The notes under the pieces are model-generated. The model was given only the letters and a program-made list of their open reading frames with translations, made no database searches and had not been told where the DNA came from. Source: Brevundimonas variabilis (GTDB taxonomy: Bacteria > Pseudomonadota > Alphaproteobacteria > Caulobacterales > Caulobacteraceae). Taken from it: a DNA stretch of 64,000 bases. How positions within the stretch are numbered: the first letter of the stretch is position 1; every line of letters starts with the position of its first letter. The stretch covers positions 434,001 through 498,000 of the forward strand of contig NZ_JACHOR010000003.1 of assembly GCF_014199945.1 (NCBI RefSeq), in the 5' to 3' direction. Made by a program: the position numbers and the translations under genes. This document shows, piece by piece, positions 1-64,000 of this stretch.

Positions 1-3000
1 AAGGTTCTGACCTGGGCTTCTGTCCAGGCCGGCGGTTCTGAATCCCTCTCGGCCATTCTGCGGGCCAGCTGCCGAAATCGCACGGAACGGTGTGGAGACG
101 GCATGGCGTCCGCCATTGTCGAGACCGCCTGGTGTGCGGCGAGCCCGGTTTGATCGATCAGGCGCGTCAAGACCGCGTTCCTCGCCGTCTGGGCGTCGTC
201 ACGGCGTGTGAGCTCGCCGTCGCGCCAGACGTCTTTGTCGGGTTGAACATAGAGGTAGGCCAAGCGGGTCAAGGCGCTCAGCAGGGAAACCGTCATGGGG
301 GCGATGCGTGGGACCAGCCCTTGAGACATTCCGAAAAGACGCGCCCAGACCAGTTCGGCGTGGCCGGCGATGTCCGCCGTCCGTTCTAGGTAAGCTTCAA
401 GAGCAGGAACGCCGACCCGGGCGTCGAATTCCATCAGGATAGCGAGATTGCCGATCGTCCGGTCCAGGTCCTCGGTCGCTTCGGCCCTGGCGAAGCGACG
501 CTTGGCGAGACGGACAAAGGCCGTTCGCTCGCCTTCGCTGAGGACCTCCATCCGACGCATGATCTGTTGGGCGGATCCTGAGCGGTCCCGGAACTTAGAG
601 TCTGGGCCCAGGATAAAGGCCAGGAGGCCGGCGCGCAGCGTCGGACTGATCGGCAAGCCACCGGCTTCCGCTTGATAGAGAAACGGCGTGTAGCTGTTGG
701 CTGTTCTACGCCATTCACGACCAAGCTCTTCAAGCACCAGAGGCGCGGCGATGTCCGGGTGAACCCGCAGCAGATCGGTCAGGTATTCGGGATAGCCATG
801 GTCGCCCCAAACGCCATGCCGTGACGCCCGCTCCACTTCCGGGAGGCTGAGGTGTTCCACCCAACGAGGGTCTTCAGATGCCTCGAGCGCCAATCCCGCC
901 GCCGCCAGCAATGTGGTTCGCTTGACGGTACGCGTGCCGCCGTTCCAGACGGGACGTTCAGGCGGAGTGATCCGCCAGATGGCCTTCATGCCATCGCGAT
1001 AGGCTTCGGCAACAGGCAGGCCGAAAGCCGCCTCCAGGTCCCTCCATCGGTCCGCCACCGTCATCCGGTCGCTCTTGGTGGCCTGGGCCAGCCATTCCGT
1101 GAGCTGGTCGAGCTCCAGCGGGCCGGGCCACCGAGCGAGCCGCTTCGGCTCCGTCAGCAGACTGGGATCGGCCTGGAGCCTGGCGCGGCGGTCGAGCAGG
1201 GTCTTCTGATCACGGGTTTGACGCTGGGCGCGCTTTTCCTCGCGTTCGACCTGCTTGGCTTCAAACTCCAGTTCCTTCTCCCGACGTGGACGCGGCGCCC
1301 GGTGCTCGGCGAGGTCGGCGGCGATGACCGGTTGGTCCTGGATCTGAAAGGCGAGCGCATCCAGCGCCGTTTCAGCGTCCTCACGCTCCCGGGCGAGGAC
1401 CCAAAGGACGCTCAACGCCATGCGTCGGTCGCCGACATCGCCGACGATAAGACGGCCTTCAAAATAAGCCTGGTCGGCGATCGTGGGCTGGCAGTAGCGG
1501 CGTCCATGCCACCAGAGCTGCCAGAAATGAACCACCGGGTGGTCGTCGCTTGCGTGCTCGCGCTCGAAAACGACGTCCGCCCAGAACAGGCGGTGCTTCA
1601 ACTCCGGTCGAGCTTGAACAAGCGCGTAGACATTGGGCTCGTCGTCCGATCTGTCGTCATCGCGAGACCGCTCACTGGCCTGTAAGAGACGAATGAGGGC
1701 CGGCGTTACGCCATCGACATCCGAGGCCAGGACCGCACGTCGACACATTCCGCTGAGGTGGTTCGCGAGAATCCGATGACGTGCTGAGACGGGATCGTAG
1801 TCCTGATGGGGAAGTTGAAAACAAAGGTCGGCGACGCTGGCCATGAAGGATTCGCGCATCGCGGCGTCCGCGCACTTCTCCCAGAGCTCTTCGAGGGCGT
1901 AGCCGAAACCCTCGACCTGATATTCGCGGGCGGGGCGGCTCAGGTCCATGACCGTGATCAGTTGGGCCACGGACAGTCCACGCGGAAAACAGGCCAGCGC
2001 TAACGACGGCGCAAGGGCTGGTCCTGTGTCCGCGGCGTTCGCGACCAGGTCGGCCCCGAGAGTTCGAAGGCCCACTTCATCGGCGCAGGCCTCGAGGGCA
2101 CGCGCAGCGTAGATTCGATTGTACCTCGCCGCCGTCATATTCAACGCGACCTCGCGCACGAGATCCAGGCATGCGGCGATGTTGCCCAGCTCGATAATTC
2201 GAAGGAGCTCGAGCTGAAAACTGTCTCCGGCCCCCGACCAGACAGCGCGAATGGCGTCCGCCAGTCCCGGCTCGGCGAACATCCACAGAGCGCGCTGATC
2301 GATGTGGTGGTCTGATAGATTGCCCACCACGTCGCGCTCGGCATAGACCTCAAGCAGGCGGGCTCGGTCTCTTAACGACAAGGCCGCCGGGTCTCCCCAT
2401 GCCAGAAGGACGATCGGCTCGCACTCGATCAGGGCACGGGCCAGCCCGTCGCTCTGCTGGGACAGCCATGCCGCCGCCGGCCGCAGCGAAGGCGGAACGG
2501 TGTGGACGTTGTACTTCTCCGCGAAGATCACGCCTCGAACGGCGGGTTCAGTTCCGGGTTCGCGAAGGATTCTCCTGAACCAGGCGCCGCATAGATACTC
2601 CTGCACCGTCCGATGGTGGAACCGCACCAGGCCATAGGTGGCGATGGCGAACACCCCGCGCCTGAGAAGGGCCGCTCGCTGCTGAAGCGTCCATTCCGGC
2701 AATACCTTTGCGGGGTCGGTGCCGATGCCGGCGGGGTGGTCGGGATCGCCGGACATGGCTGTGACGGATCGACCGAGCGTCATGGCGGCCGCCATTCGCT
2801 CCGCCCCGAGGCGGGCTTGTTCGTCGGTCAGGAAGGACGCGTCGGGCCGATCGCCCCGCTCCTGCAGACGGGCGTCGATGGCGACATCCATCATCTCGGC
2901 CAAGGTGCCGAAGCGGCCGTTCTTTTTCCAATAGTCGATCAGGAGCCGGAGGTCGGCCGGGCGGGAAGCCAGATCGGACAGGCCGTTGCGATCAATCGCG

Positions 3001-3722
3001 TCATCGAAAGCCTCAGAATCCGAAACTCCCTCCGCCGCGACGAACCCCCTGCGCTGCGCGGTCGACAGATCCACGAGACGCACGATCGTCGGCTTCGCGC
3101 GTCGTGCGGGTCCAGTCGCTTGGGCGATCGAGGTCGATGCGCTGTGGTTTAGAACCGAAAGCAGAACCTCGTCGGGTCCGACATGGACCGATATCGCGGG
3201 GGTCGGAATGGGCGCCGGCAAAGCCTGATCGATCCGATCAAGATCTCCGACTTCCCAATCGCTTCCTCGGCAAGAGATCAGAACATTCGCCCGGTCATGA
3301 GCGGTCGCGAGTTCGCGAGAGAATTTGTTCAGCGCGAAATCCAGACTCTTGCGTGTGAGCTTGGCCTCATCGACCGAGTCCAGAAAGAACCAGGCTGGCG
3401 CGCTCGACCGGACCCAGGCTTCGAACTGCTCGTGATCTTGGTGGGAGAGGATGTCCTTGAGGCCTCGATCAGCGATCACCTCTATCGGGCCAAAGAAGGC
3501 GAATGCGCCGTCCCCTCGCAGACGTTTGACCTGTTCTTCGAACTCGCGTGTCTTGCCGCTGCCGGCTTCAGCCAGAATGACGACGCGCGGAATTTCGAGG
3601 AGTTCGGACCAGGTTTTCGACCCGGTCACCTGACGCCCCCAGGCTTGAATGAGGTCGGGCGTGATCTCCTTGTCCCCGTCGACCGGGGCGAAGACCCGAT
3701 CAACGGGACGATAGACGCTCAT
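1..3722 (-). CDS. NACHT/STAND-type P-loop NTPase, C-terminus beyond window edge
   Basis: An uninterrupted minus-strand frame of 1240 codons runs from an ATG at 3722 to the window edge without a stop, so the C-terminus is missing. The ATG directly follows an in-frame TAG, so it is the first possible start. Residues 51-58 (AEAGSGKT) form a Walker A motif, residues 112-120 (FFLDSVDEA) a Walker B motif with the extra acidic residue usual in STAND ATPases, and residues 147-155 a sensor-like strand ending in CRGSDW. Around residues 368-377 the FHHRTVQEYL pattern matches the winged-helix end of NACHT modules. The remaining 850 or so residues look alpha-helical and repeat-like and carry no motif I recognise; they probably form a sensor. 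STAND NTPases of this build act in bacterial antiphage defence or signalling, but no effector is visible in the part seen. Class assignment is good; function is inferred. Confidence 0.75.
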   Translation of the reverse strand, partial: MSVYRPVDRVFAPVDGDKEITPDLIQAWGRQVTGSKTWSELLEIPRVVILAEAGSGKTREFEEQVKRLRGDGAFAFFGPIEVIADRGLKDILSHQDHEQFEAWVRSSAPAWFFLDSVDEAKLTRKSLDFALNKFSRELATAHDRANVLISCRGSDWEVGDLDRIDQALPAPIPTPAISVHVGPDEVLLSVLNHSASTSIAQATGPARRAKPTIVRLVDLSTAQRRGFVAAEGVSDSEAFDDAIDRNGLSDLASRPADLRLLIDYWKKNGRFGTLAEMMDVAIDARLQERGDRPDASFLTDEQARLGAERMAAAMTLGRSVTAMSGDPDHPAGIGTDPAKVLPEWTLQQRAALLRRGVFAIATYGLVRFHHRTVQEYLCGAWFRRILREPGTEPAVRGVIFAEKYNVHTVPPSLRPAAAWLSQQSDGLARALIECEPIVLLAWGDPAALSLRDRARLLEVYAERDVVGNLSDHHIDQRALWMFAEPGLADAIRAVWSGAGDSFQLELLRIIELGNIAACLDLVREVALNMTAARYNRIYAARALEACADEVGLRTLGADLVANAADTGPALAPSLALACFPRGLSVAQLITVMDLSRPAREYQVEGFGYALEELWEKCADAAMRESFMASVADLCFQLPHQDYDPVSARHRILANHLSGMCRRAVLASDVDGVTPALIRLLQASERSRDDDRSDDEPNVYALVQARPELKHRLFWADVVFEREHASDDHPVVHFWQLWWHGRRYCQPTIADQAYFEGRLIVGDVGDRRMALSVLWVLAREREDAETALDALAFQIQDQPVIAADLAEHRAPRPRREKELEFEAKQVEREEKRAQRQTRDQKTLLDRRARLQADPSLLTEPKRLARWPGPLELDQLTEWLAQATKSDRMTVADRWRDLEAAFGLPVAEAYRDGMKAIWRITPPERPVWNGGTRTVKRTTLLAAAGLALEASEDPRWVEHLSLPEVERASRHGVWGDHGYPEYLTDLLRVHPDIAAPLVLEELGREWRRTANSYTPFLYQAEAGGLPISPTLRAGLLAFILGPDSKFRDRSGSAQQIMRRMEVLSEGERTAFVRLAKRRFARAEATEDLDRTIGNLAILMEFDARVGVPALEAYLERTADIAGHAELVWARLFGMSQGLVPRIAPMTVSLLSALTRLAYLYVQPDKDVWRDGELTRRDDAQTARNAVLTRLIDQTGLAAHQAVSTMADAMPSPHRSVRFRQLARRMAERDSEPPAWTEAQVRT

Positions 3723-3940
3723 CTAAAGACACCCGGCCGCTCAATGCCGACGGCGAGACCAGAGTTGTTTCGGATCATCGACAATCAACGGCATCCTGTG
3801 CTCGAGAAGCGGAGCCCGTCATCAGGCTAGCGACCGGGACGAGAGGATACACGCGGTTCGCGAATAGCCCAGCCGAACTCCAGTGTTCGAGGGGTCGCGA
3901 TACGTCGCGGCTCTCACGTCAGCGCTGCAAGCCTTGCCGG

Positions 3941-4213
3941 CTATGCGGTCTCAGGCCCCGCCGTGAGGTCCCGATAGGGTTCCCCGCGCTCGCCGGCGTC
4001 GGCGCGCGACAATACCTCCGTCGTGAAGGCGGAGGAGACCAGGATCTTGATGTTGCGATAGCGCATGCCGTCGGTGAGCGAGGCGCAGGTCGCCCGAACC
4101 GCAGAGAGGTCGGCGCACCAGTGATTGGCCTCGACCATGATCACCCCGGGCTGCTGGTCCGGCGCATTGTTCATCATGCGGTCCAGGGCGAGGTCGAGGT
4201 CTTCACGGGTCAT
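3941..4213 (-). CDS. Hypothetical protein, 90 aa, between NACHT gene and nuclease-like gene
   Basis: Short minus-strand ORF starting at an ATG at 4213, 50 bp downstream of the nuclease-like gene and 218 bp upstream of the NACHT gene, all on the same strand. The product is soluble, with an acidic N-terminal helix (residues 1-14), a hydrophobic strand (GVIMVEANHWC, residues 23-33) and a second one (IKILVSSAF, residues 55-63), so a small alpha/beta fold is plausible. I do not recognise the family. The ribosome binding site is weak. It could be a real small partner of the neighbouring genes or the remnant of a longer protein. Confidence 0.45.
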   Translation of the reverse strand: MTREDLDLALDRMMNNAPDQQPGVIMVEANHWCADLSAVRATCASLTDGMRYRNIKILVSSAFTTEVLSRADAGERGEPYRDLTAGPETA

Positions 4214-4263
4214 CGGGCGAACCTAGACGGAGTCGCGCCCTCGCCGATCTCCGAGACGCCCTC

Positions 4264-4818
4264 TCAGCACGTGAGTTTGAAATAGAGGTAAGCCCCCTCT
4301 TCTCCCTCGGGTCCGATCCTGTAGGCCAGATCGACGTCGCCATCCTGCGCCACCATCTCGTAGGTGTATTGACGGTGCACATCCCTGACCTTGGCGATCA
4401 GGAGACCCGCCGCGTGATGGTACTCGTCCCTGGGGATGCAGGCGATGTCGTCGGCGGCGGCCGCCAGCCGCTCCTTTAGATTGCCGGGTGTCGCCGCCAG
4501 CCAGGCACGCTTCACCTCGAACGAATAGGCGCGTTCCGGAGAGGCGAACCACAGGTCGGCCCGTCCGTCGGCCTTGGTGCGCCGGTCCGCTTTCGCGCGT
4601 TTGATGATCTCGTATTCCGCCAGCGGGATGAACCCGGCCATGGCCGCGGCGGACGCGAGGAACCCCGTGCACGCGACCTCGTGATAGCTGAACGGCGACT
4701 CGCCGACCCGCTCGACGAAGCGAAGATAGAGCTCGTCCGCATGGTGGAGCCACAGATCCCAGTCGGCGATTAGACCGCGGCGCCGACCGTCGCCCCGTTT
4801 CAGCACCTGTACCGCCAT
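4264..4818 (-). CDS. Putative PD-(D/E)XK-like nuclease-fold protein
   Basis: A 184-aa soluble protein starting at an ATG at 4818, with a GGGGGA Shine-Dalgarno 7 nt upstream. The central part (about residues 80-105) reads GRADLWF, an 8-residue turn, then YSFEVKRAW. This is the Asp...Glu-X-Lys arrangement of PD-(D/E)XK nucleases, with a helix carrying Glu (AEYEII) before it. No DNA-binding domain is visible. It lies upstream of the 90-aa ORF and the NACHT NTPase on the same strand and could share their transcript. The nuclease assignment rests on motif spacing alone and is an inference; the ExK could also belong to a non-nuclease protein. The gene is intact. Confidence 0.5.
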   Translation of the reverse strand: MAVQVLKRGDGRRRGLIADWDLWLHHADELYLRFVERVGESPFSYHEVACTGFLASAAAMAGFIPLAEYEIIKRAKADRRTKADGRADLWFASPERAYSFEVKRAWLAATPGNLKERLAAAADDIACIPRDEYHHAAGLLIAKVRDVHRQYTYEMVAQDGDVDLAYRIGPEGEEGAYLYFKLTC

Positions 4819-5100
4819 GTCATCCCCCGAACGAAAGGTCGCGAATAGACGCCGGGCGCGCGGTTGGCGAGAAACTTAAAAGGCTCGCTGCGGAAGGCGA
4901 TCTCTTGCTGAAGCGGTCCCGCACATCCGGCTCGCGGGCATGCCGGAAGGACTGCCTTCCATGACGGCGGTCTGCAGGCTCCGGGCGTTTCGGTCGGGCT
5001 GGCGCTGCGGAAGACCATGCTCGTTCGTCATTGCTCATTGCTGGATCGGGTCGCTCGAAGCAAACATGCCTCGCCACTCCATGCATCGCCTGAGTGACGG

Positions 5101-5502
5101 TCAGGCCAGCTCGCGCAGCCGGCGCCAGAGAGCGACTTCCGCCGGGGGCGCATCACTGAGGTCGATGTGGTCGGTCCAGTGACAGATTCGACCATCCTGT
5201 AGACGATAGACCGCGATGTTGGCGAACAGCAGCGAGCCAGCCTCGCCCCGATCAAGCATATGGGTTTGCTCAGCGATGCGGGTATCGCCATCGATCACCA
5301 GACGGTTCAACGAGACACGGATCGCTCGATAGCGAAGCAGCAGTCGTCGCCAGTAGCGCAGGATGGACTCTCGGCCGTGCAATGTCGGAAGGCCTTCGAC
5401 GATCCATTCTACCGAAGGGGCCAGATGGAGCCCAAGTTCATCAGCATCGGCCGAGCCGAGGGCCTTAGTGAAACGTTTGATCGCATCATTGTTGGAGGAC
5501 AT
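5101..5502 (-). CDS. SnoaL-like / nuclear transport factor 2-fold protein
   Basis: A 133-aa protein with the SnoaL/NTF2-like pattern: an N-terminal helix pair with alternating acidic residues (DAIKRFTKALGSADADEL), the strand VEWIVEGLPTLHGRE, and a C-terminal curved sheet ending in YRLQDGRICHWTDHID, the usual ending of SnoaL-like domains. Family members are small isomerases, hydrolases or binding proteins acting on hydrophobic ligands, and most are uncharacterised. It stands alone; the neighbouring genes do not suggest a pathway. Length is normal for a single-domain member. Confidence 0.75.
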   Translation of the reverse strand: MSSNNDAIKRFTKALGSADADELGLHLAPSVEWIVEGLPTLHGRESILRYWRRLLLRYRAIRVSLNRLVIDGDTRIAEQTHMLDRGEAGSLLFANIAVYRLQDGRICHWTDHIDLSDAPPAEVALWRRLRELA

Positions 5503-6056
5503 GGATCGCAGTTACTGGCCTTGAATGGCGCAAGCGCGGCAGCCTTGAGCGGCTTGGGGTAAAGCTCTGGTCCCGCGTGCCGTCGCTTTGGCGGACTGGA
5601 CGCCTTCGGCTGTCTGATGGCTCAGTATCACTCAGGCTGCACGATGATGGGTTGGCGCAGATCATAGCACCGAGAAGGCTCGGGAAACCTCAGCGAGAAG
5701 AGAGCTTCAGTCACCATGCGATGTCCAGGACGTGTTCCACCTGGCTCTCATCTTGCTCAGTCCGCCGAGATTATCATGGAGCTAGAGATCTGAGGAACTC
5801 GGGCCACGATCGGCCAGTGGCAAGACAGCTAAAACCAATTCCGACCCCAGTCCGCCCAGGACGGCCTTGCGTTTGCGACGTTGCGGCTGAACGCCGCTGC
5901 CGGTCGGCTGGTCTTACGGGTGCTTCACATCAGCTGTGAAGCCTGCGGGCTCCCGTTGTGATCGCGGGACGATTGGGGCAAGTCACCCCTCGGATTTTGG
6001 CATTCAGCACTTCAACCAACCGGCCGAGGCTTACGAAGTCCAAGAAGCGTAAGCTA
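5503..6056. other. 554-bp stretch without a recognisable gene
   Basis: No frame here looks like a real gene. A plus-strand ORF of 120 codons (5577-5939) has a composition unlike the neighbouring proteins and no ribosome binding site. A minus-strand stretch near 5795-5890 encodes a short basic segment followed by a hydrophobic one, open at neither end. The region lies between accessory genes and could be decayed mobile DNA, but I could not identify a parent element. Confidence 0.5.
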
Positions 6057-6626
6057 TCATGCTTCGTGATTTGACGTCCGGCTTTTGATCCAGTCTCGGG
6101 CGTCACTCAGGATTTGATCGGACAGCGCTTCGTCGTTGATTGTCCGTGCCATGATCACAGCTCCAACCATGGTCGCCCAAACCCCGGTCGCATTGCGGCG
6201 CACCTCTAATGGTGAAGCGTTTAACATCTCGGCAGCAATGCGGTCGATCTGGCACCGGACGCCCGCGGTGAGCGCGCTGCGTGTTTCCGGTCCCTGCCGA
6301 CGGATGTCGGCGACGAGCGCCGCGGTGGGACACCCCCTCGCAACCCCCGCCCGATGCCGGGGCGAAAGGTAGGCATCGACGAAACCGGCAATATCCTCGA
6401 GACCGTTCGCCTGGTCGTCGGCAGGCTTGAACATGTGAGCCACGGTCTGCGCGATCAGGTCGTCCTTGGATGCGAAATGGCCATAGAAGCCCCCGTGAGT
6501 CAGCCCGGCGGCATTCATCACCTCCGCCACGCCGACACTGTCGAAACCCTTTTCGCGGAACAGGCGGCCCGCCTCCGTCAGGATACGCTCGCGGTTCGCC
6601 TTCATCTGCTCGCGGCTGACTTTCAC
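6057..6626 (-). CDS. TetR/AcrR family transcriptional repressor
   Basis: A 189-aa regulator with an N-terminal TetR helix-turn-helix (FREKGFDSVGVAEVMNAAGL, then THGGFYGHFASKDDL, about residues 20-58), followed by a ligand-binding domain of the type that ends in ARTINDEALSDQIL. The GTG at 6626 is preferred because GGAG lies 7 nt before it. The longer alternative starting further upstream would run through the promoter region shared with the divergent SDR gene. It very probably represses itself and the SDR/oxidoreductase/hydrolase operon through the two palindromes at 6658-6671 and 6686-6699. Its ligand is unknown; many relatives respond to electrophiles or aromatic compounds. Confidence 0.88.
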   Translation of the reverse strand: MKVSREQMKANRERILTEAGRLFREKGFDSVGVAEVMNAAGLTHGGFYGHFASKDDLIAQTVAHMFKPADDQANGLEDIAGFVDAYLSPRHRAGVARGCPTAALVADIRRQGPETRSALTAGVRCQIDRIAAEMLNASPLEVRRNATGVWATMVGAVIMARTINDEALSDQILSDARDWIKSRTSNHEA

Positions 6627-6646
6627 GCCCAATCTCCATTTCGCCG

Positions 6647-6675
6647 TTGACACGTACATGATGGCGATCATATTT
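6647..6675 (+). promoter_or_regulatory. Promoter with TetR-type operator, reading into the SDR operon
   Basis: TTGACA at 6647-6652, a 17-nt spacer and ATATTT at 6670-6675 form a good -35/-10 pair. The perfect palindrome ATGAT-N4-ATCAT (6658-6671) fills the spacer and overlaps the -10 box, so a bound repressor would block RNA polymerase. The site lies between the divergent TetR gene and the SDR gene. Confidence 0.6.
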
Positions 6676-6685
6676 GGCAAGATAG

Positions 6686-6699
6686 ATGACGCTTGTCAT
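6686..6699. promoter_or_regulatory. Second TetR-type palindrome (ATGAC-N4-GTCAT)
   Basis: Perfect 5-bp inverted repeat with a 4-bp spacer, the same architecture as the palindrome at 6658-6671 and 28 bp from it centre to centre (nearly three helical turns). It lies just downstream of the SDR promoter and upstream of the possible TetR-gene promoter, so one repressor could control both directions. Confidence 0.55.
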
Positions 6700-6726
6700 G
6701 ATTATGCTGATCGCATTGGAGCCTCC

Positions 6727-7515
6727 ATGTCCGACCTTCCCGCAGTTCTCATCACCGGCGCCTCCAGCGGTATCGGAGCGACATACGCTGATCGCTTCGC
6801 CAGACGGGGCCACGATCTGGTGATCGTCGCGCGCGATAAGGCGCGGCTCGATGCCTTGGCGGAGCGGCTCCGCTCCGAGACCGGCGTCGCGATCGACGTG
6901 ATCCAGGCCGATCTGACGGACGGGGCCGACCTGGCCGTCGTCGAAGCCCGACTGCGCGACGACGACCGCATCGGTGTGCTGGTCAACAACGCGGGTCTGT
7001 CCTTCGCTGGTCGCTTCGAAAAACAGGCCGCGTCGGACATCGCGCAGTTGTTGGCGGTAAACACGACGGCCGTTCTGCGGTTGGCCCATGCCGTCTCACC
7101 CCGGTTTGTCGAGACCGGCCAAGGCGCGATCATCAACGTCGGCTCGGCGGTCAGCCTTATCCCCGAGTTTGGCCAGACCGTATACGGCGCGACCAAGGCG
7201 TTCGTCCTCTATCTCTCGCAGGGGCTGGCGTTCGAGCTGGGGCCCAAGGGGGTCTATGTCCAAGCGGTCCTGCCGGCCGCTACCTGCACCGAGATCTGGA
7301 CCCGCGCCGGAGCCGATCGGTCGCAGCTGCCGCCCATGATGGAGGTCGGCGAGATGGTCGATGCCGCCTTCGTCGGGTTCGACCGGCGCGAGGGCGTGAC
7401 GATCCCGCCGTTGCACGATGCATCGCACTGGGACGCCTTCCAGGCCGCCCGTCATCAGATGCTGCCGGGCTTCGGTCAGACAACCGCGGCCCCGCGCTAC
7501 AAGACGGCGTCGTAA
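6727..7515 (+). CDS. Short-chain dehydrogenase/reductase (SDR)
   Basis: A 262-aa classical SDR. The cofactor motif TGASSGIG follows the first strand, the NNAG motif is present (VLVNNAGLSF), and the catalytic Tyr-X3-Lys reads YGATK after a conserved serine (NVGSAVSLIP). The ATG at 6727 is chosen because GGAG lies 5 nt upstream; the earlier in-frame ATG at 6658 falls inside the operator. The stop overlaps the next gene's start (TAATG). It is the first gene of the operon controlled by the divergent TetR regulator. Substrate unknown; by sequence it belongs to the broad SDR group that reduces small carbonyl compounds with NADPH. Confidence 0.88.
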   Translation: MSDLPAVLITGASSGIGATYADRFARRGHDLVIVARDKARLDALAERLRSETGVAIDVIQADLTDGADLAVVEARLRDDDRIGVLVNNAGLSFAGRFEKQAASDIAQLLAVNTTAVLRLAHAVSPRFVETGQGAIINVGSAVSLIPEFGQTVYGATKAFVLYLSQGLAFELGPKGVYVQAVLPAATCTEIWTRAGADRSQLPPMMEVGEMVDAAFVGFDRREGVTIPPLHDASHWDAFQAARHQMLPGFGQTTAAPRYKTAS

Positions 7516-8528
7516 TGAAGGGGTTCGTACTTGACGCTTATGGCAAGGGCACCCCGCTTCGCCTCACCGACCTGCCGGAGCCGGAGGTGGGAAATGACGA
7601 CGTTCTGGTCGAGGTCCACGCCGCTGGACTGAACCAACTGGACGCCAAGATCCGGGACGGAGCGTTCAAGCCGATCCTACCCTACAGGACGCCGCTGGTT
7701 CTGGGTCACGATGTCGCCGGTCGCGTCACCGCCGTCGGCGCGAACGTCACACGCTTCAAGACTGGCGACGATGTCTATGCCCGACCGCGCGATGGGCGGA
7801 TCGGCGCCTTCGCCGAACGCATCGCCATCCATCAGGACGACGTCGCGCTGAAGCCTGCCAACCTGTCGATGGAGGACGCGGCGGGCGTTCCGCTGACCGC
7901 CCTTACTGCCTGGCAGGTGCTTGTCGACCGCACGGGCGTAACGCCGGGCGACAAGGTCCTGATCCATGCCGGCTCCGGCGGCGTCGGCATCTTCGCAATC
8001 CAGCTGGCCAAACATCTCGGCGCGACCGTGGCCACCACAGCCGGGGTATCGGGCGCCGACCTGGTCCGCAGCCTGGGGGCCGACGTCGTCATCGACTATC
8101 GCACCGAGGATTTCACCAAGGTCCTGTCCGGCTACGACGTGGTGCTGAACAGCCTGGATGGCGAGACACTGGAGCGATCGCTCGACGTTCTGAAGCCGGG
8201 CGGCAAGCTGATCTCGATCTCCGGCCCGCCCGATCCCGCTTTCGCCGAGGCGCAGGGCCTGAACTGGATCGTGCGTCAAATTATTGGTCTCGGCAGCCGC
8301 AAGATCCGCAGCAAGGCCAGGGCGCGGGGCGTCCAGTACAGCTTCCTGTTCATGAAGGCAGAGGGCGCCCAGCTCGGCCGCATCGCCGAACGGATCGAAG
8401 CGGGCGACATCCGCACCGTCAACGACCGGACCTTCCCCTTCGAGGCCCTGAACGAGGCGCTGGCATACGTCGAAACCGGTCGCGCCAAGGGCAAGGTCGT
8501 CGTCTCGCTCAAGGCGGCACAACAGTGA
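7515..8528 (+). CDS. NADP-dependent zinc-free MDR oxidoreductase (quinone oxidoreductase type)
   Basis: A 337-aa medium-chain dehydrogenase/reductase. An N-terminal GroES-like domain (GHDVAGRVTAVG) is followed by the nucleotide-binding motif HAGSGGVGIFAIQLAKHLGA. The zinc-binding cysteine cluster of alcohol dehydrogenases is absent, so it belongs to the quinone oxidoreductase/enoyl reductase branch. The start overlaps the SDR stop by one base and its stop overlaps the next start (GTGA at 8525-8528), so the three genes are translationally coupled. It probably reduces quinones or alpha,beta-unsaturated carbonyls with NADPH. Confidence 0.88.
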   Translation: MKGFVLDAYGKGTPLRLTDLPEPEVGNDDVLVEVHAAGLNQLDAKIRDGAFKPILPYRTPLVLGHDVAGRVTAVGANVTRFKTGDDVYARPRDGRIGAFAERIAIHQDDVALKPANLSMEDAAGVPLTALTAWQVLVDRTGVTPGDKVLIHAGSGGVGIFAIQLAKHLGATVATTAGVSGADLVRSLGADVVIDYRTEDFTKVLSGYDVVLNSLDGETLERSLDVLKPGGKLISISGPPDPAFAEAQGLNWIVRQIIGLGSRKIRSKARARGVQYSFLFMKAEGAQLGRIAERIEAGDIRTVNDRTFPFEALNEALAYVETGRAKGKVVVSLKAAQQ

Positions 8529-9550
8529 GCATCCATACGTCCGTCGTCTGGCGCGACACGCCTAATCTCCAGGTCGAGGCGGCGGGCGTGACCTTCGCCT
8601 ACCGGCGCCTGGGCCCGGAGGGCGGCATGCCGCTGGTGATGCTGAATCACTGGGGAGCGACCCTGGACAATTTCGATCCCCGGATCGTCGACGGGCTGGC
8701 CCAGGGTCGCACAGTCTATGCGCTCGACTATCGCGGCGTCGGCGGATCGGGCGGACGAGCTCCCACGACCATCGCAGAGATGTCCGCCGACATGATCGCC
8801 GCGATCGAGGCGCTCGACCTGACGACCGTCGATCTGCTGGGCTTTTCGCTCGGCGGTTTCGTCGCCCAGGACATCCTGCGTCAGGCCCCTGCTCTGGTCC
8901 GGAAGGTGATCCTTTCCGGCACCGGCCCGGCCGGCGGCCCCGGCATCCGCCTCGTCGGACCGGTGTCCTGGCCCCTGATCGCCAAGGCGGTCGTCACCCG
9001 CCGCGATCCCAAATTCTACCTGTTCTTCACTGCCAGCGAGACCAGTCGAAGGGCGGCGAACGCCTTCCTCGATCGGTTGAAGGAACGCGTCAGCGACCGG
9101 GACAAACCGATCACCTCCAGCGCCTTCCTGCGCCAACTGCGGGCGATCAAGCATTGGGGCCTGCAGCCGCCTCGGCCGGCGAGCGCTGCATGGCCCTGCC
9201 GGTCGTGGTGCCGGTGGGCAAGAAGACCGCCGACGAACTTCGCGAGCGCATGGTCGCCGAGATTCCGACAATGCGGGTCGGCGTCTCGACCGACGCGGGG
9301 GCCCACTACGGCCCGGTCGTCACCGCCCAGCACAAGGCCCGCGTCGAGGGCTGGATCGAGCAGGGGGTCAAGGACGGCGCAGAGCTGGTCGTCGACGGCC
9401 GCGGCTTCAGCCTGCAGGGGCACGAGAAGGGCTATTTCATCGGCCCGTCCCTGTTCGACCACGTCACGCCCGAGATGGAATCCTACAAGGAGGAGATCTT
9501 CGGCCCGGTCCTGCAGATCGTCCGCGCCGCCAGCTTCGAGGAGGCGCTGA
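8525..9550 (+). pseudogene. 3'-truncated alpha/beta hydrolase fused out of frame to mmsA remnant
   Basis: The GTG start overlaps the preceding stop (GTGA). The first 217 or so residues are a normal alpha/beta hydrolase: the oxyanion region NHWGATLDNFDP, the strand VYALDYRGVGGSGG, and the nucleophile elbow GFSLGGF around residue 117. After RQLRAIKHWGLQ, where the family continues into the strand bearing the catalytic Asp and later the His, the sequence changes abruptly to an arginine/alanine/tryptophan-rich out-of-frame reading of mmsA up to a stop at 9550. The catalytic Asp and His are therefore lost. The gene is probably non-functional, although an open frame of 341 codons remains. The break is at about 9160-9170. 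Confidence 0.8.
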
Positions 9551-9849
9551 GCCTGCCCAGCAAGCACCAGTACGGCAACGGCGTCGCCATCTTCACCCAG
9601 AACGGCCGCGCGGCCCGCGACTTCGCCGCCCGCGTCAACGTCGGCATGGTCGGGATCAACGTGCCCATACCGGTGCCGGTCGCCTATCACACCTTCGGCG
9701 GCTGGAAGCGTTCGGCCTTCGGCGACACCAATCAGCACGGCATGGAGGGCGTGAAGTTCTGGACCAAGGTCAAGACTATCACCGCCCGCTGGCCGGACTC
9801 GGAGCTGGAGCACGCCGATTCCAGCTTCGTCATTCCGACAATGGGGTGA
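9163..9849 (+). pseudogene. mmsA: mmsA remnant: C-terminal 228 residues of methylmalonate-semialdehyde dehydrogenase
   Basis: This frame encodes the catalytic C-terminal half of methylmalonate-semialdehyde dehydrogenase (CoA-acylating), the NAD- and CoA-dependent enzyme of valine catabolism. The active-site Cys motif AGERCMA is the first thing present, followed by VVVPVGKKTADELRERMV, GPVVTAQHK, YKEEIFGPVLQIV and the C-terminal GVKFWTKVKT. A complete MmsA is about 500 residues; the N-terminal 270 or so, holding most of the NAD-binding domain, are missing. An internal ATG at 9190 exists but no ribosome binding site is evident. The preceding sequence belongs to an alpha/beta hydrolase, so a deletion or recombination joined the two. 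The fragment is followed by an acyl-CoA dehydrogenase gene, the usual neighbour of mmsA. Confidence 0.88.
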
Positions 9850-9943
9850 CATGATCGAACGGCGCACCTCACTCCCCTGAGCCTCGTCTATCGCCCGGGT
9901 CGAACGCGGAGGCGCTCCCCGGGCGTCATTCCAAGGAGACCCC

Positions 9944-11083
9944 ATGGATTTCTCCCTCACCGAGGATCAGCGCGCCATTCAGGACGCGGCGCGCGCGTTC
10001 GCCGACGCGGAACTGGCGCCTCATTCGGCCGAGTGGGACGAGACGAAACACTTTCCCGTCGACGTCATGCGTCGTGCCGCCGAGACGGGCTTCGCGGCCA
10101 TCTATGCCGGCGAAGAGCATGGCGGCATGGCGCTCGGCCGGGTCGAGGCGGCGGTGATCTTCGAGGAGCTGGCGCGGGGCGACGTGTCGACGGCGGCCTT
10201 CATCTCGATCCACAACATGGCGACCTGGATGATCGACAGGTTCGGGTCAGAGGATCTGCGCGCCCGCTATGTGCCGCGTCTGGCGACGATGGAGCGGATC
10301 GCGAGCTACTGCCTGACCGAACCGGGCTCGGGATCGGACGCGGCGGCGATGCGGACGACCGCGACGCGAGACGGCGACGATTTCGTCCTGAACGGGTCCA
10401 AGGCCTTCATCTCGGGCGCCGGGACCTCGGACGTCTATGTCGTCATGGCGCGGACGGGGGAGGCAGGGCCCAAGGGCATCAGCGCGTTCGTGGTCGAGAA
10501 GGGCACGCCGGGCCTCAGCTTCGGGGCGCAGGAGAAGAAGATGGGCTGGAACTCCCAACCCACGGCCATCGTGGCGTTCGACGACTGTAGGGTGCCGGCC
10601 GCCAACCTCCTGGGCAAGGAGGGCGACGGGTTCCGCTATGCGATGATGGGGCTGGACGGCGGGCGGTTGAACATCGCGGCCTGTTCGCTGGGCGGGGCGA
10701 GGCTGGCGCTTGAGACGGCCCAGGCCTACGTCGCCACGCGAAAACAGTTCGGCAAGGCGCTGGCGGAGTTCCAGAATACGCAGTTCAAGCTGGCCGACAT
10801 GGCCACGGCGCTGGAGGCCGCGCGGCTGATGGTGCTGCGCGGGGCCTGGGCGCTGGACACGCGTCATCCGGAAGCGACCAAATGGTGCGCCATGGCCAAG
10901 CGGATGGCCACCGACGCCTGTTTCGACATCGCCGACGAGGCGCTGCAGCTGCACGGTGGCTACGGCTATCTGAGGGACTATCCGCTGGAACGGATCGTGC
11001 GCGATCTGCGGGTCCACCGCATCCTGGAGGGCACCAACGAGATCATGCGGGTGATCACCGCGCGGGAGTTAATGCGGCAATAG
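9944..11083 (+). CDS. Acyl-CoA dehydrogenase, isobutyryl-CoA dehydrogenase-like
   Basis: A 379-aa acyl-CoA dehydrogenase of normal length, with AAGGAG upstream of the ATG. Signatures are YCLTEPGSGSDAAAM (FAD/substrate region), RKQFGKALAEFQ, and LQLHGGYGYLRDYPLERIVRD with ILEGTNEIM, where Glu362 occupies the catalytic-base position of short-chain acyl-CoA dehydrogenases. In relatives this gene follows mmsA in the valine-degradation cluster, supporting isobutyryl-CoA as substrate. Here mmsA is truncated and the usual enoyl-CoA hydratase and mmsB genes do not follow, so the pathway is interrupted at this locus. Its 3' end overlaps the convergent ligase gene by 29 bp, which suggests a junction created by rearrangement. 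Confidence 0.85.
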   Translation: MDFSLTEDQRAIQDAARAFADAELAPHSAEWDETKHFPVDVMRRAAETGFAAIYAGEEHGGMALGRVEAAVIFEELARGDVSTAAFISIHNMATWMIDRFGSEDLRARYVPRLATMERIASYCLTEPGSGSDAAAMRTTATRDGDDFVLNGSKAFISGAGTSDVYVVMARTGEAGPKGISAFVVEKGTPGLSFGAQEKKMGWNSQPTAIVAFDDCRVPAANLLGKEGDGFRYAMMGLDGGRLNIAACSLGGARLALETAQAYVATRKQFGKALAEFQNTQFKLADMATALEAARLMVLRGAWALDTRHPEATKWCAMAKRMATDACFDIADEALQLHGGYGYLRDYPLERIVRDLRVHRILEGTNEIMRVITARELMRQ

Positions 11084-12776
11084 CCCGCAATGTGTCCTTC
11101 AGGATCTTTCCGTTCGGATTTCGCGGGAGCGGTTCCGCCAGGACCAGGATGCGAACCGGGCATTTGTAGGCGGCGAGCCGCCCGTGGAGGAAGATCTTTA
11201 GGTCAGCCTCGGACACAACCATACCCAGCTTCAATGTAACGGCGGCGGCGGGTTCCTCTCCGAGCGTGGGATGGGGCAGACCGAACGCGGCGACATCCAT
11301 GATCGCCGGGTACTCGTAGAGCACGTTCTCGATCTCGCTGCAGAAGATGTTCTCCCCGCCCCGGATCAGCATGTCCTTCAGCCGATCGACGACGTAGCAG
11401 AAGCCCTCGTCATCGACCCGCGCGAGATCGCCCGTGCGTACCCAACCGTCGACGAAGGTCCGGGCCGTGGCCTCCGGATTGTTCCAGTAGCCGCGGGCCG
11501 TCATCGGTCCCGATACCCAGAGTTCGCCCACGTCCCCGATCGGCAGCTCGGTCTTGCCGTCCACCGGATCGACGATGCGGATTTGCCCCACGGCGGGCGA
11601 CGGTCCGCAGCTGGTCGGTCGCGCCTCATAGTCCTCGTCGTTGTGGCTGGTGAAAGTGCCAGAGGTCTCCGACATGCCCCAGCCCTGACCCGCGCGGGTC
11701 TGGGGGAAGACCTCGCGGATGCGCCGCACCAGTTCCGGTGCGGACGGTGCCCCACCCCACCCTAGGGCGACCAGCGACGACAGGTCGTGGTCGTCACGCG
11801 CGGGGTGTTCGAGCAACTGCCAGGCGATGGTCGGCACGCCCCCGGCCGACGCCAGCCGCTCGCGCTCGATCAGGGCGAACGCCTGGACCGGATCCCATTT
11901 CCGCATCATCGCCAGCTTGGATCCGCCGAACATCGCCAGATTGAGGATCGCGACGCAGCCGGTGACATGGAAGAAGGGCACGGAGATCAGCCCCGAATAC
12001 TGGGGTGCGGCCAGCCCGGTCGGCGGCGGCGTTTCTCCTCGACGAATGAAGGCGCGCTGCTGAGTGGCAAGGGCGGTGATGATGTTGCTGTTGACCGCGC
12101 GCTGCGTGGACAGGACGCCTTTGGGCTGGCCGGTGGTGCCGGATGTGTAGAACAGCGTCGCGTCGTCTTCGGGTCCTAAGTCTGGCACGATACCGGCGTG
12201 ATCCGGCAGGTCGCTCCATGAGGCTGGGCGGCCAATGATCGCCTCAATATCGACCACGCCTGCGTCGATCAGGGGGTCGACTGGCCGGGATACGAAGGCA
12301 TGGGTTACACTTGGCAAGGCCAGCAGGTCGGGCCCGTGTCGGGCGTATCGTTCCCCATCGAGGATGATCACCTTGCTGCCGCTGTCGCGAACGGCGAAGG
12401 CCAGCTCCGGGCCGGTCCACCAGGCGTTCAGCGGCGTCACCACGGCGCCGAGCGATGCCGCCGCATAAAAGGCGACCGGCCATTCCGGAAGGTTGCGCAT
12501 GACGATGGCGACCCGATCGCCCTTGACCACGCCGGCCTCGCTGAGGGCCGCAGCGAAATTCGTTGCCGCGCGCCAATGCGCTTCGAAGGTGATCCGCTCG
12601 TCCTCGTATACGAAGGCGATGCGATCGCCGTAGATTCTGGAATGGGCGAGAACGGCCCCGAGCGACACGGGCGCGTGCTTCCAGACCCGGACTGTTCGAC
12701 CGTCGATGACCGCATCAGCGGTCTCACAGGGCATCCCCGGCGCGATGACCCGCGCGGTCGCCTCGGCCAGGCTCAT
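11055..12776 (-). CDS. AMP-forming acyl-CoA ligase (class I adenylate-forming enzyme)
   Basis: A 573-aa adenylate-forming enzyme. The phosphate-binding loop YTSGTTGQPKG is at residues 210-220, GWGMSETSG forms the A5 region, WVRTGDLARVDDEGF the ATP/hinge region, and PRNPNGKILKD the C-terminal lysine motif. The start MSLAEATARV (12776) is chosen by homology-like spacing; a much longer open frame extends upstream but runs through the divergent hydrolase gene and is a GC artefact. The enzyme should activate a carboxylic acid as a CoA thioester. It is divergent from the serine hydrolase gene, with operator copy A between them, so the two are probably co-regulated. Substrate unknown. Confidence 0.88.
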   Translation of the reverse strand: MSLAEATARVIAPGMPCETADAVIDGRTVRVWKHAPVSLGAVLAHSRIYGDRIAFVYEDERITFEAHWRAATNFAAALSEAGVVKGDRVAIVMRNLPEWPVAFYAAASLGAVVTPLNAWWTGPELAFAVRDSGSKVIILDGERYARHGPDLLALPSVTHAFVSRPVDPLIDAGVVDIEAIIGRPASWSDLPDHAGIVPDLGPEDDATLFYTSGTTGQPKGVLSTQRAVNSNIITALATQQRAFIRRGETPPPTGLAAPQYSGLISVPFFHVTGCVAILNLAMFGGSKLAMMRKWDPVQAFALIERERLASAGGVPTIAWQLLEHPARDDHDLSSLVALGWGGAPSAPELVRRIREVFPQTRAGQGWGMSETSGTFTSHNDEDYEARPTSCGPSPAVGQIRIVDPVDGKTELPIGDVGELWVSGPMTARGYWNNPEATARTFVDGWVRTGDLARVDDEGFCYVVDRLKDMLIRGGENIFCSEIENVLYEYPAIMDVAAFGLPHPTLGEEPAAAVTLKLGMVVSEADLKIFLHGRLAAYKCPVRILVLAEPLPRNPNGKILKDTLRAIAALTPAR

Positions 12777-12855
12777 GGCCGGCCATGACGATGTTCCATC
12801 CTGCGATGCGATGTGGGGCAAGGGTGTCTCCAGAGATCGACGACATCGCGACAAT

Positions 12856-12872
12856 ATGTCAATAATCGACAA
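12856..12872 (-). promoter_or_regulatory. GntR-type operator, copy A
   Basis: On the minus strand it reads TTGTCGATTATTGACAT, identical over all 17 bases to copy C at 22913-22929. It lies between the divergent acyl-CoA ligase (minus) and serine hydrolase (plus) genes. See the finding on the five-copy regulon. Confidence 0.75.
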
Positions 12873-12893
12873 TCTTGTCTGAGGTCGAGACCC

Positions 12894-14174
12894 ATGAACC
12901 GATTTCCTCTTCCCGCGCGCCCTTCCGCTATCTGTCGTCGCGAATTCCTGGCCGCCGGGGCCGGCCTGATCCTGTCGCCGGGACCCGCAGCGGCCGCCCG
13001 ATCGACGCAAGGGCTGGAAAGCGCCAGCCAGGCGTTGAAGGCGTTCGTCGATGGCGGCGCCCTGCCCTTCGCGTCGATGCGCATCGCAAGGAACGGCGAG
13101 ATCCTGCTGGACGCCTTTCACAGCGGCGCGGGTCCGGTGTCTGTCGACAGTCTGTTCCGCATCTACTCCATGACGAAGCCGGTGGTGGCGGCGGCGACCC
13201 TGCTGATTTGCGAGGAAGGGCGATTGACCCTCGATACCCCGGTCGGCGACGTGATCCCGGCTTTCAGGAGCCTGACCGTCGCCACCGATGCGACAGGCGC
13301 GACCGAACCGGCGCGAACGATGACGGTGGCTCATCTGCTGACCCATGCATCGGGGATCAGCAACAGCTGGAACGGAGACGCGGCCTCGGCGGCCTATCGC
13401 GCAGCGGGCCTCGACGCTGGCGCCTGGATGTTCAATCCCGCCATAGGCGGGCTGGACGGGTTCGCCGAGAAAATCGCCGCCGTTCCGCTGCGCTTCCAGC
13501 CCGGAGAGGGCTGGCTGTACGGCTACTCGCTGGATATCGCCGGTCTCGTGATCCAGCGCGTGTCCGGCCTGAGTCTCGGCGACTACATGAAGGCGCATCT
13601 GTTCGATCCGCTCGGTATGAGCGACACGGGGTTCCAGGCGCCGACAGACGGCGCCGCACGGATGACCGATCTGTGGACGGTCCGGGACGGCGCGGCGCAG
13701 GTCGTCGAACGCGGAGCGAACTCGGCCTTGCTGAGGCCGCCCGCCGCTCAATCGGGCAGCGCCGGCCTCGTCTCCAGCCTGCGGGACTACGGCCGGTTCG
13801 CCGACATGCTGGCCTGCGGTGGTTCTGTCGGCGGCGTCCGGGTCATGTCGCCCGCTTCGGTCGCTTTGATGACGTCCCCTTACGGTCCCCAGGACAGGGT
13901 CGCAGAGGGCCTGAGCCGGTTCGCGGCCATCGGCCTGGGGGGCTCCGGCACGGGGCTGGGCCAGGCGCTCGGGGGCGTCGCCACCCTGTCGGACGCCGCC
14001 GGCGCGGGCTCTCGCGGCGAATACAGCTGGGGCGGAGCGGCCAGCACCACCTTCTGGGCCGCGCCCGAGATTGGTCTGTCGGTCGTTGTCATGACCCAGA
14101 GGCTCCCTTCGGGATCCGTCCCGCTGCGCGATATCCTCAGACCCTTGATTTATCGGGCGTTGGGCGGAGGATGA
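12894..14174 (+). CDS. Serine hydrolase of the class C beta-lactamase/esterase family, Tat-exported
   Basis: A 426-aa protein of the beta-lactamase-related (EstB/class C-like) family. The nucleophile motif SMTK is at residues 92-95 (Ser-X-X-Lys), with a tyrosine motif in WLYGYSLDI. An N-terminal Arg-Arg pair with a hydrophobic stretch (CRREFLAAGAGLIL, residues 14-27) and an Ala-rich end suggest Tat export to the periplasm. Members without the full beta-lactamase triad usually cleave esters or D-amino-acid amides. In this island it may cut an ester or amide bond of the imported compound. True beta-lactamase activity is unlikely but not excluded. Confidence 0.85.
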   Translation: MNRFPLPARPSAICRREFLAAGAGLILSPGPAAAARSTQGLESASQALKAFVDGGALPFASMRIARNGEILLDAFHSGAGPVSVDSLFRIYSMTKPVVAAATLLICEEGRLTLDTPVGDVIPAFRSLTVATDATGATEPARTMTVAHLLTHASGISNSWNGDAASAAYRAAGLDAGAWMFNPAIGGLDGFAEKIAAVPLRFQPGEGWLYGYSLDIAGLVIQRVSGLSLGDYMKAHLFDPLGMSDTGFQAPTDGAARMTDLWTVRDGAAQVVERGANSALLRPPAAQSGSAGLVSSLRDYGRFADMLACGGSVGGVRVMSPASVALMTSPYGPQDRVAEGLSRFAAIGLGGSGTGLGQALGGVATLSDAAGAGSRGEYSWGGAASTTFWAAPEIGLSVVVMTQRLPSGSVPLRDILRPLIYRALGGG

Positions 14175-14254
14175 GAATGCAGGCCGCATTTCCGATGTAG
14201 GATCGAGCCTGCATCGGAAGACCGATTCCTGCCCGCCGAAGGAGACCAGCGCCG

Positions 14255-14740
14255 TTGCCGCCCCCCCAGCCTTCAACCGGTCCCGAGACGCACGAAGATG
14301 AAAGCATGGCGGGCGACGCCATCGCCGACCTGTTCGTCGATCGGATACTCGAAGGCTTGAATGCACCGGGTTCCAGGTTGACGGAACGCGAGATCGCCTC
14401 GGTCGCCGGATGCACGCACGCACGCGCCCGCGAGGCCCTGCATCACCTCGAGAAGGCGGGCGCCGTCCGGATGTTCCGGCATCGAGGCGCGGTCGTGCTG
14501 AGCGCGGAGGATGCTCCGCCCCAGGAAATCGAGGCGGTCTGGGCGCGACTGCTGTCCCTGCTTGAGACCCTGGCCGGAGAGCGGTTGTCGGCATCGAACT
14601 CAGACCTCGACGCCCGCGCACGGTTCGCCGCGGAGACAGCGCAACTGGACCGCCTGGGGGCGCTCGCAGGCGACCTGAAACTGACGGTTCTGCTCAAGCG
14701 GCTGGCGCTGCATCGGGCCATCGTCTCGGTGTCCGCCTGA
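14255..14740 (+). CDS. Short GntR-family regulator with truncated effector domain
   Basis: A 161-aa protein with a GntR-like winged helix at about residues 24-85 (RLTEREIASVAGC, then ARAREALHHLEKAGAV and HRGAVVL). Only about 75 residues follow, roughly half of a normal FCD ligand-binding domain. A TTG at 14255 has AAGGAG 10 nt upstream; an ATG at 14306 is the alternative start. The stop overlaps the start of the next, full-length GntR gene (TGATG), so the two are translationally coupled. It may be a degraded duplicate or a regulator that forms heterodimers with its neighbour. Confidence 0.7.
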   Translation: MPPPQPSTGPETHEDESMAGDAIADLFVDRILEGLNAPGSRLTEREIASVAGCTHARAREALHHLEKAGAVRMFRHRGAVVLSAEDAPPQEIEAVWARLLSLLETLAGERLSASNSDLDARARFAAETAQLDRLGALAGDLKLTVLLKRLALHRAIVSVSA

Positions 14741-15459
14741 TGGATCCGGTCCGGGGCTATCTCGAAGGGACCGAGGATCTGGTCGTCGGCGTGGCGCGGA
14801 CGGCGTCCGTCGCAGATCAGATCGCCGCCTGGATTCGCGACCAAATCCAGTTCGGACACATCAAGCCCGGCGACCCGGTGCGCGAGACCCCGCTCGCCGA
14901 ACATTTCGGGGTCAGCCGGGGGCCGGTCCGAGACGCGCTGAAGATGCTGGACCGCGAACGTCTGATCGACCTGGGCGGTCGCAGCGGTGCGGTCGTGCGG
15001 ACGCAGTCCTCCGCTGAGTTGTTGTCCATCTTTCGCATCCGCGCGGAGATCACCGCCCTGACCATGCGGACGGCGGCGGAGCGTGAGCGGCGCAATCCCC
15101 GGCACCTGGACGCCATTCGAGACGGCGCCGCCGCGCTGGTCGCCCTGGCCGTGGACCGAGACGCGCCGGTGTCCGACTACATCCGCGTACGGCGGCGACT
15201 GTCGACGGTGATCAATCTGGTGGCGGACTCACCCTACCTGAACCGGCTGGGGCTCGAACTCGAACTGGAGATCGCGCTGCACTGGGCGGCGATGATGGGC
15301 AAGGCGAGACAGCATCAGTCCTCGCGCGCCTGGCTGCGCATCGCCGACGCCATCATCGAACGCCGCCCGGACGATGCCGAACGCGAAGGCCGCGCGATCG
15401 TCCTGGATTCCCTGAGCGAACTGCTGAGACCTGAAAAGGGGATCGTATCGCCGCTTTAG
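14740..15459 (+). CDS. GntR-family regulator with FCD domain (FadR subfamily)
   Basis: A 239-aa regulator. The winged helix spans about residues 24-90: VADQIAAWIRDQI, RETPLAEHFGVSRGPVRDALKMLDRERLI and GRSGAVVRT. An all-helical FCD domain follows (FRIRAEITALTMRTAAER...SELLRPEKG). FadR-type regulators bind short palindromes such as the five 17-bp sites in this island, so this is a prime candidate for their repressor. Its stop overlaps the convergent hydrolase stop by 4 bp. The ligand is presumably an acidic or CoA-linked pathway intermediate. Confidence 0.87.
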   Translation: MDPVRGYLEGTEDLVVGVARTASVADQIAAWIRDQIQFGHIKPGDPVRETPLAEHFGVSRGPVRDALKMLDRERLIDLGGRSGAVVRTQSSAELLSIFRIRAEITALTMRTAAERERRNPRHLDAIRDGAAALVALAVDRDAPVSDYIRVRRRLSTVINLVADSPYLNRLGLELELEIALHWAAMMGKARQHQSSRAWLRIADAIIERRPDDAEREGRAIVLDSLSELLRPEKGIVSPL

Positions 15460-16340
15460 GTTTGCGACCCGGACAGGAACGACCCGATCCGGTCGCTTGC
15501 GGCGAGAGCTTCGGGGGCGCCCGGCACGGCCTGCCAGACGTGGAACAGGCCCTCGCCCACGAAGAGTGTCGCCTCCACGCCGTCCGCCCGCGCACGATCA
15601 TGAAGCCGGGCGGCGTCGTCGAACAACACCTCCTCGCTGCCGACCTCGATCCACAACAGGGGGAAACCCGACAGGTCGGCGTGAAGCGGCGACACCAGCG
15701 GCCGACGGCGGTCCCCGACGGGCGCATAGGCATCGGCGAAGGCGGTGAGCACCGCTTCGCTCATATAGGGATCACGCCCCGCGCGGTCACGGATCGACGC
15801 CCCGCCCAGGGTCAGGTCCGTCCAGGGCGAGAGCACAGCTACCCGGGGCGGCAGGGGCAAGCCGTCCTCACGGAGCCGCAACAGCAGAGCGAGCGCCAGG
15901 CCGCCCCCGGCGGAGTCTCCGGCCAGCGTCGGAGGCGCGCCCTCGGTCTCGCAGAGCGACCGGTACACGGCGAAAGCATCGTCCAGTCCTGCCGGAAAGG
16001 GATGTTCCGGAGCCAGACGATAGTCCGGCACGACTCCCACGCGGTTCGCCGAACGCGCCAGTCGCCCGGCGAGCTCGCGGTGGGTTCGTGGCGAACCGAC
16101 GCAGTAGCCGCCGCCGTGCAGGTAAAGGAGCGTCCCTCCGGTTGCCGCCCCGTTGAGCCGCTCGCCCGCCACACCGGCAAACACGCCCGCCTCGACATCG
16201 ATATCCGTCGCCGCGAGCAAGAGTTCGGCATTCGCCTCGAAAGCAGCCCGACGCTGAGGCAGGGTGAGATGAAGCGCCTCTGCCCTCGCCCTGCGATGAC
16301 GAAGTAGATCGGCGGCAGCCTGGATAGCCGGACTGACCAT
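15456..16340 (-). CDS. Alpha/beta hydrolase fold-3 esterase (HSL family)
   Basis: A 294-aa carboxylesterase of the hormone-sensitive-lipase group. The HGGG oxyanion motif is at residues 75-78 and GDSAGG at 141-146 (nucleophile Ser143). VPDYRLAPEHPFPAGLDDA is typical of the family, the acid is in IEVGSEEVLFDDA and the His in GLFHVWQ. No signal peptide, so it acts in the cytoplasm. Its ATG overlaps the stop of the upstream dioxygenase gene (TGATG), so both enzymes are made from one message and probably act in sequence on the island's substrate. Confidence 0.9.
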   Translation of the reverse strand: MVSPAIQAAADLLRHRRARAEALHLTLPQRRAAFEANAELLLAATDIDVEAGVFAGVAGERLNGAATGGTLLYLHGGGYCVGSPRTHRELAGRLARSANRVGVVPDYRLAPEHPFPAGLDDAFAVYRSLCETEGAPPTLAGDSAGGGLALALLLRLREDGLPLPPRVAVLSPWTDLTLGGASIRDRAGRDPYMSEAVLTAFADAYAPVGDRRRPLVSPLHADLSGFPLLWIEVGSEEVLFDDAARLHDRARADGVEATLFVGEGLFHVWQAVPGAPEALAASDRIGSFLSGSQT

Positions 16341-17383
16341 CAACCGGGATCCCCCAGGGCCAGTCGGCGAGCGTGGCTCGCGGCGAACTCGCGGGTGGTT
16401 CGATAGGCGGGCGGCAACGGACGGCGGTTCCGTCGCAGGGTCGACCAGATGCGCAGCATGTGGCGCTTGCGCTCCGGCTCCGGCCATTCCTCGTAGGTCG
16501 TGCGTGCGTGCAGCACGGCATGATTGCTGGCGATCTGGATGTCTCCGGGCTGCATTCGGAAGGTATGCACATGGTTCGGGTCGTTGAGGGCGGCGTCGAG
16601 CGCATCGAGCGCGCGTCGCTGCAAGGGGGTCAGCGGCGCGACCCCGTCCAGCCGCTGCGCCAGTTCGATATAACCCCGCTTGTACAGGATGTTCAGCCGC
16701 CCCGCATGATCGGTCAGGACGGGCGCGGTCTGGAACGGCCGCTCCGGGCCGAGTTCGCCACGCGCGTCGAAATGAAAGTCCTGCTGCAACACCATCGCCA
16801 GCTCGGGATCGGTGGCCAGCAGGGTGTTGAACGCCTGACCCACGCTGACGACCCGGCTGAGCCCCCCCGACATGGCGTCCTGGACGCACAGGAAAAACAG
16901 GGCGTCGGAGCCGTCTCCGTGGAAATCCAGCTCGACGTTGGTCTGGTATCCGCGAAGGGTTCCGCCCAGAAAGGCGGCGGTGGCGCTGGCCTCGTCGGCG
17001 AAGACATGCGCCGCGCGAACGTGATGCAGTCTCTTTCCCGAGGCGTCCTGCGGTTCCGGATACCCCATGTGGGACGCCAGACCCCAGAACAGGCGTTCGA
17101 TGTCCGGCATCGACAGTCCCTCGATCGGAACACCGCGTAGCAGGGTCACGCCCCGCCCCCCCTCGATCTGGTCGATGATGCCGTCCAGTACTGGGCCTAG
17201 GGTCGGGAGAGGAAATTGATGCGGTTCGATCTCCTCAATCGTCAGCCTCCGGACCCGCGTATGTTCCAGCGCCGCCAGACACTCCGCTCTCTGGGTGGCG
17301 TCGAGCGTGTGAATCCAGGAAGGATCGGCCTGAAGCTGGGCGGCGGTCCATAGAGGGGGGCCGACGACGGGAGTGGTCCGCAT
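16340..17383 (-). CDS. TauD/TfdA-family Fe(II)/2-oxoglutarate-dependent dioxygenase (1)
   Basis: A 347-aa member of the TauD clan. The proximal iron ligands are probably His155 and Asp157 (ELDFHGDGSD), and the distal His and 2-oxoglutarate-binding Arg lie in SNHAVLHARTTYEEWPEPERKRHMLRIW. These enzymes hydroxylate an aliphatic carbon next to a heteroatom or amine, using O2 and 2-oxoglutarate. The ATG at 17383 follows a weak GGA. It is divergent from the second dioxygenase gene, with operator copy B between them, and coupled to the downstream esterase. It is longer than TauD itself and closer to uncharacterised relatives; substrate unknown. Confidence 0.85.
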   Translation of the reverse strand: MRTTPVVGPPLWTAAQLQADPSWIHTLDATQRAECLAALEHTRVRRLTIEEIEPHQFPLPTLGPVLDGIIDQIEGGRGVTLLRGVPIEGLSMPDIERLFWGLASHMGYPEPQDASGKRLHHVRAAHVFADEASATAAFLGGTLRGYQTNVELDFHGDGSDALFFLCVQDAMSGGLSRVVSVGQAFNTLLATDPELAMVLQQDFHFDARGELGPERPFQTAPVLTDHAGRLNILYKRGYIELAQRLDGVAPLTPLQRRALDALDAALNDPNHVHTFRMQPGDIQIASNHAVLHARTTYEEWPEPERKRHMLRIWSTLRRNRRPLPPAYRTTREFAASHARRLALGDPG

Positions 17384-17430
17384 GGCATCATCCGATTGTT
17401 CGTAAGGCCAAGAACGCCTCACCTGGCCTA

Positions 17431-17447
17431 TTGTCAATAATCTACAT
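17431..17447 (+). promoter_or_regulatory. GntR-type operator, copy B
   Basis: TTGTCAATAATCTACAT, a slightly imperfect copy of the 17-bp palindrome, lies between the two divergent dioxygenase genes, 36 bp before the plus-strand start and 48 bp before the minus-strand start. Confidence 0.7.
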
Positions 17448-17482
17448 GATGGCATAGTGCGGTCGGCCGCAAGGAGGGCTGC

Positions 17483-18352
17483 ATGACCAAACCCGCCACC
17501 GCGCCATTCGTCGCTGACCGCCCCCGCCTCGCCTACAGCCATATTCTGGTCCGCCCGCTGACACCCGCGATCGGGGCTGAGATCGAGGGCGTCGACCTGA
17601 CCACCGACCTGTCCGACGCCGTCTTCGCCGAGGTCGAGCGGGCCTTCGCCGAGAATCTGGTCCTTTTCTTCCGCAATCAGCCGATGACGCCGGACCAGCA
17701 CCTGGCCTTTGGCAAACGCTTCGGCGACCTCGCCATCCATCCGGCGGCACCTAGCGCGCCGGGCCATCCGGAACTGATGATCGTGGCCGCGGACGAACAT
17801 TCGAGCCGTGCCAACGGCGAAGCGTGGCACACCGACGTGTCGTGCGATCCCGAACCCCCGATGGGCAGCATCCTGCACATCCGGACCTCTCCGACGGTGG
17901 GTGGCGATACACTGTTCGCCAGCATGTACGCGGCCTGGGACGCCCTGTCAGACGGAATGAAGGCCCGCCTGGCGGGTCTCAGCGCCGTTCACGACGGCGA
18001 ACATGTCTATCGCGGCCTGTACGCCGACCAGGGCGTCGCGGACCGGCCGAAGTACCCAGTATCGATCCATCCCATCGCGCGGGTGCACCCCGTGACGGGC
18101 AGAACCGCCTTGTTCGTCAACTCGGGCTTCACCACCCGCATCGTGGGACTGGCTCCGGACGAGAGCGACGCCCTGCTGAAGTATCTGTTCCAGCACCTTC
18201 AGCACCCGGCCTTTCAGTGCCGGTTCCGCTGGACCCCCGACGCCGTGGCCTTCTGGGACAATCGCTGCACCCAGCATCATGCCGTGTGGGACTACTGGCC
18301 GGCTCGCCGGTTCGGCCATCGCGTCACCGTCAAGGGCGACCGCCCGGTCTGA
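17483..18352 (+). CDS. TauD-family Fe(II)/2-oxoglutarate-dependent dioxygenase (2)
   Basis: A 289-aa protein of TauD length, with AAGGAGG before the ATG. The facial triad is His116 and Asp118 (WHTDVS) plus the distal His in WDNRCTQHHAVWDY (about residue 265). The 2-oxoglutarate arginine is in RRFGHRVTV (about residue 280). This is the canonical taurine dioxygenase/alkylsulfatase/TfdA arrangement, in which hydroxylation leads to loss of sulfite, sulfate or an aryl group. No sulfonate transporter or sulfite-handling gene lies nearby, so taurine is not implied. It is divergent from the first dioxygenase across operator copy B and starts the plus-strand set dioxygenase, acyl-CoA dehydrogenase, crotonase, DUF1214, DUF1254. 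Confidence 0.9.
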   Translation: MTKPATAPFVADRPRLAYSHILVRPLTPAIGAEIEGVDLTTDLSDAVFAEVERAFAENLVLFFRNQPMTPDQHLAFGKRFGDLAIHPAAPSAPGHPELMIVAADEHSSRANGEAWHTDVSCDPEPPMGSILHIRTSPTVGGDTLFASMYAAWDALSDGMKARLAGLSAVHDGEHVYRGLYADQGVADRPKYPVSIHPIARVHPVTGRTALFVNSGFTTRIVGLAPDESDALLKYLFQHLQHPAFQCRFRWTPDAVAFWDNRCTQHHAVWDYWPARRFGHRVTVKGDRPV

Positions 18353-18389
18353 TTCCCACGCTTCTCCCCTGCCCCGCGAGACCTTCTGA

Positions 18390-20183
18390 ATGTCACTTCT
18401 GCTGTCCCGTCGCGATCTGGAGTTCCTGCTCTACGACTGGCTTAAGATCGATGGCCTGACAGCCCGGCCGCGCTATGCCGAGCACTCGCGCGAGACCTTC
18501 ACGGCGGCGCTGGCGCTGTGCGAGACGCTGGCGACCGATCACTTCGCGCCGCACAACCGCCTGGGCGACGAGAACGAGCCGGTGTTCGAGAACGGCCGCG
18601 CCCGCATCATTCCCGAGGTCAAGGCGGCGACCGATCTGTTTTCCGAGGCGGGTCTGATCGCCGCCGGCGCCGATTTCGACCTGGGCGGGATGCAGCTGCC
18701 CCAGACCATTGTCCAGGCTGGCCTGGCCTGGTTTCAGGCCGCGAACGTCGGCACCGCCGCCTATCCCTTCCTGACCATCGCCGCCGCCAACCTGCTGATC
18801 GCGCATGGCTCTCCGGCACAGATCGACCGCTATGTCCGGCCGATGATGACCGGCCGTTTCTTCGGCACCATGTGCCTGACCGAGCCGCAGGCGGGGTCGT
18901 CCCTGTCGGATGTCCGGACCCGCGCGGAGCCTCAGCCCGACGGGTCGTGGCGCCTGTTCGGCTCCAAATGCTACATCTCGGGCGGCGAGCACGATCTCAG
19001 CGAGAACATCGTCCACCTGGTCCTGGCACGGACGCCGGATGCGCCCCCCGGGGTCAAGGGCATCTCCCTGTTCGTCGTGCCCAAACGCCTGGTCGAGGAC
19101 GACGGATCGTGCGGCGCCCGCAACGACGTCGCCCTCGCCGGCCTGATCCACAAGATGGGCTATCGCGGCGTCACCAGCACCATCCTGAACTTCGGCGAGG
19201 GCGCGCATCGTCCGGGCGAAAAGGCCGGCGCCATCGGCTGGCTGGTCGGGGAGCGTCATCGGGGCCTGGCTTGCATGTTCCACATGATGAACGAGGCCCG
19301 GGTCGGGGTCGGACTGGGGTCCACCGCCTTGGGCTATACCGGCTATCTGCATGCGCTGGACTACGCCCGCACGCGGCCGCAGGGACGCAGCCCCGTGAAC
19401 AAGGATCCGACCTCGCCCCAGGTCGCCCTGATCGAACACGCCGACATCCGGCGGATGCTGCTGGCCCAAAAGTCCTACGTCGAGGGCTCGCTGGCGCTGA
19501 ACCTGTACTGCGGTCGCCTGCTGGACGACGAACGGACGGCCGAGGATCCGGCCGATCGCGCCCGCGCGACCCTGCTGTTGGACATGCTGACGCCCATCGC
19601 CAAATCCTGGCCGGCGCAGTGGTGCGTAGAGGCCAACAGCCTCGCGATCCAGGTGATGGGCGGCTACGGCTACACCCGCGACTATCCGGTCGAGCAGTTC
19701 TATCGCGACAACCGGCTGAACCCCATCCACGAAGGCACCCACGGCATTCAGGCCATCGACCTGCTGGGCCGCAAGGCGGTGATGCAGGGCGGCGCGGGGC
19801 TGCGTTTGTTGGCGGACGTAATGCGCCAGACCTGCGCGCGGGCCACCCATATCGGCGGCGAACCGGCAATCTTCGCAAGCCAGGTCGAAAGCGGCATCGC
19901 CCGAATGGAGGCCACCACGGCGCGACTGCATGGGCTGGGCGATCCGGAACGCACTCTGGCCAACGCCTGGACCTATCTGGAGGCGGTGGGGCACCTCGTC
20001 GTCGGCTGGATCTGGCTGGAACAGCGGCTGACGGTCGGCAATGCGACCGGCGATTTCGAGGACGGAAAGCGACAGGCGGCGCGTTACTTCTTCCGCTGGG
20101 AAATGCCGCGTATCGACGTGGGCTTCGACCTGCTGGACAGCCTGGACGACACCCCGCTGGCCATGCGCGACGCCTGGTTCTGA
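18390..20183 (+). CDS. Large acyl-CoA dehydrogenase with C-terminal extension (DmdC-like length)
   Basis: A 597-aa flavoprotein, about 200 residues longer than typical acyl-CoA dehydrogenases. Core motifs are MCLTEPQAGSSLSDV, KCYISGGEHDL, MGYRGVTSTILNFG and QVMGGYGYTRDYPVEQFYRDNRLNPIHEGTHGIQ, with the Glu of HEGTHGIQ in the catalytic-base position. The extra C-terminal helical domain is shared with the 3-methylmercaptopropionyl-CoA dehydrogenase (DmdC) and aryl/alkyl acyl-CoA dehydrogenase branch. It presumably introduces a 2,3-double bond into the CoA ester made by one of the two ligases. The crotonase gene follows after 2 bp. Confidence 0.88.
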   Translation: MSLLLSRRDLEFLLYDWLKIDGLTARPRYAEHSRETFTAALALCETLATDHFAPHNRLGDENEPVFENGRARIIPEVKAATDLFSEAGLIAAGADFDLGGMQLPQTIVQAGLAWFQAANVGTAAYPFLTIAAANLLIAHGSPAQIDRYVRPMMTGRFFGTMCLTEPQAGSSLSDVRTRAEPQPDGSWRLFGSKCYISGGEHDLSENIVHLVLARTPDAPPGVKGISLFVVPKRLVEDDGSCGARNDVALAGLIHKMGYRGVTSTILNFGEGAHRPGEKAGAIGWLVGERHRGLACMFHMMNEARVGVGLGSTALGYTGYLHALDYARTRPQGRSPVNKDPTSPQVALIEHADIRRMLLAQKSYVEGSLALNLYCGRLLDDERTAEDPADRARATLLLDMLTPIAKSWPAQWCVEANSLAIQVMGGYGYTRDYPVEQFYRDNRLNPIHEGTHGIQAIDLLGRKAVMQGGAGLRLLADVMRQTCARATHIGGEPAIFASQVESGIARMEATTARLHGLGDPERTLANAWTYLEAVGHLVVGWIWLEQRLTVGNATGDFEDGKRQAARYFFRWEMPRIDVGFDLLDSLDDTPLAMRDAWF

Positions 20184-20185
20184 GG

Positions 20186-20971
20186 ATGACCGACGCCCCT
20201 GTTCTGAGCATCGAGGAGGCCGACGGCGTCGTCGTCGTGAGGCTGAACCGGCCCGAGGCCAGGAACACTCTGAACCCGCCCCTGATCGAGGCCCTGACCC
20301 GAACCGCCCAGGATCTGCGGCGACGCGCGGACGTTCGCGCCGTCGTCCTGACCGGGACCGACACCTTCTTCTCAGCCGGCATCGACCTCAAGGGCGAGCC
20401 CGACGGCGGCACGCTGTCAGAGCGCCGCGTGCGCGCCCTGGTGGGACCGGACCTGTGCCGCGCCTGGGAGGAGATCGAAGCCGTCACGATCGTCGCCATA
20501 GAGGGCTACTGCGTCGGCGGTGCCTGCGCTCTCGCCCTCGCCTGCGATTTCAGGGTCATGGGATCGGGCGCGATGATGCGGCTGCCGGAGGTGGCGCTGG
20601 GCATGAACATGAGCTGGGGCGCCGTGCCCCGCGTCACGGCCCTGATCGGACCCGCCCGCGCCAAGCGGTTCATCATCGAAGGCGCACCGACGACGGCCGA
20701 GACCTGCCTCGCCTGGGGCCTCGCCGACGAGGTGGTCGACGACGGCCAGGCTCCGGACGCCGCCCGCGCCTGGGCGTCGCGGATCGCCGCCCTTCCTCCC
20801 CTACCCGTCCGAATGACCAAACAGGCGGTCAACGCCTGCGCCACAGCCCTGCATTCAGCCACCGCCTTCATGGACAGGGATCAGTTCCTGCTGACCCTGA
20901 CCACCGACGATCTCCGCGAGGGCGTGGAAGCATTCACTCAGAAGCGGCCTCCGGCCTTTCATGGCGACTGA
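20186..20971 (+). CDS. Enoyl-CoA hydratase/isomerase (crotonase) family protein
   Basis: A 261-aa crotonase-fold enzyme. The oxyanion-hole segments are FFSAGIDLKG and IEGYCVGGACALALACDF. In classical hydratases two Glu residues activate water. Here the first position is Ala115 (GGACALA), while the second is Glu135 (LPEVALGM). The loss of the first Glu suggests a reaction other than simple hydration, for example isomerisation, thioester hydrolysis or hydration with altered chemistry. It is coupled to the upstream dehydrogenase by a 2-bp gap and should use its product. Confidence 0.85.
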   Translation: MTDAPVLSIEEADGVVVVRLNRPEARNTLNPPLIEALTRTAQDLRRRADVRAVVLTGTDTFFSAGIDLKGEPDGGTLSERRVRALVGPDLCRAWEEIEAVTIVAIEGYCVGGACALALACDFRVMGSGAMMRLPEVALGMNMSWGAVPRVTALIGPARAKRFIIEGAPTTAETCLAWGLADEVVDDGQAPDAARAWASRIAALPPLPVRMTKQAVNACATALHSATAFMDRDQFLLTLTTDDLREGVEAFTQKRPPAFHGD

Positions 20972-20981
20972 GGAGACCAGG

Positions 20982-21587
20982 ATGACGCCGAACAGACGGT
21001 TACGATGGCTGGCGCCCCTCGTGGCGCTTGTCCTGGCGCTGGCGCTCGGGGCCGCTTCCGGCTTGCTCGTCGTCATGAAAGGCGAACAGATCGGTCAATC
21101 CAGCCACGACCACTGGCTGGGCAATCGCGGCGTCGGATCGACGCGAGCCGATCCCTGGACCAGGGCCATCATCGCCCGCATCGGCCTGCTGGCGCTGAAC
21201 CGATCCGAGACGATCTATTTCACCCGCTATAGAGACGACCAGGGGCGAGCTTTTCGAGCTGACTGTATCTACGAACTATCCGGCGCCGACCTGCCGGCCC
21301 GCTGGTGGTCCGTAACCCTTTATGGCGAGGACGACTTCCTGCCGCCGAACGACGACGGCGCCTTCAGCATCGACGCGACCCGAACGATCCGCGACGCCTC
21401 CGGTCGCTGGCGGGCGCGCATCGCCATGACGCGCGACGGTGCGCCAAACTGGATTTCGAGCCGTGCCGCAGACGGCTTCGATCTCTCGCTTCGGCTCTAC
21501 AATCCGTCGCCGGAGGCACTGGCCGACGAGACTGCGATTCCCTTTCCGGCGGTCACCCGCCTGTCTTGCCAGGGAGACGATGCGTGA
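20982..21587 (+). CDS. DUF1214 protein, membrane-anchored
   Basis: A 201-aa protein starting at an ATG at 20982 with AGGAG 6 nt upstream. Residues 8-32 form one transmembrane segment. The rest matches DUF1214: the ARWWSVTLYGEDDFL segment, the DDGAFSID turn and a C-terminal FPAVTRLSC. The function of DUF1214 is unknown. The stop overlaps the start of the following DUF1254 gene (GTGA). The two domains are often fused in one exported protein; here they are separate, coupled genes. The domain should face the periplasm. Confidence 0.8.
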   Translation: MTPNRRLRWLAPLVALVLALALGAASGLLVVMKGEQIGQSSHDHWLGNRGVGSTRADPWTRAIIARIGLLALNRSETIYFTRYRDDQGRAFRADCIYELSGADLPARWWSVTLYGEDDFLPPNDDGAFSIDATRTIRDASGRWRARIAMTRDGAPNWISSRAADGFDLSLRLYNPSPEALADETAIPFPAVTRLSCQGDDA

Positions 21588-22129
21588 AGCCGCTGACGTT
21601 CAAGGGGCTGGCGCTCGCGGCCTTGAGCCTCGCTGCTTTCGCACTCGGCCATATGACTGTCGTGGCGGCCTATCCCTATTGGGCCATGAACTCTGCGATG
21701 GACCGGATCAGCCAGGATGGCGCGGCCGTGAACCAGTGGCGTCACGGTCAGCGCGCCACTGGCAGGTCGCGCCGGATCGTGCGGCCCTCGCCGGATCTGG
21801 CCAACTCCAGCTGCGTCTACGATCTGGCCGCTGGTCCGGTTCGCGTCACGGCCGCCCCGTGGGACGGCTACATGTCGGTATCCGTCTACAGCGCCAACAG
21901 CGACAACATCTTCGTGGTGAACGATCGAAACGCGCCGGGCGGGGTCGACATGATCATCTATCTTCGCGGCACGCCCCGTCCGTCGGGCGCCGATCTGGTG
22001 GTCGAGTCCCCCAGTCGAAAGGGCATCGTTCTGCAGCGCAGACTGGCGCCGACAGCCGACCGGTTCGGCGAGGCCGCAATGGCACGCGCCGGCGACACCT
22101 GTTCTCCGCTGACCGATGGACAGGGCTAG
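21584..22129 (+). CDS. DUF1254 protein, membrane-anchored partner of the DUF1214 protein
   Basis: A 181-aa protein starting at a GTG (21584) that overlaps the previous stop, with AGGGAG upstream. Residues 4-25 form a transmembrane or signal segment (FKGLALAALSLAAFALG). The remainder carries the DUF1254 pattern YWAMNSAMDRI, then WDGYMSVSVYSANSDNIFVVNDR and MIIYLRG. No catalytic motif is known. Together with the DUF1214 protein it probably forms one periplasmic unit. Its inclusion in the operator-controlled cluster suggests a role in handling the imported compound. Confidence 0.78.
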   Translation: MKPLTFKGLALAALSLAAFALGHMTVVAAYPYWAMNSAMDRISQDGAAVNQWRHGQRATGRSRRIVRPSPDLANSSCVYDLAAGPVRVTAAPWDGYMSVSVYSANSDNIFVVNDRNAPGGVDMIIYLRGTPRPSGADLVVESPSRKGIVLQRRLAPTADRFGEAAMARAGDTCSPLTDGQG

Positions 22130-22136
22130 CAGCCCC

Positions 22137-22811
22137 CTACTCGTCCACCTGCCAGAGATCGGCGTGCAGGGAGGCTCGGTCAGCCGCCTTAACCGAACTC
22201 TGCATGAGCGCTACATGCGCCGTTTCCGCTCTGTCTCCGTCGCGCGCGCGGATCGCCAGAGCGACATCGATCCAATGGCGGGCGACCGCCCGCCTTCGGG
22301 GAGGCGTCAGCACGCCGTGCCGCGCCATTTGAACCAGCCCGCCGCGCATCAGCGGTCTGATCTGTTCTTCCAGGCTGCGGCTCCGCGCCACGGTCAGAAT
22401 ATAGCCGCCCAAACCCCAGGTCAGGCGAGAGAACGCTTCCGGCGTCATGGCCGCGTCCATGGACGCATCTGCGATCTCGCGGGCCAACCGCTCGATCTCA
22501 TCGCGCTCTTCGGGGGTGGCCCGAACCGCCGCGAACCTTGACGCCAGTCCGCTGAGCCGCAAGGCGATGAAGACAAAATCCCCGTCCAGGTCCGCGGGGC
22601 TTTGGGTGACGCGCGCGCCCTTGCCGGGATCGAGCGTCACCCAGTACTCGGCCGCCAGACTGTGCAACGCTTCGCGTATCGGCCCACGGCTGACCTCGTA
22701 TTCGGCGGCCAGCGATTGTTCGCGCAGACGCTCTCCGGGCCGGATTTCTCCCGTCTGAATCTTGCCGACGATATCCATGGCGATGCGCCGGGCGGACGAA
22801 ATCCGGGTCAA
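22137..22811 (-). CDS. GntR-family regulator with FCD domain (second full-length copy)
   Basis: A 224-aa regulator with a winged helix at residues 5-75 (RREQ-type helix pair LREQSLAAEYEVSRGPIREALHSL, wing GKGARVTQ) and an FCD-type helical effector domain. The first usable start is a TTG at 22811; the nearest ATG (22778) would remove part of the first DNA-binding helix. It is divergent from the TonB receptor gene, with operator copy C between them, so it probably controls its own gene and the receptor. It is a candidate repressor of all five operators, alongside the FCD regulator at 14740. Confidence 0.85.
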   Translation of the reverse strand: MTRISSARRIAMDIVGKIQTGEIRPGERLREQSLAAEYEVSRGPIREALHSLAAEYWVTLDPGKGARVTQSPADLDGDFVFIALRLSGLASRFAAVRATPEERDEIERLAREIADASMDAAMTPEAFSRLTWGLGGYILTVARSRSLEEQIRPLMRGGLVQMARHGVLTPPRRRAVARHWIDVALAIRARDGDRAETAHVALMQSSVKAADRASLHADLWQVDE

Positions 22812-22912
22812 GACAGTGGGTCCCAGCTCTCAGGACATCTCATCATCCGCACTGCCTAACCCCTCAGCGGCCATCTGTCGTCCCGCCTGATCGATCATCT
22901 GGAGATCACGAG

Positions 22913-22929
22913 TTGTCGATTATTGACAT
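22913..22929 (+). promoter_or_regulatory. GntR-type operator, copy C
   Basis: TTGTCGATTATTGACAT, identical to copy A, lies between the GntR gene (minus) and the TonB receptor gene (plus). A weaker related sequence, TTGTAAACATTACTGCAA, follows at about 22938. Confidence 0.75.
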
Positions 22930-23021
22930 AACGCGAATTGTAAACATTACTGCAAATCCTCGGACGATCCAACGATCCGTGGGGGAGCGATCGACACAGG
23001 TCGCAAGGGGGAGATCTTCGA

Positions 23022-25181
23022 ATGACTGGATATCGCACAAGGCGAATCTGGCTGGCCGGCGTCGCCGTCGCGAGCCTTTCCTGCGGCTTGTCGCCCGACG
23101 CCGCTCAGGCCCAAAGCGGGCAATCCGCTGCAGAGCCCGCCGCCGACCTTGAGGAAATCATCGTCACGGGGCGAAAGCGCCCGGAGCGGCTGCTGGATGT
23201 TCCGGCCGCGGCCACCACCTTCGACGCCGAACGCCTGGAACGTGAGCACATCGACAATCTGCCCGACCTGTTGCGCAGGACGCCTGGCGCCGTGACCGCC
23301 TATCTGGGCACGACGTTCAGCAGCGAGGTCATCATCCGGGGACAGGGCTCGGGCCGCGTCATCAACTCCGAAGTCGCCTCTGGCCTGTACCGCAATGGAG
23401 CCTACACGATCGGGGGCAACGTCGGCGGTCGCAATTTCAACCGGCTCGACCTGTTCGACGCCGAGCGCATCGAGGTGTTCCGCGGGCCGCAGGGGGGACT
23501 GTTCGGGCGCAACGCAGTCGGCGGCGCCATCAACGTCATCAGCGCGACGCCGACCGATGATCCTGGCGGAAAGCTCACGGCTCGTTATGGACGCTTTGAG
23601 CGATATGAGGTCGAGGGGGTCGTCAATCTTCCCATCAACGAGGCGGTCGGCCTGCGCGTCAGCGGCATCTATATCGACCAGAGCGAGGGCGCCTTCACCA
23701 ACACCTTCGACGGCCGTTTTCAGGATCGCGAAAGCTTCGAGGGTGTCCGGGGTGTTCTGAGCTATCGTCCGGGAACGAATTTCGAGGCCATCCTGACCGC
23801 AGATGTCTTCAGCGAGGACGGACCCAGCTTCGCCGTCGGCAACTACAACCCAGCCGTCACATCCGCCCCCTACGTCGCCAACGACAACCTGGACAGCCGC
23901 TTCGAGCAGAGCCAGTTCTCGACCATCCTGGAGACGAACACAGACCTGTCGTTTGGTCGGTTCAGCACCAATACCTACTACGTCGCGCGCGACGGCTCGA
24001 CGGTCGACGATCTTGACGGCTTCCTGAACATCACGTCTCCCCTGTTCGTAAACTACCGCCGCGACGCGACCGATGACTTCTATCGCTTCGGGCAGTCGGC
24101 CCACCTCGCCTCTTCCGGCGCGGGGCGATTCAGATGGCTGGTCGGCGCGGAATATCTCCGGTCGGTCGACGACTACTATGAACAGAGCCTGGGGCTCCCG
24201 GCGCCTGTTGCGGCGTCGAACAACACCGTGGCTGTGATTTCCGAGGACGATGCCTATGCCGTCTTCGGCAGTGTCGACTATGACCTCTCGTCAGACCTGA
24301 CCCTGTCGGGCGACATCCGCTACAGCATCGACAAAAAGAACGCCGAGCAACGGTCGACGATTTTCTCCGCGACCAACGTCCCGACGATCATCACGGGCGA
24401 TTTCTCCGAGACCTTCGACAATCTGTCGCCGTCCGCCTCCGTGACCTACAAGTTGGCGCCCAGAACGAGCGCCTACGCCCGAGTGGCCACGGCCTACCGC
24501 GCCGGCGGCTTCAACCCGATCCCTGACGGGGTCACGCCGCAGCGCTTCTCGATCTCGTACGAGGCGGAAACCACGGTGTCCTATGAAGCGGGGGTCAAGA
24601 CTGAACTGTTCGATCGCCGTCTGCGGCTGGACCTGACCGCCTACCGCGCCGACACCAACGACATCCTGCTGACCGACCGCGTCCCGGTCGGGGCGACCTT
24701 CATCAACTTCGCCCGGAACGGCGGCGAGGCGGAACAGTTCGGCATCGAACTGGACACCACCCTGGTGCTGAACCTGGGTGATACCGGCGCCACCCTCACC
24801 TTCGACGGCGCCGCCAGTTGGAGCCAGGCCGAGTTCGTAAGCGGTACCCTGAACGGGTTCGAGATTCCCTATGTGCGTCCCTATCAGGCCAGTTTGAGCA
24901 CAACCTATCAGACGCCTGTCGGCTCTGGGGATATGAAGGTCTTTGTGAATCACACCTTCACTGGGGCCTGGCGCGGCTGGCAGGACCAGCCCACGAACCG
25001 AAGGCTCGATGACCTGCATCTGCACAACCTGACCATCGGGGCGGAAACCGCGCGCTTGCGCGTGTCCTTGGATATCCAGAACCTGACCGATGAGTTCTAC
25101 AATCCGCAACGCACCTCGGCGACGGCTATCCGCGCCAGCCGACCACGGACCTGGCTGGTATCGCTGACCGGCAAGTTCTGA
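23022..25181 (+). CDS. TonB-dependent outer-membrane receptor (1)
   Basis: A 719-aa receptor. The signal peptide ends near residue 31 (AAQAQS), the TonB-box-like segment EEIIVTGRKR follows, and then come the plug domain (NLPDLLRRTPGAV, RIEVFRGPQGGLFGRNAVGGAINV) and a beta-barrel closing with the aromatic C-terminus WLVSLTGKF. A GGGGGAG ribosome binding site precedes the ATG. Receptors with the FGRNAVGGAINVIS motif are typical of Caulobacterales and Sphingomonadales and import diverse small molecules. Placed behind operator copy C, it is probably the inducible import route for the island's substrate. Confidence 0.93.
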   Translation: MTGYRTRRIWLAGVAVASLSCGLSPDAAQAQSGQSAAEPAADLEEIIVTGRKRPERLLDVPAAATTFDAERLEREHIDNLPDLLRRTPGAVTAYLGTTFSSEVIIRGQGSGRVINSEVASGLYRNGAYTIGGNVGGRNFNRLDLFDAERIEVFRGPQGGLFGRNAVGGAINVISATPTDDPGGKLTARYGRFERYEVEGVVNLPINEAVGLRVSGIYIDQSEGAFTNTFDGRFQDRESFEGVRGVLSYRPGTNFEAILTADVFSEDGPSFAVGNYNPAVTSAPYVANDNLDSRFEQSQFSTILETNTDLSFGRFSTNTYYVARDGSTVDDLDGFLNITSPLFVNYRRDATDDFYRFGQSAHLASSGAGRFRWLVGAEYLRSVDDYYEQSLGLPAPVAASNNTVAVISEDDAYAVFGSVDYDLSSDLTLSGDIRYSIDKKNAEQRSTIFSATNVPTIITGDFSETFDNLSPSASVTYKLAPRTSAYARVATAYRAGGFNPIPDGVTPQRFSISYEAETTVSYEAGVKTELFDRRLRLDLTAYRADTNDILLTDRVPVGATFINFARNGGEAEQFGIELDTTLVLNLGDTGATLTFDGAASWSQAEFVSGTLNGFEIPYVRPYQASLSTTYQTPVGSGDMKVFVNHTFTGAWRGWQDQPTNRRLDDLHLHNLTIGAETARLRVSLDIQNLTDEFYNPQRTSATAIRASRPRTWLVSLTGKF

Positions 25182-25200
25182 TCCGGCCGCGACCGCTTCG

Positions 25201-26820
25201 TCAGTGGGCGAGGCGGTCGCGATAGCGGTCGCGCAAGGCCATCTTGTTGATCTTGCCGGTGGCCGTCAGGGGCACGGTGTCGAAGACTACCTCATCGGGC
25301 ATCCACCAGCCGACGATCAACGGCCGCAGGTGGTCCCGCACGGCCTGCTCGGTCAGAGCCGCATCCGCATGCGTCTCGATGACCAGGATTGGCCGCTCCT
25401 CCCACTTGGGATGAAACACGCCCACGACTGCGGCGATCCTCACGCCCGGGCACCCGGCGGCCGCGTTCTCGATGTCGATGGAGCTGATCCATTCGCCGCC
25501 TGACTTGATGACGTCCTTGGTCCGGTCGGTGATCCGCATGAAGCCGTCGGCGTCGATCGTGGCGATGTCGCCGGTGTCGAACCATCCGTCCAAATCGACG
25601 GCGCTGGCGTCCGCCCGGTAGTAGCGTTCCAGAACCCACGGCCCCCGGACCTCGAGCGTCCCAGAGGTCTCCCCATCGTGCGGGCACGGTTCGCCGGCCT
25701 CGTCGACGATCCTCATCTCGATGCCGAAGGGCGCGCGGCCCTGGCGCGTCCAGATGACCTCGTCGCAGGAGTCCTGACCCCGCTGCACCAGGCGCGGCGT
25801 CGGCGTCGAGATCGCGCCCAGCGGGCTGGTCTCGGTCATCCCCCAGATCTGGCGCACCGTGACGCCATAGGTCCGCTCGAAGGTCTCCGCCATGACGCGC
25901 GGCACGGCCGACCCGCCGATCACCAGCCGCTTCAGCGACCCCGTGGTTCCGCCCGTGGCTTTCAGATGGGCCAGGTACATGGTCCAGATGGTCGGGACTC
26001 CGCCCGAGAAGGTCACGCCCTCGTCCTGGATCAGCGCATGCAGGCTGGCCCCATCGAACCGATCGCAGGGCAGAACGATCTTGCAGCCATTGATCAGAGC
26101 CACGAACGGCAGGCCCCAGGCCGTGGCGTGATAGAGCGACTGGCACGGCATGATGCAGTCGAAGGCGGTGAAGCCGAGCGCACCGTCCAGACCGGCCGCC
26201 AGGGCGTGGAGAACCACAGAGCGGTGACTGTACAGAACGCCCTTGGGGTCGCCCGTCGTGCCCGAGGTGTAGCAGAGGAAGGCCCCCGCATTCTCGTCGA
26301 AGCGCGGCCATACGATGCCCGGATCGGACTCCTCCAACAGAGTTTCATAGCTTTCGGCACCGACGTCGCCCGCCGATGTCCGTTCCGCGTCCGCCAGCAT
26401 GACAAACCGCTCGATCGTTGGCAGCCGCTCGCGCAGACGATCCACCAGCGCCGCGAATGACCGGTCATAGAGCAGCACCCGACTGCCCGCATGGGTGATC
26501 GTGAAGGCCAGCTGGTCGTCCGACAGTCGAGGGTTGGCCGTGTGCAGGACCGCTCCCAGGCCGGGCACGGCGAAGAACAGTTCCAGGTGTCGATGGGTGT
26601 TCCAGGCCAGCGACGTGACCCGGTCTCCCGGTGCGACGCCCAGAGCGGTCAACGCATTCGCCGCCTTTGCTGCGCGGCTCGCCAGGCCCCCGTGATCGTA
26701 GCGCCAGACCGGCTCCTCGACCAGGCGCGACACGATTTCCCGGTCGGCATGACCCCGCGCCGCGTGAACCAGGATGTCGCTGATCATCAGCGGGGTCTGC
26801 TGCATCAGGCCCGCAAGCAT
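25201..26820 (-). CDS. AMP-forming acyl-CoA ligase (medium-chain/DmdB-like)
   Basis: A 539-aa adenylate-forming enzyme starting at an ATG at 26820 with AGGGAGAGG upstream. The loop [11 protein letters not shown] is at residues 184-194. [46 protein letters not shown] and the C-terminal [14 protein letters not shown] are all present. The last motifs place it in the medium-chain fatty acid / methylmercaptopropionate CoA ligase branch. It is followed in the other direction by the M28-like and receptor genes, which are read before it from the same strand. Probably it activates an acid released by one of the cluster's hydrolases. Confidence 0.9.
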
Positions 26821-26834
26821 CGGCCTCTCCCTGG

Positions 26835-28076
26835 CTAGTCGGCGCGTGACAGGGCCGACCGGATCAGTTGCAGCATCCTGTCGGCCAGGTCGACGCTGAG
26901 GTCCGGCGAAACGCACGAAAGGTCGTCGGCCTCGGTGTGGTGGAACCGGTGCGCGCCGAAGACGCCGACCACCGGCCCGTAACCCGCCGCGGCGATATCG
27001 CCCAGTTCGCCACCCGCGCCCTGGTAGACGTCATGGGGGACCTCCAGACCCGGAGACCCGGCGAACGCGGCCCGGGCGGCCGGAAGCAGGGACGCAGACA
27101 CGGCCAGAAAGCGTTGCGGGTCGGCGCTTGGGAGAGGGGTCAGACCACCGGGAACCTCACGCCAGTCCCGGGTCGCGGCATTGGCTCCGATGTGCACCCA
27201 CAGCGCCGCTCGATCGACCGGCGTGGGCTCCCCTGAAAGATGCACACCCATCCCGGCATAGCCCAGTTCATGGGCCGTGGTGCTGATGGCCAGTATGTCC
27301 ACACCCGCAACGCTGCGCGCCACCTCTTCGACGAGCAGCAGCCACGCAGCCAGGCCGGACCCTCGCTCTCCAGCGCAGATCGACCACCCCGAGCGGGGGG
27401 TGGACAGGATCAGGGTCCGGCCCGCGCCGCGGTCCAGGCGGCCCACGACATTGAAGACCTCTCGTGGCGCGTCGTCGCGCACGACGTGAAACGTCGCCTC
27501 GGCGCCATCCTTCGTCGGCAGGCTCACCGCCTCGCGCGGCGAAAGAACCGCGACCGGAACCGTGAAATCGTCGCCGACAAGGCCGGTGTTCAGCGGAACC
27601 GCAAGGCCGCTGGGGCCGTGGGTCACCAGAACCACAGCCTCAGCCCCTCGATCGGCTGCGGATCGCACACAGTCCTGAATGCGGCTGTCCCGGGCCGATG
27701 ACCAGCGAGCGTGGGGCAGGTCGAGCACCGCGATTGCACCCGCCGACCCCGGGGCCATCGCCTCGGCCGCCTGCCGCACCATCGGGCCGACGACCTTTCC
27801 TGCCGGTGAGGCCGGATGGCCGACTAGAGGGACCGCGCCACCGGCCCAGGCGAGCGAGGCGGTGCTCTCCTGCGACCAGGTGGTCGTGAAAGTCTCCCTC
27901 GCCACGCGAAAGCCCAGCCGCGACAGATCCTCCTCGATCCATGCACCGACCGCCGCGTCGCCCGAGCCGCCCGTCCGCTTGTCGCCGAGGCGGCAGAAGC
28001 GCAGCAGCGCTTCCTCCGCCCGACCGAAGGCACCGACGGTTCCGGTCCGGGCAGGCGCAGGCGTATGGCCGCTCAT
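26835..28076 (-). CDS. M28 peptidase-like protein with degenerate metal site
   Basis: A 413-aa cytoplasmic protein with the overall M28 aminopeptidase fold pattern, including a long nucleating segment before a C-terminal HHTEADDLSCV. Where M28 enzymes carry the first zinc His and the bridging Asp (HxD...DDGSG), residues 226-240 read TPRSGWSICAGERGS, so both ligands are replaced. TTAHELGYAGMG follows in place of the catalytic Glu-Glu motif, with one Glu. It may be a non-peptidase member or use different ligands. An ATG at 28076 is preferred over a TTG at 28094. It lies between the receptor and ligase genes on the same strand. Confidence 0.72.
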   Translation of the reverse strand: MSGHTPAPARTGTVGAFGRAEEALLRFCRLGDKRTGGSGDAAVGAWIEEDLSRLGFRVARETFTTTWSQESTASLAWAGGAVPLVGHPASPAGKVVGPMVRQAAEAMAPGSAGAIAVLDLPHARWSSARDSRIQDCVRSAADRGAEAVVLVTHGPSGLAVPLNTGLVGDDFTVPVAVLSPREAVSLPTKDGAEATFHVVRDDAPREVFNVVGRLDRGAGRTLILSTPRSGWSICAGERGSGLAAWLLLVEEVARSVAGVDILAISTTAHELGYAGMGVHLSGEPTPVDRAALWVHIGANAATRDWREVPGGLTPLPSADPQRFLAVSASLLPAARAAFAGSPGLEVPHDVYQGAGGELGDIAAAGYGPVVGVFGAHRFHHTEADDLSCVSPDLSVDLADRMLQLIRSALSRAD

Positions 28077-28110
28077 TACGCCGGGCCGGGCCAAAGGCCG
28101 TCGAGCGACG

Positions 28111-30348
28111 TCACCACCGATATCGGACCTGGAAGCCGTAGTTGCGAGGCTGGTTCAGACGCTGGGTCGTCGGGGAGGCGAAGATGGTGAACTTGCTGTC
28201 GGTGACGTTCGTGCCGAACACCGCATACTCGATGTCCCCCACCTGAAGCGCGACCCGTGCGTTCAGGATGTCGATGTCCGGCAGCGCGTAGTTCGGCGTG
28301 ACCGACCCGGGCCGCACCAGTTCCTGGAGACCACCCGTCTGGCCGTTGTAGTTCAGGTTGACGCGCAGCTGACTGTCGCCCGCCAGCGGCCGGGTCCAGT
28401 TGAGGTCCGCGCCATAGATCCAGTCCGGCACCTGCGCCAGCGGCTGGCCGTTATAGACGCCCGCCGTGATCTCGCCGTCCTGTGCCGAGACGTTGACGCC
28501 CAGACGCAGGGTGCCGCCCGCGAAGTCGAACCGGCTGTTGGTCTCCAGCTCGACACCGGTGCTTTCCGCCTCGCCCGCATTGGTCAGGAACGACACCGCG
28601 TTCAGCGAGCACACCGCCAGGCCGATGAAGCAGCCGTTGTCGGTCTGGACGATCAGGTTCTCGGTCTGGTTCCGGTAGGCCGCCAGACCGAAGGTGACGT
28701 TGGGCCCCAGACTCCCCTTCAGACCCAGCTCGATCGCGTCCGAGGTCTCGTCTTCGTATGAGGGAACGACCTGGATCGGCTGTTGCGGTACGCCGAGGTT
28801 GGCGTTGAAGCCACCGGACCGGTAGCTGGAGCCGATCTTGGCATAGGCCAGAAGTCCGTCGGTCACGTCGTATGACGCGATCAGGTTGTAGGAGACGTTG
28901 TCCGGTGACGTCTCCGCGTCAAACGAGAACTGGTTCCCCCCGATCGCCACGCCACTGCGGGCGTCGAAGCGGCGGGCCTCGATGGACTTCTCATCCGATG
29001 TGTAGCGACCCTCGGCTGAGAGGTTGAACGCCTCGGTCAGGTCGTAGCCGACCGATCCATAGACAGCCCACGACCTGTATTCGAGTTGGACCGGAGAGCG
29101 CGTTCCCTGAGATGCATTGGCCGGCGTCGGGGTGCGCAGGGTGGTGTTATAGCTGCTACTGTCCAGCTTGTAGAGTTCGGCGCCCAGCAGCCAGGTCAGA
29201 CGGTCTTCGGCGCCCGATCCCGCCAGATGCACATCCTGGTTGAAGATGGTGCTGTTGTCGCCGACCAGGGCATCGGACCCGGCGTCGATCGGAATGGTCA
29301 CCAGACCCGCTGCCCGATCGGCGGCCAGGGTCGCTACGTTGGTGCCGTCTGCATCGAACTGGTAGAATGAAATCCGTTCACGCCAGGCCGTCGTGGACGA
29401 CAGGGTCGCCCAGCCGAGCTCGCGCTTGTAGCGCAGGGTCGCGGCGTTGAAAGTCAGCGTCGCTGAGGGCGGCAGGCCCCAGGGGTATTCGTACTCGGGG
29501 TGGGCGACGCCGCGCGGGAACGAGGGCTGTGGCGCGATCACGACGCGATAGGTGATGGCGGGAATGTCGCCTTCGAGACGTTCCGCCAGGAAGGTGAGGT
29601 CGTTCGTGTCGTCGCGGTAGCGGAACTGTCCCCGCACGCCGATCGAGTTCTGGCGGTCGAAATAGACGTCGTTCTGGGGATTGTAGAAGAAGCCGCCCTG
29701 CTGGTCGATGTAGTCCACGCCGGCCCGCACGGCGATGTTGTCATTGACCACGAAGTTGGCCACGGCCTGGAGCTGCGGGCTCTCGTTTTCAGCCCCATAC
29801 TTGAAGTCGATGAAACCGGTGTCCGCGAACACGGGCTCCTGGGCGATGATGTTGATGGCTCCGCCCACGGCGTTCCGACCGTAGAGCGCGCCCTGAGTAC
29901 CCCGCAGGATCTCGACCCGGCCGATATCGAACAGATCGTTGCGGTTGTAGCTGCGACCACCAACGGCCCCGCCCCCGATGTAGGCTCCGTCACGATACAG
30001 GCCGACGCTGGGGTCAGCGCTGGTGGCTCGCGCCGTCGGCGAGGCGCGGATGGAAATTTCCGAGTTCACCGGCGAAGAGGTGTTGAAGAAGCGAACGCCC
30101 GCCTGGCCTGACAGAAGCTCAAGCGCCGACGACACGCCGCCGCGATCCGACAGTATCTGGTCGGTCAGGACCGATGCAGCCACCGGCACATCGGACAGCC
30201 GTTCCTCCCGACGTCGGGCGGTCACCACGACATCATCGACGGCGGTCGACTGGCCAGGCTGCGGCGCCGCCGCGCTCTGGGCCTCCGCCACGACGGGCAT
30301 CGCGGACAACAAGGCCGCAGCGCAGACGCCCTTCATTTGGTGACGCAT
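28111..30348 (-). CDS. TonB-dependent outer-membrane receptor (2)
   Basis: A 745-aa receptor starting at an ATG at 30348 with GGAGG 6 nt upstream. A signal peptide (residues 1-23, ending VVAEAQS) is followed by the TonB-box-like VDDVVVTARRR, a plug with RVEILRGTQGALYGRNAVGGAIN, and a barrel ending in YGFQVRYRW. It is the first gene of a minus-strand set (receptor, M28-like protein, ligase) and is divergent from the MFS gene. Operator copies D and E lie upstream. It is a second inducible import receptor; the two receptors may take different conjugates or forms of the same substrate class. Confidence 0.93.
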   Translation of the reverse strand: MRHQMKGVCAAALLSAMPVVAEAQSAAAPQPGQSTAVDDVVVTARRREERLSDVPVAASVLTDQILSDRGGVSSALELLSGQAGVRFFNTSSPVNSEISIRASPTARATSADPSVGLYRDGAYIGGGAVGGRSYNRNDLFDIGRVEILRGTQGALYGRNAVGGAINIIAQEPVFADTGFIDFKYGAENESPQLQAVANFVVNDNIAVRAGVDYIDQQGGFFYNPQNDVYFDRQNSIGVRGQFRYRDDTNDLTFLAERLEGDIPAITYRVVIAPQPSFPRGVAHPEYEYPWGLPPSATLTFNAATLRYKRELGWATLSSTTAWRERISFYQFDADGTNVATLAADRAAGLVTIPIDAGSDALVGDNSTIFNQDVHLAGSGAEDRLTWLLGAELYKLDSSSYNTTLRTPTPANASQGTRSPVQLEYRSWAVYGSVGYDLTEAFNLSAEGRYTSDEKSIEARRFDARSGVAIGGNQFSFDAETSPDNVSYNLIASYDVTDGLLAYAKIGSSYRSGGFNANLGVPQQPIQVVPSYEDETSDAIELGLKGSLGPNVTFGLAAYRNQTENLIVQTDNGCFIGLAVCSLNAVSFLTNAGEAESTGVELETNSRFDFAGGTLRLGVNVSAQDGEITAGVYNGQPLAQVPDWIYGADLNWTRPLAGDSQLRVNLNYNGQTGGLQELVRPGSVTPNYALPDIDILNARVALQVGDIEYAVFGTNVTDSKFTIFASPTTQRLNQPRNYGFQVRYRW

Positions 30349-30397
30349 TTCATCCTCCCCTGAGCACGCGAACCGCGCTTCATATGGCGCAGATGCT

Positions 30398-30414
30398 TTG
30401 TCGATTATCGACAA
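30398..30414. promoter_or_regulatory. GntR-type operator, copy D (perfect palindrome)
   Basis: TTGTCGATTATCGACAA is two perfect 8-bp arms around a single T. It is the best copy of the motif and lies 50 bp upstream of the second TonB receptor gene. Confidence 0.8.
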
Positions 30415-30438
30415 CTGTCAAGATCGCCGGGATCACAC

Positions 30439-30455
30439 TTGTAAATAATCTACAA
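30439..30455. promoter_or_regulatory. GntR-type operator, copy E
   Basis: TTGTAAATAATCTACAA has one mismatch between its 8-bp arms. Its centre is 41 bp from that of copy D (about four helical turns), in the same divergent region, upstream of the MFS gene. Confidence 0.7.
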
Positions 30456-30561
30456 CTGAGATCATCCTGTCGCCAACGATGACACCCGGGCATGGTCTGG
30501 GGCGAGGGAGTTCACCGATGACGCAGCCAGGTTCGCATCCGACATCGGAGACCCCGCGGTC

Positions 30562-31827
30562 ATGAGCGAGACGAACGAACGGCCGGGCAGCGCGGCGTCC
30601 GTCGTCTGGTTCCTGTTCCTCATGTTCCTGGTTTCGACCCTGAACATGGCCGACCGCCAGATCATCGGCATCGTCGCCGAGCCGATCAAGCGTGAGTTCG
30701 GCCTGTCCGACACTCTGATCGGCCTTTTGGGCGGAACGGCTTTCGCCCTGGTCTATCCGCCTCTGGGCCTGCCGATCGCGCGTCTGGCGGACCGATTCAA
30801 CCGGCGCAACATTCTGGCTGCATGCCTCGCCTTCTGGAGCGGCATGACCATGCTCTGCGGGCTGGTAACCGGCTTCTGGTGGCTGGCCCTCGCCCGCGCG
30901 GGGGTCGCCGCCGGCGAGGCCGGCTATGCCCCCACGACCCACTCCATGATCGCCGACCGGGTGTCGGAAAAGCGTCGGGCCTCGGCCTTCGCGGTGCTGG
31001 TCACGGGCATTTCGGCCGGGGCCCTGCTGGCGACGGTCGCCGGTGGCTATGTGTCCGAGCACTACGGCTGGCGCATGGCCTTCGTGGCGCTGGGCGTGCC
31101 GGGCTTACTGGTCGCGGTGCTGGTGATGCTGACCGTGCCCGAGCCGCCTCGGCGGGTGGCGGTCAAGACCGGCAGCGCCTGGGCGACCTATCGGCGCCTC
31201 TTGTCCAGCAAGCCGTTCACCTGGTGCGTCGGAGCGTCTGCCCTGCATCTGATGGTGACCTATGCGGTCGGGGCCTGGGGCATCGCCTGGTTCATCCGCT
31301 TTCATGAGATGGGTCTGGCGAGGGCCGGTCTGGTGCTGGGCGGCCTGGCGGCCATCGCCGGTGTTCTGGGCAGCATCGGCGGCGGCCTGATCGGGGATCG
31401 ACTGGCCCGGGTCGACCGGCGGTGGCTGGCCTGGTGGCCGGCGGTGACGGTCTTCGTCGCGGCGTTCGTCGGAGCCGGAGCCTTCCTGACCGGGGACCTC
31501 AACTGGGCCATCGCGGGTGCAACCCTCGCGGTCTTCCTGAACGCCCTCTACCAGCCGTCCAGCTATGCCCTGATCCAGAGCGTCGCCGATCCTGCGGAGC
31601 GCGCCAGCGCGGCCGCCTTGATGATCTTCATCCAGAACCTGATCGGCCTGGGCCTAGGCCCCCTGCTGGTCGGGATCATAAGCGACGCCCTTACGCCGAC
31701 GCTCGGGATCCGGTCGCTCGGCGTCGCCCTGGCGGGTATCTTCATGGTCAACGTCCTGGCCGCCGGGGCCTACTGGGTGGCCGGCCGTCACTACGGCCGC
31801 GCCCCGGCCGATCCTGTGGGAGTGTGA
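30562..31827 (+). CDS. MFS transporter
   Basis: A 421-aa major facilitator with about 12 hydrophobic segments. Characteristic pieces are STLNMADRQIIGIVAEPIKREFGLSDT in the first segments, LGLPIARLADRFNRRNIL (the MFS A-loop) and GGGLIGDRLARVDRR in the second half. This is the spinster-like/hexuronate-type branch often found with TonB receptors. It should move the compound or a hydrolysis product across the inner membrane. It is transcribed away from the second receptor gene, shares operators D and E, and is followed after 4 bp by the carboxylesterase gene. Confidence 0.9.
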   Translation: MSETNERPGSAASVVWFLFLMFLVSTLNMADRQIIGIVAEPIKREFGLSDTLIGLLGGTAFALVYPPLGLPIARLADRFNRRNILAACLAFWSGMTMLCGLVTGFWWLALARAGVAAGEAGYAPTTHSMIADRVSEKRRASAFAVLVTGISAGALLATVAGGYVSEHYGWRMAFVALGVPGLLVAVLVMLTVPEPPRRVAVKTGSAWATYRRLLSSKPFTWCVGASALHLMVTYAVGAWGIAWFIRFHEMGLARAGLVLGGLAAIAGVLGSIGGGLIGDRLARVDRRWLAWWPAVTVFVAAFVGAGAFLTGDLNWAIAGATLAVFLNALYQPSSYALIQSVADPAERASAAALMIFIQNLIGLGLGPLLVGIISDALTPTLGIRSLGVALAGIFMVNVLAAGAYWVAGRHYGRAPADPVGV

Positions 31828-31831
31828 TGCG

Positions 31832-33361
31832 ATGCGCGCCTTGATCCTGTCCGCCGTCGCGGCCCTGAGCCTCGTCACTACGCCCGCATTCTCCCAAGAG
31901 GATCGACCCAGAGCCGAGGTCGCCCAGGGGTTCGCCCTCGGCGAGCGCATCGGAAGCATCGAAGTCTTCCGGGGACTGCCATTTGCCGCCGACACGGGCG
32001 GGAACAATCGCTGGAGAGCTCCCGAGCCCGCCCTGCCCTGGCAGGGGGACCGGGACGCCTCGGCGTTCGGCCCGATCTGCACCCAGCGCGTCGGTGTGTC
32101 CTCTCCGGCCCTGCGTGCGCGCGCGCAGAGCGAGGACTGCCTCAGCCTGAACATCTGGAAACCCGCCGACGCTGACGGCGCGCCGGTCATGGTCTGGATC
32201 CACGGCGGCGCGAACAGCTTCGGATCGGGATCGGACGTCTACTACGACGGCACGCCGTTCGCGCGTCGGGGCGTGGTCCTGGTGACAATCAACTACCGCG
32301 TCGGCCATCTGGGCTTCTTCGCTCATCCAGCCCTGGCCGAGAGCGGCGGCAATCTCGTCAACTATGGCCTGCTGGACCAGATCGCCGCGCTTCGCTGGGT
32401 CCAGCAGAACATCGGCGCGTTCGGGGGTGATCCTACCGACGTCACCGTCTTCGGCGAAAGTGCGGGCGGGGCGGCGGTTCTGAACCTGCTCGCCTCCCCC
32501 GACGCGCGCGGTCTGTTCGCCAAGGCAGCCGTCCAGTCCGGCGGCGGCCTGCGGCTGCCCCGGGACGTCGCCGCAGTGACCCGCGAGGGCCGCGCCACCG
32601 TTCAGGCCCTGGACCTGACCGGAGACGCCGCGACCGCCGAGGCCCTGCGCGCTCTTCCCGCCGACCGGTTCACGCAGGACGGCGTCCGCCCCGCCGTTCC
32701 AGGATTCGGTCCGGCCGTCGGGGGCGCCGCCCTGCCCGAAGCGCCGCTCGTCGCCATCCGTGGCGGGCGGGCGGCGGCGGTGCCGCTGATCATCGGCGTC
32801 AACAGCAACGAAGCCAGCCTGATGCAGTCCTACGGGATGCAGCCAGACGCGGTCATCACACAGTTCGGGGGTCGGCTCCCCGCCCTGCTCGACGCCTATG
32901 GCCCGGCGATCAACGGGGACGACGCCCTGTATGCACGCAGGCTCTATGGCGACGTGGTCTTCGCCTATCCTGCCCGAGCCGTCGCCATCGCCCACAGCCG
33001 CCGGGCGCCGGTGTGGCTCTACTGGTTCGACTATGTCGCCGAAGGTCGACGGGGCGAGGTCACTGGCGTCGCCCACGCCGCCGAGATTCCCTATGTCTTC
33101 GACACCTCGCGCGAGGCCGCGGGATTGCCGCCCGTGTCGGCGGCGGACCAGGTCTATGCGTCCGGCGTCAACGCCTGTTTCACCAGCCTGGCCCTGACCG
33201 GACGCCCAACGGACGCCCCGCTGTGCGCAGGCTGGACGCCCTATGATCGCGATCGAGACAACTGGTTCGTCTTCGCGCCCACGCCGACGGAAATCGAGGG
33301 ACGGGACCGACGCCCGCTGGACGCCATCGGCGCCGCCCTGTGTCGGCTGAATCTCGACTGA
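31832..33361 (+). CDS. Type B carboxylesterase, exported
   Basis: A 509-aa carboxylesterase/para-nitrobenzyl-esterase type enzyme. The signal peptide is about residues 1-21 (TTPAFSQ). The family motifs are EDCLSLNIWKP, the oxyanion HGGANSFGSG and GESAGG with nucleophile Ser210. The Glu is in INSNEAS-like VNSNEASL and the His in GVAHAAEIPYVF. Four bases separate it from the MFS gene, so transport and periplasmic ester cleavage are co-expressed. The product is followed by a Tat-exported M28-family protein. It probably releases an acid or alcohol from an ester taken up by the receptor. Confidence 0.9.
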   Translation: MRALILSAVAALSLVTTPAFSQEDRPRAEVAQGFALGERIGSIEVFRGLPFAADTGGNNRWRAPEPALPWQGDRDASAFGPICTQRVGVSSPALRARAQSEDCLSLNIWKPADADGAPVMVWIHGGANSFGSGSDVYYDGTPFARRGVVLVTINYRVGHLGFFAHPALAESGGNLVNYGLLDQIAALRWVQQNIGAFGGDPTDVTVFGESAGGAAVLNLLASPDARGLFAKAAVQSGGGLRLPRDVAAVTREGRATVQALDLTGDAATAEALRALPADRFTQDGVRPAVPGFGPAVGGAALPEAPLVAIRGGRAAAVPLIIGVNSNEASLMQSYGMQPDAVITQFGGRLPALLDAYGPAINGDDALYARRLYGDVVFAYPARAVAIAHSRRAPVWLYWFDYVAEGRRGEVTGVAHAAEIPYVFDTSREAAGLPPVSAADQVYASGVNACFTSLALTGRPTDAPLCAGWTPYDRDRDNWFVFAPTPTEIEGRDRRPLDAIGAALCRLNLD

Positions 33362-33366
33362 TCGCG

Positions 33367-34797
33367 ATGAACCGGCAATCCAGACGCCAGTTCGCGGCGT
33401 CCCTGACAGCCGTCTCCCTGTTTCCCGCCCGCATCGTGCAAGACGTTACCGGCCCGCTTTCTCCTGCGTCGCTGATGGCCGATCTGACCGCGGTGACAGC
33501 GGTGTCGCGCCGGGCGAAGGCGGATGGATTGCTGGACTACGGCCGGGTTCCCGGAACGATCTACGATGGACTGACCGCTTCCTGGCTGGAGCGACGCTTT
33601 CGCGAGGCCGGACTCTCCCAGGTCAGGCAGGATCCGTACGACTTGCCTGACCCGGAATGGATGCTGGACGGCGTTTCTCTGGACATCGACACCGGGCGGG
33701 GGACGGTGTCGATGCCTTCGGCCTTCACGCCCGATCAGTCCCCGGTGACGCCGCCGGAAGGCACGACTGCAGAGATCATCGACATCGGCGACGGCTCCGC
33801 TGCGGCGCGGGCTAGACGAGACCTTAGCGGCAAGATCGTTCTCGTCCACAGCCGGGTCGAAGGCATCGCCTACGATCATCCCGCCCGCGCTCTTGTGCCG
33901 GACCTCGAACGGGAGGGAATCGCTGGCCTGATCCTAGCCATTCGCCAGCCCGGAGATCCACAGACGCGCTATGCGGTCCAGCCCGGCCCGATCCGGTTCC
34001 GGGTCACAAGGACCCCTTGGATCACCATCTCCGGGGCCGACGCACTCACCCTGAGCACGCTGATCGATCAGGCGCCTGGGAAGGCATGTTTGAAAGCCAC
34101 GATCAGGGTTGAGGGGCGCCTCACGCCGCCCGGCCGGTCGCAGAACATCATGGGCGTCGTGCCCGGCAGATCCGACGAGGTGACGCTGGTCACAGCCCAC
34201 ACCGACAGCCGTTGGGAGGGCGCGACCGACAATGCCAGCGGCGTGAGCCTGCTCCTCGGTCTGGCCCGACATTTCGCCTCACGCCCCCTTCCGGAGCGGA
34301 CCCTGGTCTTCGTCGCCACCGGCGGTCATCACAACGGTCCGTCCAGTGGTCAGAAGCATATCATCGCGGCCCACCCGGACCTGATCGGCCGCTGCGCGCT
34401 GATCGTGAACCTGGAACACGTCGGATCGCGCGAGCCCGACGGTCGCGGGGGTCTGCAAGAGCGGGCCGGTCCCAATGTAATGTTCGTCCCGAACCAGAAC
34501 CCGGACTTATTGCGTCTGGTCGAGGCCGGCGTCGCGGCTCACGGCGTACCGGTCCTGCGACCGGTCCAGACCTTCTGGACGGCCGACTATTACGTTCACG
34601 CTCGACTGGGGACACCGGCGGTCATGATCCTGCAGCCCTCGTTCTGGTACCACACCGAGGCCGACACCATGGACAAGGTCCATCCGGAGGATCTCTCGGC
34701 GATGGCCAGACTCCATGCCGACCTCATCTCCGGCGCTGATGCGGTGTCGCGGGCAGACCTTCGGATTGGAGTACCATCGCTGAGCTTTGGAACCTGA
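33367..34797 (+). CDS. M28-family metallopeptidase-like protein, Tat-exported
   Basis: A 476-aa protein with an N-terminal Tat motif (SRRQFAASLTAVSLF, residues 5-19). The first zinc ligand region is conserved (AHTDS at 277-281, GATDNASG at 285-292). The normal catalytic Glu-Glu pair is replaced: ATGGHHNGPSSG stands where M28 enzymes have AEExGLLGS. The C-terminal His is present (FWYHTEADTMD). The metal chemistry is therefore changed, with His in place of Glu, or the protein is not a peptidase. An ATG at 33367 is chosen over a GTG at 33340 because it places the twin arginines near the N-terminus. It is the last gene of the MFS-esterase-M28 operon. Confidence 0.78.
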   Translation: MNRQSRRQFAASLTAVSLFPARIVQDVTGPLSPASLMADLTAVTAVSRRAKADGLLDYGRVPGTIYDGLTASWLERRFREAGLSQVRQDPYDLPDPEWMLDGVSLDIDTGRGTVSMPSAFTPDQSPVTPPEGTTAEIIDIGDGSAAARARRDLSGKIVLVHSRVEGIAYDHPARALVPDLEREGIAGLILAIRQPGDPQTRYAVQPGPIRFRVTRTPWITISGADALTLSTLIDQAPGKACLKATIRVEGRLTPPGRSQNIMGVVPGRSDEVTLVTAHTDSRWEGATDNASGVSLLLGLARHFASRPLPERTLVFVATGGHHNGPSSGQKHIIAAHPDLIGRCALIVNLEHVGSREPDGRGGLQERAGPNVMFVPNQNPDLLRLVEAGVAAHGVPVLRPVQTFWTADYYVHARLGTPAVMILQPSFWYHTEADTMDKVHPEDLSAMARLHADLISGADAVSRADLRIGVPSLSFGT

Positions 34798-35296
34798 GCG
34801 TACCTGTCCGTTTGGAACGGTGCTACCGAGGCTTTGTCGCCCTAGGACTTGCGTTCGACGTTCTAGTGATCAGCCACTCCGAACGTGTCCATGAACGAAC
34901 GCATCGCTGGCGCTAACCAACGCGATAGTAAGTAGGCAAGCCCAAAGGAGGGTGGCGAGGGGGGTGACGTGATGGTGTGGACGACCTCCACCTGAACAGC
35001 TGTTCTGGAGTGTCTTCATCAGGGACCTCATGTGTGGACGACCTCCAAGACGCAAGAGTGGAAACGACGTTGGCGCTCGGTCGAGTGCAGTCATGTGTTC
35101 GGCCTGTTGATGCAGCTGTGTGCGCTGCTGGCCTTGATGAAGTCTGCGGACCGGCTCCCGAAGCACCCCCACGCGCTCAAAGCGCTCTGACCCCTAGGTT
35201 TCTCCGTCCTCGGCTGCGGCCGGTTCGTCAACACGTCTCATCACTCTTGGTCAACGGCGTCGGTCCTTGGTGGAGACCGGGCCGATCTCTATGCCG
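34798..35296. other. 499-bp region without a recognisable gene
   Basis: No convincing ORF. A 15-bp direct repeat, TGTGGACGACCTCCA, occurs at about 34976 and again at about 35033. A plus-strand frame ending at 35187 encodes a short hydrophobic segment (VFGLLMQLCALLALM) and no start is evident. Composition is less GC-rich than in the neighbouring genes. The stretch lies between the catabolic island and an IS110-like relic and may be decayed mobile DNA. Confidence 0.5.
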
Positions 35297-35467
35297 TCAG
35301 GGCCCGTAATCCTCCTGTCGCGCCATCAGGGTCCAAGCGATGCGGGCGGTCTTGTTGGCCAAGGCCACGGCGGCGACCTTCGGCTTCTTGCGTCCGAGCA
35401 GATTGCCGATCCAGCCCTCGCGTCCTCGCTGGCGGGCCATCCGCAGAACGGCGGGCTCGTCAAAGAC
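35297..35467 (-). pseudogene. C-terminal relic of an IS110-like transposase
   Basis: A 56-residue frame ends at a TGA at 35297-35299. It contains GWIGNLLGRKKPKVAAVALANKTARIAWTLMAR, which matches the conserved ending of IS110/IS1111-type transposases (KVAAVALANKTARIAWALM). The upstream catalytic DEDD and serine domains are absent and no terminal repeats are evident. This is a decayed insertion sequence next to the tRNA-Leu gene. Family assignment is from memory of the pattern. Confidence 0.6.
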
Positions 35468-35612
35468 AAGCGACCGGCGACTTTCGGGAGAGCGTCTGCC
35501 GATGTCATCTGGGGATGCTTCAGACTGAAAGCGGGCTTCCCGGCAGGTCGGCTCGTAGAGTTGGTGCGGGCGGCCGGGGTCGAACCGGCATGGGCAATGC
35601 CCGACGGATTTT

Positions 35613-35826
35613 CATACCACTTCGACTTTCGCCGCCACCCAGGTTGGGCGTTCGTGGTCTGGACTATCCCTTCGTCATAGCCCGAAGGCCTTAGACGCCG
35701 CCCGTCTAGTCTCTACACCTTCCCGCCTGGCGGCGGGCTTGGCTCGGGATCGCCATTCTACAGGGTTCCCCGACTTTGAGCGGTTCTACGTCCGGGATTT
35801 CCCCCGGCGCACTCAATCCTCAGCTT
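35613..35826 (-). ncRNA. Group I self-splicing intron in tRNA-Leu(UAA), 214 nt
   Basis: The intron starts directly after the exon's terminal U and ends in G, as group I introns do. The conserved core elements are readable in order on the minus strand. A P2-like hairpin (CCGGG..CCCGG) follows the internal guide region. The P4-P6 segment contains GGCGATCCCGAGCCAAGCC. R/P7 5' strand: AGAGACTAGACGGG. P8 hairpin: GCC-TTCG-GGC. S/P7 3' strand: GGGATAGTCCAGACCA, whose TAGTC pairs with GACTA of R. GAGT in the guide region can pair with ACTT at the exon end, giving the usual U-G at the splice site. The sequence closely resembles the IC3 introns of cyanobacterial and plastid trnL(UAA). There is no homing endonuclease ORF. 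Confidence 0.9.
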
Positions 35827-35857
35827 AAGTCCGTTGCGTCTACCAGTTTCGCCACGC
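35825..35857. repeat. Attachment-type direct repeat, tRNA-side copy (33 bp)
   Basis: These 33 bp, within tRNA-Leu exon 1 and the first two intron bases, recur exactly at 37840-37872. Beyond them, one mismatch is followed by three more matching bases on the tRNA 5' side. Together the copies flank the integrase module and are the likely att core. Confidence 0.8.
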
Positions 35858-35941
35858 CCGCATGCTGCGCGAGTCTATAACAGCCTACGCGACGCGGCCA
35901 AGGGACGCTGTCATTTCAACAGGTAAGGCCAGACGCGATTC

Positions 35942-36490
35942 ATGAAGCCATTGAACGAGAAGATGGCGGCCAAAAAAATCGCAAAGGGTCCAACCACCCC
36001 GGCTGTACCGCACTCGGCTGAAGTCCGACGAGTCCTCGGCAGGCTGCCGAATCCGCAGGACGCCTTATTTCTCGACTTCGCCGATGTCGGGGCCGGGTAC
36101 CATGGTGCCGCTTGTCATATGAACGCCAAGCACCTAGCGATGTCCCCCGGGGGAAGGCGGGTACACGGATGGGCCATCTGGCAATACCCAAGCTTTGCTC
36201 AAGCAGAGTTTCATAGCGTTTGGGAGGACCTGGACGGCAATCTGGTCGATGTCACGCCGCATCGGAATGGCCAGACAAAGGTGATGTTTGTGCGGGATCC
36301 AAGCCTCGTTATCGAGCGGGACCCAGAAACTGGTCGAGCAATCCTCTTTTCCGCGATCACCTCGTCGGGCGCGCCGTACTACAAGATGGCTGAGACACCG
36401 ACGACGTCGCCGGTCTACACTTTCCAGGTCAAAACTGGTTCGGAGCTCGATGAGGAGCTAATCCGCTTGGGACTGCTCGATCTGGTCTAG
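35942..36490 (+). CDS. Hypothetical protein with Cys-His-Asp pattern, cargo of integrase module
   Basis: A 182-aa protein with a basic N-terminus (residues 1-20) and a core of conserved-looking blocks: CHMNAKHL (Cys59), GGRRVHGWAIWQ, AEFHSVWEDLDG (His91) and NLVDVTPH (Asp103). The order Cys, His, Asp is that of papain-like or NlpC/P60-like folds, and GW.IW...EFH.VW...DVTP recurs in uncharacterised bacterial proteins, some with SEC-C zinc motifs. A catalytic role is speculative. The gene converges on the integrase gene with a 3-bp gap and is the only cargo of the 2-kb element. Confidence 0.6.
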   Translation: MKPLNEKMAAKKIAKGPTTPAVPHSAEVRRVLGRLPNPQDALFLDFADVGAGYHGAACHMNAKHLAMSPGGRRVHGWAIWQYPSFAQAEFHSVWEDLDGNLVDVTPHRNGQTKVMFVRDPSLVIERDPETGRAILFSAITSSGAPYYKMAETPTTSPVYTFQVKTGSELDEELIRLGLLDLV

Positions 36491-36493
36491 CGG

Positions 36494-37729
36494 TTAGTCT
36501 GACGTCTTCTTCGGTTTCTGTTTCCGGACGTTGATCGCCGAGGCGTCAAGCGTGTTCTTGATGTGGGAGGCATAGTATTTCTCAATCATCTCGACGCTGG
36601 TCCGGCAGTTTTTCGCCACCTGATAGATGTCGGCTCCCTCCATCAATCGCATACTGATGTAGGTATGGCGCAGGCTATAAGCGGTCCGCGGATTACCCTC
36701 TCGGTCCTTCTTGAGCCCCAGTTCGTCCAAGATCGCGTTCATCAGCTCTCGCTGTACCGGCCCGAAAATCAGGTCCGTCGGCTTCGGATTCGCTCGCGCC
36801 CGAAGGCGTTCGAACGGCAAGACGGCTCCTGCCATGCTCTTGCAGTAGCCAACGCCGCGCTTGCCCCGGACCTCGATCTCAAGGATCCGCTCATTCATGT
36901 CCTCGTCCTCGACGACGGTGACGTCGCGAAACTCCAGGCGCGAGGCCTCGTCGGGTCGCAGGCCGGTGTTGGCCATGAAGAGCACGTAGTCGTGGAACTT
37001 CTCGCTCTCGCCCCTCCATCGCTCCTTCTTCGGCTTCTTGGCGCGCGCGCGCGTCGCCTCGTAGAGCGTCCGGTACTCATCCGGGGAAAACCAGGCGCGG
37101 TGGCTGATCTTGCCGGAGGTCTTGTAGGGTGCCGACATGTCGGGAAGGCCGGTGATCCAGCCCTTGCGGTTCGCGGTTTTCAGCACCTGGCGCAGCGTGA
37201 CGATCTCGCTGTGCATCGTGCTCCGCGAAGGCCGCTTCACGTTGCCCTCTCCGTCTGACCGGGAGGTCATCCGGTGAACCCGGTAGTCCTGGATCAGGCC
37301 GGCGGTGACCTCGGTCACAGGCTTGTCTCCGAAGTACGGCAGCAAGTGCAGGTTCAGTTGCCGGGGTTTCTGCTTCACATAGGAGGCGTTCCGTTCGCCC
37401 AGTGTAATGACCTCGTATTCCGCAACGAACGCCTTGGCGGCGTCGCGGAAGGTGGGAGCTGTCGCCCCTCGCCTTTTCGCGCCAGACCCAGTGAAACGAG
37501 CCACGGATCCGGCAGTCGGGAACTCTTCGCGGAGGCGGAGGCGCGCGTCGACCCGGCGCTCCAAGTACCAGTCGGTGGCAAACTCGAACGCCATCGCCAA
37601 GTTGGTGTGCCCGGTGGTTGACCGATAATTGTAGCCGTCCAGGTAGACGGCGCACTGCCAGCGAGAGCTGTTCTCCCGACGGTAGACATGGACCTTGCCG
37701 TCCATAAGCGTGTGTTTCTGTTCCGCCAT
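36494..37729 (-). CDS. Tyrosine-type site-specific recombinase (integrase)
   Basis: A 411-aa phage-type integrase. It has an N-terminal arm-binding region with an AP2-like start (YRRENSSRWQCAVYLDG), a SAM-like core-binding domain (about 95-190) and a catalytic domain. Catalytic residues: Arg258 in NTGLRPDEASRL, Arg354 in YSLRHTYISM (Tyr351 replaces the usual first His of the box), and the nucleophile Tyr385 or Tyr386 in MIEKYYAS. The ATG at 37729 is preferred over longer frames that run into the duplicated tRNA segment. It lies between two 33-bp att repeats and should catalyse integration into tRNA-Leu(UAA). Confidence 0.92.
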   Translation of the reverse strand: MAEQKHTLMDGKVHVYRRENSSRWQCAVYLDGYNYRSTTGHTNLAMAFEFATDWYLERRVDARLRLREEFPTAGSVARFTGSGAKRRGATAPTFRDAAKAFVAEYEVITLGERNASYVKQKPRQLNLHLLPYFGDKPVTEVTAGLIQDYRVHRMTSRSDGEGNVKRPSRSTMHSEIVTLRQVLKTANRKGWITGLPDMSAPYKTSGKISHRAWFSPDEYRTLYEATRARAKKPKKERWRGESEKFHDYVLFMANTGLRPDEASRLEFRDVTVVEDEDMNERILEIEVRGKRGVGYCKSMAGAVLPFERLRARANPKPTDLIFGPVQRELMNAILDELGLKKDREGNPRTAYSLRHTYISMRLMEGADIYQVAKNCRTSVEMIEKYYASHIKNTLDASAINVRKQKPKKTSD

Positions 37730-37839
37730 GTCTGCACTTCCCGAAGTGGGGTGTGTAAGACATGTGTAACTCGGTCGGCGGGCCCTAAGTAGCGGTTTTT
37801 GCAACGTAAACATACGGTGGTAGGCCGTAAAACACGCTT

Positions 37840-37872
37840 TTAAGTCCGTTGCGTCTACCAGTTTCGCCACGC
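37840..37872. repeat. Attachment-type direct repeat, distal copy (33 bp)
   Basis: Exact 33-bp copy of the tRNA-Leu exon 1 segment at 35825-35857. On the minus strand this copy continues past the exon end as CTTAAAA, the sequence of an uninterrupted tRNA-Leu(UAA) loop, before diverging. It does not continue into the group I intron. On the tRNA 5' side it reads GCGAGCG instead of GCGGGCG, which would break one acceptor pair, so this copy is not a working tRNA end. Confidence 0.78.
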
Positions 37873-37954
37873 TCGCCTGCCAGGACGCCTAGCAGCGACG
37901 CGACGACTCATAAAGGTGCCTCGTGACTCTGACGGTCGCTCCGGTGGCCGCGAC

Positions 37955-38263
37955 CTAGGCGACCGTGGCGCTGAGGCCGATCAGGGCGACCCAGGCAAAG
38001 CACCCGATCAGCCCGAGGGCCGAACAGACCGATCCCGCGATCGCCACGCCCCGCCCATTGGGCTTGCCGAGCGCGACCAGTCCGAAGACCAGACCCAGGG
38101 GTGCGAGAATCCAGGCGATCATACCGAACAAGGGGATCCACACCGTCACCATGGCGAGGATGCCCAGAACCAGTGAAGCCGTTGCCAATCCATTGCCCGC
38201 CGCGGGTACCGCGTAAACATTGACAGTCGACGCGGGCTGGCCGTGCAGGTTCTGTTCCGACAT
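37955..38263 (-). CDS. DUF4190 small membrane protein
   Basis: A 102-aa protein starting at an ATG at 38263 with GGAGG upstream. Two transmembrane helices make up most of it: ATASLVLGILAMVTVWIPLFGMIAWILAPLGLVFGLVAL and GVAIAGSVCSALGLIGCFAWVALIG. The N-terminal 25 residues are polar and Pro/Ala-rich. The pattern matches DUF4190, a widespread small inner-membrane family without assigned function. It stands alone, with its own start signals and no operon partner. Confidence 0.8.
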   Translation of the reverse strand: MSEQNLHGQPASTVNVYAVPAAGNGLATASLVLGILAMVTVWIPLFGMIAWILAPLGLVFGLVALGKPNGRGVAIAGSVCSALGLIGCFAWVALIGLSATVA

Positions 38264-38342
38264 CGCTCATTCCTCCTTCAGTCGCGCGAGACACTCCCTG
38301 CAACCTGAATGATGTCGTTGTGCGAGAAAAACGACCGGAGCG

Positions 38343-39764
38343 TCAAGAGCCGGGAGTGGGCCGCAACTCCACGTCACTCTCGGCAAGCAGCCAAAGGAAG
38401 GACGCCCAGGCGGCCACGTTCTGATCCATGGCCTTTGGATCGATCCGGTCCAGCACGTCATCAACCGTGTGGTGGGTGTCGAAATAGTCGCTGCCATCCT
38501 GGTTCAGGCGGAAGGCAGGCACGCCCATGGCCACCGTCGGCCCTGTGTCGGGACCGCCGCCCGTCGCCGGGGCCGGATCGAACAGCACGCCGATCGGGGT
38601 CAGCACCCGCATGGCTGCCTTCTGAAGGTCGCTGTTGGCGGCACTGGCTGGCAGGGCCAGACTATAGATGCGTTCGGCCCCGAAATCGCTTTCGCTGATC
38701 GCGACATGGTTGGCCATCTCGTCGCGACGGCTGTCGGCATAGAATCGGGCTCCGGCCAGTCCTTGCGCGGGCGGTGGCTGGCTGACTTCCTCGGCCCCCC
38801 ACCAGACGACGCGGATCGTCCGGCGTGGATTGCGCGGCAGGTCCTCGATCAGCTTGAGGGCCGCGGCCGTGATGGCCACCCCTGCGCCGTCGTCGATGGC
38901 TCCGGTCCCGAGGTCCCAGCTGTCCAGGTGACCACCGATGACGATGACCTCATCCGGCTTTTCACGGCCGCGGATTTCGCCGACGACGTTCTGGGACCTT
39001 CCGTCCATGGTGAAGCTGGCCGTGGAGAACAGGCGCAGCCGGACCGGGGTGTCGTCGAGGGCCGCGATCCGGCGCAGCTGGTCCGCATCAGGTGGCGAAA
39101 TGGCAAAGGCCGGAATGGTCCCCTCACCGACGCGCGTTGCACCCGCATGGGCAAAGCGGTGGTCATGAGTGCCCAGCGAACGCAGGACATAGCCAACGGC
39201 ACCTCGCCTGGCTGCCTCGGTCGGGCCAAGCCCGCGAATGGGCGAGGTCGCGCCATAGCCGCGCCCGTCCTGCGCCTGGACCGTGTCCTGAAGGACGACC
39301 GCGATCTTGCCGGTAAGCGAGCCTTCCGGGGCATCCAGCAGGGATTGATAGGTCTCGAACACGACCGCCTCGGCCTCGATCCCGTCAGCTGGTGTCGCCG
39401 AGCTCCCGCCAAGGGCAACGGCGGTCAGGGGCTGGGCAAACGGGCCGACGATCTGGACCGAATTGATCCCCCGGTTCCAGACCGCCAGCGGAAACGTCTC
39501 GACCTTCACGTTGTCGAAGCCCAGGCGACGGAAGGTCTCCGCCCCCCAGGCGGCCGCCGCCTGTTCCGAAGCCGTGCCGGCGAGGCGGGGTCCAAACCGC
39601 GTCGTCAGCTCGGACACCAGCGGATAGGCGATCGAGCCCGAGAGGGCCTTGTCCCGCAGTTGCTCAGCCGTGCGGATCGCGGCCGCATCCTGGGCGAGCA
39701 CAGGGCCCGCAATCAGCCCCAGCGCAAGCGCCGAAACCGCCATGCGGCGGATGAAACAGGACAT
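38343..39764 (-). CDS. M28-family aminopeptidase, secreted
   Basis: A 473-aa metallopeptidase with a cleavable signal peptide (residues 1-24, ending AGPVLAQD) and GGAGG before the ATG at 39764. Zinc ligands and catalytic residues are canonical: GGHLDSWDLGTGAIDDGAG (His and bridging Asp), WWGAEEVSQPP (Glu-Glu), SDFGAE (Asp/Glu) and YFDTHHTVDDVLD (His). A PA-like insert lies before the catalytic domain (about residues 110-240). It resembles the carboxypeptidase Q-like/aminopeptidase group that trims peptides in the periplasm. Unlike the two M28-like proteins of the catabolic island, its active site is complete. Confidence 0.9.
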   Translation of the reverse strand: MSCFIRRMAVSALALGLIAGPVLAQDAAAIRTAEQLRDKALSGSIAYPLVSELTTRFGPRLAGTASEQAAAAWGAETFRRLGFDNVKVETFPLAVWNRGINSVQIVGPFAQPLTAVALGGSSATPADGIEAEAVVFETYQSLLDAPEGSLTGKIAVVLQDTVQAQDGRGYGATSPIRGLGPTEAARRGAVGYVLRSLGTHDHRFAHAGATRVGEGTIPAFAISPPDADQLRRIAALDDTPVRLRLFSTASFTMDGRSQNVVGEIRGREKPDEVIVIGGHLDSWDLGTGAIDDGAGVAITAAALKLIEDLPRNPRRTIRVVWWGAEEVSQPPPAQGLAGARFYADSRRDEMANHVAISESDFGAERIYSLALPASAANSDLQKAAMRVLTPIGVLFDPAPATGGGPDTGPTVAMGVPAFRLNQDGSDYFDTHHTVDDVLDRIDPKAMDQNVAAWASFLWLLAESDVELRPTPGS

Positions 39765-39858
39765 GGGCAACCCTCCAGACTCGATCGAGACTGCCTTGTA
39801 GAGGGGCCGGGCAAGCGAAGCCATGGGCAAGCGGCCCCTGACCCCGGGGCGGCCCAGC

Positions 39859-41769
39859 TCAGGCCCGGGCCGCACCCCGGCTGCCCGCGAGACCGAGCGC
39901 CGAAATCGCGGCCGCAGCGATCTGATCGGCCTGAAGGCCAGCCTCGGCATACATGGCCGCCGGGCTGTCCTGGTCCTGGAAGATATCGGGCAGATGCAGG
40001 GTGCGGATCTTGAGACCGGCATCCAGCGCGCCTTGCTCGGCCAGGAACTGGAGGACAAAGGCGCCGAACCCGCCCATGGCCCCCTCTTCCACCGTGATGA
40101 CCGCCTCGTGCTCGCGAGCGAGGCGCAGGATCATCTCTCCGTCCAGTGGCTTGGCGAACCGCGCATCGGCGACGGTGGCGGAAATGCCATGGGCTGCCAG
40201 CAGGTCGGCGGCCTTCAGCGATTCCTGCAGGCGCGTCCCCAGGCTGAGGATCGCGACGGCCGTGCCTTCGCGGACAATACGGCCGCGCCCGATCTCGAGC
40301 GGGGCTGCCAGCTCGGGAATCTCGACCCCGACACCATCGCCCCGCGGATAGCGGAAGGCAGACGGGCGGTCGTCGATCTCGAGCGAGGTTGCGATCATCG
40401 CCGCCAGATCCGCCTCGTCGGCGGCCGCCATCAGGACCATGCCGGGCAGAGCGCCCATGTAGCCGATGTCGAACGAACCGGCGTGAGTGGCACCGTCCGA
40501 GCCGACCAGTCCGGCACGGTCCATGGCGAAGCGGACAGGCAGTTTCTGGATCGCGACATCATGCACGACCTGGTCGTAGCCACGCTGAAGGAAGGTCGAA
40601 TAGATGGCGCAGACCGGCTTCATTCCGTCGGCCGCCAGACCGGCTGCAAACGTTACCGCGTGCTGCTCGGCGATCCCGACGTCATAGGTCCGCTCGGGGA
40701 ACGCCTGACCAAACAGATCCAGACCCGTGCCGGATGGCATGGCCGCCGTGATGGCGACAATGGTCGGATCGACCTTCGCACGCTTGATCAGTTCCGTGCC
40801 GAACACCTTGGTGTAGCTGGGCGCGTTCGAAATGGCCTTGGACTGCTTGCCGGAGACGACATCGAACTTCACCACGGCGTGGAGCTTGTCGGCGCTGGAC
40901 TCGGCTGGGGCGTACCCCTTGCCCTTCTGGGTAACGACATGAACGACCACCGGGCGATCGGTGATGGCAGCGGCGTTCCGGAGGATCGGCACCAGATTGT
41001 CGAGGTCATGCCCGTCGACCGGTCCGATGTAGTAGAAACCAAGCTCCTCGAAGAAGGTGCCGCCGACAACCATGCCGCGGGCATACTCCTCGGCCTTGCG
41101 GGCCGCATCGCGGAACGGGCGCGGCATGTGCTCGGCGACCTTTTTGCCGAAGCGCCGGAAATTCTGGTAGGCACCGCCCGAGACCTGTTTGGCCAGATAG
41201 GCGCTCATGCCGCCCACCGGCGGGGCGATCGACATGTCGTTGTCGTTGAGGATGACCGTGAGCTGGCCGGTCGTCTCGGCCGCATTGTTCATGGCCTCAT
41301 ACGCCATGCCGGCGGACATCGAGCCGTCGCCGATCACTGCCACGACCTTGTTGGTCTCGCCCTTCTGGTCACGCGCGGCACAGAACCCGAGGGCTGCGCT
41401 GATCGAGGTCGAGGCGTGGGCCGCACCGAACGGATCGTATTCACTTTCGGACCGCTTGGTGAAGCCCGACAGGCCTCCGCCCATGCGCAGCGTACGGATC
41501 CGGTCGCGTCGGCCGGTCAGGATCTTGTGCGGATAGCACTGGTGACCGACGTCCCAGATCAGGATGTCCTGCGGGGTGTTGAAGACGTGGTGCAGGGCCG
41601 TGGTCAGCTCGACCACGCCGAGCCCGGCGCCCAGGTGGCCGCCCGTGGTCGAGACCGCATCGATCGTCTCGGCGCGGAGTTCGTCGGCCAGCTGACGCAG
41701 CTGCGCAGCATCGAAGTGGCGCATATCGGCGGGAATGCGGACGGTATCGAGTAGCGGGGTAGGAGACAT
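39859..41769 (-). CDS. dxs: 1-deoxy-D-xylulose-5-phosphate synthase
   Basis: A 636-aa thiamine-diphosphate enzyme that condenses pyruvate with glyceraldehyde 3-phosphate, the first step of the MEP isoprenoid pathway. It has [21 protein letters not shown] at the N-terminus, [18 protein letters not shown], and the ThDP motif [17 protein letters not shown] through NDNDMSI. The transketolase pyrimidine domain reads [21 protein letters not shown] and [12 protein letters not shown]. Length and all motifs are normal. AGGAG is followed by ACATG on the minus strand. It lies 58 bp downstream of ispA, so early and late prenyl precursor steps share an operon, as in other alphaproteobacteria. Confidence 0.97.
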
Positions 41770-41827
41770 GAAGCGCGTGAACCTTGGATCTGTTTTTTGG
41801 GTCCGATCTGACGCCGGACGTTTCCTC

Positions 41828-42739
41828 TCAGTTTCGTCGGTTTAGCACAAAGTCCACGCTGGCCTTGAGGTTTTCCGCATCCGGTCCGAACACATCGAGA
41901 TGGCTTCTGGCCTGATCCGCCAGATGGGCGACCCTGTGCCGCGCCTGATCGACCCCCAGCAGGGTGACGAAATTGGTCTTGCCCTGGGCAGCGTCCTTCT
42001 GGGCAGCCTTGCCGAGGATGTCCTCGTCGCCGTCAAAATCCAGCAGGTCGTCAACGATCTGGTAGGCCAGACCGATGTCATGGGCAAAGCTGAGCAGGGC
42101 ATGCGTATGCTCCTCGCGGGCACTCGCGATGATCAACGGGATCTCAAAGGCATAGGTGAACAGCGCACCGGTCTTGAGACGCTGCATCCGGGCTACGCCA
42201 CCCAGATCATCGCGGACGCCGAGCAGATCGATCATCTGGCCTCCGGCCATGCCCCGCGCGCCGCTGGCCAGCGACAGGCGGGCGGCGAGCTCGCAGCGGA
42301 TCTCGGCATCCTCGTGGGTGTCGGGGTGCAGGAGGATATCGAACGCTGCCGTCTGAAGGGCATCCCCGGCGAGGACGGCCGTCGCCTCATCATAGGCCTT
42401 GTGCAGTGTGGGTCGGCCGCGACGCATGTCGTCGTCATCCATGCACGGCAGGTCGTCGTGCACCAGGCTGTAGGCATGGACGCACTCCAGCGCACAGGCT
42501 GCGCGAAGCACGGGACGTTCCTCGATATCGAACAGCCGCGCGGCCTCCATCGCGAAATAGGGCCGGAGACGCTTGCCCGGCCCCAGGGCAGCATAACGCA
42601 TGGCCTCGGTCAGGCGGGACTCCGGACCATCCGCGCGCGGCAGAAGCTCATCGAGCGCGACCGTGACAAGGTCAGCCACTTCGGCCACCCGGTCGATTAC
42701 CGACTGTTCCGGAGAGTTAGCGGCACGCAACGGATTCAA
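41828..42739 (-). CDS. ispA: Farnesyl/geranyl diphosphate synthase (polyprenyl synthetase)
   Basis: A 303-aa trans-prenyltransferase. The first Asp-rich motif is [10 protein letters not shown], followed by the chain-length region [12 protein letters not shown]. The second Asp-rich motif is [27 protein letters not shown] and [10 protein letters not shown] are also typical of FPP synthases. The start is a TTG at 42739 whose last two bases overlap the stop of the upstream gene (TTGA), with GGGAGG at good distance; the next ATG would remove the substrate-binding N-terminus. It makes FPP for quinones, hopanoids or carotenoids and precedes dxs. Confidence 0.95.
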
Positions 42740-43092
42740 AACAGCCTCCCACCGAGCGGCGCATCCCTGTCGATCCCCACCAGCACGACTTCACCTTCGG
42801 CGTCCGGAAAGCCCAAGGTCAAGACCTCGCTGATGAAGGGCCCGATCTGGCGCGGCGCGAAATTGACGACCGCAGCCACCTTGCGACCCGTGAGCTCTGC
42901 CAGTGAATAGTGGTGGGTGATCTGTGCAGATGAACGCTTCACACCGATCTCGGACCCAAAATCGATCGTCAGTTTGAAGGCCGGCTTGCGCGCTTCGGGA
43001 AAGACCTCGGCCTTGACCACCTGTCCGACGCGGATGTCGACCTTCATGAAGTCGTCGAACGGAATGGTTAAGGCCACGGGCGTGGTCGGCAT
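42736..43092 (-). CDS. csaA: tRNA-binding domain protein, CsaA type
   Basis: A 118-aa OB-fold protein of the EMAP/CsaA type, with the opening [33 protein letters not shown], the dimer/tRNA-binding part [35 protein letters not shown], and [16 protein letters not shown]. Members bind tRNA and show chaperone-like activity. The stop is coupled to the TTG start of ispA. Five bases separate it from xseB upstream. Length is normal for CsaA. Confidence 0.9.
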
Positions 43093-43097
43093 CACGG

Positions 43098-43349
43098 TCA
43101 ACCGAACTCGGCGGGCTCGATGCCCCTGGCGCTGCCGTCGGAGCCGACAACGATCTTCTCGACCCTGAGTTGGGCGGCCTTCAGGCGGGCCTCGCAATGG
43201 GATTTCAGTCGCGCGCCCTCTTCGTAAAGGGTGATCGATTCTTCCAGCGGGGCCTGACCGGATTCCAGCCGGGAGACGATCGTTTCGAGCCGGGCAAGGG
43301 CATCTTCGAACGAGAGGTCGACGGGAATGGCGGGGGCGGTATCAGTCAT
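43098..43349 (-). CDS. xseB: Exodeoxyribonuclease VII small subunit
   Basis: An 83-aa protein with the XseB signature: SFEDALARLETIVSRLESGQAPLEESITLYEEGARLKSHCEARLKAAQLRVEKIV, a helical hairpin that binds the large subunit. With XseA (not in the window), exonuclease VII degrades single-stranded DNA from both ends. The location beside ispA and dxs is common to alphaproteobacteria and E. coli. The ATG is at 43349. Confidence 0.94.
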   Translation of the reverse strand: MTDTAPAIPVDLSFEDALARLETIVSRLESGQAPLEESITLYEEGARLKSHCEARLKAAQLRVEKIVVGSDGSARGIEPAEFG

Positions 43350-43398
43350 GACCGCGACCCTAGAGAGACGCGCGTGATGCATCAACCGACAGAAGCAC

Positions 43399-44043
43399 TC
43401 AACGCTTCTCGAACCGGCGCTGGGACCAGTATCTGAAGCCCTGATTGTGAACCAGGGTCCACCCGTCAGCCTGAAGCCGGCGGCCGACCATGTGGTTGAA
43501 ATAGCCATGGGCGAGGACCAGCACGTCGTTCCCCCCCTGGGCCTTGGCAATCAGAACCTGTGCCGCCTTCTCCGCACGAGCCTCGGCTTCGGCTCGGCTT
43601 TCCTGTCCGTCGTGATGATCGAAGGCGTGCCACCAGAAGCGGGCAACGGCTCCCCAGTACTTTGGCGGCAGCTTGAACCAGGATGGAAAGTGCGGTGGCG
43701 GAAGGGGGGCCTCGATGAACAGGGCATCGTTCATGACGTCCCGTCCAGCGGCGATCGCCGACGCCGTTTCCTGGGCCCGCGGACGAGTCGAAGCATAGAT
43801 AGCCCCGGCTCCGGCGGCTGTGGCCAGAAGATCGGCGGGTGGTGTCTGGCCTGCCAGGAGTCCGCCCACTTCATAGCGCGCCCACCATTCGCGATACTGA
43901 TCTGACGTCAGCAGACATTTGCGCGACAGGGCTGGCTCGCCATGGCGCGCAAGGGTGATCGACCCGGGTCGGCCGACCGGCAGGTGCGAGTCAACCGATG
44001 GGGTCACGGCGGTCTTCGCGATATCTAGGACAGTGGAGGGCAT
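43399..44043 (-). CDS. Histidine phosphatase family protein
   Basis: A 214-aa member of the phosphoglycerate-mutase-like branch. The catalytic RHGE motif is near residue 33 (TLARHGEPAL), a second arginine lies in ASTRPRAQETA, the acid region is near EAPLPPPHFP, and the second catalytic His is in VLVLAHGYFNHMVG. The W-rich middle (WWARYEVGG, ARFWWHAFDHH) is unusual. It should hydrolyse a phosphomonoester by a phosphohistidine intermediate; the substrate is unknown. It lies between the HDAC-like gene (47 bp) and xseB (49 bp) on the same strand. Confidence 0.85.
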   Translation of the reverse strand: MPSTVLDIAKTAVTPSVDSHLPVGRPGSITLARHGEPALSRKCLLTSDQYREWWARYEVGGLLAGQTPPADLLATAAGAGAIYASTRPRAQETASAIAAGRDVMNDALFIEAPLPPPHFPSWFKLPPKYWGAVARFWWHAFDHHDGQESRAEAEARAEKAAQVLIAKAQGGNDVLVLAHGYFNHMVGRRLQADGWTLVHNQGFRYWSQRRFEKR

Positions 44044-44090
44044 AACAGGGAATCGCAGGGGCCTTGTGGATTACAGCGCCTTTTGCGTCC

Positions 44091-45011
44091 TCAGTCCTCC
44101 TCCAGGGCATGAAGATGTGCGACCGTTGATCGGCCCAGACCTTCAAGGTCGTAACCGCCCTCAAGCGAGGACACAACCTTGCCCCCGCATCGACGGCGCG
44201 CAACCTCGAGAACGGCTCGGGTTGCCCAGGCAAAATCCTCGGCCTCAAGGGACTGATGCGCCAGCGGATCGCGGCGATGCGCGTCGAACCCGGCAGAGAT
44301 CAGGATCAGGTCCGGCGCGAAATCGTCCAGCGCCGGCATCAGACCGCCAGCGAAGGTCGCACGCCAGGCTTCGCGCGCGGCATGCGGGGCGACCGGGACG
44401 TTGACGATATTGCCGACGCCGGTCTCGGCCGCCGCGCCTGTACCCGGATACAGTGGCATCTGATGGATCGAGCCCAGGAACAGGCTGGCGTCTTGCTCGA
44501 ATGCTGCCTGTGTGCCGTTGCCATGGTGGACATCGAAATCGATCACAGCGACTCGGGCCATGCCAAGAGACTGGGCCACACGCGCGGCCACCGCGACGGA
44601 GGAGAACAGGCAGAAGCCCATGGCACGGTCCGGCTCCGCATGATGCCCAGGCGGCCGCACGGCTGCAAAGGCGCGGTGGGTCCGTCCATCAGCCACAGCC
44701 TTGACCGCATCGATCACAGCGCCCGCCGCCAGCCGTGCGGCCCGGACGCTGCCCGGCGACAGCAGGGTATCGGCGTCCAGCTGCACCGATCCGGTCGCCG
44801 GTGAAGCGTCGAGGATACGCGCGACATAGTCCGCTGGATGAACACGTTCCAGATCGGCAACGGCGGCTTCTGTCGCCGCATGACGATCGAGTCGAAGGTC
44901 AGACCCCTCTATGGCCGCCATCACGGCAGCCAGACGCTCGGGCCGTTCGGGGTGTCCGGCACCCGTGCGGTGCTCGATCATGTCGGGGTGGGTGAACAGT
45001 GAAACGCTCAT
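44091..45011 (-). CDS. Histone-deacetylase-family (acetoin utilisation/APAH-like) deacetylase
   Basis: A 306-aa zinc-dependent deacetylase. The His-His dyad is in [17 protein letters not shown]. Zinc ligands are Asp and His in [13 protein letters not shown] and Asp in [12 protein letters not shown], and the catalytic Tyr is in [13 protein letters not shown]. The N-terminal [11 protein letters not shown] is standard for the bacterial class II-like group. Likely substrates are acetylated small molecules such as polyamines or acetyl-lysine proteins. The start at 45011 is the first good ATG. It is divergent from the GNAT acetyltransferase gene. Confidence 0.92.
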
Positions 45012-45083
45012 GCCCGCAGGATAGGCGGCCGGAATGCGCTTGTCGCGGATGACGGCGTCGAAAACCGGGTGTAATCCGCGCAG

Positions 45084-45614
45084 ATGAGCACAGCCCAGAT
45101 CCGCCCCGCCCGGTCCGACGACGCTGTCGCCCTGGGGGCCCTCGGCCGCCAGACCTTCGTGGACACCTTCGTGACCGGGTTCGGCATTCCCTATCCGGCC
45201 GATGACCTGGCCCTCTTTCTGGATGCCAGCTTCAGTCCCGAGGCGACCACGACCCGCCTCAAGGAGCCTGGAGCCGCATGGTGGGTCGCGGAGGGCGACG
45301 ACGGGTCGCTGCTGGCGTTCGCCAATGCCGGCCCCAACACCCTGCCCCACCCGGAAGCGCGCGCCAGTCATACCGAACTGCGCCGGCTCTATGTCGGCCG
45401 CAATGCCCAGGGCCTGGGGCTCGGGACCCGGCTACTGGCCGAGGCGCTGGACTGGATGGAGGCCAACAGCGACGGCCCCCTGTGGATCGGAGTCTGGAGC
45501 GGAAATGCCAAGGCACAGAAGCTCTACGCGGCGCATGGCTTCGAGACCGTCGGCACCTACCAGTATCCGGTCGGCCGATGGCGGGATGACGAGTTCATCA
45601 TGCGGCGCGGATAG
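45084..45614 (+). CDS. GNAT-family N-acetyltransferase
   Basis: A 176-aa acetyltransferase. The acetyl-CoA loop is [19 protein letters not shown] (Q/R-X-X-G-X-G/A) preceded by the strand LRRLYVGR. The C-terminal part ([21 protein letters not shown]) is typical of the family. It probably acetylates an amine or amino acid. The facing gene encodes a deacetylase of the HDAC family, and the two could act on the same kind of substrate. The VWA gene follows after 16 bp. Confidence 0.9.
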
Positions 45615-45630
45615 GTTAGACAGAACCCCT

Positions 45631-46809
45631 ATGCTCCTGCCCTTTTTCACCGCCCTGCGGAAGGCCAAGGTTCCGGTCTCCACCAAGGAATGGCTCCATC
45701 TGATGGAGGCCATGGACAAGGACGTGGCCGGCGGCCGGATCGAGGACTTCTATCACCTGTCGCGGGCGGTGCTGGTCAAGGACGAGAAACACTACGACCG
45801 GTTCGACCAGGTCTTTGGCACCGTCTTCAAGGGTATCGAGACCTTCGGGCCGGGCGAGGCACCGACGCTGGACGTGCCCGAGGACTGGCTGAAGCTGCTG
45901 AACGACAAATTCCTGACCGACGAGGAGAAGGCCGAGATCGAGGCCATGGGCGGCTTCGAAAAGCTGATGGAAACGCTGAAGCAGCGGATGGAAGAACAGA
46001 AGGAGCGGCACGAGGGCGGATCCAAATGGATCGGCACCGGCGGCACCAGCCCGTTCGGCCACGGCGGCTACAATCCGGAGGGTGTGCGCATCGGCGGCCC
46101 CGGCAAGCATGGCCGGGCGGTCAAGGTCTGGGAAAAGCGCGAATACCGCAATCTGGACGACACGGTCGAACTGGGCACGCGGAATATCAAGGTGGCCCTG
46201 CGGCGGCTGCGCCGGTTCGCCCGCGAGGGCGCGGTCGAGGAGCTGGATATTGATGGCACAATCGACGGGACGGCGCGCCAGGGCTGGCTGGACATCCGCA
46301 TGCGTCCGGAGCGCCGAAACACGATCAAGGTCCTGCTGTTTCTCGATGTCGGCGGGTCGATGGATGGGCATATCAAGCTCTGCGAGGAGCTGTTCAGCGC
46401 CGCCCGGACCGAGTTCAAGAACCTCGAATTCTACTACTTCCACAACTGCCTCTACGAAGGGGTCTGGAAGGACAATCGCCGCCGGCATGCCGAACGGATC
46501 CCGACCTGGGATCTTCTGAACCGCTTCAACGGCGACTGGCGGGCGATCTTCGTCGGGGACGCGACCATGTCGCCCTATGAGGTCACCATGCCGGGCGGTT
46601 CGGTCGAGCACTGGAACGAGGAAGCCGGTGCGGTCTGGATGCGCCGGGCACGATTGCAGTGGGACAAGTCCGTGTGGCTGAACCCGGTGGCGGAGAAATA
46701 CTGGAGCTACACGGCGTCCGTCTCCCTGCTGCGCGAGGTGATGGACGAGCGGATGTATCCCCTGACGCTGGACGGTCTCGACAAGGCGATGCGGGCACTG
46801 ACACGCTGA
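45631..46809 (+). CDS. VWA-domain protein, CoxE-like
   Basis: A 392-aa cytosolic protein. The N-terminal half is charged and helical (KVPVSTKEWLHLMEAMDKDVAGGRIEDFYHLSRAVLVKDE), and the C-terminal half is a von Willebrand A domain. The MIDAS motif reads DVGGSMDGH instead of the classical DXSXS, a variant common in this CoxE-like group. YYFHNCLYEGVW and FVGDATMSPYEV complete the domain. Relatives work with MoxR AAA+ ATPases in metal-cofactor or complex assembly; no MoxR gene is in the window. Possible operon with the GNAT gene. Confidence 0.88.
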   Translation: MLLPFFTALRKAKVPVSTKEWLHLMEAMDKDVAGGRIEDFYHLSRAVLVKDEKHYDRFDQVFGTVFKGIETFGPGEAPTLDVPEDWLKLLNDKFLTDEEKAEIEAMGGFEKLMETLKQRMEEQKERHEGGSKWIGTGGTSPFGHGGYNPEGVRIGGPGKHGRAVKVWEKREYRNLDDTVELGTRNIKVALRRLRRFAREGAVEELDIDGTIDGTARQGWLDIRMRPERRNTIKVLLFLDVGGSMDGHIKLCEELFSAARTEFKNLEFYYFHNCLYEGVWKDNRRRHAERIPTWDLLNRFNGDWRAIFVGDATMSPYEVTMPGGSVEHWNEEAGAVWMRRARLQWDKSVWLNPVAEKYWSYTASVSLLREVMDERMYPLTLDGLDKAMRALTR

Positions 46810-46876
46810 CGTCGGGCCTACGGCAGACGCGAGCTCAAATCCATGTCACACTGAAGGCATCAGCCGGGAGTTTGCC

Positions 46877-47385
46877 ATGCTCGTCGTCGCCCTCGTCGCC
46901 TTTGTATTGCAGCAGACGTCCGGCGGGGTCGTCTGGGACCCTCAACCCGATCTTCGGCCTGATGCCGAACCGCCCCGGGCAGCAGCCCCAACCCTGCCCG
47001 ACTGGGCTATCGCCGATCCCTTCGCCTGGGAGCGTTCGCAATGCAGTTCCCTGGTGCGCGGGGCCGTCAGCCTCGGGGCCTGCCAGGCGCGGGTGCGTAC
47101 CGAACTGGCCGCCAACCTGGGCGACGCCCTCCCCCCTGCGCTGAAGCCGACCGGACTGGAGGGCGAGTGCCTGCCAACAGACAATGCAGCGACGGGGTTT
47201 GCAGTGAGTTGTGCGCCCCAGCGTCGCGAACGTGCCGTCGTGTTTGCCCCCAGGAGCGCGTGTGTGAAAACCGTCCCCAGCGCACCGGCAAAGGTGTGGT
47301 CTCCTGGGTCGAGACCTGCCGCCCTGCAGGCGGGTCGTCTGATACCGGTGAAGGTCTCAAACTGCAGCTGTTCGGACGCGACTGA
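46877..47385 (+). CDS. Small exported hypothetical protein, apparent frameshift near 47250
   Basis: The gene starts at an ATG at 46877 with GGGAG 7 nt upstream. The first frame gives a signal-like N-terminus and a Cys-containing domain (FAWERSQCSSLVRGAVSLGACQARVR). Read straight on, this frame continues through the downstream terminator hairpin to about 47503. If one base were added in the C5 run at 47249-47253, the frame would change to one reading QERVCENRPQRTGKG and stop at 47385, just before the hairpin. The second reading has more natural composition. Either a sequencing error in the homopolymer or a real frameshift is likely. Function unknown. Confidence 0.55.
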
Positions 47386-47407
47386 TGTATCGCAGGCCTC
47401 AAACGAA

Positions 47408-47437
47408 AGACGCCGCCCGGAAAACCGGACGGCGTCT
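47408..47437. terminator. Strong hairpin terminator between convergent genes
   Basis: A 13-bp stem with one mismatch, AGACGCCGCCCGG / CCGGACGGCGTCT, closes on an AAAA loop. It lies between the stop at 47385 (plus strand) and the CsbD stop at 47461 (minus strand), so it can end transcripts from both sides. The T-tract is weak on both sides. Confidence 0.75.
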
Positions 47438-47460
47438 GGTTGCTTGATAGCGAACCGTAA

Positions 47461-47634
47461 TCAGGACTTGAGGTCGGACTTCACGTCCCCGACCTTCTTC
47501 TGAACAGCCCCTTCGGCCTGGTCCAGCTTGCCCTCGGCCTGAAGCTTCTCGTTGCCGGTCAGCTTGCCAAGGCCTTCCTTGATGTTGCCGCCGACTTCCT
47601 TGGCGGCACCTTTGAACTGGTCTTGATCAGCCAT
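47461..47634 (-). CDS. CsbD family stress-response protein
   Basis: A 57-aa protein, MADQDQFKGAAKEVGG onward, with the CsbD repeat pattern of small polar residues: NIKEGLGKLTGNEKLQAEGKLDQAEGAVQKK. CsbD-like proteins are abundant under general stress in many bacteria; molecular function is unknown. It is very short but the pattern is unmistakable. It is a single gene ending just after the hairpin at 47408-47437. Confidence 0.9.
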   Translation of the reverse strand: MADQDQFKGAAKEVGGNIKEGLGKLTGNEKLQAEGKLDQAEGAVQKKVGDVKSDLKS

Positions 47635-47746
47635 GACGAACTCCCTGGTTTACTGAGACGCACGGTTGCGTCTCGTCGGGGAGAAAACCGTCAACCCATG
47701 CGTGGGGTTCCGTTGCCGCAGACTATTCCCGGCCACAAGATCGTGA

Positions 47747-48193
47747 TCAGCGCCGGCGCAACCAGACCGTCAGGGCCCAGGCGTGAGCGTCGTGACGCAG
47801 GCTGGACAGAGCTGTCAAAGGGTCCAGCCAGACGAGCTCGTGGTCATCCTCGACCTTTGTGGACGGGTCGAGCGACAGCAGCTCGGCCGTCCAGATCCCC
47901 CCGATGTTGTTGACCGGACTGTCGTCGGACTTGCGGAAATATTGCCCGGCCTCGACCAGACGCTGCAGCGGCCGGACCGTCATGCCGGTTTCCTCGACAA
48001 ACTCACGAACCAGCGCTTCCGGTTCCGTCTCCTCGCCATCGACGGCTCCGCCCGGCAGGTCATGGTAAGGCGTATCACGGGTCACCCGCACGCAGGCGAC
48101 CTTGCCGTCCCGGAACACCAGACCAAAGGTGGCCGGCCGAACGACATAGGCCACACCCGGATCGGCGTGTCCGAACTGCAAGGCGGGTCGCAT
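47747..48193 (-). CDS. NUDIX hydrolase
   Basis: A 148-aa NUDIX protein. The Nudix box lies at about residues 48-70: GGAVDGEETEPEALVREFVEETG, matching GX5EX7REUXEEXGU. The N-terminal sheet (ATFGLVFRDGKVACVRV) and C-terminal part (ELVWLDPLTALSSLRHDAHAW) are normal. It hydrolyses a nucleoside-diphosphate-linked compound; its closest-looking relatives clean up oxidised nucleotides or diphosphate derivatives. The ATG at 48193 shares one base with the stop of the histidine kinase gene (TGATG), so it is the last cistron of the signalling operon. Confidence 0.9.
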   Translation of the reverse strand: MRPALQFGHADPGVAYVVRPATFGLVFRDGKVACVRVTRDTPYHDLPGGAVDGEETEPEALVREFVEETGMTVRPLQRLVEAGQYFRKSDDSPVNNIGGIWTAELLSLDPSTKVEDDHELVWLDPLTALSSLRHDAHAWALTVWLRRR

Positions 48194-49218
48194 CAGAGGT
48201 CGAACGCCAGCCGCGCGCGCACACCCTTGTGGTTCGGATCGATCTCGACGACGGAGCGCAGGCCGCTGGCCATGGCGGATACGATCTTGCCGCCAAGACC
48301 CGTTCCCTTCGCCACGCCATCGCCCATGCCGGGCCCGTCGTCCTCGACGGTCAGGATGGCGCGCCCCTCGATCCCGCCTGGCGCGAGGATCACGCGGATC
48401 GGCCCCATCGGACCACCGGGATAGGCATATTTGACGGCGTTCGTGACCAGTTCGGTGACCACCACACCCAGCGAAACGGCCTGGTCCGTCGACACCCGCA
48501 TCGGCGTTGCCGTCAGATAGATGCAGGTCTCGCTCGGGCACAGCGACTGGGTGAGTTCATGGACCAGTCCCTCCAGATATTCGTCCATGGCGACGGTCGA
48601 CATGTCACCGGAGGTGTAGAGTCGGCGATGGACGTGAGCGACGGCCTCGATCCGGGCCTGAGCCTCCTTCAGGGCGTTGCGCGCGCCGTCGTCGCCAATC
48701 TGGCGCAACTGCAGCGAAATGAACGTCGAGACCAGCTGCAGCGAATTGCCGACGCGGTGATTGACCTCGCGCAACATGGCCTCGGCCCGGTCGCGGGCGA
48801 GACGGACCTCTTCCTGGGCCTGTTCGTTTTCTCGCTCCAGCCGTCGCCTCAGAAGGGCATCCTCCAGGGCGGAGCGCAGCAGGGCTGTAAAGTCCTCCGA
48901 CACGTCCTTGATGACATAGTCTGCAGCCCCGGCACGGAGGGCCGACACGGCAACCCGCCCGTCCTGGGTGCCCGTGACGTAGACGACGGGCGGCGGGCTC
49001 GGCAGGGCCAGGATGTCAGGCAGCACCTCCAGCCCGTCGCGACCGGGCATGTAGTGATCGAGCGCGCAGACGTCGTAGTCGCCATCGATCAGGGCCTGCA
49101 GACCGGCGTCACCATCGGGCGCACAGGTGACCGCATAGCCATGGCGGCCAAGCTCCTTCTGCACCAGGCGCGACAGGGCCCGGTCGTCGTCAATGTAGAG
49201 GAGCCGGATCGGGCTCAT
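48193..49218 (-). CDS. Receiver-histidine kinase (HisKA_2 type), soluble
   Basis: A 341-aa protein with an N-terminal receiver (phosphoacceptor Asp54 in CALDHYMPG, Lys104 in YVIKD), then a HisKA_2 dimerisation domain (REVNHRVGNSLQLVSTFISLQLRQ, His154) and an ATPase domain (ELVTNAVKYAYPGG, VEDDGPGMGDG, GLGGKIVSAM). No membrane segments. The receiver-first arrangement means phosphorylation input may control the kinase. The ATG overlaps the upstream response regulator stop (ATGA). With the two preceding genes it forms a phosphorelay; HisKA_2 kinases are often linked to the alphaproteobacterial general stress response. Confidence 0.9.
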   Translation of the reverse strand: MSPIRLLYIDDDRALSRLVQKELGRHGYAVTCAPDGDAGLQALIDGDYDVCALDHYMPGRDGLEVLPDILALPSPPPVVYVTGTQDGRVAVSALRAGAADYVIKDVSEDFTALLRSALEDALLRRRLERENEQAQEEVRLARDRAEAMLREVNHRVGNSLQLVSTFISLQLRQIGDDGARNALKEAQARIEAVAHVHRRLYTSGDMSTVAMDEYLEGLVHELTQSLCPSETCIYLTATPMRVSTDQAVSLGVVVTELVTNAVKYAYPGGPMGPIRVILAPGGIEGRAILTVEDDGPGMGDGVAKGTGLGGKIVSAMASGLRSVVEIDPNHKGVRARLAFDL

Positions 49219-49646
49219 TCGATTTCCGGAGCCTGCATGACCGACAGGAACAGCCCCAACTGCCGGATGGCGGCTGCAAAGCTTTCATAGTCCACGGGCT
49301 TGGTGATGTAGACGTTGCAGCCCAGGTCGTAGCAGCGCTGGATCTCGGTCTTGTCGTCCGTCGTGGTCAGGACGACCACGGGCGCACGCTTCAGCCGGTC
49401 ATCGCGCTTGACCTCGGCGAGAATGTCGATGCCGCTCATGTCGGGCAGGTTCAGGTCCAGCAGGATCAACAACGGACCATTGGCCAGCACCTCGGCACTG
49501 AACAGATAGTCGAGTGCGGGCTGGCCTGCGTCGAAATGCTTGATCTCGTTCGAGATATTGGCTCGACGGATGTTCTTCTCGATCAGCTTGGCATGACCGT
49601 GATCATCCTCGACCATCACGATCTTGACGGGGTTGCTGTTGGTCAA
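49215..49646 (-). CDS. Single-domain response regulator (Rcp1-like)
   Basis: A 143-aa receiver without output domain. The acidic pair is in MVEDDHGHAKLIEKNI, the phosphoacceptor is Asp64 (LLDLNLPDMSG), Thr in VVLTTTDD and Lys in VYITKPVDYESF. The long loop after LDYLF is typical of regulators associated with phytochrome-like or CHASE3 kinases. The start is a TTG at 49646 overlapping the kinase stop (TTGA), with GGAG 7 nt upstream. It probably carries phosphate from the CHASE3 kinase to the downstream receiver-kinase. Confidence 0.92.
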   Translation of the reverse strand: MTNSNPVKIVMVEDDHGHAKLIEKNIRRANISNEIKHFDAGQPALDYLFSAEVLANGPLLILLDLNLPDMSGIDILAEVKRDDRLKRAPVVVLTTTDDKTEIQRCYDLGCNVYITKPVDYESFAAAIRQLGLFLSVMQAPEIE

Positions 49647-51181
49647 AGCGTGTCTCCGGTCTTTTCGAGGATCAGGCGTGTGGGGAATTTCAGATGGAAA
49701 GTCGAGCCCTTGCCCAGTTCGGACTCGATCTCGATCGACCCACCAAGGCGGCGCACGCTGTTTCGGACAAAGGCAAGGCCAAGGCCCTCGCCCGGCGTGT
49801 CCTGGCGGCCAGCCCGACGGAACAGTTCGAAGATGCGCTCGTGGTCCCGCAAAGCAATCCCCCGGCCATTGTCGGCCACGCTGAATCGCACCCAGCCGCC
49901 CGCGAGCGCTTCTCCGCTGATGACGATCTGACCGGGACGCGACGGGTCGAGGTATTTGACCGCGTTGTCGATCAGGTTGCCGAGGATCTGCTCGATCGAC
50001 AGACGGTCGCTCTCGAAGTCTGGCAGGGGCTCGACCACGATCTGTCCCTCGGTGGCGTCAACCTGATGCCGGACGCTGTCGGCGATGCCCTGCACCAGGG
50101 TCGTCATGCCGAGCGTCTCGGGGACGAGATTGCGGCGGCCCTCGCGCGACAGTTTCAGGATTGCGTTGATCAGTCCGTCCATCTTGGCCGTCGATGCCCG
50201 GATGAAGCCGATCGCTTCCGGAAGCTCCTCGCGAACGGCGGTGACGGCGTCGGTCTCGATCAGATCGGGCGCGACGGTTTCGAGGCGACTGATCTGGCGG
50301 TCGATCGTCTGGCCGGCCGCTTCCAGCTCTGACGTGAATCCCATCACATTGACGAGCGGTGAGCGAAGATCGTGGCTGACGATATAGGCGAACCGCTGAA
50401 CCTCTTCATTGGCCCGCGTCAGAGCCGCCGTCCGATCCCTTACTCTTTGCTCAAGGCCGGCATTGGTGCGGTCGATCACCGCCCGGGCTTCGGTCATGTC
50501 GTGGAAATAGCGACGCACCAGCATCGCCACGACTCCCGCCAGAAGCAGGATCAGCAGGCCTGCAATGGCGTTGACGGCCAGGGTGGTCGACGCCGACTGC
50601 GCGGATGCGTTGGTATAGTTGGTGACGCGCTGTCCCTGAAGCTCGTCGATCGCGTCGATGTCCCGACGGATGTCATCCATCAAGGCCTTGCCTCGACCCG
50701 ACCGCACCCGAGTGATGGCCTGACCGACGCGTCCCGCGCGTGAGGCGTCCAGCGTTGCATTCATTTCGGTGAATTTGGCGCGGATACTCGCTTCGAGGCC
50801 CTCAATGGCCGCTTCACCGACCGTATCGCCGGCGATACGGTCCTCAAGTTCATCCAGCCGCGTGAAGGCCATGCGCTCGGCGGTCTGATAATCGACCAGA
50901 AAGCTGGCCTGACCTGTCAGGAGAAAGCCCCGCTGGGCGCTTTCGGCCTGCTGCAGGCTGATCAGGAGCGTCCGCCCCGCCCGCCGGACCAGCCAGCTGC
51001 TGTCCACCTGCTCGTTCAGGGTGGCGGTTCGCTGGATCATCAGAAATGTGCTGGCGTTCACAACCAGCAAAAGGAGAAGCGCCCCGGACAGCAGAACCGT
51101 AATGGATCGGGCAAGACCTGGCGTGCGCAGGACCTGCGAAACGGAACGGAGCGAAAGCGAAGGTTTACCGGGCACTGACAT
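49643..51181 (-). CDS. CHASE3-domain sensor histidine kinase
   Basis: A 512-aa membrane kinase. Transmembrane helices are at about 27-49 and 201-223, and between them lies a periplasmic CHASE3 domain (VRRAGRTLLISLQQAESAQRGFLLTGQASFL). It is followed by a coiled-coil linker (RTNAGLEQRVRDRTAALTRANEE), HisKA with His270 (YIVSHDLRSPLVNVMGF) and HATPase_c (NLIDNAVKYLDPS, VADNGRGI, GEGLGLAFVRNSVRRLGG). It senses an unknown periplasmic signal. It is the first gene of the operon kinase, response regulator, receiver-kinase, NUDIX, each overlapping the next. Confidence 0.93.
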   Translation of the reverse strand: MSVPGKPSLSLRSVSQVLRTPGLARSITVLLSGALLLLLVVNASTFLMIQRTATLNEQVDSSWLVRRAGRTLLISLQQAESAQRGFLLTGQASFLVDYQTAERMAFTRLDELEDRIAGDTVGEAAIEGLEASIRAKFTEMNATLDASRAGRVGQAITRVRSGRGKALMDDIRRDIDAIDELQGQRVTNYTNASAQSASTTLAVNAIAGLLILLLAGVVAMLVRRYFHDMTEARAVIDRTNAGLEQRVRDRTAALTRANEEVQRFAYIVSHDLRSPLVNVMGFTSELEAAGQTIDRQISRLETVAPDLIETDAVTAVREELPEAIGFIRASTAKMDGLINAILKLSREGRRNLVPETLGMTTLVQGIADSVRHQVDATEGQIVVEPLPDFESDRLSIEQILGNLIDNAVKYLDPSRPGQIVISGEALAGGWVRFSVADNGRGIALRDHERIFELFRRAGRQDTPGEGLGLAFVRNSVRRLGGSIEIESELGKGSTFHLKFPTRLILEKTGDTL

Positions 51182-51226
51182 CGGATGCAGCCATAGCCTG
51201 ACACAATCGCTCCCGATAGAGTCCAG

Positions 51227-53344
51227 TCACACCTGGCCGATCGTGCGCAGCCTGGCGCGGGGATGGACTTCGTTCTGGCTCATGACGACCGTCTGTCCCC
51301 GGAACCGCTCGATGATGGACCGCACATAGGGTCGGATCTGCGGCCCTGTCAGCAGGACAGCGCTTTCACCGGCCATGGCCGCGCGCTCGAACACATCCCG
51401 GACATTGCGGATGAATTCCTGAAGCCGTGACGGTGCCATGGCCAGCTGCTTGTCATCACCATTGCCGATCAGGGCATCTGCGAAGGCAGCCTCCCATTCC
51501 GGGGACAGGGTGACGATCGGGAGGGCCCCGTCATCGCCCTTGTACTGCCAGCACAGCTGGCGAGCCAGACGGGTGCGGACGTGCTCGACCAGATTGGTCA
51601 CCGACGTTGTGTGCGGCGCAGCCTCGGCCAGACCTTCGAGGATGGCCGCAAGATCGCGGATCGAGACCTTCTCGCGCAGCAGGGCCTGCAGGACGCGCTG
51701 AAGGGTGGTGACGGTGACGACCGACGGCACCAGCTCGTCGACCAGCTTCTTCTCTTCCTCGCCCAGTTCCTTGATCAGCTTCTGCACCTCCGCATAGGTC
51801 AGCAGATCGGCCATGTTCTCCTTGAGGATCTCGGTCAGATGGGTCGTCAGCACGGTCGACGGATCGACGATCGTGTAGCCCCGGAAGGTCGCTTCCTCGC
51901 GCAGGCTTTCATCGATCCAGGTCGCAGGCAGGCCGAAGGCGGGCTCCTTGGTGTGCTCTCCCGGAAGCTCCACCTGACGGCCTGCGGGGTCCATGGCCAT
52001 CAGCGACCCCAGACGAACCTCGCCCTGGCCGGCCTCCATCTCCTTGATCCGGATCGCATAGCCCTGGGTCGGAAGGCGCATGTTGTCGAGGATGCGCACG
52101 GACGGCATGACAAAGCCGAACTCCTGGGCGAGGGCTCGCCGCAGGGCGCGGATCTGATCGGTCAGACGGCGGCCTTCGAGATCATTGATGAGGGTCAGCA
52201 GGCTGTAGCCCAGCTCGATCTTGACCTCGTCGATGGACAGCGCCGTTCCGATAGGCTCCTCGACGTCCTCCTTGGGCTTGGCCGTGGCGGCAGCCAGCTC
52301 GGCTTCCGTGGGCTGTGGCTTGAGCTTTGCGCGACCCAGACGCCACGCCATATAGCCCGCACCGATCGACAGGGCTGCGAACGGGATCAGCGGCATGCCC
52401 GGGATCAGGCCCAGCAGGCCGGCGGCGGCCGAGACCATGCCGAGGCTGACGGGATTGGTCGCCAGCTGGGCCACCAGGGCCTTGTCGGCCGAGCCTTCGA
52501 CGCCCGCCTTCGACACCAGAAAGCCTGCGGCGATCGAGATGATGATGGCCGGGACCTGGGTCACCAGACCGTCGCCGATCGTCAGCTGGATATAGGTGTT
52601 GGCCGCCTCACCGATCGGCAGTCCGTGCGAGATCACGCCGATCAGGATGCCGCCAATGGCGTTGATGAAGACGATGATCAGCCCGGCGACCGCGTCTCCG
52701 CGAACGAATTTCGAGGCACCATCCATGGCCCCGAAGAAGGTCGATTCCTGCTCCAGTTCCTTGCGCCGCAGCTTGGCCTGATCCTCGGTGATCAGCCCGG
52801 AGGAGAGATCGGCGTCGATTGCCATCTGCTTGCCGGGCATGGAGTCGAGGGTGAAGCGGGCACTGACCTCGGCGATACGGGTCGAACCCTTGGTGATGAC
52901 GACGAAATTGACCACCAGGATGATCGCAAAGATGATCACCCCGATGATGAAATTGCCGCCCATCATCAGCTCGCCGAAGGCGGCGATCACCTGACCGGCA
53001 GAATCGTGGCCCTCGTGCCCGTGCGTCAGGACCAGTCGGGTCGAGGCCAGGTTCAGGCCAAGCCGGAACAGGGTCGAGACCAGCAGGACAGTCGGGAAGA
53101 TGGCGAAATCCAGCGGACGCTTCATCATCAGCGCCGTCATCAGGATCAGCACGGACGACACCAGACTGATCGCCAGAAGGAGATCGAGCAGGAATTTGGG
53201 GACCGGCAGGATCAGCAGCAGGATGACGCCGATGACGCCGACCGCCATCCCGACCTCGCCTCGAAGGGCCCAGCCCAGCATGTCCTTGCCGGTCGGACGG
53301 GCCATGCCGTCCTTCATCATGGGCGAGACGGGAACATCGGTCAC
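51227..53344 (-). CDS. flhA: Flagellar biosynthesis protein FlhA
   Basis: A 705-aa export-gate protein of the flagellar type III secretion system. The N-terminal half carries eight transmembrane helices, with the FHIPEP-type region LVVNFVVITKGSTRIAEVSARFTLDSMPGKQMAIDADLSSGLI. The cytosolic C-terminal half binds export chaperones (YGYSLLTLI-like LGYSLLTLINDLEGRRL, RDLAAILEGL). It starts at a GTG at 53344 that overlaps the stop of the beta-lactamase gene (GTGA). In Caulobacter flhA directly follows flbD; here the beta-lactamase gene stands between them. Confidence 0.97.
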   Translation of the reverse strand: MTDVPVSPMMKDGMARPTGKDMLGWALRGEVGMAVGVIGVILLLILPVPKFLLDLLLAISLVSSVLILMTALMMKRPLDFAIFPTVLLVSTLFRLGLNLASTRLVLTHGHEGHDSAGQVIAAFGELMMGGNFIIGVIIFAIILVVNFVVITKGSTRIAEVSARFTLDSMPGKQMAIDADLSSGLITEDQAKLRRKELEQESTFFGAMDGASKFVRGDAVAGLIIVFINAIGGILIGVISHGLPIGEAANTYIQLTIGDGLVTQVPAIIISIAAGFLVSKAGVEGSADKALVAQLATNPVSLGMVSAAAGLLGLIPGMPLIPFAALSIGAGYMAWRLGRAKLKPQPTEAELAAATAKPKEDVEEPIGTALSIDEVKIELGYSLLTLINDLEGRRLTDQIRALRRALAQEFGFVMPSVRILDNMRLPTQGYAIRIKEMEAGQGEVRLGSLMAMDPAGRQVELPGEHTKEPAFGLPATWIDESLREEATFRGYTIVDPSTVLTTHLTEILKENMADLLTYAEVQKLIKELGEEEKKLVDELVPSVVTVTTLQRVLQALLREKVSIRDLAAILEGLAEAAPHTTSVTNLVEHVRTRLARQLCWQYKGDDGALPIVTLSPEWEAAFADALIGNGDDKQLAMAPSRLQEFIRNVRDVFERAAMAGESAVLLTGPQIRPYVRSIIERFRGQTVVMSQNEVHPRARLRTIGQV

Positions 53345-54255
53345 GCGGTCAGGCCGATCGCAGACAGTGCCATGCGGGTCGCATCCGCGATAACGGCATC
53401 GCGCTGGGCCTCCGTGGATGCATCAGTCGCGTGGAAATACGCAGCGACAATGACGGGCGGAGCCGAGGGCGGATAGATCAGGCCGATGTCGTTGGTTGGA
53501 CCATAGCCCCCGGTGCCGGTCTTGTGCGCAACGCGCCAGCCCTCGGGGACACCGGCCTTGATGCGTGCCTGGCCGGTCGGCGAGGCCGTCATCCAGTCCA
53601 GCAGTCGGTCGCGCGACGTCGGCGTCAGCGGTGTATTGGCGGCGACGAACAGGTTCTCGATGTTGAGCGCCGACTGGGCCGGGGCGATCGTGTCCTTGTC
53701 GCCGTCCAGACGGTTCATCTCGGGTTCCAGACGATCGACCCGCGTGCGCATGTCCCCGAGACTCCGGTAGAAGGCCTGCATCTGCGCGAGCCCGCCCAGT
53801 TCGCGGATCAGGAGGTTGGCAGCGGGGTTGTCGCTGACCTCGACCGTTCCCTTCATCAGGGCCTCGATCGACAGTGTCCGTCCGACCGCGGGCTGGGTCA
53901 CCGGCGCGTGTGTGACCATGTCCGCCGCCGTCACGGCTATGGCACGGTCGAGGCGCTCCTGGCCTCCCTGCACCCGGACAAGGGTTGCCGCCGCGAGGTA
54001 CATCTTGAAGGTCGAGCAGTAGACAAACCGTTCTTCCCCCCGCCAGGCGAGGGTCTCGCCGGTAGCGGTGTTGCGCAGCGCGAAACCCAGCCGTCCCCCG
54101 TGACGGGCTTCCAGAGCAGCGAGGTCAAGCGAACGGCCGCCCTCTGCCGCAACCGGGGTGGACCGAGCCGTCTCGGTCTGGCGCGCACATCCGGACAGGC
54201 CGATGCCCACTGCGCCGAGGCCGGTGAGGATGCTTCTGCGATCCGGCGAGGTCAT
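53341..54255 (-). CDS. Class A beta-lactamase, Tat/lipoprotein type, inside the flagellar operon
   Basis: A 304-aa enzyme with all class A motifs: STFK at 81-84 (nucleophile Ser81), SDN at 141-143, the omega-loop EPEMN at 177-181 (Glu177) and KTG at 245-247. The N-terminus has a twin-arginine motif (DRRSILTGLGAVGIGLSGCA) and a lipobox cysteine at 23, so it is probably a Tat-exported lipoprotein. It hydrolyses penicillins and possibly cephalosporins; the spectrum cannot be predicted. It starts 2 bp after the flbD stop and overlaps the flhA start, so it is fully embedded in the flagellar transcript. Confidence 0.93.
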   Translation of the reverse strand: MTSPDRRSILTGLGAVGIGLSGCARQTETARSTPVAAEGGRSLDLAALEARHGGRLGFALRNTATGETLAWRGEERFVYCSTFKMYLAAATLVRVQGGQERLDRAIAVTAADMVTHAPVTQPAVGRTLSIEALMKGTVEVSDNPAANLLIRELGGLAQMQAFYRSLGDMRTRVDRLEPEMNRLDGDKDTIAPAQSALNIENLFVAANTPLTPTSRDRLLDWMTASPTGQARIKAGVPEGWRVAHKTGTGGYGPTNDIGLIYPPSAPPVIVAAYFHATDASTEAQRDAVIADATRMALSAIGLTA

Positions 54256-54257
54256 GC

Positions 54258-55646
<1,389 letters not shown>

Positions 55647-55688
55647 GGGTCTTCTCCTGTTAAGTCTCTAATCGCGATCGGGGCGGGG

Positions 55689-56018
55689 TCAGCCGCCCTG
55701 ATCCTCTGTCTTGATGATTTCCGTCATGGTCACGCCCAGCCGGTCTTCCACGACGACGACCTCGCCGCGGGCGACCAGCCGGTTGTTCACGAAGATGTCG
55801 ATGGCCTCGCCGACCTTGCGATCCAGCTCGAGCACGCTGCCGCGGTTCAGCTTGAGCAGCTGCGCCACGGTCATGTGCGCCTTGCCGAGCACGGCCGATA
55901 TGTTGACGGGGACGTCGAATACAGGGGCGAGGTCGGTCGCCGATTTGTCGCCGACGTCGTCCCCCAGGGTCATGGCAGTGGAGCTCGGAAACTCCTCAAG
56001 GCTCAGATCATCGGCCAT
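55689..56018 (-). CDS. fliN: Flagellar motor switch protein FliN
   Basis: A 109-aa C-ring protein of the SpoA/surface-presentation-of-antigens fold. The core reads FDVPVNISAVLGKAHMTVAQLLKLNRGSVLELDRKVGEAIDIFVNNRLVARGEVVVVEDRLGVTMTEI, a standard FliN. It controls rotation direction and binds the export ATPase regulator FliH. Its ATG overlaps the stop of flbE (TGATG). A 42-bp gap separates it from flbD. Confidence 0.95.
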   Translation of the reverse strand: MADDLSLEEFPSSTAMTLGDDVGDKSATDLAPVFDVPVNISAVLGKAHMTVAQLLKLNRGSVLELDRKVGEAIDIFVNNRLVARGEVVVVEDRLGVTMTEIIKTEDQGG

Positions 56019-56680
56019 CAGTGTGAACTTCCATGTGAGAGATTTTCGGCATGCCCGGCCTCGGCGGCGAGCGCTGCCGTGAGCGCCTCGCCCATCCGGA
56101 CGGCAGCCTCGGCGGGGTCGAAATCCGCGCGGCCGTCGGCCCATTCCAGCTGGAAGGCGGCCATCGGCAGGGCCGGATCATCCCGAAAGGCGATCAGTCC
56201 CGAGAACCCGGCATCGATGGCGACGGCCTGGAGTCGGGTCCGGACCGCATCATCCAGACCCGCTGCGCGGATGACCAGACGCGGCGATGCGTCGATCTCC
56301 TGACCCAGGGCCTCGAGCGCGGCCTGCAGGGGACCAGCGGGGAAATGGTTCAGGGCAGCGAGCGCGATTATACGACCCGCAGCCAGTGCAAGCTCGGCAG
56401 AGTGTTCGCGATGCATCTGGGCTGCATGCGCCAGTGATGGCGCGGCGTCCGCAATCGCCTGGCCAATCGCAGCCACGGCCATCGCCTCCACGCTTGCGAC
56501 CTCGGCCAGCGCCGCCTCGCGGGCTTCCAGACGGGCCTGTGCCACCAGCGCCTCGACCTCTGCGGGGGCATAGGACCGCTTCATGGGCTGAAAGGTCGAG
56601 GGCCGCAGGACGGATCCACCGGCATCGAATTCGGTGTCGAAGTGGAAGGCCTTGTAGGTTTCGGGGGAGGGCTGGGTCAT
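56018..56680 (-). CDS. flbE: FliH-like flagellar assembly protein (FlbE)
   Basis: A 220-aa protein at the flbE/fliH position between fliG and fliN. The N-terminal 35 residues are unstructured, followed by a long Ala/Glu-rich helix (EVEALVAQARLEAREAALAEVASVEAMAVAAIGQAIADAA) and a C-terminal domain (LVIRAAGLDDAVRTRLQAVAIDAGFSGLIAFRDDP). FliH-type proteins regulate the FliI export ATPase and tie it to FliN. The sequence is weakly conserved; position and shape carry the assignment. The ATG follows the fliG stop after one base. Confidence 0.85.
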   Translation of the reverse strand: MTQPSPETYKAFHFDTEFDAGGSVLRPSTFQPMKRSYAPAEVEALVAQARLEAREAALAEVASVEAMAVAAIGQAIADAAPSLAHAAQMHREHSAELALAAGRIIALAALNHFPAGPLQAALEALGQEIDASPRLVIRAAGLDDAVRTRLQAVAIDAGFSGLIAFRDDPALPMAAFQLEWADGRADFDPAEAAVRMGEALTAALAAEAGHAENLSHGSSH

Positions 56681-56681
56681 G

Positions 56682-57722
56682 TCAGTAGATCAGCTCGTCG
56701 TCGGCACCGCCGGCACCCGCCAGCATGATCTCGCCCTTGGCCGCCAGATCCTTGGCAATCTGGACCATCATCATCTGGGCCGAGTCGACGTCCTTCAGAC
56801 GCACCGGACCCATGGATTCCATGTCCTCGCGCATGATCTTGGCCGCGCGTTCGCTCATGTTCGTGAAGAACATCTCGCGCAGAGATTCCGACGCCCCCTT
56901 CAGCGCCAGACCCAGCTTGTCCTTCTCGACAGCACGCAGGAGGGTCTGCACGCCGCCCGGATCCAGCTTGGACAGGTCCTCGAACACGAACATCAGGGCC
57001 CGGATGCGTTCAGCGGACTCGCGATTGCGCTCCTCGAGCGCGCCGATGAAGCGCGCTTCGGTCTGGCGATCGAACGAGTTGAAGATGTCGGCCATGGCCT
57101 CATGGCTGTCGCGTTTCGACGTCCGGGCCAGGTTGGACATGAACTCGGTTCGCAGGGTCTGTTCGATCTTGTCGAGGATCTCGCGCTGCACCGGTTCCAT
57201 CCGAAGCATGCGCTGCACACACTCGAGCGCAAAATCCTCGGGCAGGCTGGTGAGCACGCGCGCGGCGTGGTCAGGCTTAACCTTGGACAGGACCACGGCA
57301 ACGGTCTGGGGGTATTCGTTCTTCAGATAGTTGGCGAGGACAGCCTCGTTCACATTGCCGAGCTTGTCCCACATCGTGCGACCCGCAGGCCCACGGATTT
57401 CCTCCATGAGGCTGTCGACGCGATCCGACGGCATGAAGGACGAGAGCAGCCGCTGGGTCTGCTCGAAACTCCCCATGACGGCACCGGACCCGGACATGCC
57501 GGACACGAACTCGACCATGAGTTCCTCGACGACCGAGGACGACACCGTGCCCAGCCCTGCCATGGCCTGGGAGATTTCCTTGATCTCCTCGTCGTCCAGT
57601 CCCTGCCAGAGCCGCGTGTGCTCTGGGCCAAGCGCCAGAAGGATGACAGCCGCCTTTTCGGGCCCCGTCAGCTTCTTGGCGTCATCAACGGAAGCCGATC
57701 GATTGGCGGGACGGGCAGCCAT
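56682..57722 (-). CDS. fliG: Flagellar motor switch protein FliG
   Basis: A 346-aa C-ring protein of normal length: N-terminal domain binding FliF ([19 protein letters not shown]), the middle EHPQ-type region ([28 protein letters not shown]) and the C-terminal torque domain ([49 protein letters not shown]). It couples stator ion flow to rotor turning. The start overlaps the fliF stop (TGATG). Confidence 0.96.
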
Positions 57723-59383
57723 CAGGTTTCGTGGACCCAGCCACGCAGGATGGTCGTCGATTCATCGGGGTGCTTCTCGACGAAATCCGCGACCTTCTTC
57801 ACCGAAGACGCCTTCACCTGCCCCTCGATGCGAGCGATATCGAGCCGCTGGTCCATCTCGGTGGGCGGCGCGATCTGTCCCATGGGGCCACCGCCTCCGC
57901 CGACCAGCGTCGTCTGCAGGGCCGTAACCTGTGGCCCCCCTGCCAGGGCTGGAACGCCACTGGTCGAGACCGTTTTCAACAGGGGACGCAGGACGAAGAA
58001 GATCAGCAGCAGTCCGGTGATCAGCAGCACCAGAAGCTCGACGCCCCGCATCAGGTCGTCCTTGGTAAAGTTCAGCAGCGGATTCCCGGCGTCCGTCCCG
58101 CCCGCCGTGATCCCGGCGTCGCGATTGAAGGGGACGTTCAGAACCTCGATCTTGTCACCGCGCGCCTCGTCGATGCCAACGGCCGCCGCCACCAGGGCCT
58201 TGATCTGCTCGATCTCGGCCGGCGTGCGGGCCGCATAGGTCGGCGCGGCATCGCCCTCGCCCGGCGTCCATTTGCCATCGACGGCGACCGAGACCGACAG
58301 CTTCTTGACCTCGCCCGGTTCCTTGATGGTGGTCGTGGAGGTGTTCGAGATCTCGTAGTTGGTGGTCTCGGTCGTATCCGAGCTGGTCGAACCGCCGGCA
58401 CCCGTCGCCGGGGCCTCGCCGCCGGGGATATTGTTGGTGGCGGTCGCCCCGCCATTGGGCAGACCCGAGCTGTCGGTCGATTCCGAGCCGTTGGTCGATG
58501 TCGACCGAACCACCTGACCATCCGGATCGAACGTCTGCTCCTGGGTGGTGGAACGTGTGTGATCGATATCGGCGGTCACGACGACGCGGGCCGCGCCGAC
58601 GCCGACGACGCCTTCCACGATTTCCTTGATCCGTGCCTGGAGCTGGGCTTCTGTCGCGCCCTTGGCTTCCTGGGCGGAGGCGGCCGAGAACCCGGCATCA
58701 TCGGAACCGGCGGCGAGCGTCTGGCCGCTTTCGTCGGCAACGGTCACCTTGGCCGGCTTCAGGTTGGGAACGGAAGACGCGACCACGTTGCGGATTGCGT
58801 CGACCTGGTCGGCGGTCAGGCGGCGTGAACCCAGTCCGACCATCACCGATGCCGTGGGCTCGGCGGCGTCCTGCTGGAATAGTTCGCGCCTTGGCATGGC
58901 GATCTGCACACGCGCGGAGTTGATGCCCTTCATCGACATGATGGTGCGGGCCAGCTCACCCTGCAGGGCACGCTGCTCGTTGATGTTCTGCTGGAACTCG
59001 GTCTGGCCGAGAACGGACTGGGTGTCGAAGATCTCGTAGCCGACCGAGCCGGAGGTCACGAGCCCCTTGCCGGCCAGCATCAGCCGCGCCTCGCCGACCT
59101 GATCCCGGTTCACCATGATGGTCGAGCCATCGCCACGGGTCGAATACTCGATGCCGGACTGCTCCAGCGAGGCCGTGATTTCCGAGGCTTCGGAGAGATC
59201 GAGATTGGAGTACAGCAGGGCGTCCGGGGCCTGACCGACCCGCATCATGACGGCCACCAACACGGCAGCCACGCCTGCGGCGATACCCAGCACGGCGGCC
59301 AGACGTCCGATCCCGAATCTCTGCAACGCCGCCGTAAAGCCGCCCACGCGTTCCCGCCCCATACTGGCGGGAGGTCCAGACAC
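57722..59383 (-). CDS. fliF: Flagellar MS-ring protein FliF
   Basis: A 553-aa inner-membrane ring protein. Transmembrane helices lie at about 27-48 and 450-472. Between them are the ring-building YscJ/FliF domains ([54 protein letters not shown]) and a low-complexity periplasmic loop rich in Ser/Thr/Gly/Glu (about 290-345). The C-terminal tail ([24 protein letters not shown]) binds FliG. It is the first gene of the operon fliF-fliG-flbE-fliN-flbD-bla-flhA. Confidence 0.96.
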
Positions 59384-59414
59384 GCCCGCTAGGCAGAAAC
59401 TGCCGCCTTTGTAG

Positions 59415-59429
59415 TAAACGCTGCGTTAA
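59415..59429 (-). promoter_or_regulatory. Candidate CtrA binding site upstream of fliF
   Basis: The minus strand reads TTAACGCAGCGTTTA, TTAA-N7-TTTA, one base from the CtrA consensus TTAA-N7-TTAA, 32-46 bp upstream of the fliF start. Another TTAA lies 9 bases further upstream at 59439-59442. In Caulobacter fliF is a class II gene under CtrA, so the site fits, but the match is short. Confidence 0.45.
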
Positions 59430-59449
59430 GGGGCGGCGTTAAGGAGCGG

Positions 59450-60463
59450 TCATTCCGGCAGATTCGGCAGAACCGGGGGTGCCCCGGACGGCAGGGGTTC
59501 GTCCGGCTGGCGCAGCCAGGCCTCCACATCCCGATAGACGGTGGCGGCCTGGAGGTCGCGGTTCAGCAGATGATATCCCTGCGGATACCAGGCGGTCCGG
59601 AGCGACTTCGACGCGCCGGCGCGTTCCAGGGCGCGACGCATGGGCCGCGTCTCGATGATGTCGTCGCGGGCCCCGTACATCAGAAGCGTAGGAACCTGTG
59701 TCTGGCCCAATTTGCGTGTCGCGCTTTCCATGAGATCGACCAGCCCCGACAGGCTGTCGAAACGCGTGCTCCGGATGAAGGCAGGATCGGCGCCGTTGCG
59801 CACCAGCTGGACGAGGTTGTCCGTGGCGCGGATGTCGCGCACGGCCCAGTCGGGAGGCTCGACCGCGCGATCGCCGAACAGCCCGGCAGCGACCCGCAGC
59901 GAATAGCGGTTCGGCAGGGTCTGGCTCGACCAGCCCCAGACCGCCGGGGCCAGAAGGATCACGCGATCGGCGGATGGCGGATTGTCCGAAGCGAAGGCAG
60001 AAATGGCCACCGCCCCGCCCATGCTCTCGCCGACCACGGCCAGGGTGGCCCGCGGGTGTCGCGCCCGCATCAGGTCCACCACCGTTCGCAGGTCCTGCGT
60101 CATCCTCCCCTCGCCGGCCCAGAGGCCCCTCCCCGGTGCGCGGCCAAAGCCTCTCTGGTCATAGGCATAGGTTGCGATGCCCCGCTCTGCCCAGGCCGGA
60201 CCCGCCAGATGAAACGCGGCGGAGAAGTCATTCATGCCGTGCAGCGCCGCGATGACGACCTCGGCCTCCTCCGGGCCCCAGCGCAGGAACGGCAGGCGCG
60301 CTGAGTCATCGACAATAAAGGCTCCGAGCGTCCCGGGCAGGACAGGGTCCTCGATGCGGGGGCCTGTAAAGCCGGGCGGTGGCGCCATCGCTGGCTGAAC
60401 GAAAGGCGTTGCGCACCCGGACAGCGCCAGCGCCGACATCAGGATCAGAAGCATCCGCATCAT
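59450..60463 (-). CDS. Alpha/beta hydrolase lipoprotein (monoacylglycerol-lipase-like)
   Basis: A 337-aa hydrolase with a lipoprotein signal (MMRMLLILMSALALSGCA, lipobox Cys at 17). The fold is of the lysophospholipase/monoacylglycerol lipase group: HGMNDFSAAFHLAGPAWAERGIATYAYDQRGFGRAPG, nucleophile elbow GESMGG, Asp in MYGARDDIIETRP and His in GYHLLNRD. It should cleave acyl esters on the outer or inner membrane surface. The ATG at 60463 overlaps the upstream glycosylase stop (ATGA). Confidence 0.9.
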   Translation of the reverse strand: MMRMLLILMSALALSGCATPFVQPAMAPPPGFTGPRIEDPVLPGTLGAFIVDDSARLPFLRWGPEEAEVVIAALHGMNDFSAAFHLAGPAWAERGIATYAYDQRGFGRAPGRGLWAGEGRMTQDLRTVVDLMRARHPRATLAVVGESMGGAVAISAFASDNPPSADRVILLAPAVWGWSSQTLPNRYSLRVAAGLFGDRAVEPPDWAVRDIRATDNLVQLVRNGADPAFIRSTRFDSLSGLVDLMESATRKLGQTQVPTLLMYGARDDIIETRPMRRALERAGASKSLRTAWYPQGYHLLNRDLQAATVYRDVEAWLRQPDEPLPSGAPPVLPNLPE

Positions 60464-61065
60464 GTCGACAGGATGCTCCGAACCCGATCGCGCAGCCAAG
60501 GCACGACCTCTTGCTCGAACCACGGATTTCGCCGCAGCCACGCCGTGTTCCGCCAGGACGGGTGAGGCATGGGCAGGATGTCGGGCGCGAAATCACGCCA
60601 GGCCTGCACGGTCTCGGTCATGTTCCGGCCGGCGCGCGCTCCCAGCGCCCAGGCCTGGGCATAGCCTCCGACCAGCAGGGTCAATTCCATTCGGGGCAGT
60701 TCGGCCAGCAGCCGTGCCCGCCAGAGCTCCGCACACCGGCGGGGGGGCGGATAGTCACCGCCCTTTGGAGCCGTTCCCGGATAGCAGAAGGCCTGCGCCG
60801 CGACCCCGATCCTGGGATCGGCATAGAAACGGTCGTACTCCACGCCCATCCAGTCCCGCAGACGATCGCCGGACGGGTCGGTGAATGGCAGGCCGCTCTC
60901 ATGCACCCGACGCCCCGGAGCCTGACCACAGATCAGCAGACGCGTCTGCGGAAACACGCGGACTACCGGCCGCGGTGTGTGCGGCAGCTCGCCGAGACAG
61001 GCCCGGCACGACCGGATGTCCGCCAGGACCCTGTCGAGACCGGTCTCAGGCGAAGTCGTCGTCAT
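60460..61065 (-). CDS. Uracil-DNA glycosylase family protein
   Basis: A 201-aa UDG-superfamily protein. The water-activating loop motif reads GQAPGRRVHESGLPFTDPSGDRLRDWMG and the DNA-intercalating motif is MPHPSWRNT. A Cys pair near the N-terminus (SCRACLGELP) resembles the iron-sulfur arrangement of family 4/5 enzymes but a full four-Cys cluster is not evident. It may be a base-excision enzyme of a less-studied subgroup. It shares its start region with the DUF3253 gene (20-bp overlap) and is coupled to the lipoprotein hydrolase. Confidence 0.85.
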   Translation of the reverse strand: MTTTSPETGLDRVLADIRSCRACLGELPHTPRPVVRVFPQTRLLICGQAPGRRVHESGLPFTDPSGDRLRDWMGVEYDRFYADPRIGVAAQAFCYPGTAPKGGDYPPPRRCAELWRARLLAELPRMELTLLVGGYAQAWALGARAGRNMTETVQAWRDFAPDILPMPHPSWRNTAWLRRNPWFEQEVVPWLRDRVRSILST

Positions 61066-61366
61066 CCGTCACGACGGGAGGACGCGCCGCCAGAGCGGCC
61101 GCCGTTTCGTCGGCGGTCGGATAGCGCAGGCGGATCACGCCCTTGAAGGCATTGGGATCAACCGGCTTGCCCTTCTTGGTGATGGTCAGCCTGCCCTGAC
61201 GCATCAGGCCAAGCGCCATGCCCCGGACCTTGGGCATCATCCGCTGCCACTGTTCCGGCTGCAGCGCCTTGGCCACTTCGGCGGGTTCGATGCTCTTGCC
61301 GTTATCGCCCTTCGGGTCGATCGCGGACAGTTTTTCGAAGATTGCAGTTTCGATGGGGTCGCTCAT
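61046..61366 (-). CDS. DUF3253 small winged-helix-like protein
   Basis: A 106-aa protein matching DUF3253: DPIETAIFEKLSAIDPKGDNGKSIEPAEVAKALQPEQWQRMMPKVRGMALGLMRQGRLTITKKGKPVDPNAFKGVIRLRY. The pattern resembles a short winged helix. Function unknown. The ATG at 61366 is preferred over 61384; neither has a good ribosome binding site. It precedes the uracil-DNA glycosylase gene and overlaps it by 20 bp, so the two are made together. Confidence 0.85.
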   Translation of the reverse strand: MSDPIETAIFEKLSAIDPKGDNGKSIEPAEVAKALQPEQWQRMMPKVRGMALGLMRQGRLTITKKGKPVDPNAFKGVIRLRYPTADETAAALAARPPVVTDDDDFA

Positions 61367-61415
61367 TGGATCACTATGCTGCATTGCGGGAGCGATAAGA
61401 AGGCGGAGTTTTCAG

Positions 61416-61850
61416 ATGGTAGCCAAAGTCACAGTCGCCGATGGCGAGTTTTCAGGCTGGCAGACCTACGACCTGCACGGCACCTTCGATCAGGTCGTGG
61501 GGCCTTTCTTCTTCAAGCCGGACCCCGACGGCAAGATGCGCTGCGCCTTCCGGGCCGAACCCAAGCACATGAACGCGGGCGACCGGATGCATGGCGGCTG
61601 CCTGATGACCTTTGCCGACATCGGCATGTTCCAGATTGCCTACAACGAGATGGAGGGCAAGAACGGCGTGACGATCCAGCTCGACAGCACCTTCATCGAC
61701 GGAGCCTATGTCGGCGAACGCGTCGAGTGCACGGGTGAGGTTGTCCGCGCCGGCGGGTCGCTGATCTTCGTGCGCGGCCAGATCACGACAGGCACGCGGA
61801 CGCTGATGACTTTCTCGGGCGTCATCAAGAAGTTCACACCACGCACCTGA
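61416..61850 (+). CDS. Hotdog-fold thioesterase (PaaI family)
   Basis: A 144-aa hotdog-fold protein. The central helix starts after MHGGCLMTFADIGMFQIAY, where the conserved HGG turn and Asp (FADIG) form the active site of PaaI-type thioesterases. The remaining strands are VTIQLDSTFIDGAYVGERVECTGEV and LIFVRGQITTGTRTLMTFSGV. It should hydrolyse an acyl-CoA thioester. Divergent from the DUF3253 gene. Normal length. Confidence 0.9.
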   Translation: MVAKVTVADGEFSGWQTYDLHGTFDQVVGPFFFKPDPDGKMRCAFRAEPKHMNAGDRMHGGCLMTFADIGMFQIAYNEMEGKNGVTIQLDSTFIDGAYVGERVECTGEVVRAGGSLIFVRGQITTGTRTLMTFSGVIKKFTPRT

Positions 61851-61874
61851 TCAGCCCGTCGGGAGACCGTCCGG

Positions 61875-62495
61875 TCAGACGCCGGCCTTCGCCGCAGGTC
61901 GGGCGCGGCATGCTTCGAACCAGCGGGCGAGGTTCGTCAGGTCTTCGGGCGGCCGATATTTGATCAGCCTCGCGAAATCCAGACCAACGGCCGAGACCAC
62001 ATCGGCGATGGTGAACCGGTCCGCGGCGATGAACTCATGTTCGGCCAGATGTCGGTCCAGCGTCTTCATGAACCGCTCGGCCGCGACCCGGTTGTAGTCG
62101 GCCAGTTGTGGCACCTGGACCGCCTCGAGGGCGGCCAGCGCCGGATGCGAATGGCGCACGTTCAGCATGATCGGATTTGCGAGATAGAACTCGCACCGCC
62201 GCGTCCACATCTCGATGATGGCCTGTTCCTTCGGATCGTGCCCGAACAGGTTGGGTTCGGGATAGAGGGCCTCGAGATAGCGACAGATCGCGACTGACTC
62301 CGAGATGCAGGCGCCGTCATCCAGTTCCAGCGATGGAACATGGGGCACACCGACGCGATCCCGATACTCCCGGGTCTTGTGCTCTCCGGACATGATGTCG
62401 ACCTGGATGATCTCGACATCCTCGATGCCTTTTTCGGCCATGACCCAGCGCACCCGGCGCGGGTTGGGGGCGCGGTGACTGTCATACAGTTTCAT
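61875..62495 (-). CDS. Glutathione S-transferase family protein
   Basis: A 206-aa GST. The thioredoxin-like N-terminal domain (MKLYDSHRAPNPRRVRWVMAEKGI, then VPSLELDDGACISESVAICRYLE with the glutathione-binding SES) is followed by the all-helical domain (AADRFTIADVVSAVGLDFARLI). The N-terminal pattern SHRAPNPRRVRW is usual for a bacterial GST group of unknown substrate. It lies 14 bp downstream of the CNT transporter gene on the same strand. Confidence 0.92.
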   Translation of the reverse strand: MKLYDSHRAPNPRRVRWVMAEKGIEDVEIIQVDIMSGEHKTREYRDRVGVPHVPSLELDDGACISESVAICRYLEALYPEPNLFGHDPKEQAIIEMWTRRCEFYLANPIMLNVRHSHPALAALEAVQVPQLADYNRVAAERFMKTLDRHLAEHEFIAADRFTIADVVSAVGLDFARLIKYRPPEDLTNLARWFEACRARPAAKAGV

Positions 62496-62509
62496 AACCT
62501 TGCTCCGGG

Positions 62510-63781
62510 TCAGGCGAAGATGGCGGCGGGCATCAGGCCCACCACGGCGGCGGTCATCAGGGTGGACAGAAAACCCGCGAACAGGGCCTTCCAGACCATG
62601 CCCAGGACCTCTTCACGCCGTTCTGGGATCAGCACGCTCAGCCCCGTGACCGTGATGCCGACCGATCCGATATTGGCGAAGCCGCACAGGGCATAGGTCA
62701 TCAGCATCCGCGTGCGCTCGCTCATCTCGGCGACAGGGACCTTGCCCAGTTCGATGAAGGCGACGAACTCCGTCAGGGTCAGCTTGACGCCCAGCAACCA
62801 GCCGGCGCGGCCGGCCTCGGACCACTCGACACCCATGAGCCAGGCCACCGGCATGAACAGCCAGCCGAGCAGCCGCTCGACCGTCACCGGCGCGTCAAAC
62901 AGCCAGAAGCCGCCCACCATGACATTGACCAGGGCCACCAGGGCCACGAACACGATCAGGACGGCCGAGATATTCAGCACGACCATCAGTCCGTCTGCCG
63001 TGCCCTTGACGATGGCATCGATCGCCGAGTCGTACTTAAGCGCCGAGCCATAGTCGGCCGTCTCGCCGCCCTGTCCGGGTGTCTCGGGGATGATGATCCG
63101 GGCGAGCAGGATGCCGGCCGGGGCCGAAACGATCGAGGCCACCAGCACATGGCCCGCTGCGTTCGGCAGCACCGCCGAAAGGATGGAGGCATAGGCCACC
63201 ATGGTTGATCCTGCGACCGTGGCCAGGCCGACGACCATCATCAGGAAGATTTCGGAACGTGTCAGCTTGTCGAGATAGGCCCGGATCACGATCGGGCTCT
63301 CGATCATGCCCAGGAAGATGTTGGCCGCAACGGCGAGTGCCGAGGCCCCGCCCAGTCCCATCGTCTTCTGGAACAGAAAGCCGAAGCCCAGCGTGATCCA
63401 TTTCAGCACCTTCCAGTGCCACAGCAGGGCCGAAAGGGCCGAGATCACGAGGATGAGCGGGAGCACGTTGAAGGCGAAGGTGAACAGGGCGCCCTCATTG
63501 CCGACCACATAGGGCTGATCGCCGCCCGCCAGATAGCCGAACACGAACTGGGTGCCCCTCTGTGTCGCGACGTTGAGCGCATCGACCGCTCCGGTGATGG
63601 CGGCCAGCAGGGCCTGAGACCCCGGTATGGCGAACAGCGCGAGGACCAGCAGCGCCTGTACCGCGACCGCCCCCAGCGCCAGCTTCCAGGGAAAGGCCCG
63701 CCGGTTCTCCGACAGGGCCCAGCAGGCAGCAATGACGGCAAGAACACCGAGCAGGCTCTGGAGATTCAGCAGGCTGAACAT
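62510..63781 (-). CDS. Concentrative nucleoside transporter (CNT/NupC family)
   Basis: A 423-aa inner-membrane symporter with about 10 hydrophobic segments. Family marks are GNEGALFTFAFNVLPLILVISALSALLWHWKVLKWI, the repeat-1 FLGMIESPIVIRAYL (usual GQTEAP/ES motif), TVAGSTMVAYASIL and CGFANIGSVGITVTGL in the second repeat. It takes up nucleosides with H+ or Na+. The ATG at 63781 begins the polar N-terminus expected. Possible two-gene unit with the GST gene. Confidence 0.93.
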   Translation of the reverse strand: MFSLLNLQSLLGVLAVIAACWALSENRRAFPWKLALGAVAVQALLVLALFAIPGSQALLAAITGAVDALNVATQRGTQFVFGYLAGGDQPYVVGNEGALFTFAFNVLPLILVISALSALLWHWKVLKWITLGFGFLFQKTMGLGGASALAVAANIFLGMIESPIVIRAYLDKLTRSEIFLMMVVGLATVAGSTMVAYASILSAVLPNAAGHVLVASIVSAPAGILLARIIIPETPGQGGETADYGSALKYDSAIDAIVKGTADGLMVVLNISAVLIVFVALVALVNVMVGGFWLFDAPVTVERLLGWLFMPVAWLMGVEWSEAGRAGWLLGVKLTLTEFVAFIELGKVPVAEMSERTRMLMTYALCGFANIGSVGITVTGLSVLIPERREEVLGMVWKALFAGFLSTLMTAAVVGLMPAAIFA

Positions 63782-63916
63782 GAGTTTCGATCTTTTCCCC
63801 GGGTCGGCACCGCGTCCCCCGCTCCGCTTGAACGACGCCGGTCGATCTCTGGCAAGACCGAAGTGATCCCGGCGAGCTGTGGAGTCACATTTCTCGCCGT
63901 CTCAGCGGCCCGAACG

Positions 63917-64000
63917 TCAGGCCGGAAGATTGCTTTTCAGACAATCGCGAACCTGGCGTTTCAGATCGCCGGTCGCATTCAGGAGATCGATCCCCTCGGC
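63917..64000 (-). CDS. C-terminal 27 codons of a gene entering from the right edge
   Basis: The minus-strand frame open at the window edge ends at a TGA at 63917-63919. The tail reads AEGIDLLNATGDLKRQVRDC and ends LPA, amphipathic and helical. It vaguely resembles the end of chemotaxis receptors but is too short to assign. Confidence 0.5.
   Translation of the reverse strand, partial: AEGIDLLNATGDLKRQVRDCLKSNLPA

Follow-up and report, generated by a model that had tools for sequence, protein, structure and literature searches.

An intron-bearing tRNA-Leu(UAA) gene lies inside an integrative element that splits the native gene in Brevundimonas variabilis

A tRNA-Leu(UAA) gene with a group I intron beside an integrase gene

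The window analysed here is a stretch of 64,000 nucleotides of the Brevundimonas variabilis genome (contig C3, 434,001-498,000). It contains, on the minus strand, a tRNA-Leu(UAA) gene interrupted in its anticodon loop, a tyrosine recombinase gene and an incomplete second copy of the tRNA gene (Table 1). From the letters alone, the initial annotation had read a tRNA-Leu(UAA) with a 214-nt intron between U34 and A35, and ARAGORN with introns allowed returned the same coordinates (35562-35861, minus; 86 nt spliced, intron at position 35/36). The group I covariance model RF00028 matched 35651-35836 (minus) over its full length (positions 1-253) with 37.4 bits and E 5.5e-8; with the E limit set at 0.001, the 3.4-Mb genome gave no other match. 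The best relatives in the family reach up to 54.2 bits. Since the Rfam gathering score is 50 and the window intron falls under it, a default Rfam scan is silent on this intron; the default ARAGORN run did not report the tRNA in the window either, in line with the earlier warning that gene finders may miss it.

We aligned 26 introns, the window's among them, and obtained a consensus fold of 62 predicted pairs, 20 of which show double changes in at least one sequence. The U-G pair at the 5' splice site (P1; columns 8/25) is present in 26 of 26 sequences, and the terminal intron base, read as G by the initial annotation, is G in 30 of 30 loci. The P7 pair GACTA/TAGTC of the window intron is a by-eye reading, pseudoknots being beyond the fold-prediction tool, and the intron may belong to subgroup IC3 of tRNA introns. 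Its insertion site agrees with that of the cyanobacterial and plastid trnL(UAA) introns, to which the initial annotation likened it in sequence as well. A TATA-like stretch was also read by eye 5' of many related loci.

The intron-bearing gene is the only intact tRNA-Leu(UAA) found in the genome: no second intact intronless copy turned up, and the sole other copy found is split. In ORFs chosen by a simple rule, UUA codons number 3 in 6,609 codons on the chromosome side of the window and 10 in 10,195 codons on the element side. UUA is thus rare yet used, and the host likely needs a functional tRNA-Leu(UAA).

Table 1. Features of the locus, in window coordinates
Feature	Position	Strand	Remarks
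Element part inside the window	1..37841	.	Element = C3 386,579-471,838, about 85.3 kb
Replacement tRNA-Leu(UAA) 3' exon, CCA encoded	35562..35612	-	ARAGORN with introns
Group I intron, 214 nt	35613..35826	-	AAGC start, TATG end; splits CTT^AAAA
Replacement tRNA-Leu(UAA) 5' exon	35827..35861	-	35 nt, to U34; ARAGORN with introns
Promoter-like TTGGCC-16-TATAGA 5' of replacement tRNA	35874..35901	-	By-eye reading only
182-aa ORF between integrase and replacement tRNA	35942..36490	+	ORF listing
Tyrosine recombinase (integrase), 411 aa from ATG	36494..37729	-	Pfam, relatives
att core ACTTAAAA; GACTTAAAA common to attL and attR of the window element	37838..37845	-	
Native (host) tRNA-Leu(UAA) 5' half (attL)	37842..37876	-	Acceptor strand GCGAGCG; 5'-exon repeat

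The integrase scored just below the Pfam cut-offs for both PF00589 (E 6e-4) and PF14659 (E 1.4e-4) and had no match in an NCBIfam scan, and its relatives were found with E down to 8e-191. Its open frame extends back to a GTG at 37870, inside the native tRNA half; as the frame is open through 37730-37870, an annotated integrase start could include translated tRNA (MAKLVDATDLK). The 182-aa ORF gave no Pfam match. Integrase and tRNA are usually separated by 85-151 bp; the window has 636 bp between them, and at six other loci the distance is 1.1-4.2 kb.

In a class-wide sample, integrase relatives (E up to 1e-60) occurred in 14 of 385 genomes. Among the 15 loci besides the window's, three have an intron-bearing tRNA-Leu(UAA) and one has a split UAA half with no replacement gene within the stretch covered, while the neighbours of the others are tRNA-Met (6), tRNA-Leu(UAG) (1), tRNA-Arg (1) or no tRNA (3). 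A search of 50,697 phage records (E limit 1e-10) gave no integrase match, and neither did six peptide patterns of the integrase in viral_contigs. Eight plasmid records hold relatives, the best of which, on a Rhizobium plasmid, has no tRNA within 3 kb on either side. In L369, L370-L373 and L422 we observed two related integrases, in tandem or one at each element end, an arrangement suggesting that insertions have piled up at one tRNA. The short stretches searched directly 5' of the second integrase contained no CTTAAA-like site.

An element in the anticodon loop of the native gene

The 5' exon occurs a second time as a 41-nt copy 2,015 bp upstream of the replacement gene, with the integrase in between, and this upstream copy runs on into CTTAAAA, the anticodon loop of an intronless gene. 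The native 3' half lies outside the window, at C3:386,579, 85.3 kb from the 5' half. Its acceptor strand, CGCTCGC, fits that of the 5' half, so that the native halves pair at 7/7 positions of the acceptor stem and 5/5 of the anticodon stem. The flanks of the element (upstream from about 38350 of the window, downstream 0.7-3.3 kb past the 3' half) bracket an intact gene in relatives: in seven of them (L359-L362, L365-L367) an intact intronless tRNA-Leu(UAA) lies between those flanks, with the downstream flank 0.3-6 kb from it. As far as comparison of genomes goes, these results show that an element inserted in the anticodon loop of the native gene and stranded its two halves, and that the intron-bearing replacement lies inside the element. 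The initial annotation was right about intron, gene and site and missed the context, the gene being cargo of an integrative element and not the host's own. Its remark that the locus bears on whether such introns are inherited or transferred is borne out.

Two other models of the locus were rejected. An integrase cassette of about 2 kb that had entered a resident intron-bearing gene at its 5' exon was ruled out by the intronless upstream junction and by the distant native 3' half. An attP made of half a tRNA plus the intron, re-using the chromosomal 3' half, does not agree with the stems, as the intron-joined 3' half pairs properly with the 5' half of the replacement and, wherever the two sets of stems differ, not with that of the native gene.

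The 85-kb element carries, by Pfam and NCBIfam matches in its stretch L390, a type IV secretion set (VirB4 family, PF07996, TrbL/VirB6, VirB8, CagX, TrbI and T2SSE), in which some proteins are presumably VirB5/9/10/11, and a VirD4-like coupling protein (T4SS-DNA_transf). These genes lie 15-27 kb from the element end bearing the native 3' half. Judging from this gene content the element is probably conjugative. The scan, which covered a part of the element's proteins, gave no relaxase, and metabolic genes make up most of the other cargo scanned (esterase, peptidases, acyl-CoA and AMP-binding enzymes). A second element with a known empty site is the 12-kb one of G155, where the native 3' half lies 12 kb downstream, a complete intron-bearing tRNA stands between the halves, and in G162 and G234 the two flanks join up around an intronless gene that is intact. 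This element (L352, 3560-15457) also holds an AbiEi-like regulator, a SMODS nucleotidyltransferase fragment, a TonB receptor and a FecCD transporter.

In the family sample, 16 elements combine a split 5' half, the integrase and an intron-bearing gene. Both native halves were found in 13 of them, 7-90 kb in size (G000, G028, G074, G087, G109, G116, G155, G163, G169, G183, G200, G209 and G222), and in the three without a 3' half (G078, G147, G104) the contig end comes first. Matched halves pair at 153 of 156 stem positions (the acceptor of G074 entered as 7/7 from a by-eye reading, the automatic parse giving 4/7), against a mean of 136.8 when halves were shuffled among genomes, and 0 of 100,000 shuffles reached 153. 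In each of the 13 attL/attR pairs 9 to 23 nt are common, and all 13 share ACTTAAAA, which is the 7-nt anticodon loop plus one base. According to a review, the anticodon loop, usually 7 bp, corresponds to the overlap region of tyrosine recombinases (PMC8371274). The intron lies inside this att core (CTT^AAAA). Moreover, in most genus relatives with this arrangement the upstream split copy has the stems GCAGA and AAGGGA, as in the intronless tRNA genes of the genus, and the adjoining intron-bearing gene reads ACGGA..TCCGT, unlike the split copy.

Distribution of the intron and its link to the integrase

RF00028 matched in 47 of 249 genomes of the family sample, from 8 of 22 genera, and all 47 matches lie within a tRNA-Leu(UAA)-like gene, five of them labelled tRNA-Phe by ARAGORN. 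These five labels (L445-L447, L449, L450, in same-family genomes) come with a shifted intron, and the printed sequences of L445 and L449 resemble tRNA-Leu(UAA) despite the label. The AAGGTGYAGAGACTAGACGG pattern, with at least 120 matches in named genomes, found tRNA-Leu(UAA) introns in many Alphaproteobacteria, in Acidobacteria and in a Bacteroidia MAG. Taken together, these matches indicate that the alphaproteobacterial trnL intron is not rare. For three of the 46 named loci (L114, L117, L122) the intron call is doubtful, the junction there differing from CTT/AAAA. Among the matches listed, the pattern also finds introns of other tRNAs: by ARAGORN label, introns with the same core lie in tRNA-Leu(CAA) (L072, L100, L146, L242), tRNA-Thr (L038, L081, L085) and tRNA-Arg(CCU) (L039, L047), their hosts being other bacteria and one viral contig.

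We then compared intron-bearing and intronless genes for a nearby integrase. It lies within 6 kb upstream on the same strand at 17 of 47 intron-bearing genes (G042 being a remnant and G183 counted from a longer stretch of its locus) and at 0 of 43 intact intronless ones (Fisher p 3.4e-6), for loci that are not random and whose flanks are about 1.5 kb or less at 33 of the 43 intronless and 30 of the intron-bearing loci. The control set is made of 45 loci minus the split halves L316 and L317; 28 of the 43 come from the first 30 pattern loci, 10 were hand-picked among the matches of that pattern and 5 come from a pattern fixing CTTAAAA. At the named tRNA-Leu(UAA) intron loci, tblastn found an integrase nearby in 10 of 46, three of these being fragments, and a stricter profile search (ORFs of at least 120 codons) placed one near 7 and left 39 without. 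Six of the integrase-linked named loci have a split half too (L034, L107, L099, L101, L070, L115), and they include two Phenylobacterium, a Caulobacterales MAG, Sphingobium cupriresistens and an Acidobacteria MAG. Since no integrase lies in the stretch covered in 30 of the 47 family genomes and 36 of the 46 named loci, the intron also occurs without a visible element.

Distances between introns and between integrases are correlated (Mantel r 0.72 over 30 loci and 0.61 over 11 genus loci, p 0.0002 each), by a measure that ignores host relatedness and includes near-identical loci. The window is an exception to this trend, as its intron is 4.7% from that of G222, in the same genus, but the closest relative of its integrase, 28.5% away, belongs to another genus. 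A similar mismatch is presented by G163 and the Phenylobacterium MAG L034. Integrase and tRNA modules seem, from these comparisons, to reassort, which speaks against a single shared history. In G165 and G228 about 80 bp separate the intron-bearing gene from the flank that lies upstream of the usual native site; this may be an element that has lost its integrase. G061 has a split half without an integrase, and its start is 76 bp upstream of that of the intron-bearing gene.

On the phage side, at least 120 viral contigs (L154-L273) match the tRNA-intron core pattern. In 48 of those listed there is a tRNA-Leu(UAA) with a group I intron, often of about 198 nt and apparently phage-encoded, and within the stretch covered none of the 48 has this integrase up to 6 kb upstream. 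An unannotated group I core was also seen in pelagiphage HTVC120P (L291, MH598807.1) and a related marine phage (L294, KT997847.1); both were rejected as tRNA-intron cases, the core sitting between two ORFs called capsid protein. An Erythrobacter phage match covering the first 40 nt of the query only was discarded as well. In Gordonia phage Daredevil (L293, about 2380-2690) a tRNA-like gene that lacks annotation contains a group I core, and the integrase gene of the phage is about 0.6 kb away.

Replacement genes, the attachment core and known systems

Of the 30 loci chosen by their intron 0 keep the core, which follows from that choice, and how REPLACEMENTS look was surveyed from integrases and not from introns. 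In 25 genomes a split UAA half lies 100-370 bp upstream of the integrase. A replacement gene was seen in 23 of them (including G200 and G209, where it is located in a neighbouring stretch), 22 being intron-bearing and one intronless, and G291 and G641 have none within the stretch covered. The intronless replacement (L422, G220) has the loop TTTAAAA and shows that the intron is not obligatory for the replacement of a UAA element; a sequence pattern found no further tRNA-Leu(UAA) in G220. With 22 interrupted cores and one altered loop, none of the 23 replacements keeps CTTAAAA, against 43 of 43 intact intronless genes (38 found by a pattern allowing T or C at the first position, 5 by a pattern fixing CTTAAAA). 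The integrase-linked loci are not random draws and the sets contain near-identical genomes, so these counts are not independent events.

Some integrase relatives target tRNA-Leu(CAA), and there the split halves read CTCAAAA. The complete tRNA-Leu(CAA) beside the integrase reads TTCAAAA in three of five cases and has an altered stem, CGGCA/TGCCG, in two of five. Three tRNA-Leu(CAA) genes 6-9 kb from an integrase read TTCAAAA twice and CTCAAAA once, the latter (L410), putative cargo 7.6 kb away, speaking against the explanation proposed below. The CAA and UAG evidence is weaker than that for UAA, as both native halves were not found and there is no control set of ordinary tRNA-Leu(CAA) genes.

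We propose that the tyrosine integrase brought the element, about 85 kb long, into CTTAAAA, the anticodon loop of an intronless tRNA-Leu(UAA) gene of the host. As the attP does not rebuild its target, the native gene remains as two halves at the element ends, and the complete tRNA-Leu(UAA) near the integrase would compensate for the destroyed gene. The group I intron breaks this replacement precisely within the att core, between U34 and A35; the attachment site is thus absent from its DNA and the integrase could not cut the needed copy, while transcription and splicing would restore the tRNA. We consider this explanation as a whole, in which an element destroys a tRNA gene and supplies a copy with an att-masking intron, to be quite probable. 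We also lean towards the view that the intron acts as a DNA-level shield, the loop recognised by the integrase existing in the replacement only in RNA after splicing. Splicing itself, the specificity of the integrase, the shielding role and the shield as the reason why the intron is retained are what we infer from these arrangements.

The intron might instead be a passenger: the element would carry a complete tRNA to keep its host alive, and this copy would by chance derive from a gene with an intron that has no role in guarding att. Its presence at loci without integrase, the intronless copy carried by one UAA element (L422) and the partial reassortment of intron and integrase would all agree with this. 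We find it unlikely nonetheless, considering that the core is kept in none of the 23 replacements beside split UAA halves and in all 43 intact native genes, that L422 has a base change in the same core in place of the intron, and that all five CAA copies beside the integrase differ from the split half, in loop or in stem.

A host-owned, vertically inherited intron, next to a small integrase cassette that merely duplicated the 5' exon, is very improbable. Such a history would explain the direct repeat that brackets the integrase and the wide occurrence of introns in the family. It is at odds with the upstream copy, whose intronless junction is native and whose stems differ in most relatives, with the native 3' half that pairs with this copy from the far element end, with the intronless genes at the empty sites and with the 13 elements whose native 3' half stands alone. 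Homing often makes group I introns mobile, and endonuclease-type homing between tRNA genes would suit both this habit and the conserved insertion site; we give it hardly any credence, as 214 nt is too short for a known kind of homing endonuclease gene and the gain of the intron coincides with a complete second tRNA gene while the native exons remain intronless. Just as implausible is a degenerate, unspliced intron in a pseudogene, for which the Rfam score below gathering could be cited, since this is the sole non-split tRNA-Leu(UAA) found in a genome that uses UUA codons and the paired intron positions co-vary across relatives.

Why group I introns of tRNA genes persist and move without homing endonucleases is a long-standing question. 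If the att-masking explanation is true, group I introns in bacterial tRNA genes would be maintained and spread by selection arising from competition with anticodon-loop integrases, and element insertion would be a route to the replacement of whole tRNA genes. In the Caulobacteraceae sample, a number of tRNA-Leu(UAA) genes are element-borne replacements and not the ancestral gene, and such genes can escape a default tRNA finder, as here. With 13 bounded elements, two empty sites, the intron copies and one altered intronless copy, the shield idea is testable.

Several known systems resemble this one in part. Group I introns of tRNA-Leu(UAA) are known from cyanobacteria and plastids (PMC4476775), and this is the gene that the initial annotation had named; gene and intron class are the same, and here the hosts are other bacteria and the intron belongs to an integrase element. 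Genomic islands in tRNA genes (Islander, PMC4383910) share the tyrosine integrase, the anticodon-loop crossover and the split target gene. These islands are described as restoring the disrupted gene with their own sequence and leaving the displaced fragment, whereas the window element leaves the two native halves at its ends and brings a full gene of its own. Tycheposons (PMC10872708) are likewise large elements (4-200 kb) with a tRNA gene at the border and a tyrosine recombinase; the word 'intron' does not occur in that text, and its passages on these elements mention no intron-interrupted att core. The window resembles them by layout. In the open PMC literature, outside of which most subscription papers lie, we found no report of a group I intron that an integrative element carries as cargo in bacteria, or that masks an att site.

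The archaeal tRNA intron of Caldiarchaeum subterraneum is not known to be a group I ribozyme. Among archaeal integrases there are some that use tRNA genes with introns (PMC8371274), and this would count against a shield. A protective role of archaeal tRNA introns against integration was put forward by Randau and Soll, as cited in PMC3293823. The closest precedent is the tRNA-Thr(GGU) of Caldiarchaeum subterraneum (Sugahara et al. 2012, PMC3293823), where the 5' fragment of a tRNA gene and a recombinase gene are likewise found next to a tRNA gene with an intron, and where a mobile element was proposed to bring an intron that may help it by preventing further invasion. In that proposal an attP containing the intron recombines with the gene, whereas here the native gene is left in halves, a complete second gene is carried, the hosts are bacteria and the cases with both ends bounded number 13.
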